64,000 nt of DNA, taken from NCBI GenBank assembly GCA_021234155.1, contig JAJEKV010000005.1, positions 4,652,952 through 4,716,951 on the forward strand, in the 5' to 3' direction. Below are positions 1-64,000 of this stretch, piece by piece (position 1 is the stretch's first letter; each line of letters starts with the position of its first letter). Made by a program: the position numbers and the translations under genes. The notes beneath the pieces are model-generated. The model made no database searches. It worked only from the letters and a program-made list of their open reading frames with translations, and was not told the DNA's origin. The stretch comes from Isoetes taiwanensis. Taxonomy: Eukaryota; Streptophyta; Lycopodiopsida; Isoetales; Isoetaceae.

Positions 1-1851
1 GGTCGGCTCAAAGATTTGCCAAACCGTTGGTTGGCATTCTCGAAGCAAAGAATTGACCGGTGGCGAGGCGGCCAGATGTGCGAAAGCCCTCACACAAAGC
101 GGCTTTAGACCCCGCCACTCAACGATTGACCATATCTTTACAATCATGGGCACCGACAAAAGACAGCGAATCATCGGTGAGGGACTTGTATTGTCGCTTT
201 GTGGACTTCGAAGGCTTTTGATACTGCCTCTGTGAAAAGTTGTGGGCTAGACTGGGGCCAACCGGGCTCCCCACGTGCGTAATGCCATATACAGTTGTAT
301 GAGAGTTGTTTTGGCAGATGCGCGGCATGGGCCAAGCATTCACCAAGAGGTATCGGGTCCCAGGGTTGCCCCCTCGCCAATACTTTTTGGCCTCTACATT
401 GATCGCTTAGAGCCCGGCTTATCGAGCATGGGGATGGCATACGCCTTTGCACTGCATCATCCGCCACTCATCTATGCGGACGATGTTGGCCCTTGCCGCC
501 CACACCCTGCTATGCGCAGTCTCACCGATGCCCTAGACACATTTGTCGCTACCTGACATCGCTGCGGAATCGCCAAGACCGTGGTGGTTCTCATATCCTC
601 TTCACGCCACCCCATGCCTCCTGCACTCACATATCGGGGAGCCTGCGGACGCCACGCCCACCTACAAGTACCTAGGGTGGAGTTCCCCTCCTCGCTTCGC
701 TTGGGGGCGCTCTATCCGCTTATGATAGCGCTTTATGCCATGCGTAACAACAGTCTACCGTGCAGATCTATATGATTGGGGCCATCACCACATCCGTTTC
801 GCACCGGGTCGAGCCCCCGTCCTTCAGACGGGGTCGGAAAGTTTGGGGCACGGCCGCCTCTTTGGCGACCTGAATGACTTGGAGCAAAGCGAAGGCATTT
901 TTTAGCACGGCACTTGGGGTGAAACCTTCAAATTTCTATCGATTCTCGCCGCAGAAACCGATTCTTGCCACTTCGGCAAATGCAGCCCTTGATAGACACA
1001 TCGCCTATTTTCGAAAGTGGTTACTATGGGTGATGCTCGCTCCCCGCACCGGCTTACACGCGGCAATGGGTCGCAATGGCCGCTTAGGGCCCGTTGGAGG
1101 GGTAAGAGAGATCGCTGGTTCGCCAGATGGAACGCGCAGAGCAATGATGCGTGTGGACACAACGGGCCGATCGTGATACCATGGAGTACCTAGACGCTTT
1201 GTTTCCTTGGCAAGCTCGGGACCCCGGCGCTCTAGAGCAGCTCAAAATGGCCCATTACAAGGAGCACATCAACTGTGGTTAGCCCGGGGCCCACCTGACT
1301 CTACTGCGTTCCCGGCTGCCCAAAAGCGCCTTGGACTCATTGCCTCCATTCGCCACGGTGTGCCCACCATCTTCGCATCGAGACGGGCAGGTGGATTGGG
1401 GAGCCCCGCCAGGATAGGCTCTGTCAGTGCTGTCAAACGGGTGCCATTGAGGATGAGTCTCACACTTTCCAGAGTTGCCCAAATTGATCCGATCCGGCCG
1501 ATATCGCCCCTTAGTACGGCCGGACTTGCCCTTACATTTGCTGATGAACACACCGCCGAAGACGTGCCTCCGGGTCGTATATTCAGGAGGTAATCTTGGA
1601 CTGCGAGGTCACCTTTGCCCCCGCCTGGCTGCCCGCTGATTAGGCACTACGGGTGCGGTGCATGACTGTATATATTTGGGTGTTTCTGCATTTTATATGT
1701 TAGGACAGTTTGTCAGCAGGCTGATTGCTGCCACGGTTTTTCCCTCGAAAACCCTTCGGGGCGGGGGTTTTTTAATCCGGGCAGTAATCCACTTGCTGCG
1801 TTTTTGTATTGGGTCCCATAGACCGATTGGTCTCCGTGGACGATAAAAATA
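1..1851 (+). mobile_element. LINE-A: decayed ORF2 and 3' UTR
   Basis: This is the 3' part of a non-LTR retrotransposon whose 5' end lies outside the window. Reverse-transcriptase pieces are readable in shifting frames: SGFRPRHSTIDHIF near 90-135, SPILFGLYIDRLE near 370-415, and a catalytic YADDV at 473-487. A cysteine/histidine cluster typical of plant LINE C-termini (CQTGAIEDESHTFQSCP) lies near 1425-1486, and GSYIQEV at about 1572-1592. The GSYIQEV motif and the 3' UTR recur in another copy at 33.7-34.3 kb, so they belong to one family. Several stops and frameshifts make it inactive. The 3' UTR (about 1650-1850) ends GTGGACGATAAAAA and runs straight into a CTTC microsatellite. Confidence 0.8.
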
Positions 1852-1886
1852 CCTTCCTTCCTTCCTTCCTTCCTTCCTTCCTTCCT
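1852..1886 (+). repeat. (CTTC)n microsatellite, tail of LINE-A
   Basis: About nine CTTC units directly follow the LINE-A 3' UTR. The other LINE copies here carry different units at the same junction, so I read this as the element's 3' tail rather than an independent microsatellite. Confidence 0.85.
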
Positions 1887-2476
1887 ACATATGTAATTGA
1901 TATTGTCCGATAGGGACGTCCACGTGGCAACAGATTGTGCATCCTAAAGTATAACGCATGTTTTTCCCAGACTTTTTTCCAGGAAGAGAAAATTAAGAAA
2001 TACTTGGGTAGCAGCTGGGTGCCAGATAATCTTGCGACGCCTCTCGGTGCTCTGGCCGGCTGCCTCGAGTAGCCCCAAATCGGGTTTGGAGCCCCAAATC
2101 GGGCAGATAGAAGAACCAAAGGGCCGATTTGAGCATAAGAGACCACATCCCGACTGTAACTTGTGGGTTTTCTCGATTCATGAAGGGCAGTATGATGGGC
2201 CCAGCCTTTATCCGCCCAAATGGATCCACAGGTTAAGGCAATTTCCACAGGATTTAGAATGCAAGGGATCGATCAAGGCTTATTTTCCCTTCAGCTCTTG
2301 ACCATCCGTTCTACAACAGTTATAGGCTCGGGTGTGCTCTGAAGCAATCGAAATTGGGGCTGGGCTTAAAATCCGACTTCCACATAAGAATCAACAGCCG
2401 GGGCTTCCATGCAAAGTCATGTCTGGCTCAGAACTGGGAAGGATTAGACGCAAATTTGAATAATCCTCCTGCTCTG
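1887..2476. other. Unassigned intergenic sequence
   Basis: No coding region, RNA gene or repeat is recognisable here. Its end (2466-2476) is the left target-site copy of a poly(A) insertion. Confidence 0.4.
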
Positions 2477-2486
2477 TGATGAATAC

Positions 2487-2515
<29 letters not shown>
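2477..2515 (+). mobile_element. Minimal poly(A) retro-insertion with TSD
   Basis: A 39-bp insert made of TGATGAATAC and 29 A residues is flanked by a perfect 11-bp direct repeat, CTCCTGCTCTG (2466-2476 and 2516-2526). This is the signature of target-primed reverse transcription that copied only the very 3' end of a polyadenylated RNA. The source RNA cannot be told from ten bases. Confidence 0.75.
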
Positions 2516-2518
<3 letters not shown>

Positions 2519-2526
2519 CTGCTCTG

Positions 2527-4058
2527 AGACAATGGAATAAATCCGGCTCCTTTCCTTCGATCCAAAGACACGCTTTTACAACCCAAATCAACAGGAAAAA
2601 CCGATTTGAAGCATGATCAAAGACTCAAAAATCTAGATTACCCCATTCCGAAATGGGATTTAATGCTGCAGCTGGGGCCGATTGATCCACCACATGCGAA
2701 AAGGCGGATGGGCTTGATCATCCACAATTCCACGGACTAATTGAAAAAGGAGCAGCAGAATCTGGCACAAATTTGGGCGGACACAGCATCGATTCAACAG
2801 GGGCACATGAGCAAGTAAAGGCATGGCTATGGCGATGGATGGCTATGGCGCAAAGTGCGCGCGGTAATCGCAATGGGCGGTATTTAATGCCCGTCGGCGT
2901 CCCGTCATGAATATGCCGCCAGATCATGACGGAATATTCCTAAGATCTGTGGACTTAAAGAGACGCTGCTTCAATGTTCATTCCTTGCAAAATAGAATAT
3001 TGTCCTAATGTTGTTTATTCTGATGTTGTTTATTTTTTGTCTAATCTTTCTAATGTCGGAATTGTGTCGGAATTGAAGCGGCTATGAGAAACCGGATTGC
3101 TGAGGTCGGAATCAATAGCAGAGATCTTATGTATCTGAGAGCTGGTCAACGTCCCTATTTCCAGTCTAATCTGCCTTTTTTCTATCAGCAAAAAGGCCTC
3201 CGCTACAGTCTCGCCGCTCCCTATTCAACGGCAAGCTCATGGTCGCGCCAGATGCTTGGTGTTCCTCCATAGCCGAGCTTGGGCGCTGTTTCTTTTCAAT
3301 TTTCTTTTCTGTGTACAGGAATGGCTCTTTACATGCCATTCCTGACATGGAAACAGGGCGACGCGCGAAGCAGGCTATCCTGTCATATGTTCATCCTGAA
3401 ATTGTGTCTGGGCAGGCTATCCATCCTACATATGTTCATGCCACTACTGCTTGTGCAATTGTTCTAATTGCTAATGTTGCTCATAATGTTGCCTCTTTTA
3501 CTATAGGCTTAGGTGTTGTACATGTTGGCTCAAATAATTTTTACTGCTCATGCTTCCAAATAGGGATTATGCTTCCGTATGACATCATGGAATTGTAAGT
3601 TTTCCATGGCAGAGGAAATAGCATGAACTTAGTGGCAAGGGATATGGATTGTATTTTCCTCATGGAAACATGGTAACATACTAGTAGGAGAATTCCAACT
3701 GCCCCAGGCTATGAGCACTATTCATTATTTATTGAATGCACATGAAAGAGAGATCGCGGATGATATCTTTTGCCTCTTTTATCTCCTTGAACAAGACAAA
3801 TAGACACAATCGCATGTAGATATGAGTGCAGAATCACTGTGAAAGTGCCTTAATTATTGCAGCTTGCTACTTGTCACATATGGACTCAAACTTTTATCAT
3901 AGGCATTCAGATGTGGATGGACTAGATCCACATGTCAATCTATATGATGACATTCAGCGATACTGGCAATGAGGACATGTCATATTACGTGACTGTTGTA
4001 GCCCAATTGACAAGGTTCAGCCTTGGGACAAAGGACTTTACTATAGCTAGAAATTTAT
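2527..4058. other. Unassigned intergenic sequence
   Basis: Short open frames only, without recognisable motifs. I see no gene, LTR or terminal inverted repeat in this stretch. Confidence 0.4.
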
Positions 4059-4275
4059 ATGGCTATATGGCAACACGCATCAACTGACAAGGATCATCCT
4101 ATTACATGCTTTGGGGGGCAATTGCTCCAAATGTGTAATACCTTTGATTTAATCATTTGCAATGGTCTCTCACAGTGGCCATCCTCTGCCTCATACACTT
4201 GTCGGCAGGAGAATCAGATTAGAGGATCTATTGTTGTAAACTATGTCCATGTAGCAGAATAGGATCTTATATGGC
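4059..4275 (+). mobile_element. LINE endonuclease-domain fragment
   Basis: The frame contains FDLIICNGLSQWPSSASYTC followed by RGSIVVNYV. This resembles the late part of an APE-type LINE endonuclease (a form like 'L..ING....P...YT......S.VDYV'). Only about 70 residues remain and nothing flanking completes the ORF. The DNA must belong to an old truncated LINE. The similarity is short. Confidence 0.45.
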
Positions 4276-4289
4276 CATTCATTTGCAAG

Positions 4290-5200
4290 TCAAATAGCGG
4301 GATGCGAAGGTGGACTTTGGACTATCGAACCCCCCTTTTTTACAATTGATTGTCAGTTAGTATAGATGCAATGACAGTCCAGTTCTTGTAAACCACCACA
4401 GTTGCAACTAGATTATAATAAAGTGAGGCTTATGCCTAACTACTAATGAAGGAGCTTTTTGATATTTTATAACTTCCCATTCGAGAGCATAAAATAAAAA
4501 ATTTGTCACAGTGCTTTTGATAGCAGCTGAGAGATGCTTTAGAAAGAGATGATCAAGGCGGACTTCAACTTCCTCCTACTTTCCTCAAACTGCATGGTTT
4601 GATGAAGAAGGTAAAGAGCTTAAGAGATAAGTTAAACTGGTGCTTCACCATGTTCTCCGTGCACAAGCTATGAAGTGGTATAATGCTTTTCTCCAAAGAG
4701 CAAGATTTCATTAATTAGAGAAATTTCATTTTCTCGTTTGAGAACGAAATAGGTCGCGGTCATGTCAGCAAACTAAAAAATGGTTGTATGCAACCAGAAT
4801 GAAGCGTTAATAATTAGTAAATCAGCTTGAAAAATTTACAAGCGCCGAAAATCTCTTGTACAACTATAGCCTCTAGGTTCATAACATTAACTATGGGGTT
4901 CCAAAAGCATCACTCATGCTCCCAAAGATTGCCATGGCGATAGTTTTGACAAGAAAGCAAGGCAAAATGTAAAGAGTTTACTGCTTGCAATTACCTAATA
5001 TTAATCTAAAAAATAGACTCTTGTTCGAATAATCGCGATCGCGATCTTTTAGACAAATATATTCATTAAAATTCGCACACATCAGAAAGCATGTATTTTC
5101 AAAGAAGCATAATTACAAAAAAGGTAATCATGGCTTGACATTTTCACTGTGTTTCTTTCACAGACTCTACATCGACGCCAAGCTCCGCAGCTATTCATCT
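4290..5200. other. Unassigned DNA with one GATC-containing palindrome
   Basis: No coding region is recognised. A perfect dyad ATCGCGATCGCGAT lies at 5032-5045, the same kind of motif that forms an array at 9.43-9.75 kb. It lies just beyond the 3' end of the minus-strand ParB-methyltransferase gene. Confidence 0.45.
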
Positions 5201-5223
5201 AACGTGTTCCTTTCATGTGGCAA

Positions 5224-5938
5224 TTATCTGTGATGTGTCCATTTCTGTATATCTGTAGTATTTGGCACATCCACATCCATTGGGACATCTATCTCTTGCA
5301 CACGCCTTGACATCTGAGAACTATCCAACAATTCATCCTCCAAAGCCGTAGAGTATTTTGTAGAGCGAACCAACTTCTGTCTTTTTGGTGAATGATCGCC
5401 ATCTAGTCTACCACTTCCAGATGTGTCATCAGACATTCCCATGTATTCGAAACTATGAAGCGGCTTTTCTACAGAACCTACAGAACCTGTTATCACTAGC
5501 AGGATCTTCTCAAAATTTTTGTTCAGTGCCTCCAGCTTTTTGAACTGTGGATCGAACTCAGCAGTTGCCTTTTCTGTTTGTTCTAGCAGTGCCCTGGTTT
5601 CCTGTAACCTCTCTTCGAAACTTTTCTGATCCAGAGCATCCAATATTTGATCCATCTTGCTAAGATCTGTCTCCTGAGTTATTTTGATGTCTGGCATGTC
5701 TGAACTGTTTGGCTTATCTGGCATAGCATTTTCTTCTTCCTCTTCTTTGGCAGGCCTTGCCATTTTCTCTAGAGTTTCAAAGAAGGATCTGAGAAAATGG
5801 CATACCTTATCGTCATATTCAAAGGAAACACTGCGTTTTCCTTGCATCGGAGCAACCCTTGAAGCTGTGCCGGCCGAGAAAAAAATCAAGAACACAACCG
5901 TCCAGTGGAACCAGCTCCTTCACCATTGAAGAAAATTA
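5224..5938 (-). CDS. Last exon: methyltransferase SAM motif, coiled coil, basic tail
   Basis: The exon opens with the C-terminal signature of a permuted N6/N4 DNA methyltransferase: LDGCVLDFF in one frame, then SAGTASRVAPMQGKRSVSFE in the next, followed by YDDKVCHFLRSFF. This matches motif I (D.F.G.GT..R.A) and the acidic residue ending strand 2 in that family. The two frames are joined across a run of seven T (complement of 5879-5885), so one extra base explains the break. A glutamate-rich stretch, a predicted coiled coil (QKSFEERLQETRALLEQTEK) and a possible nuclear signal (SPKRQKL) follow. The ORF stops at 5224. Family identity is by motif, and no structure was compared. Confidence 0.6.
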
Positions 5939-6563
5939 TGCTATAGATCAAAAATATCTAGACAATTTAGTTTCAATCTAAGATCAAACAAATGCTCACA
6001 ACTTTGATTATTCAAAAGCCAAATATTTGATTCAAATGTCTTTATTGCTTATGAAATAACCTTAGGCTAAACCTTATACATGCTACAGTAAAATCATTGT
6101 AGCAGAGGTATTGACCGATCACTGTAGCAGTGTTGACTTCCTCTTCGATAGCCCAAGCATTATTTGAATCCGTCTTGTTACACCTGCAAGACACTGCAAA
6201 AATGCATTATACAATGTCAAATCCTTCTTCTGTATTTTAGATCAGGATCCGGCCGCTGTGGCGGGCCGATCGATCCAAAGGATCATCAATAAAGCAACTT
6301 TCCTTTTTTGAATAACGGTTCCCACCAATATGGGATATATCCCATAATAATTGAAGCCTTCGAATGACATGTTTTAACCTGAGTATATATATATGATCAA
6401 GGTTTCATATAGACTGTAATATATGATCAAGGTTTCATATAGACTCCAATCTCGATCATTAACCTTAGGTTAAATAACCTTGTACAAACATGATTTTGTC
6501 TAGATCATCTCTATATATCATGATTATAACATGATCAAACTCTACAACCATGTTGTAAATATA

Positions 6564-7300
6564 TTATGTCTTTGCCTGGCTCTTATGGACGAAGTCGCCC
6601 TCCATTGCTGCCCAAGAGAACTTGGGTTTACCTGTAAAATACTCTAAATATTTTTTCTTTGTTTTTATATCCACCTCATTGTCACCAGTTACTGGATATT
6701 TTGGAAGGGGCGTGCTTTTCGGTGCATTGGTCACCTGAGTCAGCCATAGTTCAAATTTCGGCTTCACAGGCAACACATGAGCCTCACTTCTGTTTATCGT
6801 GACATTGGTCACGTCCATGTCACGTAATATTGGAACGCCTTGATATTGTTTTTGCTCTCCCAACCTTGTTTTTCATAAGCCCCAAGGGAAACATGAGAAC
6901 TACCTTGAATCTGACTTTGACTGTACGTGCAGTTTGGCAAATGGGCGGATATGAGAAACATGACGATATGGTAAACTTTGGCTTTGGTCATGCCTGCAAT
7001 CCTGCTAAATAAATCTTGTATTTTTTAACTTTCCATAGCGTCGTGAAACTATGCATGTCAATAAAAATCATCGTGGCATTCTCAGATACCGGTGCAGAAA
7101 TAGGAATACCTGATTTGGTGCCATGGTGCACGATGCTCTTCTTCTCTTTATGGTCCCTTGCCTCTTCTGGCTTTATGATGGCGATAATGGCTTCCAAAAA
7201 AGCACTGGGGAGATTTCTTTGCACTGAATCTTTATTATAATTGGCTTTAATATAATCAAAATCTGTGTCAGCTATATCCAGCAATCGTTGTTCAGAAAGA
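6564..7300 (-). CDS. Methyltransferase central region, exons with altered motif IV
   Basis: Two or three short exon frames. The upstream one (to 7284) has SENATMIFIDMHSF, which aligns in position with the catalytic DPPY-type motif IV of N6 methyltransferases but reads D-M-H-S. The next frame (6991-6809) has VYHIVMFLISAHL and YEKQGWESKN, in the style of the 'vMf.s.......GF....W.K.g' segment that follows motif IV. The last frame ends FTGKPKFSWAAMEGDFVHKS. The catalytic replacement suggests loss of activity. It could also mean that I have misplaced the motif, since exon borders here are uncertain. Confidence 0.45.
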
Positions 7301-7369
7301 TCTGGAAAACATGTAGCTAACTCCTCAAAACTCCTGTATTGCTTCTCTGATATATAGTTGACGTAGGAT

Positions 7370-7727
7370 TATATTTCACGATGCATCAGTGACAACATTC
7401 TGATGTCCAGCGCCCTCTGTCGGCAATCAAAGCGCCCTGTATAACCGGACTGAACTTTCAAAAATACTTTGCCTTCGAGAATTTCATCCATCAGTTGGCT
7501 GACCTCGACATTATTCATTCCTCGAAGGTATCTTAGGAAAGTCTTGTTGAAGAACTCTTTAGAGGGCTTATCTGGTAGTTCCTCATGATCATCAGCCAGC
7601 TTTCGCGCTGCCCACTTGTAACAACAGCAACAAGCTTGGACCATGATTCTTCTTGCATGAAAAGGAATTGCTTTTCATCCTTGAGTTCTTTAACCTTCAA
7701 GGTCGTTGTAGCTATGTCGACAAAATC
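7370..7727 (-). CDS. Linker exon between ParB-like and methyltransferase parts
   Basis: The exon starts after a good acceptor (TTTGTTTACAG, ending at 7728) with DFVDIATTTLKVKELKDEKQ. It then shifts frame into KEFFNKTFLRYLRGMNNVEV and LMDEILEGKVF. An in-frame TAA follows MLSLMHREI, after which the reading continues as SYVNYISEKQYRSFEEL. I do not recognise a domain. The intron just upstream contains a dyad, GATCGCGACGACGATC, at 7749-7764. Confidence 0.4.
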
Positions 7728-7787
7728 CTGTAAACAAAAGCGGGTCAGGATCGCGACGACGATCTTCTATAGCTGAAAATAAAAACC

Positions 7788-8143
7788 TATCTTCCAAGCG
7801 GATGATACTGCAGTGCCTGTTGGGCCTTGTGGAGGGCAATCCATAAGCATTGTGTGCTGATTCCTTAATTGCTGAAGCTTTTCGATTAGTGGCTCCTTAT
7901 ATACTGTATCCGCTATAATGTCATTGCAATGTATGGATAACTGAATATACTCTTTATTGGAGAGATTTCCATTTAGCACCCGGCTTCTTCGCTTTGCATA
8001 AGCTTTAGCAAATTCCTGCCATTGCTCGACATTTTCCATCATAGAACAAAGAATTTCTGCAGCAAAAATACTGTGATTACCAGAAATAATATAAAATTTC
8101 TTGTTCAAGAGCTCCTCAGGGCGGGACCAAGTGATCAACTTCC
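7788..8143 (-). CDS. ParB/sulfiredoxin-like core exon
   Basis: The exon follows acceptor ...ACATCAATGCAG and reads KLITWSRPEELLNKKFY, then IISGNHSIFAAEILCSM. The 'fyIisGnHs..Aa' segment is the hallmark of ParB/Srx-fold proteins, in which the G-x-H/R loop binds nucleotide or phosphate. It is followed by AKAYAKRRSRVLNGNL and a helical stretch. The preceding exon supplies the strand-helix part of the same domain, so the fold is supported over a splice junction. It ends at about 7788 at a GT donor. Catalysis is unknown; eukaryotic ParB-like proteins are poorly characterised. Confidence 0.6.
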
Positions 8144-8219
8144 TGCATTGATGTCCCATCAATTAATAGGCATTATAAATAGGCAGTCTAATAGAGAGAA
8201 ATATGCAATAAAACTTACC

Positions 8220-8510
8220 TTGTCACTGGGTCAAATGGGACGACATCGGCAGGCGTGAGAACCTCCATTGGGCACCTTTTGAAACTCTTGATTAATGTCT
8301 GTACATGATCATTAGATCGAACCCTATGAGTTAGATTTGCTGGGGCTGTCTCACAATAAAAAATGCTGATCTTCTGAAACCAATTCACTCCCATAGGATA
8401 AAATCTTTTAAATTCTTCTAGCTTGGAGGCGGCCTATTCAACAAGCTTCTTTTCTTCATCTGGATTGAATTTTAATTCATCGGGCATACGTGAAACAGAT
8501 GGCCAAGTCA
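8220..8510 (-). CDS. ParB-like domain, N-terminal exon
   Basis: The frame reads MPDELKFNPDEEKKLVE, an in-frame TAG, AASKLEEFKRFYPMGVNWF, then NLTHRVRSNDHVQTLIKSF and EVLTPADVVPFDPVT. It ends at a strong donor (AAG|GTAAGT). 'R.N..VQ.LI.SF......P..VVP' is the usual start of a ParB-type domain, where the residues are listed and the output position is set before the G-x-H loop of the next exon. The TAG may be a mutation, or may mark an acceptor (GAATAG) for a shorter exon. Confidence 0.55.
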
Positions 8511-8597
8511 ACATGGAAGTCATAGCTATAGGGTTGGTGGACGAGGTGGGAGTAGACGAAGTAGAGGGCTCTGCCCAGTCTCTTCAGTGTTTAAGTT

Positions 8598-9397
8598 TTA
8601 AAGCTTAACCTTGAAGGTACTTATCTTACTTGGAAGAGGTGCTTCATGTATATCCGAGTCTTTCACTGGAAGAGGCATAAGCATATTTTGACCTGAGAGA
8701 TCGACAATGGCAGATCCGCCTGGATTTGTATTCTGTACAGGTTGAGATGACACTAAGGATTCTTTTGGAGTTGATGGTTTACCTGCAACAACCAATGAGA
8801 CCACATTTTTTTTCTTGGAAACTGCCTGCAACCAATTCATGTCCATCCGGGAAGGCAAATTGTTGTCTTTTGTAGCCTTCAATGCAATGGAAAGAGGTTT
8901 CTTATCAGCCAAAGGCCCTTCCTGCACATGCGTAAGCCAACAAGTATATCCCTATTGCATTTTATCCCAGACAAGCTCAACAAATCATAAGATGTCAGGT
9001 TCCAACCATATCCTTTAGCACTAGTAGGTACCCCCTTGCCACTAGCAGGCCTATTCGCCTTGCTTGCAGTTATGATAGACAGATCATAGACATACTCCAC
9101 AAATTGTAGCTGCTGTGTATCCTCCATGCTGCATATGATTGCATTATTTTTTGTGCCCACCCACATAGTGACTATTATGCCCATCTGTTCAAATTCTTCT
9201 AGGCCCTTTCGGTTCCTCAAGAAGAGACACAAGTCCTTCCAGCAGTCTCCTGTCACATGAGGTTTGGCCTGAGCTATTTCCATGCACCATTTTCGGCTTC
9301 TATCAGGAGTTACAATGCGCATGGGTTCCACGTTGGGGTCGCGAAAAAGCTCCAGTGCTACAAGTAGAATATGAAACTGATAAGTGACACCACTCAC
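8598..9397 (-). CDS. N-terminal region of the ParB-methyltransferase gene
   Basis: Two overlapping frames are coding-like. The first (9397-8950) has ALELFRDPNVEPMRIVTPD, WKDLCLFLRNRKGLEEF and a run of hydrophobic strands. The second (8927-8598) has MQEGPLADKKPLSIALKATK and proline/serine-rich sequence. They are joined by a TAG-containing segment (VWDKMQ-stop-GYTCWLTHVQ). I recognise no domain. The acceptor is either at about 9402 (TTTGCCAG) or 9361 (CTTGTAG). It shares strand, spacing and splice logic with the ParB exons, which is the reason for joining it. Confidence 0.4.
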
Positions 9398-9428
9398 TAC
9401 TCAAAGACCTGGCAAAGTGCACACAAGG

Positions 9429-9752
9429 AACGTGGCCGCAATCTTTATAAGTAGATAGACAAAAACATTATTAACAAGAATATGTTTGCAAGGATCGTGC
9501 CCGCGATCCTTGTGAGCAAATTACAGATACGATATACACATTAATGCTAAATATCGCAGCCGCGATCTGTATAGCAAGTAGAGATAAAGTGTTTAGGTTA
9601 ATGTACTCTAAAGGATCGCGGCCGCGATAGTTGTAAGCAATATATTAAAACTATACTGTATTTATTGGTGAAAAGAATCGCGATCGCGATTCTCACAAGC
9701 ATGAAGACTATAAAAATAAAGAAATACTGCTCGTGAACATCGCGGCCGCGAT
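9429..9752. repeat. Array of six GC-rich dyads, GATCGCGGCCGCGATC type
   Basis: Six near-perfect palindromes sit in AT-rich DNA with centres about 60-64 bp apart: 9429-9443, 9490-9511, 9552-9567, 9613-9628, 9675-9692 and 9739-9752. The clearest forms are GATCGCGGCCGCGAT and GAATCGCGATCGCGATTC. Spacer sequences differ. The array lies in the presumed first intron of the ParB-methyltransferase gene. Related dyads occur at 5032, 7749, 10762, 10916 and 11041. ATCGCGGCCGCGAT is also open to methylation on CG and, where GATC is complete, on adenine. Binding by the ParB-like protein is a hypothesis only. Confidence 0.75.
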
Positions 9753-9942
9753 CCAACGAGCATATAGCATGCTAAAAACAGGACAACTAATGTTAGAATA
9801 ACAACAGTGGTCGTGAAAAGCGAGGAAAATACCTTCTTTTAAGGTGGCCGAGCGAGACATGGAGGCGGTCGAAGGCGCTCGAAAAATTCTATAGGCGCTC
9901 GTGAATTGGATCGCGAAGGAGCTGAGATCTGGGATTTTCATG

Positions 9943-9950
9943 AATTTATA
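9943..9950 (-). promoter_or_regulatory. TATA-like box of the ParB-methyltransferase gene
   Basis: On the minus strand CTATAAAT stands about 85 bp upstream of ATG 9860 (MSRSATLKE), which is a plausible distance for a short 5' UTR. An in-frame ATG at 9941 lies too close to the box to be the start. The first exon would end at a GTATTT donor near 9831. Confidence 0.4.
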
Positions 9951-10159
9951 GAATGGGGGTCATTAATGGCCCGTCATAATCACGGCCAGAAAATTCATTT
10001 CCAGGGGGCGCAATAAATACCGAGGGCGCAATAAATTCCGACGGCGGATCTAGAATATTCTTAAAAATGCCAAAATCGACGTTTTTATTCTCTGCACGGA
10101 CGCCACCACTAAGTTCAAAATTCTGTGCCATGGGACCCAGGGAAGGAGAACAAAATAGT

Positions 10160-10285
10160 CATGGCATGCGAGTTTAAATGAGACAATGACAGTCGCAATA
10201 TGGCATGGGACGGGTTGCAGGACAACATAATACTCACGGCACGCAAGTTTAAATGAGACAGTGACAGTCACAATATGGCATAAAC
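10160..10285. repeat. 75-bp tandem duplication in the divergent promoter region
   Basis: AGTTTAAATGAGACA and its surroundings (CAGTGACAGTCACAATATGGCA type) occur twice, 75 bp apart (10171 and 10246). The stretch also holds GGCATGGGACGGG, which recurs at 62549-62561 in the equivalent region of the second element, together with a TGACxGTCA-like dyad in both. It lies between two divergent genes and is a candidate shared promoter. Confidence 0.5.
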
Positions 10286-10761
10286 GCCCCGCCGAAATTA
10301 CCTGAATTTGAAATTCAAACTCAATTCACCCAGCTACATGGCTACACCAGCCATTCGTTCAAATTGGACTCAGGAGGAGGCTTCTAAGGCGCTGAATAGA
10401 TCTTTGAAGGCGATCATCTAAATTGGAGGCATTTGAGGCGCTCATCTGGAAATGGAAGGTGATCTTGAATATTTGAAGACATTTTCCTGGTGTTTTGACT
10501 CCTGCATGCTCTAAAGAGTGGAATCAGGCAAGATATACTGTTAAAACTTTGTTTCAATTAAATTATAGGACATCTATACCATTTTAACTTCTGTTATATG
10601 AAATGAATGAATTAGACAGCAGAAGAGGCCCACATTTATATATTATATTCTCTGTAAAATAGTGTCTTGTCTGAAATGAATTTCACAACATAGTTATCAA
10701 CCTGGCAAACCTGTCGCAGCTTCAAACCCTGGCCAACTTCAAATCACTGATTGCATCCCGA

Positions 10762-11056
10762 ATGCGACAACGATCTTCGTCAGCAGTCAAGAAGTATAAA
10801 TAGTTAATATTAGAGAAAACTGATAAAATGTTGAAGCAAACTGATTTAATGATGAAGCAAATGGATACTAATTTAATGTCTATCGCTTGATCAAGGCTGC
10901 TCGTGTCCTCAGTTAGATTGCGACGACGATCTTCATCAGCTTTCAACAAGTATATCTTAGCATTGGAGCAAACATGTCTTAGCATTGGAGCAAACGTGAG
11001 CATTGGAGCAAACTTGTACAAACCTCTCATTCCTCAGCTAGATCGCGGCGGCGATC
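10762..11056. repeat. Three dyads of the GATCGCGNCGNCGATC type upstream of the transposase
   Basis: Sites at 10762-10776, 10916-10931 (GATTGCGACGACGATC) and 11041-11056 (GATCGCGGCGGCGATC) precede the transposase ATG at 11137. They match the array on the ParB-methyltransferase side. A short tandem repeat (TTAGCATTGGAGCAAAC, three copies) lies at about 10963-11015. An acceptor-like TTGTGTAATTCAAG precedes the ATG, so these may also be intronic. Confidence 0.6.
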
Positions 11057-11136
11057 TTGAACAGCACGAGCATTTAGTGCTTCGTATCATCACGACCGCA
11101 AATTCTAAGCGCACTATCGGCTTTGTGTAATTCAAG

Positions 11137-11223
11137 ATGGCTGAATCAAGGTCCATACTATTCAATGGTGTCAAAGTTGGGGAGGGCAAAGTATATGGCT
11201 TCAACAAACATCACAACTTGCCC
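11137..11223 (+). CDS. First exon part of transposase gene copy 1 (split by gypsy)
   Basis: ATG at 11137 opens MAESRSILFNGVKVGEGKVY and runs to NLP at 11223. The reading continues in the same frame as DGTVVVPMDKIV at 16149. A retrotransposon occupies the gap and the 7-bp target duplication CTTGCCC is present on both sides (11217-11223 and 16142-16148). The joined region resembles the DUF8039-like module that accompanies several plant transposases ('LPDG...P......LGE.VG.FI.WP'). Its function is unknown. Confidence 0.65.
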
Positions 11224-11800
11224 TGTGGAGTTCCTTGGCTATCGCATCACTCCACATGGAGTCTCTATGGACCCCGAAAAGGTTAGCACTGTTATGGAGT
11301 AGCAGACACCTTCATCCGTTCGCGATGTCCAGTGTTTCCTCGGGTTTGCCAATTTCTATCGGCGTTTCATCCGGGATTATTCGGAGATTGCTCTTCCTTT
11401 GACACGCCTCACGGTCAAGGACGTGCCATTTGAATGGACTGTGGAGGCAGAATCTGCTTTTGTTACCCTGAAGCATGCTTTCACCACGGCGCCAGTTCTT
11501 GCTCATGCAGATCCTTTGCGTCCATATGTTGTCGAAGCAGATGCTTCTGATTTTGCACTTGGTGGGATCCTGTCACAGGAGGGGGACGACCATGAATTGC
11601 ATCCAATCGCCTATCACTCACGAAAGTTTCAGGCTGCTGAAATCAACTATCCCATTTATGACAAGGAGTTGTTGGCGATAGTGGATTCTTTTCAGGAGTG
11701 GGAGACGTTTCTGGAGGGATCTCCTTATAAGGTCACGATCTACCTGAGATCAACGAAATCTCGAATATTTTCGATCCGCCGAGTGCTCAACCGTCGCCGC

Positions 11801-11966
11801 CTTGAGCCTTCTAGGCATCTGTCTTGTATTCCTGCTTGCCTTCGGGCTATTGTATTATTGATTCCTGTTCATATATCAGATTCTTTGCCGATCTTGGCGT
11901 ATTTCTTCCGTATTTCTTGCATATTTTCCACGTATTTTCCTTGTTTTTCGAAAGTAGGTTCATGAC
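11801..11966 (+). repeat. Gypsy terminal repeat, copy 1
   Basis: This sequence (CTTGAGCCTTCTAGGCATCT ... GTAGGTTCATGAC) is almost identical to 15973-16136. Only a few differences are visible, for example an AA insertion before GTAGGTT. It stands between pol and gag of the tandem element, where an LTR would be, but no clear TG...CA ends or primer-binding site are seen. Confidence 0.6.
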
Positions 11967-12482
11967 GGTTGAACCGGAATCCCTTTACCGTTCTTGCCCC
12001 GCTCCCGATCCTAAGCATTGTTTTGCTTTCGTATTTGGTGATTTTATATCTATGGAGGAGGTTCCGACTTTATTCTGGCCAGGTCCGGCGGCTTGTTCAA
12101 GTATGCCGGCGATTGCAGTTGGACAATAAAGAGCTTAAAGAACGTATTGCTTCACATGAATCTGCTTCTAGCTTCGGGATTGAGGCTATCGAGCCTAAGA
12201 TCAGCCGCCCGAGAGAAGTTTGACTGCACTTTCGGTCCAAGCTCAGTGGTTTTTGAATCGGATCGGGCTTGTGATTCACTCCATCCTCATAGATATTCCA
12301 CGGCTCAAGAACAAGTGGGGCTGATTGGTTCTCTTCTCCGCAGGGCCAGCTCTAAGTTGGTTTGCTCCTTTATTGGAGAAAGGAACCCCGAGTTGCAAGA
12401 TTTTGCTGCTTTCAACTGCGGAACTTCGAAGCATGCTTTGGAGACACCGATCGTCGTACAAGACGGCCGATCACAAAACTTT

Positions 12483-13151
12483 GCAACTTAAGGCAAGGCT
12501 CGCCCGGCTTGATATATGCATCGAAATTTCGTCAAATTGCGATGAATCGCACGGGATGATATTGCATTTCGAGATTGTTTCCGAAGGGGGTTACGAGAGG
12601 ATGTCAAAGATATGTTATTGTCTATGGAAGATCCATAGAGTTTGGAAGAAGCCATCAGATTTGCAGTTCGATGTGATAATCGGCTCTTCGAACGTAGGCA
12701 AGAGAGACGTAGTCAGGTCTTTCCAATTACACAAGCATCTGTAGCTCGCCTTCCGGTCTCATCTGTAGAATCTGGCGGATCCGGACCCGAGCCTATGCGG
12801 ATTGATCGGGCGGTTCGAGGACCCTTATCTGCGCCGGAAGCAGCGTCGGAGAGAGGCTAATCTTTGCTTCTACTGTGGAGGAGCCGGTCATATCGCTCGT
12901 GGATGCCCCGTGAAGCTTCAATCGGTCGAAAAACTTCAGGGGGCGGTCCGGTAGTAGGAGTCTCTCGTCGGCCGGCCGCCTTTTCTCGAACTCCTTCCAC
13001 ATTTCTGACCGGGTTTATTCCATCGGATAAGGTCGACAAGGCATTCTTCATCCCTATATCATTGAAATCGGAAGTTGGAGAATTACAAGTGTTGGCGCAA
13101 CTTGATTGTGGTGCAAATGCTTGCTTTATGGATAGTCGTTACGCCCGGTAA
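12483..13151 (+). pseudogene. Gypsy gag and protease region
   Basis: Gag-like sequence with EEAIRFAVRCDNRLFERRQE is followed by a CCHC zinc knuckle (CFYCGGAGHIARGCP, about 12867-12911, in a different frame). The protease segment LAQLDCGANACFMDS then follows at about 13093-13132, where the usual D-S/T-G active site reads D-C-G. Three frames are needed to read it, so it is not functional. It belongs to the gypsy element whose RT lies at 14.8-16.0 kb. Confidence 0.6.
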
Positions 13152-14021
13152 ACGCCATCATCCCTAAAGCAAGGTTGAGCATCCTGCCTCTGTTGAAGTG
13201 ATTGATGGGCGGAGATCTCCTCAGTGCGATCCACGAATGTCTTGCACCTCTTCAGTTTTGTTCGAGGGAGTTTCTTGTAGTATTTCCTTCAATCTCATTG
13301 CTAGCCCTCATCGCCCGATAGTCTTGGAGTGCCGCCGGCTCGAGAGCTACATAACCCGCAGATTGATTGGCGTACTAGATCATTTCGATTTGTGGGTTCT
13401 AGCTCTAGTTCGGTTCCTCTGCCGGTCGGTCTCTACACCAACATCGACTTCGATCCGTGTAGTATCGTGGGCCCCCGACGCGCCCGTCCCTAATTTGTTC
13501 CATGTTACGATTAAGCCTCTTGCCTCTGCTCCGGTTCATGCCTAGATTACGATCATATTCTTGATGGCGTCCGGCTCCAGCTCCGGTTTACGCTCCTGCT
13601 CCGGTTCTTGCTCCGAGTCCACCATTCTGCTCCGGTTCTTGATCCGGTCCACTGTTCTGCTCCGTTCTTGATCCGATTCATGCTCCAATTGCTCCCGCTC
13701 CGTTCATTTCACCCTCATGTTCCTGCTCCTGCTTTTGTAGAGGCTTCTTCATGTCCTCAGTTTCGTATCTCGAAGATTTCTCTTCGCGAGTTCGATCAAT
13801 CTAGAAGGCAAGATCCAAGTTCAGTATTTGCAATCCAGGTTCGCCCGTCGGCTAGCTCGACACCATCGAAGCCTGCTCCAATGCTCCCAGATAAATATGG
13901 CGATTTCTCTGATGTGTTTGACAAAGTCAAGGCCAGTAAACTCCCAGAGCATCGTCCATATGATTGTCCTATTGATTTGCAGCCGGGGACCACGCCGCCA
14001 TATGGTCCGATATATGGTCTA
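13152..14021 (+). pseudogene. Gypsy protease/RT linker
   Basis: Proline/serine-rich decayed coding DNA, with the RT leader LPDKYGDFSDVFDKVKA, LPEHRPYDCPIDL and PPYGPIYGL at 13880-14021. This is the normal segment just before gypsy RT. It is cut by the 805-bp MITE and resumes in the same frame after 14834 as SPAELKVLRDYI. Confidence 0.6.
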
Positions 14022-14826
14022 CAGGGAAAAAATTAAGCATGCTATATATTTTTCCACAAAAAATGGTTTGGCTATTTTTCAAAATTTTACAGTACTCTAT
14101 GATATACATTTGGCTAAAGTTATTATTACCATTACATTTATATGTACTTGGACTTGGCGAAACTTTTGAATTAAGTACTTGGCTATTTTTTTAACTGGAA
14201 AAAGCAAAAAATATAAATTTTGAAGCTTTAGATATATGTACTACAATTATAAATAATAATCAACGATCAAGACATATACAATAATATTAAAAAACTTTTA
14301 ACAGAAGCTCACAACATAGCTTATAATATCCATGATCTGAACAATATTCAATGCAATGACACCTTCTAGATATGGTGATCAAATTGCACTTATATCTAAC
14401 CCCTGAGGGAAGATATTATGCAACCAACTCGGGCATCTAGAGAAATATTGGCCATCTCTTACAATTCCTTTTTGAAGATGCATATATGATATATGTAATA
14501 GAAATGCATAGTTTAAAAAACTACTATCACTGATGATGGTAGGTGGAGATGTGTAAAAGTCTACAATAGGAATTCATTTTTGTTTGGTTATTAATGATTT
14601 AATATGTACTTATTGTAATATAAAGAAAGGCTAATCCCTTTTTCTTTAAGGAAAAGGGGAAAAATAGTTTGGCTAATCCTAAAAAAATAATGGAGTATTT
14701 GTTTTAGCTATGGCTATTTTTTATTTTTTTAAAAGAAATCTCCCTTCTTAAAGTTCGCCGCAAAAATTGTCTAAACCCCCTAAAAAATCGCCATTTGGCT
14801 ATTAATAGCCACTAATTTTTTCCATG
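14022..14826 (+). mobile_element. 805-bp hAT-type MITE, copy 1
   Basis: The ends are CAGGGAAAAAATTA and, inverted, CATGGAAAAAATTA. The flanking 8-bp duplication ATGGTCTA (14014-14021 and 14827-14834) is perfect. Eight-base duplications with CA.GG ends are characteristic of hAT elements. The interior is AT-rich and non-coding. It interrupts the gypsy pol frame exactly. A second copy of the same length lies at 37146-37950. Confidence 0.9.
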
Positions 14827-14846
14827 ATGGTCTATCTCCCGCTGAG

Positions 14847-15977
14847 TTGAAGGTTTTGCGGGATTATATTGAAGAGAATTTAGCCACTGGCTTCATTCGA
14901 CATTCTCAGTCCCCTGCTGGAGCGCCTATCTTCTTCGTCAAAAAGAAGGATGGTTCGCTGCGTCTGGTCGTGGATTATCGTGGCCTCAATAAAATCACAG
15001 TGCCAAATCGGTATCCGCTTCCTCTGATTCCAGAGTTGTTGGAACGACTTCAAGGTGCGCATTATTTTACGAAGATTGATCTTCGGGGTGCCTACAATCT
15101 TATTCGGATCCGGGAGGGTGATGAGTGGAAAACAGCTTTTCGTACTCGGTATGGCCATTTCGAGTACACAGTTATGCCGTTTGGACTTACCAATGCCCCG
15201 GCAGTATTCCAGCATATGGCCAATGATGTTTTTCGAGAGTTCTTAGATACTTTTGTTATCATCTATCTGGATGATATTCTTGTTTATTCTAGGACTCTCG
15301 ACGAACATGAGAGGCATGTTCGACAGGTCCTTCAGAAACTTCGTGAGCATGGGTTATATGCCAAACTTGAGAAGTGTCAGTTCGAGCAGGATAATGTGGA
15401 GTTCCTTGGCTATCGCATCACTCCACATGGAGTCTCTATGGACCCCGAAAAGGTTAGCACTGTTATGGAGTGGCAAACACCTTCATCCGTTCGCGATGTT
15501 CAGTGTTTCCTCGGGTTTGCCAATTTCTATCGGCATTTCATCCGGGATTATTCGGAGATTGCTCTTCCTTTGACATGCCTCACGGTCAAGGATGTGCCAT
15601 TTGAATGGATTGTGGAGGCGGAATCTACTTTTGTTACCCTGAAGCATGCTTTCACCACGGCGCCAGTTCTTGCTCATGCAGATCCTTTGCGTCCATATGT
15701 TGTCGAAGCAGATGCTTCTGATTTTGCACTTGGTGGGATCCTGTCACAAGAGGGGGACGACCATGAATTGCATCCAATCGCCTATCACTCACGAAAGTTT
15801 CAGGCTGCTGAAATCAACTATCCCATTTATGACAAGGAGTTGTTGGCGATAGTGGATTCTTTCGAGGAGTGGAGACGTTTCCTGGAGGGATCTCCTTATA
15901 AGGTCACAGTCTACACAGATCACCGAAATCTCGAATATTTTCAGTCTGCTCGAGTGCTCAACCGTCGCCAGTCTTGA
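14847..15977 (+). CDS. Gypsy reverse transcriptase and RNase H
   Basis: An intact 376-residue frame. RT motifs are in order: FFVKKKDGSLRLVVDYRGLN (residues 29-48), PFGLTNAPAVFQ (111-122), catalytic YLDD (140-143), FLGYRITPHG, then CFLGFANFYRHFI. RNase H follows with VVEADASDFALGGILSQ and VYTDHRNLEYFQ. It ends abruptly after ARVLNRRQS, where the terminal repeat begins, so the end of RNase H and the whole integrase are absent. The true frame starts upstream of the MITE (GLSPAELK). The Met given is simply the first after the insertion. Confidence 0.85.
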   Translation: MKVLRDYIEENLATGFIRHSQSPAGAPIFFVKKKDGSLRLVVDYRGLNKITVPNRYPLPLIPELLERLQGAHYFTKIDLRGAYNLIRIREGDEWKTAFRTRYGHFEYTVMPFGLTNAPAVFQHMANDVFREFLDTFVIIYLDDILVYSRTLDEHERHVRQVLQKLREHGLYAKLEKCQFEQDNVEFLGYRITPHGVSMDPEKVSTVMEWQTPSSVRDVQCFLGFANFYRHFIRDYSEIALPLTCLTVKDVPFEWIVEAESTFVTLKHAFTTAPVLAHADPLRPYVVEADASDFALGGILSQEGDDHELHPIAYHSRKFQAAEINYPIYDKELLAIVDSFEEWRRFLEGSPYKVTVYTDHRNLEYFQSARVLNRRQS

Positions 15978-16136
15978 GCCTTCTAGGCATCTGTCTTGTA
16001 TTTCTGCTTGCCTTCGGGCTATTGTATTATTGATTCCTGTTCATATATCAGATTCTTTGCCGATCTTGGCGTATTTCTTCCGTATTTCTTGCATATTTTC
16101 CACGTATTTTCCTTGTTTTTCGAGTAGGTTCATGAC
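15973..16136 (+). repeat. Gypsy terminal repeat, copy 2
   Basis: Near-identical partner of 11801-11966. A few bases beyond it the transposase coding sequence of the host element resumes. Confidence 0.6.
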
Positions 16137-16141
16137 ATGCC

Positions 16142-19056
16142 CTTGCCCGACGGCACCGTGGTAGTGCCTATGGATAAGATTGTGGATGGAAGCATACCTT
16201 TGCCATATCCGAAAGCCGAGATTTCAACACTCGGAGAGTCGGTCGGGAGTTTCATTTTGTGGCCTGCATGTTGTATAGCGTTGCTTGCGCCCGAATGTGA
16301 CATATTGACTCCGCCAGTGCAATTAAAAGAAATTAACTGGCAGGTAGTCGAAGACGAGAAAGGTCCATTCAAGCAAAACTGTGGTGATAAAGGCATTTCA
16401 AGAGATGAGCTGGTGGAGAGAAATTGCATGCTGATGCATGACTACTGCTATATGCCTTATGCACACGGGGTGATTATCTTCACTGATTCTAACCAGGCAG
16501 TTGGTGACGTAAGGTTAGGGGAAGACTTCCTGGCTGCCACCATGATGAAGATATGTCCTATGCCAGAGAAGCCGTCTATGAGATGCCAAGCTTGTGCTGA
16601 AATGCCACAACTGCACGACTTGGTCAGGTGGTCGAATGCCTTGGTGTGACAATATCATATTATCGACTCTCATAAAGGTTGTGAAAGAACAGAACATCAA
16701 GGCAGTACCCTATGCAATGCAAGTGAAAGTTGCTAAATCTCAAAAGAGGTCTTATAGAATGGTGAATCGAACACCGCGAACACCTGCTACCCCAGGTAAG
16801 GTTGATAAGAAGATCATTGCGGCTTCTATTCTAGACTTCAAATCCACGATTTACTGCATTCGCAGATGTTATGTCACTTTCTCTACCTGCGAGATCAAGT
16901 GCATGCGACGTTTCTTTTAGAACATGAGTGCTGCGGATAGGACCACCTTTGCTTACAACATGCTTGACCTTTGCTCCGAAAATGAGCAGGTCCGGAAGGT
17001 GATGCTAAATAACAAGCAAGTATGCTTGAAAGCAAGGCACAAAGCTCACGACATTCCAATGTCAACTTTATATAAGTGGCGTAAACTTTTTCTTGTTGGT
17101 CATAGAGTTGCTGAACATGGTAATCCGGGCTCAAAGAAACCAAGGTCGCACACTCTAGCAGGAAATGCCCTACTGTCTATGTACATAGATGAGAATGCAG
17201 AGACGATGTCCCACAGGTCGAAAATCACTAATGAAGGTGTGAGAGCGAATGCGATGAGACTTCCTTCTGTCCTAACAAAGAAGGACATTCTCCATGAGGT
17301 GGATGCTAGTGTTATGGAGATGATAGACAAGCACATCTCCCCATCTTCCTTCTTAGGCGGGTAGAAGTTACACCACCCAGAGGTTGCAATTGCAAAGAGG
17401 ATAGTTTTCTCCAAGTGCAATAGTTGTGTTGTAATAAAAGAGAAAATGGCTAAGACAAGAGATTCAATAGAGAGAAGAGAATTGCAGATCGAAAGGAAGG
17501 CACACATGACAGCCCAGATTTCTTGTAGGAGCTTGTATTGGTCGTGGAGAGCTTTATCGCATCGTGCTCTGAGCAAGCTCTGACGATCATCCATGATAAG
17601 ATGGATCAGAACAAGACAATGGTACCTAGATTGGAGAAGTTAGCCAAATCAGTGTGGAGAGGAGAACGCTTGAAAGTAAGTGTGACTGGTGCACTGATGC
17701 ATGGCCACGGTATTGGCGCTCTGGGCCATTTTTCACTAGATTTATGGAAGGATGATTCTAATTTTCATATTGGTTCCTTGAACCACACACTCAAACCCTG
17801 GAGGATGATGCTTCGAGAGACAACTGGGGCTATTTAAGAGAAGTTGAGCACCCTGATTGTGCATGGGGAGCAGCAGTCCTCAACATGGCATTGAGGGCTA
17901 AGAAGGTCAATAGCACTGGACAAGAATTCATGGCCCTTCCTAGTGCTCCAGTTCACCCCAAACACCTACCAGAAGGCTATATTTAAAACTAGACAATTGC
18001 TCTGGCCAGAACAAGAACATATATCTCTTCTTCTACCTTTCTTATCTTGTCTGGCTGGGGGTTTTTGACCAGATACAGCTTAGATTCATGATGGTCGGCC
18101 ACACCCATGATGACATTAATGTACTGTTCGAAAATTACTCAATATTATTGTGTAGGTCGGATCACAGAGGTTTCTGATTGGAAGTCATTTGTGAAAGGAT
18201 ACATTCTAGACAAGAAGGATCACTTGGTCTGCTCTTCAAATTTTGCATAAAAGGTGGTTGGCCACTCATGTGTTACAAGATGAGGCCAGGGCATCGAGAA
18301 TGGCTCCTGAACAATGGAATAAGAATGTGGAAGGCAGGTGCTGATGGTATGCCAATAATACCTACTGGAGCACCTAAGGCTGTGAAGCCATACGATAGCC
18401 TCAAAGATATGGGTGCCTTACGATCGTCCATTGCGAAGTACATGATGCATTGGGCAAATACATCTCATGGTGGTGTGAACTCATGGTCTAATGCCTACAT
18501 AAATGAGGTTATTGACTACTGGTCGATTCTGATACATGCACTTGGACAGGTCCCACCCGGGACCCAGGAAATTAGAGACTTCTGGTGTCACACTAAACAG
18601 TCCGTGCTAATGGAGCCTGAGTCAGTAATGCTCGACGAGTAAACACGTCCGCATTATGTCGGGCCTGCAAAGGATAAACCACAGAACCCAGTTGAAATAT
18701 TCGACCCATACCAGGATGTCAAGAAAGATATGCTCTTGCTCATTAGACCAGGAGACTCATCTCCTGCATGGATGGCCTTTGCTGAAGAGGACCCTATACA
18801 AGACCCAACTCTTCCCCACTACGAAGAGGTGTTTGTGTCTTGGTGGGAGCCGATAGCAAGAAAAGGTACCACTTATGCACAATAATATAGGGACTGCTGG
18901 CATAAAAGGTGGAAACTAAATCCGAACGACAGGCCTCGTTATCAGCATCTCAAAACCATAGACTATGGTTGGTCAGTCAAGGACAAGCCTCAGATGGTAG
19001 TGATATCTGCAAGTGTAGCGGCTCAGTTACAGGAATTACTGGCCAAAGAGGCCTAA
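16142..19056 (+). pseudogene. Transposase gene, copy 1 (DUF7869-like DDE type)
   Basis: Begins with the accessory module (DGTVVVPM, LGESVGSFILWP, and a CxxC segment MRCQACAEMPQLHDLVRW to 16649). The transposase follows with RRFFLNMSAADRTTFAYNM-like sequence, IPMSTLYKWRKLFLVGHRVA and EHGNPGSKKP at about 17052-17142. A zinc-type FSKCNSC lies near 17409-17429. Possible catalytic stretches are IHDKMDQNKTMVPRL (about 17587-17631), KLDNCSGQNKNIYLFFYLSY (about 17985-18046) and MVGHTHDDINVLF (about 18090-18130). The C-terminus reads WPLMCYKMRPGHREWL, MWKAGADGMPI and WKLNPNDRPRYQHLKTIDYG, ending at 19056. The pattern matches a transposase-like family with an LDN..GQNKN and GHTH.DI signature. Frames shift several times, so it is broken or has unrecognised introns. 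I relied on memory of the family. Confidence 0.65.
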
Positions 19057-19242
19057 GAGGATGGAGAAGAAACTTGAGTCTTCAAGGTATATTAAAGTAG
19101 TTCTTATTCATTACTCTCTGCATTTTTCAGATTAATACAAGTGCTCTTATACATTGCTATATCTTATATGCCAGAACATCACTACATTATATATCGCTGA
19201 ATAGGTGATACATACACCTAAAGCACAGTTACATCACAGCAG

Positions 19243-19560
19243 TTACACGCGGTGACCATGCAGGCATATGGAGTTAATCTCGTAGGCATTGCGCTCATGA
19301 AGCCATACGAGATGAATAACAACACGGTGGTAACCGGGGGAATCCATCTGGCGACGATTAGCTATGGACTGCAAGTATGGATCAAGCCGGATGCCTCTAT
19401 GAATGCATTTAACCATATCATTGTAAGTCATGGAGCAAGTGATGGTCTCGATATCAGTAGCAGGAGCAGGCAACCATGCTCTATCGGTAGCAGATCCTGA
19501 GTCCCGAGACATTATAAATGAATGCCTTCTGCACTCAAGTGCGGATATATTTATACCCAT
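19243..19560 (-). CDS. Small ORF with a VIHLxW...YEINSI motif, copy 1
   Basis: I do not recognise this protein family. The likely start is ATG 19512 (MSRDSGSATDRAW), behind a TATA-like GGGTATAAATATA at about 19546-19558. The first in-frame ATG (19560) overlaps that box. The conserved core is ETITCSMTYNDMVKCIHRGI, then VVIHLVWLHERNAYEINSIC. Related cores occur at 56.6-57.8 kb, also downstream of and convergent to a transposase of the same type. That repeat association is the main reason to believe it is a gene. No membrane segment or known catalytic motif is visible. Confidence 0.55.
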   Translation of the reverse strand: MGINISALECRRHSFIMSRDSGSATDRAWLPAPATDIETITCSMTYNDMVKCIHRGIRLDPYLQSIANRRQMDSPGYHRVVIHLVWLHERNAYEINSICLHGHRV

Positions 19561-19574
19561 GAATAATAATGATG

Positions 19575-19670
19575 TATGTATCTACTATCAATAATAGTGG
19601 TGTATGTGTCTACTATCAATAATAATGGTGTATGTATCTACTATCAATAATAGTGGCATATGTATCAATA
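19575..19670. repeat. 28-bp tandem repeat upstream of the small ORF
   Basis: CTACTATCAATAAT recurs at 19582, 19610 and 19638 within a 28-bp unit (GTGTATGTRTCTACTATCAATAATAGTG type). It lies directly upstream of the TATA-like box of the minus-strand ORF. A different but CAATAATT-rich repeat lies in the same position before the copies at 56.8-57.0 kb. Confidence 0.7.
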
Positions 19671-19679
19671 CTCGTGCTT

Positions 19680-20330
19680 TAGAAGTAAGAGAAAATACTC
19701 TGGTTGACTAGATTAACTGAGGTCAAAATTCTGAAAATCGCGTTATTCTCTTCAATTAATGAGACCATGTTTCAAGGAAAGAATGCTCAGTACATGGTGT
19801 AGCATCAAGGGCCCTAAATTGCCATACCCAATGTCTGGGGTTCAATATCTCGTTTTGAAAGTGGCTATGCATCAGTGTTATAAAATACTTATAATACAAT
19901 ACGCATTAAGTATTTTTTAAGTATTCTAGACATTTTCTATAAGTGCTTAGAATACTTATTTATAATGAGTATCATATCTATTTCTATGAGTATATCACCT
20001 ACACACTTAGGCCTATATGGCCAGTACACTTGGATACATATACATTTACGAGCATAGGCCTATAGGCTAGCCAATTTGGATAAGCCTTTATGCTTATACA
20101 CATGATTGTATAGGAGTATAGGCTATACAATACTCTTAGGAGTATAGGCCTATGCCATATGCCATAGTAATGAGGACAAAACCCTATGACATATTAGTTA
20201 GGAAAAAACCCTATGCCATAGTAATTAGAGGAGAAAAAATTGGGGGTTAAAAAAATGGCAGTTCAAAAACGTAGTTGCCTCAACTACAGCTCACGCTGCT
20301 GCCCATACATCTGGTGAGACTGGAAAAGGT
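19680..20330. other. AT-rich DNA with TAGGCCTATA-type palindromes
   Basis: No gene seen. Several short palindromes of the TAGGCCTAT type (near 20008, 20056 and 20134) and a repeat CCCTATGCCATAGTAAT near 20190-20225. This may be the outer edge of the first large element, but I could not define an end. Confidence 0.35.
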
Positions 20331-20339
20331 GTTGAACAT

Positions 20340-20774
20340 GTGCCATTGAGAAACTCTGCTGAAAGTGTCGCACCTCCAACGCACGTTGGAGGTTCCTCGG
20401 GCCAGGTGGTGTACGCTGCTGAAGTTGCTGCTGGGCTAGTAGCTCCTCCAACACAGGTTGGAGGTCTCTCAGGTCAGTTCAGACCTCATGTGCCTGTAGA
20501 GTGCTCCTCTAGACAGGCTGCACCTAATAGTGTTGCACAGGCGGCACCTCCAACACAGTTGGAAGTTCCTTGGCACGGACTATTCCTAGAGGTAGTTCTC
20601 GGATGGTGGCGCAACCTACACAAACTGGTGTACCCGGAGGGCAAGTGGTACGTCCAACACACGTTGGAGGTTCCTCAGGATAGGAGGAATTTCCCACTCT
20701 TTCTCCACGGTAGCCTGGGGCGACATCCTCTTCCACCCCGGAGCTGCATCAAGCTCACCTTGGAGATCATCTGA
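20340..20774 (+). CDS. Hypothetical ORF with APPTQVGG repeats
   Basis: A 144-residue frame with repeated APPTxVGG(S)SGQ units. At DNA level each unit contains the dyad CCTCCAAC...GTTGGAGG, at about 20370-20392, 20445-20463, 20546-20563 and 20653-20671, so the repeat may be structural rather than coding. The frame loses the repeat after about residue 80. I do not recognise a family. It precedes further decayed coding-like DNA at 20.8-22.0 kb. Confidence 0.3.
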   Translation: MPLRNSAESVAPPTHVGGSSGQVVYAAEVAAGLVAPPTQVGGLSGQFRPHVPVECSSRQAAPNSVAQAAPPTQLEVPWHGLFLEVVLGWWRNLHKLVYPEGKWYVQHTLEVPQDRRNFPLFLHGSLGRHPLPPRSCIKLTLEII

Positions 20775-20826
20775 CACAGTGGCATGAGTTACAGGTGTGC
20801 GGTTCTCAGAATGGCTTTGAAAGGGC

Positions 20827-22000
20827 TTGGCGACTCCCGCCACCTCAGCTCGTGTCTCAGAGGCCATTGCCACCATGGAGGATAATAACAGGAAAGAAGT
20901 TGTGTCCTATCTCCAGCAATTGCAAGCCAAGCAAGACTCCATGAATGTCCAGCTCCCATCAGATGAAATCTTTTATGAGGTTCAGGAGTGCAGGGCAACT
21001 TTCGAGCATTTTGGGGCTCCAGTAATGCAGATTAGCCATGAAGATCATCGGCGACATATGAAGCAGTTGGTTGCATGTTCCGTGGTCTGCCACTTCACTG
21101 GCCCTTTTTTAGATTTGAAGCGCGTGGGATCTTGTCTGTCTGGGCACCTTCATAAGCTAGGTCTTCCTGCTTATCAATCTATCAAGCTTGTAGCAAAAGA
21201 TCAACGTTGCTTTTTTTTTTTATGTTTGAATCTCCTGAGCCAGCTGCGCAACTCATAGAACGAGGTGTTGATCCTCTTTGGAAACACTTCTTGCTCTATC
21301 AACAGTATGTTCCTGGATCCTTTCCAGCTAAGCCAGATGCCTTACGTGCCCCCTTCTAGTTTGCTATTGAAGATTTTCCTCCAGAGCTATAGGATTCCAA
21401 GTTCATTTCTGTCATTGCTAATGAGATCAGACTCCATTTGCAACACTCAATAACCAATGGCATCACCAAGATTTGTGTTGTAAGGCCCACTCATCGTGAT
21501 TTGCCTCAAACAATTGTTGTCCAGAGCAGGCCCATGTTCTTTTCGTTTAAGTTGTCTTTCTTGAATGGTCCTGAGCTAGCTCTCATGTTTCCTAAACACA
21601 GGGTTTACCAACATGGTCCTCCATCTGCTCCTCCGGCACTCCATGCTCTAGATCAGCTCCCACCTCAATGGATATCTCTCACATCCCTGTGCCTGCAACT
21701 GCCCCCCTGCTCTTCCAATTGTAGCCCCCCCACCTCAATCTCTGGAACACCAAATGTTGAGACTGGTTGAAATTCAGAGATCGCAAGAACAGATTGAACT
21801 CATGGACAGTATATGGACATTGATCGGCTTGGCATCCACCCACCACCAAAACATCCACCGGCTCTTCGTCAACCACGAAAATCAGCTAAGGGATCTAATT
21901 CCTCTGCATCCTAGCCCTCAGTTCCTGCTTTATATAGCGCTGCTCCTCCCATTGCATCCCACTGTCATCGCTTTGATCCACTTCAATGGATTGGTTTAGT
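20827..22000 (+). pseudogene. Unidentified decayed coding region
   Basis: A chain of frames with coding character: EAIATMEDNNRKEVVSYLQQ (coiled-coil-like), then AAQLIERGVDPLWKHFLLYQ near 21250, then proline-rich sequence and RLVEIQRSQEQIELMDSIW. Stops interrupt them. It could be the gag of an unrecognised retroelement or a second ORF of a mobile element. Nothing in it is diagnostic. Confidence 0.3.
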
Positions 22001-22009
22001 TGATGAGGT

Positions 22010-22523
22010 TATTGCCATGCCAGATGCCCAGGAAATGGAAAATATCCTTAAATTCCCTTGAGATACCAACGGTCTCATCTGAATTGGTGACATCACAAGG
22101 TCAATGCAGTAAGTTTCATGGAATGTTCAGGGGGCAACCTCCTTCCCCCTCAAGTGGAGCCGCATTTATTTCTACTTAATCGAGATTGGACGCTCAGTTT
22201 GTATGTCTTCAAGAGCACAAGTGTCGTAAGGGAGACGTATCAAAGCTTGCAGACATGATTGGTTGAAAGTTTAATGTCCTTATCGCAACAGCTGGTTCTG
22301 CCAGTGCAGGACTGGTGATAGCATGGCTCCATGTTATAGCTCCATGTTATAGCTGCTATTCTGGAGCCAATAATTCTATGGTAGACAAATTCATTTGAAA
22401 CTGTTGCTGCTCTTATTACTATTTTTGGATATCTCCATGTCAACATATCAAAGAGCTGCTCAAGTACATGGGGTGTTGTTCCAAGGAATTTGGATGATAT
22501 CTGGGCGTCTCCATTAAAACGAT
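22010..22523. other. Unassigned DNA; ends in one satellite unit
   Basis: No gene seen. The last bases (ATCTGGGCGTCTCCATTAAAA, split by the LTR insertion from its neighbours) match the tandem units at 24505-24720. Confidence 0.4.
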
Positions 22524-22868
22524 TGTTGGAGTCATCACCACATTCACTACAGTCACCACATTCACCACAGTCACTACTGTTGGGTGGGTATATGAGACAA
22601 TATATCGTATATGGAGTGATATACGCATATGCACGCGTAGAGGATATATGTATGTATGCATTGTGGTGTGGAGGATCTTATTATCATCACTGTGTATCTG
22701 AGCAGGGAGAGAAAACAGAGAGAGACGGTGGGAGAGAGAGAGTATTTTTGCTTGATCTAGCTATGGAGATTATGAATCTTTATGTTGTGTATTGCATAGA
22801 TATAGTAGGTTGAAGCTTGAATTATTGGTTTTTTATCCTTCTTGCAAGACGGAGTTTAGACTCTAACA
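22524..22868 (+). repeat. 5' LTR of the gag-only element
   Basis: Begins TGTTGGAGTC and ends GACTCTAACA. It contains a run of GTCACCACATTCAC minirepeats, three copies here and four in the other LTR, which explains the length difference. Confidence 0.75.
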
Positions 22869-23444
22869 ATTTGGCAACCACGGTGCTCGACAGACCATTG
22901 ATTGGCAAGAATTTTCATTTGAAAAAGGAGTTGTTACCATTTGTATGGGTGATCGTCAGAAAAGAACGATATCATTGAGCAAGGAGCAAATTCTTTGTGT
23001 GAAGGGTATTTTGTCATACAATTTGACAAGGGGAGCATAGTTTTATGCCCAAGAGAAGTAAGAAGGATATATCACCAAGCTCCACCGTAACAAGAAGGGG
23101 ACTGGTGACTCAACATTTTGGTTCAAAATTTGCATCAAGATTCAATTTCATTTTTAGATTTGGGAGCAGATCTGGATCTAATTCTCTGATCTTGGAGGTT
23201 CTAATTCCATATATTGATCTAGAAGGTACTCCAATTTTGTTTTTCAAATTGAAGAGATATTCCACTTCGTTTTTTCAATTTCAAGAACCCCAAGAAGGGG
23301 CAGAGATGACTGTATTACCACCCATGGCGTGGGTTTTCTGACAATGGGGATTCCAAAGTTTAATGATCTGGTAGATCGGGATCATTTGAAGCATATTGTG
23401 AAGTTTGAGATTGCCAGCAATGTAAGTTACCGGCTACTGATTAC

Positions 23445-23960
23445 TTGCTTTGGTTTCATAGTTCTTTCCAAGATTCGGTGAAGGAATGGGCACAAACTCG
23501 CCCAGATACCATGACATATCTGGAATTAAAGGAAGCATTCATTGCTAATTATCAAGAAGTCCATGATAAGGATAAGACTATGGAAAGGTGGACCAATTTC
23601 ACACAAAAGGAAGATGAATCAATTAGAGAGTATAATCAGAGGTATATTGTGGTTCTCAAAGCCGTGGTTCATTGGAAGATTGCAATGAGTGATGAAATGG
23701 ATATCCAATGGTATATGAAGAGGCTGAAACGAGCTATTGCTCATAAGGTGAAGGCTAAACAACCGACAACAATGCTAGGAGCACAAAAGTATGCTCTCAA
23801 GACTGAAGATAAGCTGGGATACATTCATGAAGTTGCTGCTCCAGAGTATAAAATAGAGGATATTGCAGCCAAGGTTTCTAAGCTTACAATTGGTGAGAAG
23901 TCAAGAGAGGTTTCAGTTTATTATACTACATGTAGATTGCTGGAATTCTGCTCAAGATAA
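23445..23960 (+). CDS. Retrotransposon gag protein
   Basis: A 171-residue frame with the Retrotrans_gag pattern: VKEWAQTRPDTMTYLELKEA, FIANYQEVHDKDKTMERW, ESIREYNQRYIVVLKAVV, then GAQKYALKTEDKLGYIHEV. The same GAQKxALKxEDKLxYIHEVAAPE text occurs at about 36.17 kb. The start is uncertain, as coding appears to begin upstream in other frames (from about 23045). No zinc knuckle follows before the LTR. Confidence 0.7.
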   Translation: MLWFHSSFQDSVKEWAQTRPDTMTYLELKEAFIANYQEVHDKDKTMERWTNFTQKEDESIREYNQRYIVVLKAVVHWKIAMSDEMDIQWYMKRLKRAIAHKVKAKQPTTMLGAQKYALKTEDKLGYIHEVAAPEYKIEDIAAKVSKLTIGEKSREVSVYYTTCRLLEFCSR

Positions 23961-24137
23961 AAAATGTAGGGAGAAGAGATTCCTTTGTACTAGTTATTTG
24001 GATTTTAGGAGGGTAATTTTCTTTTTATATATACATGTAAATGTGTCATTTGGGGACATGTCCCAAAGACCATATTAGTATATTTTATTGTGGGTTCTCC
24101 GCCATGGAGTGGCACATTTTCCCACTGTGGTCGCCAC

Positions 24138-24504
24138 TGTTGGGGTTGTCACCACATTCACTATAGTCACCACATTCATCACAGTCACCACATTCACCAC
24201 AGTCACCACTGTTGGGGTGGTATATGCGACAGTATATCGTATATGGAGTGATATACGCATATGCACGCGTGGAGGATATATGCACGTATACATTGTGGTG
24301 TGGAGGATCCCATTGTCATCACTGTGTTATCTGAGCAGGGAGAGAAAACAAGGAGAGATGGTGTATGAGAGAGAGATTATTTTTGATTGATCTAGCTATG
24401 GAGATTATCAATCTTTATGTTGTGCATTGCATAGATCTGGTAGATTGAAGCTTGCATTATTGGTTTTTCATCCTTCTTGCAAGGTTGGAGTTTAGGCTCT
24501 AACA
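24138..24504 (+). repeat. 3' LTR of the gag-only element
   Basis: Begins TGTTGGGGTT and ends GGCTCTAACA. It differs from the 5' LTR at scattered positions and by one extra minirepeat, so the insertion is not recent. Confidence 0.75.
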
Positions 24505-24720
24505 ACCACATCCAAGTACACCATGAGAATAGCCACATTTGGACGTCTTCACTAAAACCACATGAAAGTACACCACATAGCCACATCTGGGCGTCTTCAC
24601 CAAAACCACATCAAAGTAACCACATAAGCCACATCTGGGCATCTCCACTAAAACCATATCAAAGTACACCACATATGGGCATCTCCACTAAGACCACATC
24701 AAAGTACATCACATACTAAG
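24505..24720 (+). repeat. Tandem satellite of about 50-bp units
   Basis: Four or more diverged units of the form CCACATCTGGGCRTCTTCAC + TAAAACCACATCAAAGTACA. One more unit lies left of the LTR element at about 22490-22520, so the retroelement landed inside the array. Confidence 0.7.
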
Positions 24721-24754
24721 TACAATATATAGTAATATGCTTATGGATGATCAT

Positions 24755-24835
24755 TGAAACCATTATGGTTGGGATTAAAAAACCTCGCCCTAGGTTTTCG
24801 AGGAAAAACCCTGACCATAATAGTGACACTAGCCA
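24755..24835 (-). mobile_element. LINE-A family 3' UTR fragment
   Basis: On the minus strand GGTTTTTCCTCGAAAACCTA and GAGGTTTTTTAATCCCAACC match the 3' UTR of LINE-A at about 1736-1790. Both ends are lost and there is no microsatellite tail. Confidence 0.55.
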
Positions 24836-24839
24836 ATAG

Positions 24840-25540
24840 GGATCTAATATGAACAGGTACAACAACATCTAAAATTTGATCAAGGTGAAACGTGCAATAC
24901 ATGCTCTTCTCCTCAAATAGTCAAGTCACAAACCTTCAAAACCATACTCCAAGCCATCATGACAGACTGTGCCTCTATATGAATGATAATTCCAAAATAT
25001 ACTCCAAGTCAACTTGGTGGAGTTAAAGAAGATACTCTATAACATAAATCAACCCAGCAAAACAAAGGGCGAGGATCTCATTACAACAATGTAGCACAAA
25101 GCACAAGACATGAGGGTCTTCCAATACTGACACGAGGGCCTACCAACACCGGCATGAGGGCCAAGAGTCCACAATCTCATAACGCCAAACTGGCACAAGG
25201 GTCATAAGTCACAACCAAATCCACCGCATGAGGGCCCTTCCCACACACTAGGCGTTAAATGGATAAAGGATAGCCAAGCATTTAAGGTGGGTAGGTGAAA
25301 TAGTTAGATCGACGAGGAAATAACATGGAACAAGGAGACCAAGGTTTCCCAGGAATTCCAACAAATCAACCTTAAACATTCAGTGTGGGTGGGTGGGGAG
25401 TAGGAGATCCAAGCAGAAGCGTGGTGATGAGGTCGTGTTGATGAAAAATGGAAAGGCTAGGAGGGGTGAGTGGATGGGCCTGGAGGGTTGAAGGGATGGG
25501 TGGGTGGGGGTAAAGGATCGAGAAAGCAAGGAGACCGTAA
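24840..25540. other. Unassigned DNA with diffuse repeats
   Basis: No coding region recognised. A loose repeat of GCATGAGGGCC type (25100-25240) is present. Confidence 0.35.
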
Positions 25541-25596
25541 GAAGAGGAAGAGGAAGAGGAAGAGGAAGAGGAAGAGGAAGAGGAAGAGGAAGAAAG
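25541..25596 (+). repeat. (AGGAAG)n microsatellite
   Basis: About nine hexanucleotide units. The basic or proline/leucine-rich ORFs over it are by-products of the repeat. Confidence 0.9.
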
Positions 25597-25599
25597 GGG

Positions 25600-26885
25600 C
25601 TATAAGAAGGAAAAACCATAACTACCTAGGCAAACTAACTATAATGTTTGGTTTTGACAATTACACTAGTGCGCATTTCATTGACAGAAATAATTGTTTG
25701 ATCCTCATTTGCATTGTGCTTTAGCAATTCTGCCATAATCTGCACGCTAATCTACATGGCTGCTAGACTGATCTTTTCCATGCTAGAGTCTATCAAATCA
25801 TTTTCTATGGCTTCAAACCTGCAATTAAGTGAACTAGAATTAACATAGTCATAAAATATGTTCACTAAATGCTTGTCATCAAGATCATATTTCTTGGCGA
25901 CATGAGTGAACAATTTGCTTTTATGGTCACGTCAACCTTGCATTTTTAGGAATTGGCTTGAAAACATATAATCTTCTTGCTCCACAAAATGCCCTCATCT
26001 TCTGAAGACAAGTCTACTGCAGGATTAACCTCCTCTAACCTCATTGAGGGACTACAATACTTTAAAGACCACGCGAATCATGAATGTACGCGCTCTCATA
26101 CATCTACCTCCCAGAGCGTATCTAAAATAGTTCCCTCTACTCTAACTGGGTGTCCACAGTATAGTCTTTCAACCCCGGATTCGTAAATCGGCATTGTCTG
26201 CCACCATCTGTGAACCAAGTTTATTCTAGTTCTTCTCGTCAGTAACTACACTCTCACCATAGTACCAACACTCACCCTTCTGTTGAAATTAGACAATCTG
26301 GCAGTGTCTCCAAAATAACCAACACTATACACATCTCAATGTGTGACCTTGGGACCAACTTCATGCAGCACATCGACACCTTTCATGTGGATGACAACTT
26401 GGGTAATTAGCCATCCCCTCAAGGTGGTGTTTACTCTTCAAAAGCATCCCCATAGGTTCACCAGTCAATATTTCAACAAGCTTTCCGACCAATAATTCCA
26501 TTTGGTCCAACGTCGTTGTTGCAGGTGCTGCAATTTCTAAACTCAGGTTCCCCGTGCCTACAGGACCCTTAACACACTGCCCCTCAAGTTTATAGTGATC
26601 CAACGATTGAGATCAATCTTGACCAATGGTGATATGGCTCCTTAACACATTACCCCTCAAGTTTATAGTGATCCAACAGTTCAGATCAATCTTGATCAGT
26701 GTGTTACACTGCTAGTCCATAACACCCTAGGGTGTTATCAAATGGACAGATCTAGATCGATGTTGATGGTGATCGGATGACCCAAAACTCTCGGGGCATT
26801 GTGTTAAGGGCGATAACGCCCTGGCCCTCGGGTGTTACTTCAAAAAAATTTTCGGCCCAATAAAATGGCGAGGGGCGTGCGCTAC
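25600..26885. other. Unassigned DNA; one coding-like stretch and a 73-bp duplication
   Basis: On the minus strand about 25940-25790 reads KLFTHVAKKYDLDDKHLVNI and FYDYVNSSSLNCRFEAIE without a Met, a coding-like fragment I cannot identify. CCCCTCAAGTTTATAGTGAT starts at 26580 and again at 26653, marking a 73-bp tandem duplication. Confidence 0.35.
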
Positions 26886-26977
26886 TAAACGTTACAGTAA
26901 TCATATTTGTACTGTGTTGTGCTGTGCATACTATATAGGGCCCATATATAGCACAGCACAGCACAACAGGTACAAAT

Positions 26978-29900
26978 CAATGATCAACTTTCATGGCCTG
27001 CCCGCCCTTAAACTGGTGTCCTCCCCTGCAAAAGAAGGGAAAAAAAAAATTATAGGCATTATAAATAAGGGTGGGCAAAAAATTATGGAACCTTTAACAT
27101 AAGGGCAAAGATTTGAAAAACCCTTAAAATTCTATTTAATGTCAATATTAAATATATGTAGCATTTAAATATATTACCCAATTTCGAAAAGCAAAAGGAA
27201 GAGAGAGAAAAAAAAAGGGGAGAAAAAATTGGAATGGCAGCAACGTGAGTGAATGGCGGTGCGCGGGAAACGGGACGGGACGGGAAGGGAAGATCAAGAG
27301 GGAAGGAGGAATGTAAGCGGCCCTGTTCCTCTCTGTGCGAATTCCAGGGGCTCTGTAAAAAGCTCCGTCTGGCTGGATCAGTGCAACAAAACCCAACCTC
27401 GGTATAATGCTGCATCAATCCGGCCCTTCTGATCTGCTCCTAGCTCCTTCCATTCTCTTTCCCTGCATTTTTTTCCCAATTCCGAGCCTATCTCTGAAGA
27501 TCTAAAGAGTTTTTGTGTTGAAGCAATTTCTGAAGATGGGTAAAGCGGCATGCACCTTCAGAGGGAAGGAAGCTGAATTCTGACAGGGACAAAAAGTTTA
27601 AGAAATTGGTGCATGGCATTCGATTCAAAACAGGTTAGTGCTTGCTTCCAATTTTTTTGCTTGCATTCTTTCTTTCTTGCATTCTTATTGTCTGATACAT
27701 GGTCAATAAATTTTACAGCTTGAATTCACAAACATGATTTACATTCTATTTACATTCTGGCATCAATTGTCTTGATACTCAGAGGCAAAGGTAAGCTCCT
27801 GCTTTATAAAATTTTTCTTTCTCTTTGCTATGAAAAAAACTGTATTATAATGATTATTATATTATACAAACATTTCCTTTTTTTAAACTCAATTTTTTCC
27901 TGCTATGCACTCTTTGTTGATACTCTATTTATCATTTAGATGGCACCTCGTCTAGGACGGCCAAAGAATGACAAAATGCAGGCCACAATCAATATGATGT
28001 TCTCTCGGAATACTAGAGGGGCTAACGCGCAATGCACATTTGATTTAAATGAAGCACTTGCACATGACAACGAGAATGAGGAGGATGAGGCGGAACACTC
28101 TAATAGGAACTTGGTGGATGATGTGGAAGTGGATATGGCGTCACATAGTGGAAAGAAAAGGAAGAAAAAAGATAGAAAATTCAGAGAAGAATGGAAGATA
28201 AAGTATCCTTGGGTTTATGGTAATTTTGATGAGCATGGTGTTGAAAGAATGAAATGCTCTTGGTGTGCAGAGTGTAGAATGGATAATGTATTTGCCTTGC
28301 AAGGGAGTAGCACTATACAAAAGCAAGCTCTTGAGGTCCATGAGAAATCAAGAAGTCACAAGAAGGCAAGTCAGATTATGGCTGAAAAAATAAAAAGATC
28401 TCATGTTCCATTGCCCGTTAAATTTGATGAGATGCTTGAGATTGAGCACATGAGAGTTATGAAAGTTATGCAATTGATGTATTATGTTGCAACTAGAGAC
28501 CAACCATTGGAAGCATATCCTTCTCTGTGCGAGCTTCATAGATTCTCAAAAGCACCTGACATGCCCCTTAGTAATGAATATTCAGCTTATACCAACACAA
28601 AGATGGGCAAGGAATTCTTGGTGGCTATGAAAACGGTTTATTTTCAGAAACTTATAAGCGAGGTATGTGATAGTCCATATTTCTCTTTGTTGATTGACGA
28701 GTCTACAGATTGTACGTTAACAAGCTATATGATTGTGTATGTCACATATCTCACTGATAAAGGCAATGGACTGCCTATGACTAGTTTCCTTGGCTTGATT
28801 GAGGTTGTTTGTAGATTGTGATGCGCTTCACTTATATACCGCATTGTGTGATTTCATGAATGATATTGGCCTTGAGAAACATAAAATGATAGGCATAGCA
28901 ACTGATGGTGCTTCCGTGATGGTTGGAGTGCATACTGGTATTGCCACTAGATTCAAGGGCGAAATACCTTCTTTGATATCAGTCCATTGTATCGCACATA
29001 GAGAAGCTTTAGTTGTCAAAGATGCTTTAAAGTGTTTCAAGATATGTGATGTGGAGAAAGTTACACGCAAGGTGAAAAAGTGGGTTGGAAAATCCCATAT
29101 CAGACATTCTGCTGTAAAATCTCTTGCACTTGCATTTAATTTGAAGCCATTGGAGGTGTTGCGAATTCATGATATTCGATGGCTCTCTAGAGGACAAGTT
29201 ATGGCACGTATGGTTGCTTTGATGCCTATTTTGATGGAGATTTGGTCAAGTGAAGGCGGGGAGCTCTTCTTAGCTTTTACTAGTCTCAAGGTACAATTTT
29301 TTATTCACTTGCTAGCTGATGTGCTTTTCCAATGCAACATATTGAATGAGTTGTTCCAACATCGTACGGTTGATATCTCTCATGTTGGGATGGATATATC
29401 TATCACAAAGAAGAAACTTGAACGCCATTTCTTAGTTGGTGAGTTTGGTGCAAGAGCAAAGTATTTTTCTGATTTTCAAGCAATGGCAAAGTGTGGCTAT
29501 ATCTGGTATAAGGATGCGCACGGAGTCATTCATCGTCATAATCTTCATTCTGGACCTATTGGTGCAAATGACACTATGCATATGCCTACATGGGGATCTT
29601 GTGTTGAAGAAGGTAAGTCCTTTGTGCGAAAAGTAATTGATGGCCTTGATAAAAGATTTGGTAATCTTGATTTATTTGAAGCATCAAAGTTATTCTCTCC
29701 TCGTGATTATGTAATAGATCTTGATGATGATGATGTGCATGCTAAAACATGTGACAAATGGATGGATGTGCTTATTGGCTCTCTCGATGGGAGGATTGAT
29801 GGACGAAAATGTCGAGTTGAATGCATGGATTTCACTTTAAGAATGATGGGCCGTTGTCCAAGAAAGTCTTTACATGAGGCTTGGCTTTTCAGGGTTTGAA

Positions 29901-30432
29901 TTGGACTTAGGTCAACTATATCCTGAAATGAAGAAGCTATGGCAAATGATTTTAGTGATTCCGGCCTCTACAGTGGAATGTGAAAGGGGTTTCTCAAAAT
30001 TGAATAGCATCAAAGACGATGATAGAAGTAGATTGAGCTTCAAAAGCTTAGATTTGTTAATGTTCATGTCATTAAATGGTCCGAAGAACATGGAAGAAGT
30101 TGATTGGTCATCCATTTACAAGGAATGGATGAATGCAAAGGAGAGGCGTATTGGGGAATTGTAGAAAGTTGTTTGGTATTTGATCTTACAGTTAACTTTA
30201 CCTTGTCTTGTTTAGTACTCTAATCTTTTCTTGAACTCATGCATATAAGCTTTGTTTTCTATAAATTGTGCTTTAATGTTATTTTATTATGAATTTTGTG
30301 GTAAATAAGGGCAGTTTACATTGTGCCATGGAATAAAAAGGGCTGATAAAAGTTTAACCTTCCCAAAAAAGGGCAACTCAAAATATGCCCTTAGAAAAAA
30401 AAGTAGGGTCTACCCTTATAAGTTGAACCCTG
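26978..30432 (+). mobile_element. Complete hAT DNA transposon, 3.46 kb
   Basis: The flanking 8-bp duplication GTACAAAT is perfect (26970-26977 and 30433-30440). The terminal inverted repeats are CAATGATCAACTT at the left and CAGGGTTCAACTT (inverse of the right end), 10 of 13 positions identical. The interior carries a hAT transposase on the plus strand with presumed 5' UTR introns before 27940. Eight-base duplications and CA...TG ends are known hAT features. Frameshifts in the gene make it non-autonomous now. Confidence 0.88.
27940..30164 (+). pseudogene. hAT transposase (ZNF862/DUF4371-like), two frameshifts
   Basis: The N-terminus MAPRLGRPKNDK is followed by a basic linker and a C2H2-like finger (MKCSWCAEC ... 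VHEKSRSHKK, about residues 104-146). RNase H-like catalytic landmarks are FSLLIDESTDCT and MIGIATDGASVMVG, followed by SVHCIAHREALV. The C-terminal dimerisation region has VIPASTVECERGFSKLNSIK and RSRLSFKSLDLLMFMSL. The three frames (27940-28821, 28799-29899 and 29874-30164) are colinear with one protein and overlap only at the breaks, so two small indels near 28.80 and 29.89 kb disrupt it. The rest is well preserved, pointing to fairly recent loss. Confidence 0.85.
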
Positions 30433-30584
30433 GTACAAATATGATTACTGCAACGTTTAAGGCACTTGGCCTCTTTAAGTAAGAACCTAAAACAATATTG
30501 AAAACCTAAGAAACTTCGTCCTTTTTATTAAGTCAATCAAAACCTAAAACACAACGAATATTGAAAACCTAAAACAGAAGTAGC

Positions 30585-31030
30585 TCAAGCCCAGTCTTTT
30601 GACTTTAAACAGGGACACTGGCGATTTTCTAAACATGGACATTGGCGGGGCTGCTGGTCCTTCTCAGGCAACTCATCTGATTTCAAATAATGAAGCGCAT
30701 CCTTAAACAGGTCTTCGATTCTATCATGATATTGGTCTATGCCCGTTGTCCCGCTGAAATGGTAATTCTCCATCTCTGATACGTTTTTTGACATTGCTTT
30801 CAGATGATTTCGATTTTTAGCATGCTTCTTGAACCCTGTGTGAAAAGACTTATCTTTCTTCATTAGCTCAATAACAAGTTCTACAGCATGACGACGAATT
30901 CTAGGTAACTGAACTACTGAAGGGGACTCAATTTTAGCAAGTAAGCTACTCAGAGCTTCAATGATACCCTTGAAAGGTTCAGCTTTAGCAGGTCCAGGCA
31001 CATTCGAAGAATCCGAAGCTTCAACTTCGC
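30585..31030 (-). pseudogene. Plant ARM-repeat (BLE2-like) C-terminal fragment
   Basis: The frame reads FKGIIEALSSLLAKIESPSV, PRIRRHAVELVIELMKKDKS, then MSKNVSEMENYHFSGTTGID and IEDLFKDALHYL. The order 'RRIRR..IEL...M.......E......SE.E....FSGT.G' is the C-terminal pattern I associate with plant ARM-repeat/BLE2-type proteins. Upstream coding (31030-31070, ESYIDIKAKLKL) is in another frame and nothing of the N-terminal membrane part is present. This is the only host-like gene remnant I see. Confidence 0.4.
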
Positions 31031-31156
31031 CTTAATGTCGATATACGATTCTGATAGACTCGTTCTTAGTAGCAATGTTAAAACATGTATTATAGTTAGA
31101 AAAGTACACACGTTTTGCAAAATTTGCAGACATGTACGGGAAGAACTTGTCAAACG

Positions 31157-31738
31157 AACGCCATCCTCCAAGTTCCCATGTTAACCCGTAATTATTTTAT
31201 ATTGTCAGTGTCACCAGCTAGCAAATCATAATCTGACTTATTCTTGGGACTATTGGGATTATAATATTGTTAGACTCCCACTGTTGTCAGGAATAAGTTG
31301 AAAAACTGTTAATGATAAGTCACCAATGCCACCTCAATATTACCTCAATGTTGGCGCTCTCTCGTACTTAGACTTTACATAAATTACCTTGAAAAGCTTT
31401 CTTGTTTGTGGCACAAACCCTTTTGCCAATATGTATAGTATGTCTATCTGCAGAGGTGCTTTATTATCACATGACTTTGTGCTCCTTACTAATGATAAAT
31501 AGTATCAAACGCCATCCTCCAAGTTGCCATGTTACCCTCAACCCGTAACTATTCTATATTGTCACCAGCTAGCAAATCATAATCTGACTTATTCTTGGGA
31601 GTATTGAGAGTAAAATATTGTTAGACTCCCAGCTTGTCGAGGATAAGTTGAAAAGCTGTAAATGATACGCCACCAATGCCACCTCAATGTTGGCCCTCTT
31701 TCATATTGCAAAGAGAATACTTAGACTTTGCATAGAAC
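31157..31738. repeat. Segmental tandem duplication, 351-bp period
   Basis: About 230 bp starting AACGCCATCCTCCAAGTT at 31157 recurs at 31508. Shared text includes CACCAGCTAGCAAATCATAA and ATATTGTTAGACTCCC. The copies differ by small indels. Confidence 0.75.
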
Positions 31739-31744
31739 TTTATG

Positions 31745-32850
31745 TTCGTGACGACGATTGACAAATAGTTTCACCACATTTATCACTCGTGCCAAACTTG
31801 TCACAAGTGGCAAAATTAATATTGTCATGCAACTTTGTGTCATGTGTGACACAAGCCACTCATTTTCATTTATTTCTTCATTTTTCTTCTAGTCTATTCC
31901 TCTGTAAGCACCATTCTTCTCCATCTAAGCGTTCAATTTCCATGCAGCTGCAGTATGGACAATCTCTTTGTTGTTCTGCCACATATTGCTAGGAGGAGAA
32001 GGATACGGGAGCTTATAGATGCACTGCTTGCTTCCTCCAGATACAAGGGGACATTAGAGGCATGGGATCTCATACTGTCCTCCTAAAAGATTAGTGTTCT
32101 TTATATTGTATTTTTATTAACTTATAACTGCATCCTTTACCAACATTCTTAACTCACTTACCAACCTTCCTAACTTTCGAAACCCTTACATACAAAAAAA
32201 AAAAAAAAAATTGAATGCAAACCAAAAAATTTTGAATGCCAATTATTGGCGACATTATGATTCTTTTCCCAACTATGTTGGTCCTGTCCATGTGATTTCA
32301 GACCAAGCTATATCATTTTCGACCAATCTCTTAAATAGGCATGGGTTTTGTTTCTACTTTTTTTTTTTTTGTGCCGTACACGTCCTGTGGCGCCATGAAA
32401 CTTCTCAAATTTGGTCTTCTAAATTCGAAATTTGGACTTGTAATCATGCACATTTAGAATGTTTTAGCTTTCTACGCCAAACTATTATTTCCATCTAAGC
32501 CATTCTATTCTGTGCCAAAATGATGATTAAAATCACAATCCGGTTGCCAGTGGAGTATGCACAAACCTGAACGAAGAAAAAGGGAGATTTCAAGGTAAAA
32601 GTGAACGAAGATCTTATGAGATCTATTGGAGCCAAGAATGCACACATGTGGTCACAAGGAGAAATTTACCCCAAGGATCCGATAGCAGGTAAGGCACCAA
32701 ATTTTAGCCGTGTTACATCGGATTTATATGGTAAGGTGCCACTTATAATATTAGTGGAACTCTTATGTACTAAATTTTGAACATCTGTGGCACTTTGCAA
32801 TAATGCGATAATCCGTAAGACTCCACATATATATTCAAAATCTAATCCAT
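31745..32850. other. Unassigned DNA with two homopolymer runs
   Basis: No gene found. A run of 17 A (about 32193-32209) and a run of T (about 32359-32370) are present. A target duplication around the A run was looked for and not found. Confidence 0.35.
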
Positions 32851-33355
32851 ATGAGCTCCATCATATATGGAACATACCTTGAGAATGCCATCAGTCCCAC
32901 TTGCTTAAGCTCTTGGTGGGGCCCGTCCTTCTATATGGAGTTCGAAGTCTGGGCCTCGGTGACCGTTGCTACCTGGAATAACTTGGAGCAGGTGCAGAAA
33001 GCCTTCTTGGCACGGGCACTAGGAGTGATGTCCACGGTCCCATATCAAATCTTGTTGCATGAGACATGTTTCTTGCCTCTTCATATCGGCACATCATCTA
33101 CTTTCAGAAAGTGGCCAATATGGACGATGCTCGTCTCCCCAACTTGGCCTACAATGTGGCAATGGGGCCACATGGATTGCTGGAGGTGTGGCTAGCCAGG
33201 TGGAATGTGCAGGAGCATAGGTGTATGCAGGTGCAAACAAAAACAGATCCCCATAGTAACGTTTGCCCCACGGGCATTGTCAAAGGTGGATTTGAGGTTT
33301 TGATTGAGTGTCGAACAATCAGAGCCTGGATTTCTAAGATGGAATTCTAGATGAA
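32851..33355 (+). mobile_element. LINE ORF2 C-terminal fragment
   Basis: Frames read WNNLEQVQKAFLARALGVMS, VPYQILLHETCFLPL, then (shifted) FQKVANMDDARLPNLAYNVA. This is the post-RT segment of plant LINEs ('W..le..QK.FL...LG....PY..LL.E...lPl'). One frameshift near 33.1 kb separates the pieces. The 3' end is indistinct. Confidence 0.55.
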
Positions 33356-33665
33356 CGAAGCTGAAGCGATGATTATCCTTGTTGAGGTATGAATCTGGAA
33401 AATCAAAGATCTGCCCAGACTGAGTTCATCCATCATCTCGCAAAGTCTAGAGGTGCAAATGGAGCCCTCATGGTGGCCAAAAGCCTTCTACATCACATCC
33501 AACTTAAATAAAGAAACAACAAAAATGCTAGAAAAAAAGAAAGATACCAAGAAAATTGACCAAGCAAACCTGTATGTAAGGGAAAGAGCAATAGAACTGG
33601 AAAAAACCAAATAGCACGCATCATAATCCTTTGTGTGTCTTTAACCATTTAGGATTTGTAGTTAA

Positions 33666-33745
33666 ATAGAATAGAATAGAATAGAATAGAATAGAATAGA
33701 ATAGAATAGAATAGAATAGAATAGAATAGAATAGAATAGAATAGA
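33666..33745 (-). repeat. (TATTC)n microsatellite, tail of LINE-B
   Basis: Sixteen pentamer units (AATAG/GAATA as read on plus). They abut the 3' UTR end of LINE-B, as CTTC does for LINE-A. Confidence 0.9.
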
Positions 33746-34300
33746 GTTTTTATCGTCCACGGAGACCAATGGCCTATGGGACCCAAATAGGAGGCGCAAC
33801 AAGCATATTACTGTCCGCGTTAAAAAACCCCCTCCCCGCCCATAAAGGGTTGTTTGGGGAAAAACCGTGACAGGAATAGGTTTGCTGTCAAACTGTACAA
33901 ATACAAATACAAATATAGACAGAAATATGTACATGTATTAGGTAAGTGCCCGAGGGCCGAGCTTATCTCAGTGATCCATGACCTCCTGAATGTATGAGCC
34001 CAACCTCCGTACCGAGCTCGTGCTTAGCATCTCATGCAGGGGCTGGCCAGGACGGACCAGCTCAGCATAGCGTATCCGAATGTCATCATATGCTGGACAA
34101 CTCTGAATGGTGTGGCATTCGTCTTCCACGGCTCCAAATGGCAGTGTTGACAAAGCCTCTCCTGACGCAGCTCCCCAACCCATCTCCATGTCTCAATCCG
34201 GAGATAGTGTGCACCTGTGCGAATAGAGGCAATGGATATGCGCTTTTTCATGGGTAGATGAGTGCATGAGAATCTTGACATAGGGTCTTGACTCACTCCA
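33746..34300 (-). mobile_element. LINE-B: same family as LINE-A
   Basis: The minus strand reads RISIASIRTGAHYLRIETWR and WVGELRQERLCQHCHLE, then in a second frame GAVEDECHTIQSCPAYDDIR and GSYIQEVMDH, ending at 33968. The C..C...E.H.I..C cluster and GSYIQEV match LINE-A. The 3' UTR includes CACGGTTTTTCC, GGGTCCCATAG and GTGGACGATAAAAA and leads into the TATTC repeat. It is 5'-truncated near 34.3 kb. Confidence 0.8.
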
Positions 34301-34964
34301 CCTCAATCTAGGACTATAGATATCTCAGGCCCTAGATTCCCATGTATTATCTTGACTTTGAGTGCTAGTTGTACATTGTAAGTTATTCATATATGTATTG
34401 AACATATTACTTCATAAACAACCTACAATAATTAATCACCATGAGTAAAACGTCTTAAAAGCATCTTGACAAATGAAATTGTCATGTACTTATGTGGACA
34501 ATCTTTTTAAAGTCCAAGCTTTCACTTGACATCATTGTATAGTCATGATATTCTCTATGGCAACTTTTATGAGAATGTTAACTATGAGGAAGGCTGATAT
34601 CGTCATATTTATGTGCCTTTTAAAATGTATAGGCGTACTCGTGCGCACAAGTAGCATCATCTAAAACCTTGATGCTAGAACTTACAATCAAGAATTTTTA
34701 CCGTTTGAATCATATTTCTAAAACATGGCAATATTCAACACCATTTTGGAGCTACCAAAACAACTTCCAAATTTTGCAAAAGTTTAGCCGATAAGAGTAA
34801 ATACATCTTATTGTAATGTATAATACGTGGGAGTGACATACCCTTCCCTTGCTCACGATGTCATCTAAAATAGTTACTGCCCCCAAAATGGCTGAAGTGG
34901 GTCCTTACCCCGGGTTTCTGTTTTTTTTTTTTTTTTGGGGCCTCGAGGGGGGGGGGGGGGGGGT
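34301..34964. other. Unassigned DNA, ends in poly(T)-poly(G)
   Basis: No gene recognised. T and G homopolymers at about 34920-34962 are likely length-variable. Confidence 0.35.
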
Positions 34965-35117
34965 GGCTAAACTATGGTCTTTTTTGGGCAGAAGAAGAGA
35001 AAAAAGAAAAATTAGCCAAGTCCATTTCACGACCAACCTCCATTTAGTTCGACTTTAGCTCATCATTGCAAGTTTAGCCAGAACTTGAAAACTTTTAAGT
35101 CTAATTTTGGCATAGTT
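34965..35117. mobile_element. Possible MITE with CTAAACTATG inverted ends
   Basis: TGGCTAAACTATGG at the left and GGCATAGTTTAGTGCC at the right are near inverse. The right half is related in inverse orientation to 50440-50600 (AACTTTTAAG and AATTTTGGCATAGTTTAG type text). No target duplication was resolved. Confidence 0.4.
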
Positions 35118-36150
35118 TAGTGCCCTCACTGAAGTGGATCTTCCCCCCACTAACTTTACAACGATTATATCCACTAATGACATGCTAAACCCGTGACCTT
35201 AAGCATGGAATGAGTAAACCCATGAGCCCCTCCATGTAGGTAAGTGCCATAAATAACATTTGTGTTATGTGGAAGAGATGGATGTGTGCTCAAGCCCTGC
35301 AATAGCTTACAAAGAAAGCATGTAAGCATAACCATAAGGGATATAGTATCTTACCTTCAGAGTGCAGTAGCTTACATATTAGAATCTACCTATAGTAAGA
35401 AGTTGTATATTGAATCTCGGGTCTTTCCTAACGGCAAGACAATTATTGACAAGGTTCACAATTCGTAGGCAAATAGGTTGAGGACCAACTTCCATCACCA
35501 TCTCTCCCAAAGCATGTGAGGATAGGATCAACCGGGAGTGCTAGAGGCAGATCTTGGGTTTGGATACCATATTGCTCATACAATAGAGCCTACAGTGTTG
35601 CCGCAACTATTCCAAAGACTCACTGGCATCTGCCATGACGACCAAACTGAGCACAAATTGAGGTATCCTACAGAGAATTGGTACCTGGAATAGGTGAATC
35701 ACTAGATAGAGGAGTCTAAAGTCGGGTTCAATGTTCCAAATCAGTGACTGGTCCACCTGCCCCACTTTGACATGACATTCCAAACTCCAGTGAGGTTATA
35801 TTATCAAATACTCTTGCTTATTCTAGAATGAGTTAGATCTCCTTTCCAAACTCGTGCCCAGCTTATGTCTGATTCTTTAGGGACCTCGTAAGGACCAGAG
35901 CTGGGCTTTGAGCCAAGGCTTTAGCTACTTTAGAGCACCCATCCAAACTCAAATGATCAAATATCTAAGCCATAGACAAGATATTAGCTAGTATTTCAAC
36001 AATGGAGGGAGAGTCCAAACATGTTGGAGTTCATGGCTGTTGACACAAGTCGTATGGAGTAGAAGAATAGAGAAGCAAAGATGTTGGTAGAGCAAGAATG
36101 CAAAAAAGGACGAAATTAGGGCAAACTCTAAAATGGTTTTATGTGGGCAA
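35118..36150. other. Unassigned DNA
   Basis: No coding region, LTR or terminal repeat recognised in this stretch. Confidence 0.35.
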
Positions 36151-36761
36151 CCTCCAACATTTTTTGAAGCACAAAAGTTTGCTCTCAAGGCGGAAGACAA
36201 GCTAGAATATATTCATGAAGTTGCTGCTCCAGAGCATAAACAAACAGAAGATATTGCAACAAAAGTTTCTAAGCTTACAATAGGGGAGAAATCAAGGGAG
36301 GTTTAATAATTTACTTGTGAGTATTGTGGATTCATTCTAAAACCACATGTAGATTGCTGAAATTTTGTTCAAGATGTCAAATCAAGGGCCATAATGATCA
36401 AGAATGTAGGAAGAAGCAATTTTTTGAGAGGGTTAATCCAGTATTTGCTATTATGCAATAAGCACCACCTATTCCTATTCAAGTAATACAAGCAGTAACT
36501 CTTATACCACAACTCCAATTTTTTGAGAGGGTTATTCCAGTATTTGCGATTATGCAATAAGCACCACCTATTCATATTCAAGTAATATAAGTAGCAACTC
36601 TCATACCACAATTCAATCGAGGAGTTGTTTTTAGTGGCATAATTTTAATAATTTATAATTAGTTTTTGGGTAGCCTGCGATGTGTGGCTATTCAGTCTCA
36701 ACCGATGTAAAACACCTGCTGAGATGAATGAACGAAATAGTCTAATCGGCAGTTTGGATGC

Positions 36762-37145
36762 ATGATGCGAGTCCTCATGAGAGTCAAGGGCCATAATGAT
36801 CAAGAATGTAGGAAGAAGCAATTCTTTGAGAGGGTTAATCCAGTATTTGCTATTATGGAACAAGCTCCACCTATTCCTATTCAACCAATACAAGCAACAA
36901 CTCTCATACCACAAGTTCCAATGATACCACAAGCTCCAATGCTTCAACAAGTTTCAATGGATTCCACACAAATGGTGCAGCCAAAACAGGGATGGTATCC
37001 AAGTAAGGCTCATTTGTATTGCAAGTTATGTGATAAATTCAAGCATGACGAGAGTACTTGTTGGAAAATTTATGGAAAACCAGAATGGGCAACCAAGAAG
37101 TATCCATCAAGGCAGCAAGTGTTTGACTCAGTACCTCTTCGTGAT
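36762..37145 (+). CDS. Gag C-terminus with CCHC zinc knuckle
   Basis: The frame reads KGHNDQECRKKQFFERVNPV, a proline/glutamine-rich linker, then CKLCDKFKHDESTC followed by WKIYGKPEWATKKYPSRQQV and FDSVPLRD, where the hAT-type MITE begins. The reading resumes at 37959 as NDVLIHDAKYIENPQIKNLI. The knuckle would bind element RNA in the capsid. This is a remnant only, with a stop upstream. Confidence 0.6.
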
Positions 37146-37950
37146 CAGGGAAAAAATTAAGCATGCTATATATTTTTCCACAAAAAATGGTTTGGCTATT
37201 TTTCAAAATTTTACAGTACTCTATGATATACATTTGGCTAAAGTTATTATTACCATTACATTTATATGTACTTGGACTTGGCGAAACTTTTGAATTAAGT
37301 ACTTGGCTATTTTTTTAACTGGAAAAAGCAAAAAATATAAATTTTGAAGCTTTAGATATATGTACTACAATTATAAATAATAATCAACGATCAAGACATA
37401 TACAATAATATTAAAAAACTTTTAACAGAAGCTCACAACATAGCTTATAATATCCATGATCTGAACAATATTCAATGCAATGACACCTTCTAGATATGGT
37501 GATCAAATTGCACTTATATCTAACCCCTGAGGGAAGATGTTATGCAACCAACTCGGGCATCTAGAGAAATATTGGCCATCTCTTACAATTCCTTTTTGAA
37601 GATGCATATATGATATATGTAATAGAAATGCATAGTTTGAAAAACTACTATCACTGATGATGGTAGGTGGAGATGTGTAAAAGTCTACAATAGGAATTCA
37701 TTTTTGTTTGGTTATTAATGATTTAATATGTACTTATTGTAATATAAAGAAAGGCTAATCCCTTTTTCTTTAAGGAAAAGGGGAAAAATAGTTTGGCTAA
37801 TCCTAAAAAAATAATGGAGTATTTGTTTTAGCTATGGCTATTTTTTATTTTTTTAAAAGAAATCTCCCTTCTTAAAGTTCGCCGCAAAAATTGTCTAAAC
37901 CCCCTAAAAAATCGCCATTTGGCTATTAATAGCCACTAATTTTTTCCATG
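37146..37950 (+). mobile_element. 805-bp hAT-type MITE, copy 2
   Basis: Same length and ends as copy 1 at 14022. The flanking 8-mers are TTCGTGAT (37138-37145) and TTCCTGAT (37951-37958), one mismatch. By eye I found only two base differences from copy 1 (in GAAGATRTTATGC and CATAGTTTRAAAAAC), so both probably moved recently. Confidence 0.9.
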
Positions 37951-38479
37951 TTCCTGATAATGATGTCCTCATTCACGATGCAAAGTATATTGAAAATCCT
38001 CAAATTAAAAATCTTATTGTGGAACTTAAGAAGCAAGAGAAGGCAAAATTAGTAGTGAATTGTGGATTTGTTGAGGTGGAGGATGACACATTTCAGCAAG
38101 AAGAAGAGATCGGAGAAGTAAATATCAAAACAGGGGGTTCAAGAACCAAGAGTAGTGCCGATAGCCGAGAAGACTAAGAGCTCTTTGCCAAAGGCTTTGA
38201 CGGGATCAATCTTAAAGGTGTCAGCACCTGAGAAGATGCAATTCAATGTGCTACCCACAGAATAGTTTTAATCTATAGAAGAAAATCAGCCTATGTTGAC
38301 GCATCCTATGGTGGAGAAGGACATTCATAATGAAGATGATGTGATCAGCCAAGTTTTAGCTACTAAAATCACATTTATTCTTGAACAGTTGATCTAATTT
38401 GTTGCAAAAGTGAGGAGAAAGAAGAAAATCAGAAGTTTCAGTCCAACAAATCCTATCAAATGATACCAACAAGACTAAA

Positions 38480-38770
38480 ATGGAGCTACCAGCTCGACAA
38501 TTGAAGGATCTAGGGCCATTTCTTTGTGATATGAGTATAAAAGGATATTTAGCCAACATAGATACAGATAGTGGAGTAAATATAATACCTTACCATATAA
38601 TGCTTCAAGTTGGTTTGAAAATGATGGAACCGACAACTATGATGCTTAAAGCATTCAATCAAATAAAGGTGTAGCCTATGGGAGTTTTAAAAAATGTCTT
38701 ATACAATGTACATAAGGTGGAAGCAATTTTAGATTTTATAGTTTTGGAATTTCCAGAGAAGTGTATATGT
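38480..38770 (+). pseudogene. Retroviral-type protease remnant
   Basis: The frame reads LPARQLKDLGPFLCDMSIKG, YLANIDTDSGVNIIPYHIML, PTTMMLKAFNQIKV, a stop, then PMGVLKNVLYNVHKVEAIL. The arrangement matches plant gypsy aspartic proteases ('..IDTGSGVNI.P......GL....PT...L..F......P.G.'). The glycine of DTG is changed to aspartate. Confidence 0.5.
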
Positions 38771-39582
38771 TGAAACTTATACTTTCTTGCTAAGCTGACA
38801 TGGTTAGATGTCGGACAAGCTGAGGCATCATAGCGGAAGCGTGAAATGACCATCTTTCAACGAGAATACAAGATTGCTGTAGATCATCCTCTGAAATCAA
38901 GGAAATATGGAACAAACAGAAATCAGGTAAATCTAATCACGTCTCACATGGTTGAAGAGTATGAGCATGTTCTTTATGTGAAATTGATAAGTTTGGACAT
39001 TGTCATGAGAAAGAAAGTGATAGATGCATGAGCAGCCCTGAGCTTGAGACTTTTTACACATGTGAAACATTTTTGGATGTTGATGAACTATTATTATATG
39101 AGCTAGAGATGGAAAGCATTTGACCACTCTGAAGATATGTTATGTGCTCTTGAATTTGGTGACAGTCATGATAACAGTCCTCTTTATGAGACTTTCAAAT
39201 TTGAGACATATATTCTAGCTGAGCAGGACTTTTGCATGCCTCAAATAGAGAAATTTTCTCACTTTGATGCTTTGGCACTAAATTATAAGCTAGAATTGCT
39301 AATTTTTTCCGCTTTGATGAATGAAGTGTGTATAGAATGGTTCAGACCTATGTTTCAGCTTTGTAGCAGTCCAAAGAAGTCTGAAAATCAAGAAAAACTA
39401 TTTGTTTCATGTTTGAGCATGGAAGTGTAGAAGAGTTTAGTAAATTTGAGCATGATGATGTGACAAAGGATGGAAAATTGGACATGAGCAGCACTTTATC
39501 TCAGTGTATAGCAGCCAAAGATGCTCGTAAAGGTTTATTTTCACCATTTGAGACTAATAACTTAGCTGGAATATATCAGTTT

Positions 39583-39937
39583 TGAACCTTTAAATCGTTC
39601 GATGTTATCCTAAATGAATACTTTATAATTTTAAAGTAGCTATTTCTATGTTTGCCTTTTTAAGGTGGCCTCGATTGTTTCGAGCCAATACAGATGCAAA
39701 TCCGGTCAGCTCTACTAGACCGACGGATGCTTGTATTATTAATATGTGATTAGAGCATAATCATGTATCGAAAGGTGCTAGATCCGATCTAATCTAAGGA
39801 GCAAGGTTTGAGCATATGACATTGAAATCGTAGTCAATAGGTGAACAGCAGCATGGTCAATACCATTGCTACAGTGCTCGGTTCATAGTTGAATATTTTG
39901 TCTATTCTATCATGTTGAGACAAAATTTAACTAGGCC
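39583..39937 (+). repeat. Copia 5' LTR
   Basis: Matches 46891-47244 along its length with scattered substitutions (for example AAATCGTTCGATG against AAATAGTTCGAAG). Confidence 0.8.
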
Positions 39938-40007
39938 GTTTATTGATACAATGTTAACTAGTGGTGTTTACAAGTAATGGTGCTTGAACTCCATAATGCA
40001 ATTGGCT

Positions 40008-41313
40008 AACCTTTTTTTGAAACTTCATCACCCTCCCGAAGCCCAGCTCTCCTATCCGACCGTTGAATCCTCCATTCAAGGGCCCTTCTTAGGGAAGGTC
40101 CAAAAGATTCCAATCGGTTCGGAGGAACTTGTCAAACCGCGGATCGCCCTGAGGGCAACCGTGTAGAAACTGGAGTGTTTTATCGTTCGGGCACCGCGGA
40201 GGCTCTGGAATGGCAATTCGACTTCGCCAAGTCGTCCAGAATGGCGAAATTACCCTAGAAAGTAAGTTATAAGGTCAGTTTTGCAAAAGAAAGAAACACT
40301 TACGCCCTACACGGTAGTATCCAGCATCCACATCCTAGGCCAAATTGGCTACGAGTGTGTTGGACATGAGCTACTTTGGCGCTTCTTGGAGGAGGGGTAG
40401 TCTTCTGACCACAGAACTTGGTTCTTAGGGCAATGTCAACGTTTTGAGTCTATTGGCAGAGCTAAATCACGGTTCCGGAGAGGGGACATTGCCCGTCTGT
40501 CTACAGGGCCTTGAGGAGAGGACTTTTGGGGCAAGCAGCCTCCAAGGGAATTTTAGGGTCCATGCTTTGGCATCAACACCCTCCCTCCACGTCAAGACGC
40601 TGCACAAGGTCCCGGCCGAATCTGACAAGGAGAGGGCCTCCGAAACGTAAACCCTGTGGGTTGCCAGGTTCTAGAAAGGTTTGCGTTTTGGGGCCCGAGT
40701 TTTGGACTATTGCAGTTGGGACGTGGCCAAGAAGCTGCAGTTGAGAACGCGAAGTAAAAGAAACTGACGAAACGGAGTTTGGACCTGTCCTCCTCCGGAT
40801 GTGGCAATTAGAATTCGGGGGGCGCTTTTGCAGTGGCAAGACATTCATAAATTCGTAATTAATGCATTCTACGAAATTAAATTCTTGTTTTTTTGCCAGC
40901 TGGATTCCTAATTCATCACCAGCACGAAGCCCAATTTTCGGAATTTTCGGAGAAGGTCTAGATCAAGGGAGTTTTAGAACGTTCGGGGCAGCCCGTTGTG
41001 TGGCAACCGAGCTAGCACCCTTCCACAAGTCAAACAAGGCCAGGACCTTACGCTAATGACCACCCTCCCGGAGCCCGGTTCCCCTATCCGATCGTTGAAT
41101 CTTCCGTTCAAGGGCCTTTTTTCGGGAAGGTCCAAAAGATTTCGATTCAAATAAATCCTTAACATCTTCTTCTTCTTTATACTTCAACTCTCTCAATTCC
41201 TTGTCTAAAACATCCAACTGAGAGGAAGTTTTAAGCTGGTAGGTCTATGACAAAACACTCTGGTTTCTACATCGTCGCCCTTAGGATGCTCCTCGGTTTG
41301 ACAAGTTTCCCCA
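40008..41313. other. GC-rich composite insertion near copia gag
   Basis: The copia leader is interrupted by 1.3 kb of different composition. CACCCTCCCGAAGCCCAGCT + (40030-40115) recurs in the same orientation at 41058-41150. A second segment, GGAACTTGTCAAACCGCGGA + (40115-40163), recurs inverted at 41267-41313. Short ORFs here have no recognisable product. Ends and mechanism are unclear. Confidence 0.45.
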
Positions 41314-41960
41314 GACCGATGATTGCTGACCTTATTGCGGCAGGAGTACCCATAACATGTGAATAGCAGATTCTGTCATTAGCAAGGGCATTCTCAAAGT
41401 ACAAGAATATGCCCATCTTGATCAGAAATGTGGCCAAAAGCATGGAAGAAGCTGAGAACATGATAAAAACAGAATTAGAACAACACAACCTGGTTACTGA
41501 AGAAGAAGAAGAAGAAGAAGAGGAGCAAAACGAAATTCCGTATACTTCGGGTGGAAAGACATGTAGTGGACAAGGTAAACTGGGCCCTTGTTTTGTGTGC
41601 AATGCCTATGGCCATCTCATAGCCAATTGTCCTAAACTGAATAAAGGAAATAAGTGCCACAATTGTGAGGGATTTGGTGATTTGGCTTCTAACTGTTCAA
41701 GTCCAAAGAACTTCTCAAAAAACCAAGAGGGAAATATCTCTAAAGCTGGCAGGGGCAGAGGATATAACACTAGGGGAAGAGCAACTCGAAGAAGAGGAAG
41801 GGGCAGATCTGCCGATTTCAATGTTGCTACTGAAAAGGTCACAGAAGCAGAAGAAGAACTTGATGAAAACGCTGAGGTAAGCCACTCTAAATTACTATCA
41901 GTAGTTTCAGATTACAAACTAAAGGATGTTGACAATTTGTATGTGTTAGATAGTGGAGCT
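41314..41960 (+). CDS. Copia gag and start of protease
   Basis: IADLIAAGVPITCE, a stop, then ILIRNVAKSMEEAENMIKTE, then a glutamate run. Two zinc knuckles follow, CFVCNAYGHLIANC (about 41593-41634) and CHNCEGFGDLASNC (about 41657-41698), the second with D in place of H. An RG-rich stretch and the protease active site VLDSGA at 41943-41960 end it, and the nested LINE begins there. Gag would package element RNA. Confidence 0.7.
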
Positions 41961-42286
41961 GGCGTGATCAAGTTGTTGTAGGGACTGCAACTTGCTGTAG
42001 CAAGGTTTTATGAGCAAGTGCTTGCTGAAGTGAGCACTCCATTGAATAAGAAATGTGATAAGCAATGAAGCTGCATGGACCAGTCCCATAACTGAATTGT
42101 TCTACATTTAGCTTGCATTGCGTATAAAGCTTTCGTTCCACAAACAATCCTCTTATCTATGGCTGTATTCCATCTGTAATTTTCTATTATCTCAATTCCC
42201 AAATATTTATAGCTATGAACATGTTCAATGGGCTTACCTTTAATCTGAAAAACATGTTTTTTCCTCGTGCCAAACATCATACTTTT

Positions 42287-42322
42287 AATATATTGATGAC
42301 ACAGTTCTTCAAAAAAAAAAAA
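42287..42322 (+). mobile_element. Minimal poly(A) retro-insertion in the LINE
   Basis: Twenty-four bases (AATATATTGATGACACAGTT + CTTC) plus 12 A are flanked by the perfect 13-bp duplication ACATCATACTTTT (42274-42286 and 42323-42335). It is the innermost of three nested insertions: copia, then LINE, then this. Confidence 0.75.
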
Positions 42323-43111
42323 ACATCATACTTTTTGTCTTGTCGAGATTGAATGCCATTCCTGCTTGATCGCAAAAGGATGATAGCACCTCTATATGTT
42401 GTTGCAAGCCTTCTGCTGTTCATGCAAGGAGCACTATGTCATCTGCATATAGAAGAAGCATGATAAGGTATCCTGCGAGCACTACTCCGTCATAGCAATT
42501 TCTGTTAAGCCACCCTTCTACTTCGTCAATATAGATGCCAAATAAAATTGGAGATGCAGGACAACCCTGTTTAACACCAATATTACTGTTTATCGAGCTT
42601 TAGTTATGCTTGTAATATTGTATAGATGCTAGATATGGGGACCGGGTTTAGCAAGAAAAAAATGGAAAGATATAGAAGCAGTCCAAAAGCGCTATTTAAT
42701 GGATGAACTAGGAGTTAAACTCCAAACACTATATGCCATGATGCTTGCTGAAGTTGATATGTTGCCATTGGAGGGAGACACAATCTATCAATACCTTGTT
42801 TATGTAACCAGAGTTAAAGCCTTACCACATGAAAGGCTACCATATAAGGCAATGGAAGAAAGCAAGGAAAGTGGCTAGTATGCAGATGGAGAATTATGGC
42901 TGCAAAGATGGAACATCAGTATGGATGATATGCCATCACAAGAAGAAGCTATTCGGGACCTTGTTAGGACCAAAGTGATCGAGAGATTATGGGCCAACCC
43001 ACAAGGCAAGATGGACTTTTACAGGCGTGAAATAAATCCCATGGTTATGTACACAGCACAATAGTACTTGATAGACCATCTGCCTATGTCATCTAGAACC
43101 AGATTTGTCGG

Positions 43112-43387
43112 ATGAGGGTTAGCTCCCATCACCTACAAGTCGAGTGTGGAAGGTGGCATAAATTGCCAAGGTTCAGTCGCATATGTCAGATATGTCAGAC
43201 AGGGAAAGTGGAGGACGAGCATCAAGTTTTGCTTAGTTGTGCAGCTTATACATCTGTAAGAGAGCGACACAAGATCCAGGAAACAGATTGTGTGAATATC
43301 TATATTTTTTTTCAGTTGCCATCATGGAAGCTAGCAGCTTTCCTCATAGAAATGTTGCTTGTTCGTGATGCACAACTAAATAAGTAG
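43112..43387 (+). CDS. LINE ORF2 C-terminal zinc-cluster exon piece
   Basis: The frame reads MRVSSHHLQVECGRWHKLPR, then ICQICQTGKVEDEHQVLLSC and AAYTSVRERHKIQ, stopping at 43385-43387. The 'R....L....GRW.....RIC..C..G.VEDE.H.L..C..Y...R' pattern is standard for plant LINE ORF2 ends. It is in a different frame from the preceding pieces. Confidence 0.7.
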   Translation: MRVSSHHLQVECGRWHKLPRFSRICQICQTGKVEDEHQVLLSCAAYTSVRERHKIQETDCVNIYIFFQLPSWKLAAFLIEMLLVRDAQLNK

Positions 43388-43496
43388 CCTAGGTCATAAG
43401 GTTTTTAAGGAGTGCGTCTATTATGTAAACATTTCGTCTCCTAGACCGTAGGGTCTTTAAGAGATCATGAATAATCAATCCAATTCAATTCAATTT

Positions 43497-44475
43497 AACT
43501 CACCTTCTATGCTGAAGGAAAAAGTTCACAAAAATTCAAGCTTTGTGCAGATGGGGGATGGTAATCTGCAGAAGGTGACTGGGAGATATTTGTTCTTAAA
43601 GGAAATCCAGTCATTCTAGAGAATGTACTGTGTGTACCTAATTTAGTTAGAAATCTATTTTTTATAACACAGTTGGTAGATTTGGGATATCAAGTTGATT
43701 TTGGAACTCATCATTGCAAAGTACTTTTGAATAATGAAGTTAAATTTTTAGCAAAAAGAGTTGGCAGACTTTTTGCATTTCACAATGATGTTTTTGGGAT
43801 AATCAATGCTACTATGACACCTACATTTAAGATGTGGCATGAAAGGTTAGGACATACCCATGCAAACAACTTGAGCTTCATGATTAAGCAAGGACAAATC
43901 ATGGCAGAAAATAAAGAGGAATAAAATCTCAACTGTGCAGTCAAGCAGACTCCCTTTTTCAAAGAAAGGGAAGAGAGCCAAAGGAACTGATTGAACTTGT
44001 GCATAGTGACCTTAGTGGTCCTTTGAATGTGAGAAGCATACATGGCAAAAGATATTTCATCACCTTTACTGACGATTTTTCCAGGAAAACCAAATGTTAT
44101 ATATTAAGGACCAAAGATCAAGCATTCGAAGCATTCAAATTATACCAAGCTGAAGTTGAAAGGCAAACAGGTATGAAACTAAAATGTTTAAGGACTAACA
44201 GAGGAGGAGAGTTTGTATCTAACAGATTTAAAAGTTATTGCTTCAAAAATGAGATCGGAAGACAAGTCACATGTTCACACATCCCTCAACAAAATGGAGT
44301 CTCAGCAAGGAAAAACAGGTCCATTCTAAATGCAGTTAGATCTATGATCAAGCATGCTGGGTTGCCCAATTTTTTATGGGAGGAAGCAGTCAAGGCTGCT
44401 GTGGATATACAAAACAAATTGCCATCCAGAAGCATTAATGGGAAGACACCAGATGAGCTGTGGTATAGCATATGA
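43497..44475 (+). pseudogene. Copia protease end and integrase
   Basis: After the LINE the frame resumes with VQMGDGNLQKV, CVPNLVRNLFFITQLVDLGY, then the integrase zinc region MWHERLGHTHANNLSFM. The core has LIELVHSDLSGPLNV (first acidic residue intact). LKCLRTNRGGEFVSNRF has N where the second catalytic D is expected. HIPQQNGVSARKNRSILNAV has A where the catalytic E is expected. An in-frame stop (43922) and shifts break it. The core frame at 43999-44475 is otherwise long and clean. Confidence 0.8.
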
Positions 44476-45061
44476 TAAATTCAAAGTATATGGCCGTCTT
44501 GCTTATGCACTTGTCCCAGAGGAGGAGAGAAAAAAATTGGATGATTGTAGGCTATGATGAATTCTCAAAGGAATATCAACTCTACGATCCTTCAAGGAAA
44601 AGAATCATCACTAGTAAAGATGTATATTTCATTGAAAATAAGCTCTACAAAGAAAGGAAAGCGGATAGCACAAGTAAACAGATAGACAAGAATTCTCATA
44701 GTGAGAAAAAGGTCGTATCTACTGACTTGGATAATGATGAACCAAAGGATGAGCAAGAAATGGTTGCAAATGAAGAAAACAATTCTGAAAATTCAGGATC
44801 TGAAAGTATTATGTACTCTGATGTACTTGAAACAAGGATTGAAAAGCCTCAAAGAAAATCAAGAAAAATAGAGTTGAAAAATTGATGGAAGATGCCGTGG
44901 TTGATGTAGACAATTATAGATGTTCCAGAGAAGGAAAAAGTAGAAGGTTGAACATTGTAGAAGATCCAAAAACTGTTACAATGGCAATTATTGAACCAAA
45001 TGTACCACACAGTTATGAGGAAGCCATTAAAGATGTGAATATTTTAAAATGAAAGCATGCT
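44476..45061 (+). pseudogene. Copia integrase C-terminus and linker
   Basis: Frames give VYGRLAYALVPEEERKKLDD, IVGYDEFSKEYQLYDPSRKR and IITSKDVYFIENKLY, then an acidic linker (44650-44880) and NIVEDPKTVTMAIIEPNVPH + SYEEAIK. All are standard for copia between integrase and RT. Confidence 0.65.
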
Positions 45062-45880
45062 ATGGAAGAAGAATTGAATGCGTTCAAAAGGACTGATACA
45101 TATGAATTAGTAAAGAGGCCAGAAGGAAAAAATATTGTTGCCAACAAATGGATCTTCAAAAATAAGATTGGAGCTGATGGGAAGCCAACAATTTACAAAG
45201 CTACGCTTGTAGAAAAAGGATACTCTCAGAAAAAAGGTTTGGACTATGACAAAACATTCTCTCCCATAGTCAATCTTGCAAGCATCAGGATACTCTTGGC
45301 ATATGCAAATGAAAATGACTTAGAGATCCACCATATGGATGTAAGCACAACGTTTTTGAATGCTAAACTTGAAGAAGAGATATTTATGCAACAAGCAGAA
45401 GGGTTTAAACAGGATACAGGAATGGTTTGGAAATTGAAACGGGCTGTTTATAGGCTCAAACAGTCTCCTAGAGAATGGTATAAGTGTATGGACAGATTTT
45501 TAAGAACACGTGGATTTAAGAAGATTAAAAGTGATGGAAATATATATTTAGTTGAGGACAAACAGAATTTTTGCATCATTGCATTATATGTAGATGACTG
45601 TATTATGGTGACTAATGATATAAAATGTCTAAATGACTGCAAGCAGACTCTCAAGTCTAAATTCAAGATGACAGACCTTAGAGAGCTCAAGAGATTTTTA
45701 GGAATTGAAGTAACAAGAAATAGAAGTGGAAAAAGGTTGTTTACTCAAACAACTATATTCAGAATATCCTTGATAGGTCTGGAATGGGACGTTGTAATAG
45801 TGCTGCAACTCCTCTTATCACAAAACACAAAATCTATGCCAACATGTGCCCTAAAACAGAGTTTGAATTTGCTGAAATGA
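45062..45880 (+). CDS. Copia reverse transcriptase
   Basis: A 272-residue frame: MEEELNAFKRTDTYELVKRP, NKWIFKNKIGADGKPTIYKA, DYDKTFSPIVNLASIRILLA, HMDVSTTFLNAKLEEEIFMQ, VYRLKQSPREWYKCMD, and the catalytic LYVDDCIMVTND (YVDD). It ends with RFLGIEVTRN. Copia normally has 'DV.TAFLNG.L' (here STTFLNA). The start is the first Met; coding continues from upstream. Confidence 0.85.
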   Translation: MEEELNAFKRTDTYELVKRPEGKNIVANKWIFKNKIGADGKPTIYKATLVEKGYSQKKGLDYDKTFSPIVNLASIRILLAYANENDLEIHHMDVSTTFLNAKLEEEIFMQQAEGFKQDTGMVWKLKRAVYRLKQSPREWYKCMDRFLRTRGFKKIKSDGNIYLVEDKQNFCIIALYVDDCIMVTNDIKCLNDCKQTLKSKFKMTDLRELKRFLGIEVTRNRSGKRLFTQTTIFRISLIGLEWDVVIVLQLLLSQNTKSMPTCALKQSLNLLK

Positions 45881-45947
45881 TGGATACTCCATACAGAGAA
45901 TTGCTTGGATGTCTATAGATGTAGCTAACTGTATACATCCTGATATT

Positions 45948-46220
45948 GGGTGGTTTTTTAATTCACATACTCAAAAAAGCATGTGGGCGACACATGTGCT
46001 GCACAGGTGCTGACTGCCCTTCATTGCCCTTCAAACTGCCCTTCATTGCCCTTCCATAGCCCTTCATTGCCCTTCAAAAAATCATGAGTGTTTTCTATTA
46101 TATAAAGGATATAATGACCATATTAGTGATGCAAATCATGATGACATAAATTATTTGGTGAAGGTGCTTATATGTGCTGTGATGGTCAAAAAACTGGGTA
46201 GGTCAATTAAAAAGTTACCC
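45948..46220 (+). mobile_element. 273-bp MITE with GGGT ends and TATT duplication
   Basis: The ends are GGGTGGTTTTTTAATT and, inverted, GGGTAACTTTTTAATT. TATT flanks it on both sides (45944-45947 and 46221-46224). Removing the insert and one TATT joins copia codons for PDI and AFFVSF, as in the conserved RPDIAYAV region. The interior has five or six CTTCATTGCC repeats (about 46018-46075). Superfamily not assigned; the 4-bp duplication is unusual for common MITEs. Confidence 0.8.
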
Positions 46221-46224
46221 TATT

Positions 46225-46806
46225 GCATTTTTTGTCAGTTTTCTTAGCATCTAATAACCCTGGGAAGAGTCATTGGATAGCTGCAAAACAGGTTCTAAGA
46301 TTTCTTAAAGGAACTCAAAATGAAGGTATTTGTTTTTCAAATAATGATATGCAATTGAGGGCCTACTGTGATGCAAACTAGGTTTCAGATCTAGATAAAA
46401 GGAAATCAACATCTGGATTCACATTAATGTTAGCTAGAGGCTCAGTTGCTTGGAAATCTAAAAAGCAAAATTGTGTGGCAATGTCCTCTTCTGAAGCAGA
46501 GTATGCCAAAACAACGCTGGCTGCAAAAGAGATAGTTTTGGCAAGGAGGTTACTCAATGAGTTAGGATTGATTCAAAATCGTCCCATTATATTATTAAGT
46601 GATAGCTTAAGCTGCATAGCTATCACAAAAAAACCAGTAATGCACCAGAGAACCAAGCATATCGAAATCCATATGCACTTCAAGAAAATTATTACAGTTG
46701 AACATGTGAGAACTCAGGAACAGACTGCAGATAGATAAACCAAAGCTCTGCCTCAGATCAAATTTGACAAGCTCAAATATATGCTGGGAATACAAGGAAA
46801 AGGGTA
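46225..46806 (+). pseudogene. Copia RNase H
   Basis: Reads FLASNNPGKSHWIAAKQVLR, FLKGTQNEG, LRAYCDAN, a stop, VSDLDKRKSTSGFTLM, then VAWKSKKQNCVAMSSSEAEY, LLSDSLSCIAITKKPVMHQR and TKHIEIHMHF. The acidic catalytic residues of the SSSEAEY and CDA segments are visible. A stop at 46379-46381 and another near 46736 break it. The 3' LTR starts 85 bp further on, after a purine-rich stretch near 46830. Confidence 0.75.
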
Positions 46807-46890
46807 AGCTCCTATATCAGACAAGAATTATGCATAAAGGAGCAGTGTTATAAATCATGCCATAATATTATAGGCTTAAGGTTCAATAAT

Positions 46891-47244
46891 TGAACCTTTA
46901 AATAGTTCGAAGTTATCCTAAATGGATACTTTATAATTTTAAAGTAGCTATTTCTATGTTTGCTTTTTTAAGGTGGCCTTGATTGTTTGAGCCATCACAG
47001 ATGCAAATCTGGTCGGTTCTGCTAGATCGACGGATGCTTGTGTTCTTAATCTGTGATTAGAGCATGATCAGATATTGAAAGGTGCTAGATCCGATCTAAT
47101 CTTAGGAGCAAGGTTTGAGCATATGACATTGAAATCGTAATCAATAGGTGAACAGTAGCATGGTCAATACCATTGCTATAGTGCTCGGTTCATAGTTGAA
47201 TATTTTGTCTATTCTATCATGTTGAGACAAAATTTAACTAGGCC
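46891..47244 (+). repeat. Copia 3' LTR
   Basis: Partner of the repeat at 39583-39937. Similarity stops sharply at CTAGGCC, which sets the LTR end. Confidence 0.8.
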
Positions 47245-47890
47245 AAAGCAGTACCCAAGCAAGAAGAACCGAGTGCTTAATAGACATAAGGTTCGTGGCA
47301 TAGCAGTACTAGAATCAATCAGCACAAATATCCACTCAAGCATAGCAGTACCTGAGCAAGATCGAGTGTTTAACAAACACAAATATCTCATCAAACTGCC
47401 ATGCTTCCTATTATCTCTGCAGTTTTTGACCAATTATCAATGAATCCATACTAATTCACACAATTCTACTAATCAATGAGAGCCTTTACTATCATCCAAA
47501 TATATAATCTCCAGTCTTATCAACCCCATGAAACTACAAATTAATGAAAATATGTAGTTTCTTGGGGTTGGTCATACTGGCTGGAGGCCATCACAGGATT
47601 CAATGTTTTCGACATTGCATATAAAAAAACATAATAAACTAATGACAGAAAAGTATAGTGCAAAATTGCGCCAGGCGCGAGTTTGTATTCATATTCCAAA
47701 AAAGTATATGTACATTTCTTCTTCTGCAAAATCGCCCGGTAGCGAATTCTTTCTATCTCTACAATATGTCACACGGCCCACTTCATCGGCCCAATCCTAA
47801 AAAGTCCCACGAACCACCCCGATATGACAGGGATCCTCATCTTCCCTGCAATGTCGAGTCTCCAAACCCGTGAGTGTTGTATCGATCCTT
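47245..47890. other. Unassigned DNA with one GCGCCAGGCGCG dyad
   Basis: No gene recognised. A loose repeat with GAGCAAGA/AGCAAGAAG and GTGTTTAA (47255-47390) and one GC-rich dyad (47668-47679) related to the array at 48.3 kb. Confidence 0.4.
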
Positions 47891-48295
47891 GATACTATAA
47901 ATCAAATCCTCGTGACTTATTTGTTGGCATGAGCCTTACTAAGAGCATGAGGAGCCGATATGTCCGAGATGCGATGGAAGTGTTCCCATGGCCCCGATCT
48001 GGACCGTCTAATGAATTCTCCAACTCTCTTTGAACGTTTTGAACAGCACAATCAAGTAATATCTTGTACAGGGTCCAGAGTTGATGGTCGTCCAGGGAAA
48101 GTGTATTTGATCTAGAACCAGCCAGTGTATTTGAACTAGGAACAGCCAGTGTCCATGCATAAGGAAAATCCATGGCACTAGAACGAGAGAAAGTAATTAG
48201 CAAATGATATATTACTCTCCCCATAAAACGATTCTGAACATACATAATTCAAAAACGCCGCCGGTAGCTTTACATTTTCACAGATCTATTTCACA

Positions 48296-48418
48296 CGCGC
48301 CTGGCGCGATTTGTATAGAGCCGTATGAAATTGAAAAGCCAAACTAAAAACGCGCCTGGCGCGCTTTGATTAACCTAGTGGAAAAACGTAACCCAAAAAT
48401 AGAAATGCGCCAAGCGCG
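48296..48418. repeat. Array of CGCGCCTGGCGCG dyads
   Basis: Three sites about 55 bp apart: 48296-48308 and 48351-48363 (both CGCGCCTGGCGCG) and 48407-48418 (GCGCCAAGCGCG). A fourth is at 47668-47679. They stand out in AT-rich DNA, like the array at 9.43 kb but with a different core. Confidence 0.7.
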
Positions 48419-48601
48419 ATTTCTCCCATTCCAGCATATTATTCTAACAAAATGCATAATGCGGAATGCAGAATGCAGAATTCAAAATATAAAGCCAGTT
48501 AGAGCAGATATATAATAATAATACTCCTTGTTTAGTTCAATATTTAGTTCATTGTTTTAGTTCATTATTTAGAGCAGATAGAGGAAGAGCTAGTGAAGAT
48601 C

Positions 48602-48639
48602 TATGATCTATGATCTATGATCATAGATCATAGATCATA
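48602..48639. repeat. 38-bp perfect palindrome built of GATCTAT units
   Basis: Three TATGATC units read into their inverse, centred on GATC at 48619-48622. It holds five GATC sites and could form a cruciform. Confidence 0.85.
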
Positions 48640-48849
48640 CCTTTCTGTTCGAAAGAAAGAGTAGAAAGAAAGGGAAGACCAAGTATATAGAAGACTTGAA
48701 AAAAGATAGCACTGCCGCAATTTGAAAACTACCACCATATGCTAACATTTCACAATCTTGAGCCACCTTATAGACATCTGCATCTTCTCGATGTGTCTTT
48801 TGCCCAACAAAAGATAAAAACAGAGATAAAATATAAAGAAGCATCCTTC

Positions 48850-50042
48850 AGGAAATAGAGATTCTCTGTCTTTATCTCTTGGAACCACGTTAGTGGCTTA
48901 CCTAGAATGTTTAGCAAACTGTCCTAATGCTGCTACAAAAATCCGTCTTTCTATAATCTTTCAAATCCACGAACTACTTCAAGTTTCCCTTCTGGCAACG
49001 AAAATCAGAATTAACAAGGCAAGAGATTAGCAACAGTTTCGGTGGTGAGAAGTGGGGCGGCCCCTATCCCACGTCACTGCCCTAGCCGCTGCCTTGCCGC
49101 TTGTGCCAAGAAAAGCCATCCTTTTTTCTCGCAACCTACGCAAGAGCTATAGATTGGCTTTGCCAAAAGGAATGTAGTCCAGAAAACCATGCATCCTCAC
49201 CCTTTGCAAGCTTTTGCACCCTCATAATTCTAATAAAATAGACTTGCTTCTACATTATTACATACCGCTTAAAGAAAGGAGAGCATATAAGACGCAGTCC
49301 TTGAAGTCTGATTCCTTTTCTAAATGAAGTGTGCCCTGGACATACTTTGGTCATCGGATCCATCCGTCCTATGGTCCAGATCATATGTTGAGGCCTCTGT
49401 ACGCCTCTCATTTCGATTATGATCATTTATGATTGGGACACCTATGATTTTAAAATATGACATAGAAGCTCGCCTAAGGTTTTAGAATATGAAATACAAA
49501 GAATCGAATCTCTACTAAAATAATTTAATATCCTAATAAGAGTGCTTTAACTAATACAACCAACGAGCTAACGTGTAACCCATTTAATTGTTTTAGGGGT
49601 ACGATACGACCTATGGTCTCGGAAATGGTGATTTATGCATCCATATCACATTCCCCTAGAAACCTCTTGTTATTGTGCTACATATTGAAACCTGTTGTTA
49701 TTCGATGAAACAAAGATAGAACCAAATGGCAATCGCAGTTTAAGATTGTCCTTGAAATCCTTGACCATGGATTGTTGTTTTGTATTCTGGCGGGGTCTCC
49801 CTAGAAAAACAAAGAAAGAGATGCCATAGTCGTATGGACACCAAATGAGGCACACCGTATCTAGACCCGTATAAAAACAACTTATACTTATTTGCTGAGT
49901 TGGATCAATAAAACACCTTAGGAAATAAGACACTAGTATTGTGTAAGAAGTGCCTCAGATGCAAGCTTTCCTCAACATCCACTTTTCTCTAAGAAGAAAA
50001 AAAAAGCCTATCAATTTGCTTTGGTCACATAGATATCATAGA
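48850..50042. other. Unassigned DNA
   Basis: No gene recognised. CATTCTAG|GTAAGCC on the minus strand near 48900 looks like a splice donor and may belong to the gene remnant at 47.9-48.8 kb. Confidence 0.35.
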
Positions 50043-50118
50043 TATATGGCTCCAGAGATGTATCGGAGACAATGTTATGATTAATTTGGCTCCAGAGATG
50101 TATCGGAGACAATGTTAT
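50043..50118. repeat. 42-bp tandem duplication
   Basis: TGGCTCCAGAGATGTATCGG + AGACAATGTTATGATT occurs twice, directly before the GATA repeat. Confidence 0.85.
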
Positions 50119-50400
<282 letters not shown>

Positions 50401-50425
50401 GAGTTTTAAATGTCCACGAAAAACC
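50401..50425 (-). mobile_element. LINE-A family 3' terminal stub
   Basis: On the minus strand CGTGGACATTTAAAACTC resembles CGTGGACGATAAAAACTC of LINE-B and directly precedes the TATC-unit repeat. If correct, nearly the whole element was lost by 5' truncation. Only some 20 bases support it. Confidence 0.4.
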
Positions 50426-50434
50426 CAAACTTAA

Positions 50435-50665
50435 ATCCTAAATTATGCCAAAATTTGACCTTAAAAGCTTCTAAGTTTTGACTAAACTTTCTAAGTTTTT
50501 CCACCTATATTTTCATTTGATACGCTAAGGTCGAACGATATGGAGGTTGGTCGTGAAATAAACTTGGCTATATTTTCTTTTCTTTTTACCCGAAGGGCTA
50601 TAGCTTAGCTCATTGTTTTGCCCAGAAAGGCCAGCATTTGGCCATTTCCTTAAGTTTGGCCACTA
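50435..50665. mobile_element. Repeat related (inverse) to 34965-35117
   Basis: TTATGCCAAAATTTGACCTT and AGTTTTGACTAAACTTTC are the inverse of text at 35060-35110. The flank ending GGCCAAACTTAAGG (inverse) may be its other end. No target duplication seen. Confidence 0.4.
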
Positions 50666-51088
50666 ATTCTTTCTCTGCAAGTGATATAACTGGCAAAAGG
50701 ATAGAAGGAAAAATGCACAGAGATATGCTATGAGAGGAAGCTAATCGAGCCGCGTCACAAGGAGGACGAATAACTGAAGCGGCCCCCTACTTGTATACGT
50801 AATGCTTTTAATCACATCCTTTTACAACAAGATTAAGATTGAAAATTGCATTGAAGTATAGTGTTTGCTCGATATGGGAGCTCTCATATTCCCAGGTGAT
50901 CTACTTCATTTTAAAAGGATATGCCATCTGCGTTCATAGAGTAGCAGAAGAAGCATTGTATATGCCATTTTGTTAATTGAATGAAAGGCCCTGACATACA
51001 ACTTTTGAATTTTGCTACACATACACACCCTCCTGGTTTTATACGCCTATAGAGAACAATGTATTTTGCCATGTAGGTATATATATGG

Positions 51089-51530
51089 CCAAGCCCCAAT
51101 AATATCCCCCTCATACTCACACACATGGCTTGGGAAGAACGAAGATATTTCCCTTTGGGAAGAACGAGGAGACATGATCTGCAATGTTGCCAACTGGGAG
51201 TTATTGAAGATGAGTGCCACACTCTTCAAAACTGCCCATCATATGTTATGATGGGTTGGTTACATCCAACCAACACTACACGTGATGTTTGAGATGGGCT
51301 CTGGTGGAGGTACTAGCATCATATCTCCAAGAGATACTGGACATGCGAACTCACTTATGTCCTTCATTACAGTTTATCAGTAAGCCTATTACTGCTAAGG
51401 TTTTTTTTCCTCGAAAACCCTTCAGGGCTATCCCTAGAGATCGGTCGGTTGTCTTCTTTGTTTGGGTCCCATAGGCCTTTGTGGTCTCTGTAGATGGAAA
51501 AGTCCAATTCAATATAAAATAAGGATTGCA
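51089..51530 (+). mobile_element. LINE-C: same 3' family
   Basis: Frames give LGVIEDECHTLQNCPSY near 51190-51245, then a 3' UTR with TTTTCCTCGAAAACCCTTCA (51404-51423), GGGTCCCATAGGCC and a degraded terminus GGTCTCTGTAGATGGAAAAG leading to CAATTCAATA. It is 5'-truncated and older than LINE-A or LINE-B. Confidence 0.65.
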
Positions 51531-51559
51531 ATGCTTTTGGATATAAAACACACATCAAC

Positions 51560-51935
51560 CATGTCATGTCATGACTGGTATAGTAGATGCAATTGCGGCA
51601 GTCAAAGGTTTTGCCAAACAGTGGGGCCAAGAGTCTGCAGCAGCAGGCTCTGCTTTATTGGACACCTTGTATCAGGACCTGCTCTATTCTCAATAGAGAC
51701 TTCTTCTAGGTGTTCATGATCATGATATTTTGGCACAGATCCAAGCATGGGAGGAGGAGCAAATCCAACAGGCAAGGACGAAGGCAGGTCTGCAGTGGTT
51801 TCGTGATGGAGACCGTTGTACAGACTTCTTTTTCCGTGTGGGTTCAAATGAAGAAGGCCCAGCTCCGGCGTGAGAATACAGGCAAGCCGATGCCGATAAT
51901 GCACTGCCCATCCATCCAAAATTGTAAAATCTAGA
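51560..51935 (+). mobile_element. LINE ORF2 fragment between endonuclease and RT
   Basis: VHDHDILAQIQAWEEEQIQQ, then ARTKAGLQWFRDGDRCTDFF (51713-51830). This matches the 'a...ar..W...GDr.t.fF' segment of plant LINEs. It lies in the same orientation as LINE-C but is earlier in the protein, so it is a separate fragment. Confidence 0.55.
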
Positions 51936-51939
51936 ATTT

Positions 51940-53360
51940 TCGAAGGTGTCCACGTTTATTTTTATTTTTAATGCGCTCCTTTTAAACCTTATTTTTAGCA
52001 TCTAAAGTCTTCCAAGTTCCAAGATAGACTTCAAACACACTGCCACGTTAAATTTATTTGTATTAATTTAGGTAATAATTGACGTGCCACGTTCCTAGAG
52101 AAAATGTGTACCCTAGAAAAAATTGTATTGTGTTATTTTATAGGCATTCAATTGCCTTGCCACCTTACAGTACAGGCATTTAAATGTCATGCCACCTCAT
52201 CATGTCATTAATGAGCCCAATTTCATAGCAGTGCCACCTCATGACATTGCATTAAATGCAATCAATATATATTTGAAATATTGTTTTCATGCAAGGGCTG
52301 GAGTAATCTGCACTTCCGTTCAAGAAGAAAAAATTATGTCAACTCTCTGTACTCCTTCTGGAGTTGAATATATATGCCAAATATGCTTCCATCTGCGAAA
52401 AACTGCCTGATCAGCTTTTAGATGAACTCAATCTACCTGTGATTTACAGAAAGCATGCATTCATAATAAGGGGTACGAACGTCTGTGTTCGAATGGTGGC
52501 CAAAAATATCTCTAGTATATTGATCTTTGGAAGCTAATCTAATTCCTAAAGTATATATTTTGGCCCAAATAATAGCGAAAAAACTGTTCTAATGGCAAGT
52601 ATGCAAATAGAAAATGGTAAGAAAAACCCCCCTTTATTGCAGGCACATGTCCCATACTGCAAACAATAATGAATCCCTTGGGGATGAAACCTTCTTGCAA
52701 TGTTGTAGAAGTATACTAGTTAACATTTGATGCCATGCAAAGGAGTCATACTAGCAAATTTAAACCATGTACATTTACCACGTATAAAACATCGTATAAT
52801 TTAAACCATGTACATTTACCATTGTATGGATGAGTAATCACAATAAAACATCATAAACATTTTGTATTTAACATTAATATGTCAACAAACCAAGGAAGAT
52901 AGAGGTGATAAAATATCATTCTACTAAATTTTACATATTATGCATTATTACACATCATCACTCTTATATAATGCATTCTCATTTTCTGTCATCCATATTT
53001 TCTTTGCTGCATTTTCTTTGAAATTGGCTCTTCTGCTGACACGTATTGTGTTCCAGCTTTTTATTTGCACCTCCTTCGACTTGAATAGGGATTACCCTTG
53101 AATCAGCACATGTGTGGATAAACAGTAACTTTGACGTCAGCTTTGCTACTTATTAAACACGTATAAATGACTAATTGATCTACAATAATGGAATATCTAT
53201 TTGCAAAGATAGCGATTCAGATTGCAAGGGCGGATGTGTCTGGCGGACTGAGAGAAAATGTACAACAGTTTTCTTGGAGCACAGAGATTAAGTCTATCTA
53301 ATAAGGATTCTTGTGCGGGCTTTTGCCCGCCGTCATGCTCAACATAACTGATACATTATG
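51940..53360. other. Unassigned AT-rich DNA
   Basis: No gene recognised. Small repeats: AGGCATT.AATG.C.TGCCACC near 52142-52195 and TAATTTAAACCATGTACATT near 52750 and 52797. Confidence 0.35.
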
Positions 53361-53363
53361 GAA

Positions 53364-53498
53364 GGAGAAATTTCACTCATCTTAGAAATTTCTCCAGGAA
53401 ATTTTGAGCAGATCTGGCGAAGCCACTCCGCCGCGAGTAGGGCCGCCAGGTCTGCTCAAAATTTCCTGGAGAAATTTCAACGGTGAGTGAAATTCTCC
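53364..53498. repeat. 135-bp imperfect hairpin
   Basis: Arms of about 56 bp (left starts GGAGAAATTTCACTCATC, right ends GAGTGAAATTCTCC) are inverse with few mismatches around a 24-bp GC-rich loop. AAATTTCTCCAGGAAATTTT is perfectly repeated inverted. Confidence 0.85.
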
Positions 53499-54123
53499 GA
53501 CGAAATTTTAAGCACCTAAAAATTTAGCCCGTTCTTGATTGATTCATGGTTGAAACTCTGATGCAGCCAGATTTAGAGTTCAACAAACTCTGATACAGCC
53601 GGATTTCTTATATAAAAACAAGCAAGCTTTGGCTATGGCTGCCGGAAGAAGCCCCAGTTGTATCCTCTGTTTAAACCGTAACCTAGTTTTGTATGAGAAG
53701 AAAAATGGTCGCCTCTATGCAGTATTTTCGTCTTCATTCTCAATCCTCACATCCTTTTTGCAGTATTTCTGTCTTCAGTCTCAATCCCATGGCTGAAAAC
53801 TTGGGATTCCGGCATTTCTAGCCTTGGCTATGCTGTTTCCAGCCTTGGCTTGGCATTTCCAGCCATGGCTATGATGTTTGCATCCCTGCTCACCGCTAAC
53901 TGTCGCGCTATCGGCATGAAACAGAGATGAAGCAGCGAAAACAGAGATGAAAAAACAGAGATGAAGACAGAGATGAAAAAAACAGAGGTGAAAAAACAGA
54001 GATGAAGAGGCAAACAGAGTTGAAGGCGGCGCCGCTCAAAACCGCCGAGACAATTCAACATAATTTTTCGTCTTAAAAAAACTAGTTGAATTAGGGTGAA
54101 ATTTTTAGGTGCTTAAAATTTCG
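53498..54123. mobile_element. 626-bp segment with 30-bp terminal inverted repeats
   Basis: The left end CGAAATTTTAAGCACCTAAA (53501 on) and the inverse of the right end (54094-54123) agree at about 28 of 30 positions. The interior contains a TATA-like CTTATATAAAAACA (about 53609) and a cluster of AACAGAGATGAAG repeats (53920-54005), but no clear ORF. It could be a MITE or the leader of the recombinase gene. Confidence 0.55.
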
Positions 54124-54245
54124 GAAGGCGAAATTTTTCCAAGCTGGAAATTTCGCCTCGAAATTTCCAGCTGCCGAAATTTCCAGCTCAGAAAAATTCG
54201 CCAACGAAATTTCCAGCTCAGAAAAAATTCGCCAACGAAATTTTC
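54124..54245. repeat. Array of GGCGAAATTTCC-like motifs
   Basis: GGCGAAATTT...AAATTTCGCC forms a small hairpin at 54127-54157. Then GAAATTTCCAGCTCAGAAAA + ATTCGCCAAC is repeated twice (about 54177-54235). Confidence 0.7.
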
Positions 54246-54264
54246 AACACCTTGAAATTTTGTC

Positions 54265-54296
54265 GACGTGGCGCCCACGTGTCATAAGTATAAAAG
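54265..54296 (+). promoter_or_regulatory. Promoter of the recombinase gene (dyad plus TATA box)
   Basis: A perfect dyad ACGTGGCGCCCACGT (about 54266-54280) with two ACGTG cores lies just upstream of TATAAAAG at 54289-54296. A spaced intron in the 5' UTR (CATGCAG|GTGATT at about 54572, CTCGCAG at about 54640) may follow. Confidence 0.5.
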
Positions 54297-54697
54297 AATT
54301 TTTTTTTCTCATTCTCGACCTTCTCTGCCGCGTAACTTTCGATCCGGCATGCTGCCGGAGTTGAAATGTGGCTCTTTTTTGTGGTAGATCCGGTTGTAAT
54401 CGGCATAGCTGCTTGGAGTGCCATAATCTCTTAGGTCAGCGCCTTGAAGCGCCATTTTTTCTTCGTTCTTGCAAGTTTTGGAGGCATTTTCTTGGTTCTT
54501 GCGAGTTTTTGGAGCTTTTTTGGCAATTTTCTTCCATTTCTACCGAGCTAGTGCTGCTGGACTTGCATGCAGGTGATTGTGCCTTTCCATTAGTTAGTCT
54601 TTGAATTTTTTTTCTTTTCTAACGTTTCTTTTCTCGCAGATTCGCCTTTCTGAAGAAATAGTGGAGTAAGATCAGCTATCTTGAAGAAACGGCTGGA

Positions 54698-56215
54698 ATG
54701 AAGTGCTTTATTGTTTTATTTTGTGTCTTTTATAGCATGGACGTGTGTGCAAGTGGTCTGGACCCTAGCTTTGAGCTAAATGCAACTCAGGAAGCTTGTG
54801 GGTTTAACCTTTTACCCGCTGTTGCATCTGAATCTTTGGATGATGCCTTTGAAGATATTGACGGTCTGTTAAATAAATTTCAAGGCCCAGAGCTTGATAA
54901 CTTTGTTGCAGAAATCCTGAATGAGTCCTGGTTTCAAGAAGATCAAGCTGGTGATGATAAGGACGAGTTCTTTGCTTTGGACCCAAATCTGATCAAAGAA
55001 GCAGAAGGGGGAGGCAGGGATGGTTCTAAAGGGCTAACTAAATGGGCTAGAAGGAGATTTGATAGTTGGAGATCACGGTTTGGCTTTGATTGCAGGATAT
55101 CAATTGAAGAGATTCCTTCGGTTGAACTGGCTGACATGCTCATGAAGTTTATGCTGCAGATCAAGAAAAAGAACAAGGATGTTTATCCACCAGGAAGGTA
55201 CTGTAATTTGTTTAAGTTGTTTAATTTGTTAAGCTATTTAAGTCTTAGGGTCAGATTTCTGTTAGGGTAGTTTATCTCTTAGATTATCTCATAGATTTCT
55301 GTTAGGGTCAGATTTCTGTTAGGGTAGTTTATCTCATAGATTATTTGTTTTATTTGCAGTCTTAGTGTCTTGTATAGGACACTTGGCAGGATTTTAAGGA
55401 AAAAACAAGAGGTTAGAGTTGGTCAGACTGGTATTGAGGAGCGTCCATTCAATATCTTAAAGTCAGATGTCTTTAAAAAGAGTACATATGCCTTTGTAGT
55501 AGCTGTTAGAAGATCGAGGTTACTTGGAGTTAAGGGGAAGAAGAAGAAAGCATCTGTTATTCCTTTCAGTGTTGAGAATGACTTGCTTGGAGATGTTGAT
55601 CATCAAATTTACCATCCTAGGGGTTGCCAAAAACGTGTCTGTTATCTGTAGCAGGTTTGGGATCAGGGCAGTTAAGGAGATTTGGAATTTAAAGGTGTAT
55701 CAATTTTCCTTGGAGATTAGTGAGAGTGGCGAGTTTGTGAAATACGAGGAAGCGTGCAGCAAGAATTATAATCCTTCTGCTACGCGTTTTGAAGACCATC
55801 ATTTTAGGGATCCAGTATGGAGTTATGAAGAAGATTTCGTGTTCATCTACAAACAGTATGTGAGGCATTTACCTTCAAGGCAGTTTGGGGCTGAGGATAA
55901 GACGGAGGGCGCACTATTCTTGACTGCGATCGATAATGCGTGCAGTAATGTAAGTTGTTGTTTGATTTGTCTTTTTGTTTTTTTGGTTTAGATCTTTACT
56001 TATTAGATCTGTTGTAGGTTTGGTACCATAAGCAAAGAGTTGGCACAAATCAGGTTACGAAATGGCTTAAAGTGATGGGTCAGACTGTTAATGCCGACAT
56101 TTGCAACAAATCTGGACGCGTGACTTTGGTGACGCGATTGGCATTGGCTGGTGTGCCAGCTGAAGTGGGGATGCAGGTTACAGGTCATAACACGCTTGAC
56201 GGCTATCGCAAGTAA
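54698..56215 (+). CDS. Tyrosine recombinase, Crypton/DUF3504-like
   Basis: Three exons: 54698 (or 54737)-55197, 55360-55949 and 56018-56215, with GT...AG introns. Exon 1 has a DNA-binding-like segment (GLTKWARRRFDSWRSRF, then ADMLMKFMLQIKKKNKDVYP). Exon 2 has SLSVLYRTLGRILRKKQE, PFSVENDLLGD, the first catalytic arginine in FGIRAVKEIWNL, and YEEACSKNY. Exon 3 has WYHKQRVGTNQVTKWLKVMG, ICNKSGRVTLVTRL (K where H is usual, second R present) and VTGHNTLDGYRK (H and nucleophile Y). The order matches Crypton-derived proteins. The two halves of exon 2 are in different frames (shift between about 55600 and 55650), so it is damaged or mis-sequenced. The stop follows directly after YRK, but CAAGTAAGG could also be a donor to another exon. 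The first 13 residues look intronic. Confidence 0.75.
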
Positions 56216-56373
56216 GGTTTTCTCCCTTTTCATCATTTTTTTTTTATTATTGTTAGGTTATTTTTTTATCTTCATTGACTTTCTTTGTAATAAGCAGAGT
56301 TTCATTAAAGTTGGAATTCTGAAGACAAGTTGGAATAATTTTTATATAGTATACCTTGGAGGGTTATGTATAC

Positions 56374-56505
56374 CTCAATACTTATAGTATGGTTATGTGT
56401 ATTACATAAGGTTATGTATACATGTGTATACTAGTATATCTCAATACTTATAGTACGGTTATGTGTATTACAAAAGGTTATGTATACCTGTTGTATACTA
56501 ACACA
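56374..56505. repeat. 66-bp tandem duplication behind the recombinase
   Basis: CTCAATACTTATAGTAYGGTT starts at 56374 and 56440, followed in both by TATGTGTATTAC and GGTTATGTATAC. Possibly a 3' boundary of the element. Confidence 0.75.
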
Positions 56506-56555
56506 ACCAGATTACAATAAGATAACAAGTACTATTATTCTTCTTCTACTATTAC

Positions 56556-56760
56556 TCAATGATCGAATCTAGCGTATACTCCGCAGATCCTTTCGATCAT
56601 GAACATTTGATACTCCCTATTCCACGTGAGATGGATGATAACATCAACGGGATCGATAATGGCGAGGATTGAGAGCAAATAAGCAGGTGAGCCGCCTTCT
56701 TCAGATATCTCGCCGCGGCACCGCTTGAAGTCCTCATGATTCATCTTGCAAGTGATAGAA
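56556..56760 (-). CDS. Small ORF family, copy 2
   Basis: The core is DSITCKMNHEDFKRCRGEIS, then DVIIHLTWNREYQMF and MIERICGVYARFDH. It aligns with copy 1 (ETITCSM..D...C ... VVIHL.W ... I..IC). Upstream on the minus strand is GGTGGGTATAAATATACC (about 56828-56845), the same kind of TATA box as copy 1. The start is uncertain because the ATG nearest the box is in another frame. It is divergent from copy 3. Unknown function. Confidence 0.45.
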
Positions 56761-56819
56761 TCACGCTCAAGACCGAATACGCCATAGCTAGATCGGCGCC
56801 AATGTTGCTTTGCAGACTC

Positions 56820-57000
56820 GCAATTTGAGGTATATTTATACCCACCAAAATTATTGATGGTATATACCCACCAAAATTATTGATGGTATATACATAGAAA
56901 TTATTGGATCATATACATACTTGTATGGTACTCAGATAATGGCAATGAACACCAATAATTCACATCAATAATTTTACTTCACTATAAAAGCAGCTCCATC
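56820..57000. promoter_or_regulatory. Bidirectional promoter region between copies 2 and 3
   Basis: A tandem repeat ATACCCACCAAAATTATTGA (two copies, about 56833-56890) lies near TATA (minus) at 56828-56845. CACTATAAAAGCAGC (plus) lies at about 56980-56995. The latter and its surroundings (AATAATTCACATCAATAATT + TTACTTC) recur before copy 4 at about 57519-57560. Confidence 0.5.
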
Positions 57001-57001
57001 C

Positions 57002-57287
57002 GTGGTAGAGCTCATTCATCTCCCATGGCTTCCTTTGCCCCGATCGGCCCGTGAGAACATCCGATCCTTCGATTGCTACCTTAGCTATAATGATCCGTGT
57101 GAATGCTACGGAAATGGTATCAAACTTGATCCATGGTCGCAGTCCAAAGCGATGGTCCCGCGAAAGTGCTTGCAAGAAGCTCACTCGTGTTAAGGTCCAC
57201 CTTTATTGGCTTCCCCCGATCGAGATCTATGAGCTGAATAGCATCACGCGTGCTTTGATGTTGATGATGAGTGAATCAGATCGCTAA
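57002..57287 (+). pseudogene. Small ORF family, copy 3
   Basis: Two overlapping frames rebuild the family: RSFDCYLSYNDPCECYGNGI and KLDPWSQSKAMVP to 57193, then in the next frame VKVHLYWLPPIEIYELNSIT to 57287. It is closest to copy 1 (NGIKLDP against RGIRLDP; YELNSI against YEINSI). A frameshift near 57180 breaks it and the nearest ATG (57025) is not in frame with the core. Orientation is toward the transposase of copy 2, as in copy 1. Confidence 0.45.
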
Positions 57288-57574
57288 GGATATAATAATG
57301 ACATGAGTACATATGAACATGAGTGAATCATCGATGATATGTATACCTGTTAAGGATATAATAATATAAGCACTTATGATTTGTGTATCTCTCAAGGATA
57401 TATATAATATAAGCATAGTGAATATTAGTTGATGTATAGAATCTCGAGTACATGATAGAATCATACCATTTAGCAGTACATGATACTTGTATACGCCAAT
57501 GATGGCGCTTCCCACCCCAATAATTCACATCAAAAATTTACTTCACTATATAAAACAGCCTTCATTCGGGGCCG

Positions 57575-57830
57575 GAGGTCACTCATCTCCCATGGATTAT
57601 TTGCCTTCTTCTCGCTTCATTACATCGAGGCGATCAAGTGCTCAATGAGCCACTCGATCTTGTTGGTTGCCTAGACAGCATCTTCTTCTTTGATCCCTAC
57701 CCGCGAAGAAAAGCTTTGGGCGCAAATGATTCATTGCCTCGCCAATTGTTATGATCCATCTGATATGGCTTCCGAAAGATGAGCTATGAGATATCGGGGA
57801 TCACTACTACGCATCCCGAAGATGATTGAA
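57575..57830 (+). pseudogene. Small ORF family, copy 4 (very decayed)
   Basis: Identified mainly by its promoter, a duplicate of that of copy 3 (CACTATATAAAACAGCC, then CTCATCTCCCATGG). The frame then gives IKCSMSHSILLV, a stop and, shifted, SYEISGIT, which weakly match the core. It may be only a duplicated promoter with little coding left. Confidence 0.3.
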
Positions 57831-57971
57831 TCACCTGCTCAACATATAAGCACTTCGACCATCTTATCTATGAATCATGTATGCATTTATATATTAAAGA
57901 TGTAAGCAGCTATATATGATCACAAATATAGTAATGTACAAGATCTTATGTATTAAGATGAAAGATATGTA

Positions 57972-60900
57972 TTACAAGTACAAGATCTCATGTATTAAGA
58001 TGAACAATGTGCTATGTCTTTCCACATGTCTACAATATATTTCGAATTTGACTGCTTTTCTACTCTTGCCATTGGCATCCCAAGCATAATGAATGGCATC
58101 TAAATTTTCGCACCTTGAAGGATCGGAAGGATTAGGCCGCCAACGCTTAGTCAAGCAGCCTTTGTAGTCCCCTCAAAGAGGCTTCCACCACGATACAAAA
58201 AATATGGCCAAAAATATGTAGATTCGGATCAAGAACAAAGATTCTCCTCCGGGTGATATCCTAACCAAGTGGCGCTTATCATCTCCGTGTCCTGACTAGA
58301 ACAAACATACCCTTTGTCACATGTACGTGAGGATCAAACTCTTCAAGAGGCAACACCGGACGCACCATCCGACGGCCACAATAAGATGGTAAAGGTCGTG
58401 GTGACCAAGGCGATACGCCGACCTCTCGAACAAATGCCGCTTTGTTCTAGAGGAGCTTGTCTTGTTTGTGGCCAAAATGCATCATTTTGAGGACGCCCCG
58501 AGCAACATCCTCCAAAGAGATAAGAAGTCGGGCTCCAATACTCAACACTTGCCGTATTGCCTTGCAAACAAGCTACTTTCTTGATTCTTACATATGTCCT
58601 TCCATAGGGAGATGTATTTGTTGATGCTATCCTTCAACCCCGGAAGATCCTTCAATGTTGGTCTAGGAGGAATATTTTGTGGCACACCACTTGGTAGCAT
58701 TGGCTGACCATGTTCATCCTCTTTCCACATTCTAACTCCCGGAGAATCTCACCGAAGCCACTCTTTATGTGTAGGACGATTTTGTATTGCATAACAGCCA
58801 ATCTCCGCCATCTTAAATTTGAAGAGCAATGGTTCAAGATGCCCTACCAAAGCGCTGGCCTTATCGTGGATGAATCCTTTCACAAAAAGCCTTCCAATTT
58901 GGAACTTCATCAATAAAGTATGGAATTGGAGATTTTGCATTGCACTTGCTTTGAACAAGTAAAGTAGCTCGTAGTGTCAAAGCATCCATGAACTCATCAA
59001 GGTTGAAAAATTTCCAAATAAAGCATCAATATCATCATGGGTGTGGCCGGGTCATCATCATAAAGCCCACTTGGATCTCATCAAAGACCTTAAGCCAAGT
59101 CAAATAAGATAAGTATGAGAAGACATACCTATTTTTGTTTTTGCCCCGATGCATTATCAAGTTGCAAATAGAGATTTCGGGAGAGGGTTGAACACCTCGG
59201 ATTCGCTTGTAGTTGAAGCATTTGGCAATACTTCCGCCATAGAAGCAAGTTTGTTCTTCAAAGGATTGGTATCCTTGATCGCTTGCATCCATTTGCAATT
59301 CCAGGCTTACTTCCACATAAGTCACCTATCTTGTCCTCTTGTACCAATTCCAAGTTATGCAATATCCTAGAAAGTGAACCAATGTGGAAGTTCAATCATC
59401 TTTCCATAAATCAAGTGAGAAATGACCATAGGCACGCACCACCATGCCCATGAGTCGAGCTCTCACAAACCGCTTTCAAGCTTTATCACCTCTCCATACA
59501 AATTTTGCTAGATGATGACTTCTAGGCACTAAAGTCTTAACCTCGATCCATCTTATCATGTATTATACATAGATGATTTTCTCGAGACCGCTAGACAATG
59601 CTCTCCAATGCCAATATTGACTGCAAGAACGTTGCTCTAGCATATGAGCCCAACGTTGAATTGCAAGATTTCGCTCTCTTGTATCTTTTGTTTTTCCAAA
59701 TTTTGCTTAATCACCACGGCCAGATGTTGTTGCATTTAGAGAAGGTCAGATTTTTTGCAATGCTAACATCCGAAATTCCCTTTTCCATATACTATAAAAG
59801 GAGTTCAAGGCTACAGCTTGTTCCTCGTAGCTCTTCAACGACCGCACCAACTTCTTTATGTATAAGCTTTTATTAAGAATGGAAGGAAGCTTATGACGCT
59901 TTCTCTTACATCATCTCTACCTCTTTTGCTCCTATGGGGAATACTTTCAAAGATTCTCCCCGAATGAATGGCTCTAGCACACATTCGGTGGCCAGTGTAG
60001 TGGATCTAGGCTTCTTAGAGCCAAGATACCATGTTCACCTACCTTTGCACCTCGCTTCAAATCATTTCTCCAATTGTAAAATGTTGACTGACCGATACCT
60101 AAAAGCCATGCGCCACCCAAATGACATTGCAATTCCATCCCCTTGAGCACTACCCCGCCCCCTCTCCTTCTCCCCTGTAAGTCACACTCAAAGACGTCAA
60201 AAAAAAAAGGTAACCCTTGCATTGTATGGTTGGGATAAAAATTCTTTTCTTAATTCACGTGATTTGATGCTTGGTAAGTTTCTTGTTGCAAGTATTTTTA
60301 AATGAAGACTTGACTTCATGAACTTATTGATTGAAGTTGTGGAGCATAGCCTTTCCTCTTTGCTTTTCCCCTTGGGCTCTTTGGAATCCTATGTGTGTAA
60401 GTATACTTCCTCTTTCGCTTTGAATTGAGCCCTGAATGTTGTCCTCAAATGATTCTAGCTCTATATCCTCATTTTCTTTAGCTTCTCGAGCTTGCGGATG
60501 TTGTGAGACATCCCTTCCATCCAAAGAAAGATCACATCGCTATTTTCCCCAATCAACAAGTGCATTCTCACTTGGCCTTTTCTCACAAGCATGACATCTC
60601 GTATCCTCTTTCATTAGTCCTCGAAGCTTTTTCCAACACAAAGGCCAACCTTTGTGTCTCCTAAGAATTCATCATCAACAAAGATCCCGAGGATCATCAA
60701 TAGAATTATAGCTTCTGCATATATTTAGTTCTAGTACAAGAATGGAGAATGTGGCACGCATTTTCAAGAGTTCTCGTTTGAGTAACTAGGGTGGTGGCTC
60801 ATCATCATCCGATGGTATTCTCGCGGCAAAACCGAGTAGCTAAATCCACCGATGGATCAATCTCTTCATCCGTGATCCGACATCGCCTCCACGCATTCTA

Positions 60901-61500
60901 TGTATGAGTTGTATGAGGTAGGTGTCCCCATGTCCGATCTTGGTGTCTCATCATGGGCTGCATCAATGCCATGAAAACGATATCGCTTTGAGGCCATTCG
61001 ATGAATGTGCCCACCGCACATTATTATCGCACCCGCATTATGCAATCTTAAGCACCGAAGTTGGCACCACGACCTCGGAACTTGCACAACCACGCTCGTG
61101 CATCCACATCCTTCCCATGGATGCTACTTATTCACCAATGACCTCGCCAACAACAACATTGTCATCATTGATAGTTCACCAAGTTCTCCGCGGTTGCTCA
61201 TTGGTCGAGATGAAGGAGAACTGGGTGATGACGATGTAGAGGAACTACTAGGCGTGTGGGGGTTTCCGCCTCGGATGATGATACGCGTGAAGCATCCGAC
61301 GATTCTCACGCCACGCCTAGGCCATTCGATAAATGTGCCTACGGCTTCGCAGAACGCTATCCGCGACCGCACATGGAATGGGAGGCACATGGGATGGAAT
61401 TATGGCTTCAAGAACCTCCACGACGTTCTCTTAAAGTAGTCAATGCTCTTTCCATGTAGGTGCCCTCTATGCGCCCATGCCCCCTAGCAACAACCACGCC
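57972..61500 (-). pseudogene. Transposase gene, copy 2 (same family as 16.1-19.1 kb)
   Basis: Read on the minus strand it is colinear with copy 1. VGTFIEWP appears at about 61.33 and again near 61.02 kb, a CxxC segment TRCHACEKRPSENALVDW near 60.57 kb, and STFYNWRNDLKRGAKVGEHG at about 60.1-60.04 kb. LDNASGQNKNRY (about 59.15 kb) precedes a shifted TRPHPxxY segment equal to GHTHDDI. Then come PTHKEWLR, MWKEDEHGQPMLPSGVP, LKDLPGLKDSINKY and KRWRPNPSDPSRC, ending at 57972. The VGTFIEWP duplication suggests a local rearrangement. Frames are heavily interrupted. The small ORFs lie beyond its 3' end, as with copy 1. Confidence 0.6.
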
Positions 61501-61605
61501 CCCACAGAGGAAGTTCTCGCAAGGTCCTTTTCCCCGCAAGCATGCAATGACACACACATTGTTAGAAACCCCGCGAAATGGGCATAAAATATTCATTAAA
61601 ATAGA

Positions 61606-61767
61606 CAAATGGCGCTGGGTAAGATTTGTTCAAATAGCGCAGCCGCGCTTATTTGCCACAAAATAATAGCAGCCAGCATTTATTTGAGTAAATAGCGCCG
61701 ATGCGCTTATTTAGAGACAAATGGCGCTACCAAGCTTATTTGATCTAATGGCGCTTCCGCCATTTGG
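61606..61767. repeat. Array of CAAATRGCGC dyads, transposase side of copy 2
   Basis: Five dyads: 61606-61628, 61631-61655 (CAAATAGCGC...GCGCTTATTTG form), 61690-61713, 61719-61742 and 61746-61767. The half-site CAAATRGCGC recurs inverted. It lies in a presumed intron: a donor CCAAG|GTTAGTGG (minus) is at about 62060 and the transposase coding begins near 61.5 kb. Confidence 0.7.
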
Positions 61768-62059
61768 CTTTCTTAGGAACAAAACAGAAAACTTAGGACA
61801 GCAGCCAGACACAGCACATATTACTACAAATACTACATATAACTACAGTGATACAAATGACATCAAGATTACAGATTACACATTAGTAGAGATTACTACA
61901 GCACTCACAAGATTATTACGATTGTTACAGACATCGCACACTACGATTATTTCCCCGATTGTTACAAAGTTACTACGATTACTACTGTGGTAGAAACATT
62001 ATTCAAGACTTATAGGAGAAATTGCCGACAAGAAAACTAAAACAGTAATGGGGCCACTA

Positions 62060-62640
62060 ACCTTGGGATCATTGTAGATCGAGAATCCGCCATTGAAAGA
62101 AGGGAAGAGCCTTTGAATCAAGTAGGCTACCGCTAACCAAGTGAAGCGCTCGCTAAGAAATGAGGAAGCCAAGCTAATCAAGTGAAGCTCCGCTATCAAA
62201 TGAAGAAGCGCCGCTATGAAATGAAGAAGCGCCGCAACCAACTAAAGCGCCAAACCGGCGTAGCTCAAAGAAGCGCCATGAATCCAAGGTTTGCGCGTTT
62301 AATAGACGTCCGACTTGGCGCCAAGTCCTCTAAAGCGCAAGTACCCCGGATGTTGAAGCGAGGATTCGGAAGCGTAAAAATCGCAAATCCGCTAACACGA
62401 CGACATATACGCTACCATATCGTACCGCATTCTGCATTTTATAAATCCTTTGAGACAGTGGACCGCACAATATATCTGCGAAAAGTGGCTGAATTCAAAT
62501 TTTAAAATTGTATGGACGGGCTGGGAATTCAAATTTTAGAATTCAATTGGCATGGGACGGGGAAATTCAAATTCAAAATTTAAAATTTAAGTGACGGACG
62601 GTGGAAGGGCCGGTCAAGGGGCAGTGACGGTCAAGCTGCC
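62060..62640. promoter_or_regulatory. Divergent promoter/leader region of copy 2
   Basis: Contains repeats of AAGCGCCGC with ATGAAATGAAGAAG (62185-62245), GGCATGGGACGGG (62549-62561) and a TGACGGTCA dyad (about 62624). GGCATGGGACGGG and the TGACxGTCA dyad also occur in the divergent region of copy 1 (about 10.20 and 10.26 kb). AATTCAAATTTTA is repeated. Confidence 0.4.
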
Positions 62641-62647
62641 AAATCCG

Positions 62648-63450
62648 CGCAGCGCCATTTATTTCGACGGTTTTATTTTCTCTCATTTCATTTCTTTTCA
62701 TTTCATTTCATCCGACTATCGGCGCCTTTTCCGCGCCAAATGGCTTTCCCTTCTCTCTCTAGCGCTTTCTCTCTCTAAGCGCCGAGTAGCGCTGTTGATC
62801 CCGGAGCTCGAGGGAAAAAAAAGGTGGAGTAGAATTAAATTTCTACCCCCGCATGCGTTACCAGACCGGTCCCATATCTGATGGCCCCGCTCGTGCGTTG
62901 GTGCATCGCTTTTTAAGTCGGCTTTTGTCATAGGTATTGGAAATAAGCCAATCGGCCGTGACTGTTTCATGTAGCCAGTGTCTAGGATAGCTAGTTTAAG
63001 TGGTTCGGCTCGAAGAAATAGCGCCCGCCGCTTCATGTAGCCGGTGTCTAGGATAGAGTTTTGGTGGTTCCGTTTTGGGCTCGCGTTAGTTTTGTAGTTT
63101 GTTTAGATCCGATGTAGTGTAATGTAAATGCGCCAAGCCGCTTTCCATTTCCATGCATGTAGCCCCGTTTTTTCATTTCCCCGATCGCCTCTCCCGGGCT
63201 TGCCAGCAATCTGAAAGTACGAGGGCCTTATTATCGACTTCTCGCGAGAATGCCTGGGCCTTCGCTGGCGAGAATAGGGGTGTACACTCTGGATTGCTGG
63301 TTTCCGGGCTCGAGGGATACCCGCCCGCCCGAGAAATGAAGCAGCCGCATTTGCCATTTGCATGGCGGCGGCTCCCATTTGTATCGAAAATGGTTGCCGC
63401 TGCCATTTCCATGCAAATGGCGCCCATTGCCCATTTCCATGCAAATGGCA
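62648..63450. repeat. CAAATGGC-core dyads on the far side of copy 2
   Basis: GCGCAGCGCCATTTATTT (62648-62665) and GCGCCAAATGGC (62734-62744) precede a cluster at 63352-63368, 63401-63422 (GCCATTTCCATGCAAATGGC) and 63430-63450. The CAAATGGC core equals that of the array at 61.6 kb. The plus-strand unit they would belong to runs out of the window. Confidence 0.6.
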
Positions 63451-63459
63451 TAGTGGGTT

Positions 63460-64000
63460 GGGTTTGGGTTTCATGATTTGATTGTTGATTTGTTGTTTTC
63501 TTGTCGCGTACCGTTGTCCAAGGCCCAAAACGTAATGACCGGAGAAGACCGTGGTCATGGCCGGAAGGCCATGGTGCATGGAAATTGTCGGGGGCAATTC
63601 CCTTGAGGAAGGGGTCAATTCCCACAAAGGGGGACAAGAGGAGAGAACTTTGCCTCCTCACAAAGTCAAGAAGTGGTGAGCAAGACGCTGTGATGCGGCT
63701 TGGCATCATTGTCAACATGCGGGGAGGTGAAAAGCAGGAAGATTAGACTTCCTTGGTTGCACGCTGGAGGATCCCGTGAATGTCGAAGATTGACCATACT
63801 TTGCATGGATCCTGGCGGTTTTACGATCCACGATGATGGAATCCAAAGATCAAGGACCGCATACCGCCAAAAGAAAAGGTCGCCGCTGCCTTCATACCTA
63901 AAAACAGAGAGGCAAATGGTATTAATGGCACGGCCGAGCTACTTAGAGGATTTGGCATTCTACGCTCACCTATGGACGGATCAAAGAACTCAGGTCACAT
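63460..64000. other. Window edge; no identified gene
   Basis: GC-richer DNA with short ORFs only. ATGATGGAATCCAAAGATCA at about 63831 opens a short frame with an unproven start. By comparison with copy 1, a ParB-methyltransferase gene would be expected further right. Confidence 0.3.

Follow-up and report, generated by a model that had tools for sequence, protein, structure and literature searches.

A repeated DNA transposon of Isoetes taiwanensis that pairs a putative DUF7869 transposase gene with a candidate ParB-like/methyltransferase-like gene

The pairing of a methyltransferase-like gene with a transposase gene is already known, and in the accessible parts of the literature reports of a prokaryote-type DNA-binding or DNA-methylating protein encoded beside a transposase come mainly from algae. 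In the brown alga Ectocarpus, the 21.5-kb DNA transposon Sola1-1_Ec32 carries a ParB-like plus N4/N6-methyltransferase gene (1104 aa, both domains reported) opposite its transposase, and self-methylation of the element's DNA has been proposed for the product (PMC12477816, available sections). The same sections name similar transposon-borne proteins in green and red algae, citing Iyer 2011 and, for Bostrychia, Petroll 2025, and mention, for red algae, giant EnSpm elements that carry accessory genes. Dinoflagellate and charophyte retrotransposons have acquired cytosine methyltransferases, according to the part of PMC5890265 available to us.

We analysed a 64,000-nucleotide stretch (the window) of I. 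taiwanensis contig JAJEKV010000005.1 (Table 1). Positions 4698–19772 are one DNA transposon, of ~9.5 kb once two later insertions are subtracted, and of this we are nearly certain. Our best explanation as a whole is that the stretch is a single copy, now broken, of a cut-and-paste DNA transposon that is repeated in this genome; to it we assign a probability of about 0.8. A preliminary description had proposed one mobile element uniting the minus-strand gene, the transposase and a small ORF; this is borne out by the terminal repeats, the target duplication and the shared gene order, but the ends it gave, 5032 and 19560, are replaced by those of the terminal repeats.

Table 1. Positions of the element's features and of a diverged relative in the window
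Feature	Position	Strand	Remark
Target duplication, left copy CAAA	4694–4697		partner CAAG at 19773–19776
Left terminal inverted repeat	4698–4724	+	1/27 mismatch; sole plus-strand match in window
Dyad ATCGCGATCGCGAT near left end	5032–5045		
Minus gene (ParB-like / N6_N4-methyltransferase-like), multi-exon	5194–9360	-	disrupted
Motif-I-like stretch, VLDFFSAGTASRVALMQGKRSVSFEYD in majority sequence	5809–5901	-	within PF01555 match, profile positions 137–217
Later insertion within minus gene	~5929–6546		missing from six fetched copies covering the site
IFIDMHSF at expected DPPY site	7045–7068	-	
ParB-like stretch, two exons, HRVRSNDHVQTLIKSFKRCPMEVLTPADVVP ... FYIISGNHSIFAAEIL	8049–8328	-	motif by eye
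Five dyads, ~60-bp spacing, beside minus gene	9494–9752		at 9494, 9553, 9615, 9677, 9739
Three dyads beside transposase gene	10760–11055		at 10760, 10916, 11042
Transposase gene, start	11137–11216	+	divergent from minus gene
Later gypsy-type retroelement insertion	~11217–16141	+	missing from seven fetched copies covering the site
Transposase gene, remainder with DUF7869	16142–19074	+	disrupted in this copy
Small convergent ORF, ~90–112 aa	19246–19581	-	region in 5/10 fetched copies
Right terminal inverted repeat	19746–19772	-	4/27 mismatches; sole plus-strand match of right-end motif in window
Target duplication, right copy CAAG	19773–19776		
Diverged second element	56559–64000	-	minus-gene homologue cut by window end

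The unit is bounded by one pair of imperfect 27-bp terminal inverted repeats placed around both genes. Each repeat was found once in the window with up to 6 mismatches allowed, and 8 of the 27 positions differ between the family's left motif and the complement of the right end in this copy. At the five loci with both ends, the flanking target duplications (CAAA/CAAG, TATA/TATA, TTTT/TTTT, TATG/TATG and TAGT/TAAT) are 4 bp long, mostly A+T, and agree at 18 of 20 bases, a value attained by 1 of 120 re-pairings in a control. The element thus has both the terminal inverted repeats and the fixed-length target duplication of a TIR transposon. A 4-bp duplication is also characteristic of the Sola1 superfamily, and the length here is the same. 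One of the five loci, C1028, sits in a T run.

The minus gene is repeated genome-wide (at least 45 matches including the window, 40 scored of 626 candidates), mostly at 83–94% identity, as is the left end (at least 47 matches, 40 scored of 699 candidates). The left end is kept in four of ten fetched minus-gene copies and in all ten copies chosen by a left-end search, nine with at most 1/23 mismatches and one with 5. Gene co-occurrence was counted starting from minus-gene copies. In the ten fetched at ~20 kb, the transposase lies in the same order and orientation in eight, two of them partial, and the small ORF is present in five; at 19 further copies, 701 bp were probed where the transposase was predicted to lie, and it turned up in six, always oriented as expected, while the other 13 gave no match. 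Counted in this way, the result goes against the independent distribution that the preliminary description had named as a refutation. The 13 negative copies may be truncated, deleted or interrupted. Together with the two fetched copies that have no transposase, they indicate either that copies are often damaged in these ways or that the minus gene also travels alone.

Copies without the transposase would also fit two independent elements lying side by side, associated through nesting only. So would c1072 and c908, whose similarity to the window ends at 10244 and 10495, within the 9.9–11.1 kb interval, and a diverged minus gene (c1060/L014) with no transposase in the 6.8 kb upstream examined. 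That upstream stretch contains a LINE-like frame. In a third copy, c387, similarity ends already at 9337; in c908 it returns at 17606, marking an internal deletion, and the right terminal repeat was not found in c1072, c908 or c387. However, seven of the ten fetched copies align through 9.9–11.1 kb with no boundary and with unchanged order, a single terminal-repeat pair with a 4-bp duplication encloses both genes, and a diverged second copy keeps the divergent order. An element end, which the preliminary description had named as a possible refutation, was not seen in this interval of the window, where, at up to 6 mismatches, the terminal repeats occur only at 4698 and 19746–19772. We reject chance nesting on the strength of the shared order, terminal repeats and target duplication, and regard it as extremely improbable.

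The window copy of the transposon is damaged. The retroelement has CTTGCCC at each of its borders (11217–16141), and both large genes are disrupted by stops and frame changes. Removal of the gypsy insertion alone had been expected to leave a unit of ~9.5 kb; the size holds, but the second insertion, inside the minus gene, must also come out. As originally described, the plus-strand gene is divergent from the minus gene and resumes past the retroelement, and its predicted DUF7869 domain (PF25273) was matched at E=1.6e-25 in the joined model. In another copy, c1025, this gene has an uninterrupted stretch of 652 aa. Our literature search found no paper naming 'DUF7869' together with 'transposase'; we infer that DUF7869 is the catalytic domain, and the protein would cut at the terminal repeats. 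The small ORF is convergent behind the transposase, as had been claimed, and a relative of it (57026–57245, E=1.2e-8) is likewise convergent behind a second transposase copy.

This second copy belongs to an element at ~56.6–64 kb, first taken for a partial copy. It has the same divergent order, but is a diverged relative whose minus gene leaves the window. Small ORFs lie at 56.6–57.3 kb, transposase pieces at 58050–60.1 kb on the minus strand with weak ones (E 0.4–0.8) up to 61.4 kb, and its own dyads at 61.6–63.4 kb. Divergent beyond these dyads is the first exon of its minus gene (~63563–63740, plus strand), which scores 66, as against 49 at the next-best place and a mean of 32.4 (sd 4.3, max 57) in 200 shuffles, none of which reached 66.

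Comparison of subfamilies bears on whether the element captured the minus gene as a fragment of a host gene and carries it as passive cargo, as in a Pack-MULE. The window copy is broken, and a gene with no assigned function next to a transposase is typical of cargo. Yet the minus gene is found in two subfamilies with 43% protein identity, where codon-position differences of 109/93/170 over 246 codons show a third-position excess (p=1.7e-6), and it recurs in the diverged second copy, which argues that it has long been kept and selected. For the transposase, the differences are 34/33/54 over 86 codons (p=0.03). Judged by these counts, both genes are constrained as protein between subfamilies. 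Within the close subfamily, 12 of 15 stretches gave p>0.05; in the remaining three the excess falls on position 3 (mt3 and mt4) or on position 2 (mt8). The excess between subfamilies leads us to reject passive cargo as the main reading, and we consider it quite unlikely.

The minus protein would consist of a ParB-like region, a permuted beta-class N4/N6-methyltransferase-like region and a coiled-coil-like tail. The multi-exon gene claimed at the outset is present at ~5.2–9.4 kb (approximate pieces 9360–8955, 8948–8221, 8145–7795, 7740–6564 and 5904–5194), and long stretches are open in other copies (L019:6080-7597, 506 aa; L027:4042-5187, 382 aa); its two domain assignments fared less well. 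The expected ParB/Srx domain had no HMM match in Pfam, PHROGs or NCBIfam. A GxxR-type box is a feature of this domain, and in the candidate box picked out by eye, FYIISGNHSIFAA, the arginine is not retained. On the motif, we put a ParB-like domain at somewhat better than even odds.

A methyltransferase-like fold is probable. N6_N4_Mtase was the top family, as predicted, but stayed below its gathering score: with the majority protein as query it ranks first among 24,736 Pfam families (E=0.0055 and 0.0086), with PF01555 at 17.1 bits for E=0.0055, below the gathering score of 26.7. It is also the top family for the c908 ORF (E=0.061) and the second for the c1072 ORF (E=0.018). PF01555 had no match in six of seven further pieces scanned, including three of the L014 relative, or in the window's own exons and joined model, the joined models being without the motif-I exon. 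M.RsrI accounts for two of four distinct PDB matches, at E=1.2. The AlphaFold model reached a pTM of 0.26, no Foldseek match had E<=0.001, and comparison of the joined proteins with solved structures, phage and IMG/VR sequences yielded nothing informative. In the permuted methyltransferase class the S-adenosylmethionine-binding motif I is C-terminal. A candidate for it, VLDFFSAGTASRV...SVSFEYD, falls within the sub-threshold PF01555 match, and this motif-I-like stretch is retained in two subfamilies. The DPPY catalytic tetrapeptide was not seen in the window, c908, the majority sequence or the L014 relative. Because its position reads IFIDM[R/H]SF, and LIFIDIRG in the relative, catalysis may have been lost or changed; S-adenosylmethionine may still be bound.

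The two divergent genes have a common CpG-rich promoter, flanked on both sides by the same GC-rich dyads, as first noted. The dyad ATCGCGNNCGCGAT (up to 2 mismatches) occurs eight times in the window, as against 0.51 expected, and none of 100 shuffles attained eight. The dyads are internal to the element (5032, 7750, 9494–9752 and 10760–11055), with none found at its right end, and copies covering the group of five have it in the same places with some bases substituted. Variability in dyads is not lower than at other intergenic bases (0.070 vs 0.065, p=0.87). CpGs are kept at 243/291 dyad cells vs 535/735 outside, cells from related copies being non-independent.

The minus protein would bind these dyads, most likely controlling the promoter or protecting it against host CpG silencing; this pairing of dyad binding with an anti-silencing role is a tentative proposal, which we consider less likely than not. 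More specifically, a pseudo-methyltransferase, its catalytic motif lost and cofactor site kept, might use its ParB-like region to coat the CpG-rich dyads, shield the promoter from host CpG methylation and diversify with the dyads in each subfamily, a version that we hold to be doubtful. The minus gene might instead encode an active N4-cytosine/N6-adenine methyltransferase marking its own element, for example at GATC within dyads. The identical gene pairing published for Ectocarpus (PMC12477816, available sections), the motif-I-like stretch in two subfamilies and the 17 GATC sites vs 6.3 expected in the 1.74-kb intergenic region are consistent with such an enzyme. But DPPY was not seen in any of the four sequences inspected, and the dyads themselves account for part of the GATC excess, with 6 sites vs 8.4 expected in the second element of the window and 10 vs 7.8 in the c1060 stretch. 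We think active methylation rather unlikely.

A many-copy family with a stable gene-pair order across diverged subfamilies is a large natural sample, suited to asking if proteins of this kind act on the transposon that encodes them by marking, binding or protecting it. Since DPPY is missing in two subfamilies, the published idea of self-methylation becomes directly testable.

Some DNA transposons of plants encode regulatory proteins of their own, such as Spm TnpA and VANC, and the minus protein would resemble these as a second element protein acting on the element's own repeated sites, a likeness in manner of working only. Sola1-1_Ec32, in the available part of its description, shares with the present element a ParB-like plus methyltransferase gene on the strand opposite the transposase; it differs in its length of 21.5 kb, as against ~9.5 kb here, where ParB similarity is a motif alone and DPPY was not seen. 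The transposons of green and red algae encode proteins of similar type, likened here through the naming in the accessible sections of PMC12477816. In the dinoflagellate and charophyte systems, as far as the available part of their description goes, a transposable element likewise bears its own DNA-methyltransferase gene, but there a retrotransposon carries a C5-cytosine enzyme, whereas here a DNA transposon carries an N4/N6-type region.

The element is a mobile unit in which two genes are kept together. The gene layout proposed in the preliminary description is present in the window: we found the divergent gene pair with its dyads, the small ORF convergent to the transposase gene, and the retroelement insertion. 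Two stretches of the window copy are missing from all fetched copies that cover those sites and are therefore later insertions; the element measures ∼9.53 kb without them, and copy c1078a elsewhere in the genome measures 9.55 kb. Both large genes of the window copy are broken, the transposase gene by several stops and the ParB-like/N6_N4-methyltransferase-like gene on the minus strand (the minus gene) by stops and frame changes.

Features of the window by position
Feature	Position	Remarks
Element	4698–19772	DNA transposon
Left end	4698–4724	AAGCAAGATTTCATTAATTAGAGAAAT, 1 mismatch
Minus gene	∼5.2–9.4 kb (−)	
Stops, minus gene	8434–8436, 7369–7371 (−)	
Frame changes, minus gene	near 8950 and 7620	
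First insertion	∼5929–6546	missing in all six fetched copies covering the site
Dyads	9400–11137	ATCGCGNNCGCGAT
Second insertion	∼11217–16141	missing in all seven fetched copies covering the site
Right end	19746–19772	complement begins AAGCATGGTTTCGTTAATTGGAGAGAA, 4 mismatches
805-bp segment	14022–14826 (within retroelement insertion), 37146–37950	99.75% identity; apparently a recent duplication or transposition
Transposase frame	27940–30161 (+)	hAT-like by eye; C17orf113-type zinc finger (PF25431, E=1.3e-17)
Retroelement frames	41367–46735 (+)	Copia-type, by eye from ORF list
Multi-exon gene	54662–56240 (+)	VTRLALAGVPAEVGMQVTGHNTLDGYRK near its end is tyrosine-recombinase-like, and by eye the gene looks Crypton-like; weak Phage_integrase match (E=0.091)
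Second element, small-ORF-like frames	56559–57900	two, perhaps three
Second element, small ORFs	57.0 kb; 56.6–56.8 kb	E=1.2e-8; E about 0.01
Second element, leader (∼94 bp)	56949–57039, 57514–57605	duplicated at 82%
Second element, transposase	58050–60.1 kb	collinear pieces; weak further pieces (E 0.4–0.8) to 61.4 kb
Second element, dyads	61400–63560	AGCGC..GCGCT types
Second element, minus-gene first exon	within 62.9–64 kb	

The assembly containing the window (1.66 Gb) holds at least 45 matches to the minus-gene DNA at 8000–9000, the window included (40 scored of 626 candidates), and at least 47 to the left end at 4700–5700 (40 scored of 699). We fetched ten copies of ∼20 kb each, taking the eleven places that come next to the window in the match list and passing over one partial match. 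By blastn, the transposase follows the minus gene in the same order in eight of these, including c908 and c952, where it is only partial, and was not found after it in c1072 and c387; the small-ORF region is present in five. As to a possible element end at 9.9–11.1 kb, the alignment is unbroken through this interval in seven of the ten copies, but similarity drops off inside it in c1072 (at 10244) and c908 (at 10495, returning at 17606, an internal deletion). In c387 similarity ends at 9337; the right terminal repeat was looked for in these three copies and found in none. The continuous unit of both genes that had been claimed is real. A 701-bp probe was placed at the predicted transposase distance in 20 further listed copies, one of which ran past the contig end; it matched in 6 of the remaining 19, always in the expected orientation. 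The 13 copies lacking a match at the predicted spot may have been truncated, deleted in part or interrupted by other insertions, or may be copies of the minus gene that carry no transposase.

Each end motif occurs once in the window with up to six mismatches allowed. Sola transposons make 4-bp target duplications. The five loci obtained with both ends show 4-bp duplications, CAAA/CAAG, TATA/TATA, TTTT/TTTT, TATG/TATG and TAGT/TAAT, agreeing at 18 of 20 bases (1 of 120 re-pairings was as good); TTTT/TTTT falls within a run of Ts, at a locus whose right end is like the left type. Of 10 right-end probes, only 2 included a right end.

In the second window element, the match to the first exon of the minus gene has a frame-tolerant alignment score of 66; elsewhere in the window, on either strand and with the minus gene itself excluded, the highest score is 49, and none of 200 shuffled queries scored as high as 66 (mean 32.4, sd 4.3, maximum 57); the initial tblastn signal was weak (E=0.015). 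The match is in the expected place, divergent and past that copy's own dyads. The small gene of this element may have been duplicated. A third minus gene, diverged (43% identity over 247 aa), adjoins copy c1060 at L014:5567–9285. Dyads of the TCGCGGCCGCGA type precede it and a terminal repeat of the left type, with 2 mismatches, follows it; 6.8 kb of upstream sequence showed no transposase. Differences at codon positions 1/2/3 number 109/93/170 between the c908 and L014 minus genes (246 codons, p=1.7e-6) and 34/33/54 between the transposase and that of the second window copy (86 codons, p=0.03), indicating that both genes were kept as proteins; inside the close subfamily this test has little power.

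The domain names in the preliminary description were half-supported. DUF7869 holds for the joined transposase model (Pfam, E=1.6e-25). This domain is very common in the genome (at least 150 matches scored of 9902 first-look candidates); eight fetched matches, 26–34% identical to the element's transposase, belong to families other than its own, and we found no paper in the open-licence literature treating DUF7869 and transposase together. The methyltransferase stays sub-threshold, all PF01555 matches of the minus gene falling under the gathering score. The majority protein has N6_N4_Mtase (PF01555) as its best Pfam family, with E=0.0055 when the region is scanned and 0.0086 with the longer protein. 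The same family ranks first for the c908 ORF (E=0.061) and second for the c1072 ORF (E=0.018); it gave no match in six of seven minus-gene pieces, including three from L014, nor in window exons or joined models, the latter without the motif-I exon. Because the family had been named beforehand in the preliminary description, a single-family E of ∼2e-7 would be fair, not yet corrected for the number of versions scanned. M.RsrI, a beta-class enzyme, accounts for two of the four distinct PDB hits (E=1.2), and the motif-I-like stretch reads VLDFFSAGTASRVALMQGKRSVSFEYD. The main alternative for the minus protein, active methylation, is weakened because DPPY is missing: its place reads IFIDMRSF, or IFIDMHSF in the window and LIFIDIRG in the relative. 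ParB found no HMM match in Pfam, PHROGs or NCBIfam (the latter two with the window's joined protein only); we take FYIISGNHSIFAAEIL to be like a ParB box minus its arginine. An AlphaFold model (19-row alignment) reached pTM 0.26 and gave no Foldseek match at E≤0.001.

Dyads matching ATCGCGNNCGCGAT with at most two mismatches occur eight times in the window versus 0.51 expected, a number reached in 0 of 100 shuffles. They flank both genes and also occur close to the left end and within an intron; these places are common to the copies covering them, with substitutions. Dyad bases vary no less than the rest of the intergenic sequence (0.070 versus 0.065), but their CpGs are better kept (243/291 versus 535/735 in the remaining non-coding sequence; p=0.00026, with cells that are not independent). 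CpG relative to expectation is 1.08 in the intergenic region versus 0.47 at 24–50 kb of the window, consistent with a promoter that is spared CpG decay. The second element has the same layout with a different dyad sequence, so the protein may change along with its putative binding site. We propose that the DUF7869 protein would move the element and that the minus protein would bind the dyads and regulate or shield the shared promoter.

An excerpt of PMC9033089 lists Sola1 for Physcomitrella. Among the matches listed, titles and abstract openings of open-licence papers yielded no ParB–methyltransferase transposon outside algae. From algae this kind of element is already known: Ectocarpus Sola1-1 has a ParB-like and N4/N6-methyltransferase gene on the strand opposite to its transposase (PMC12477816).
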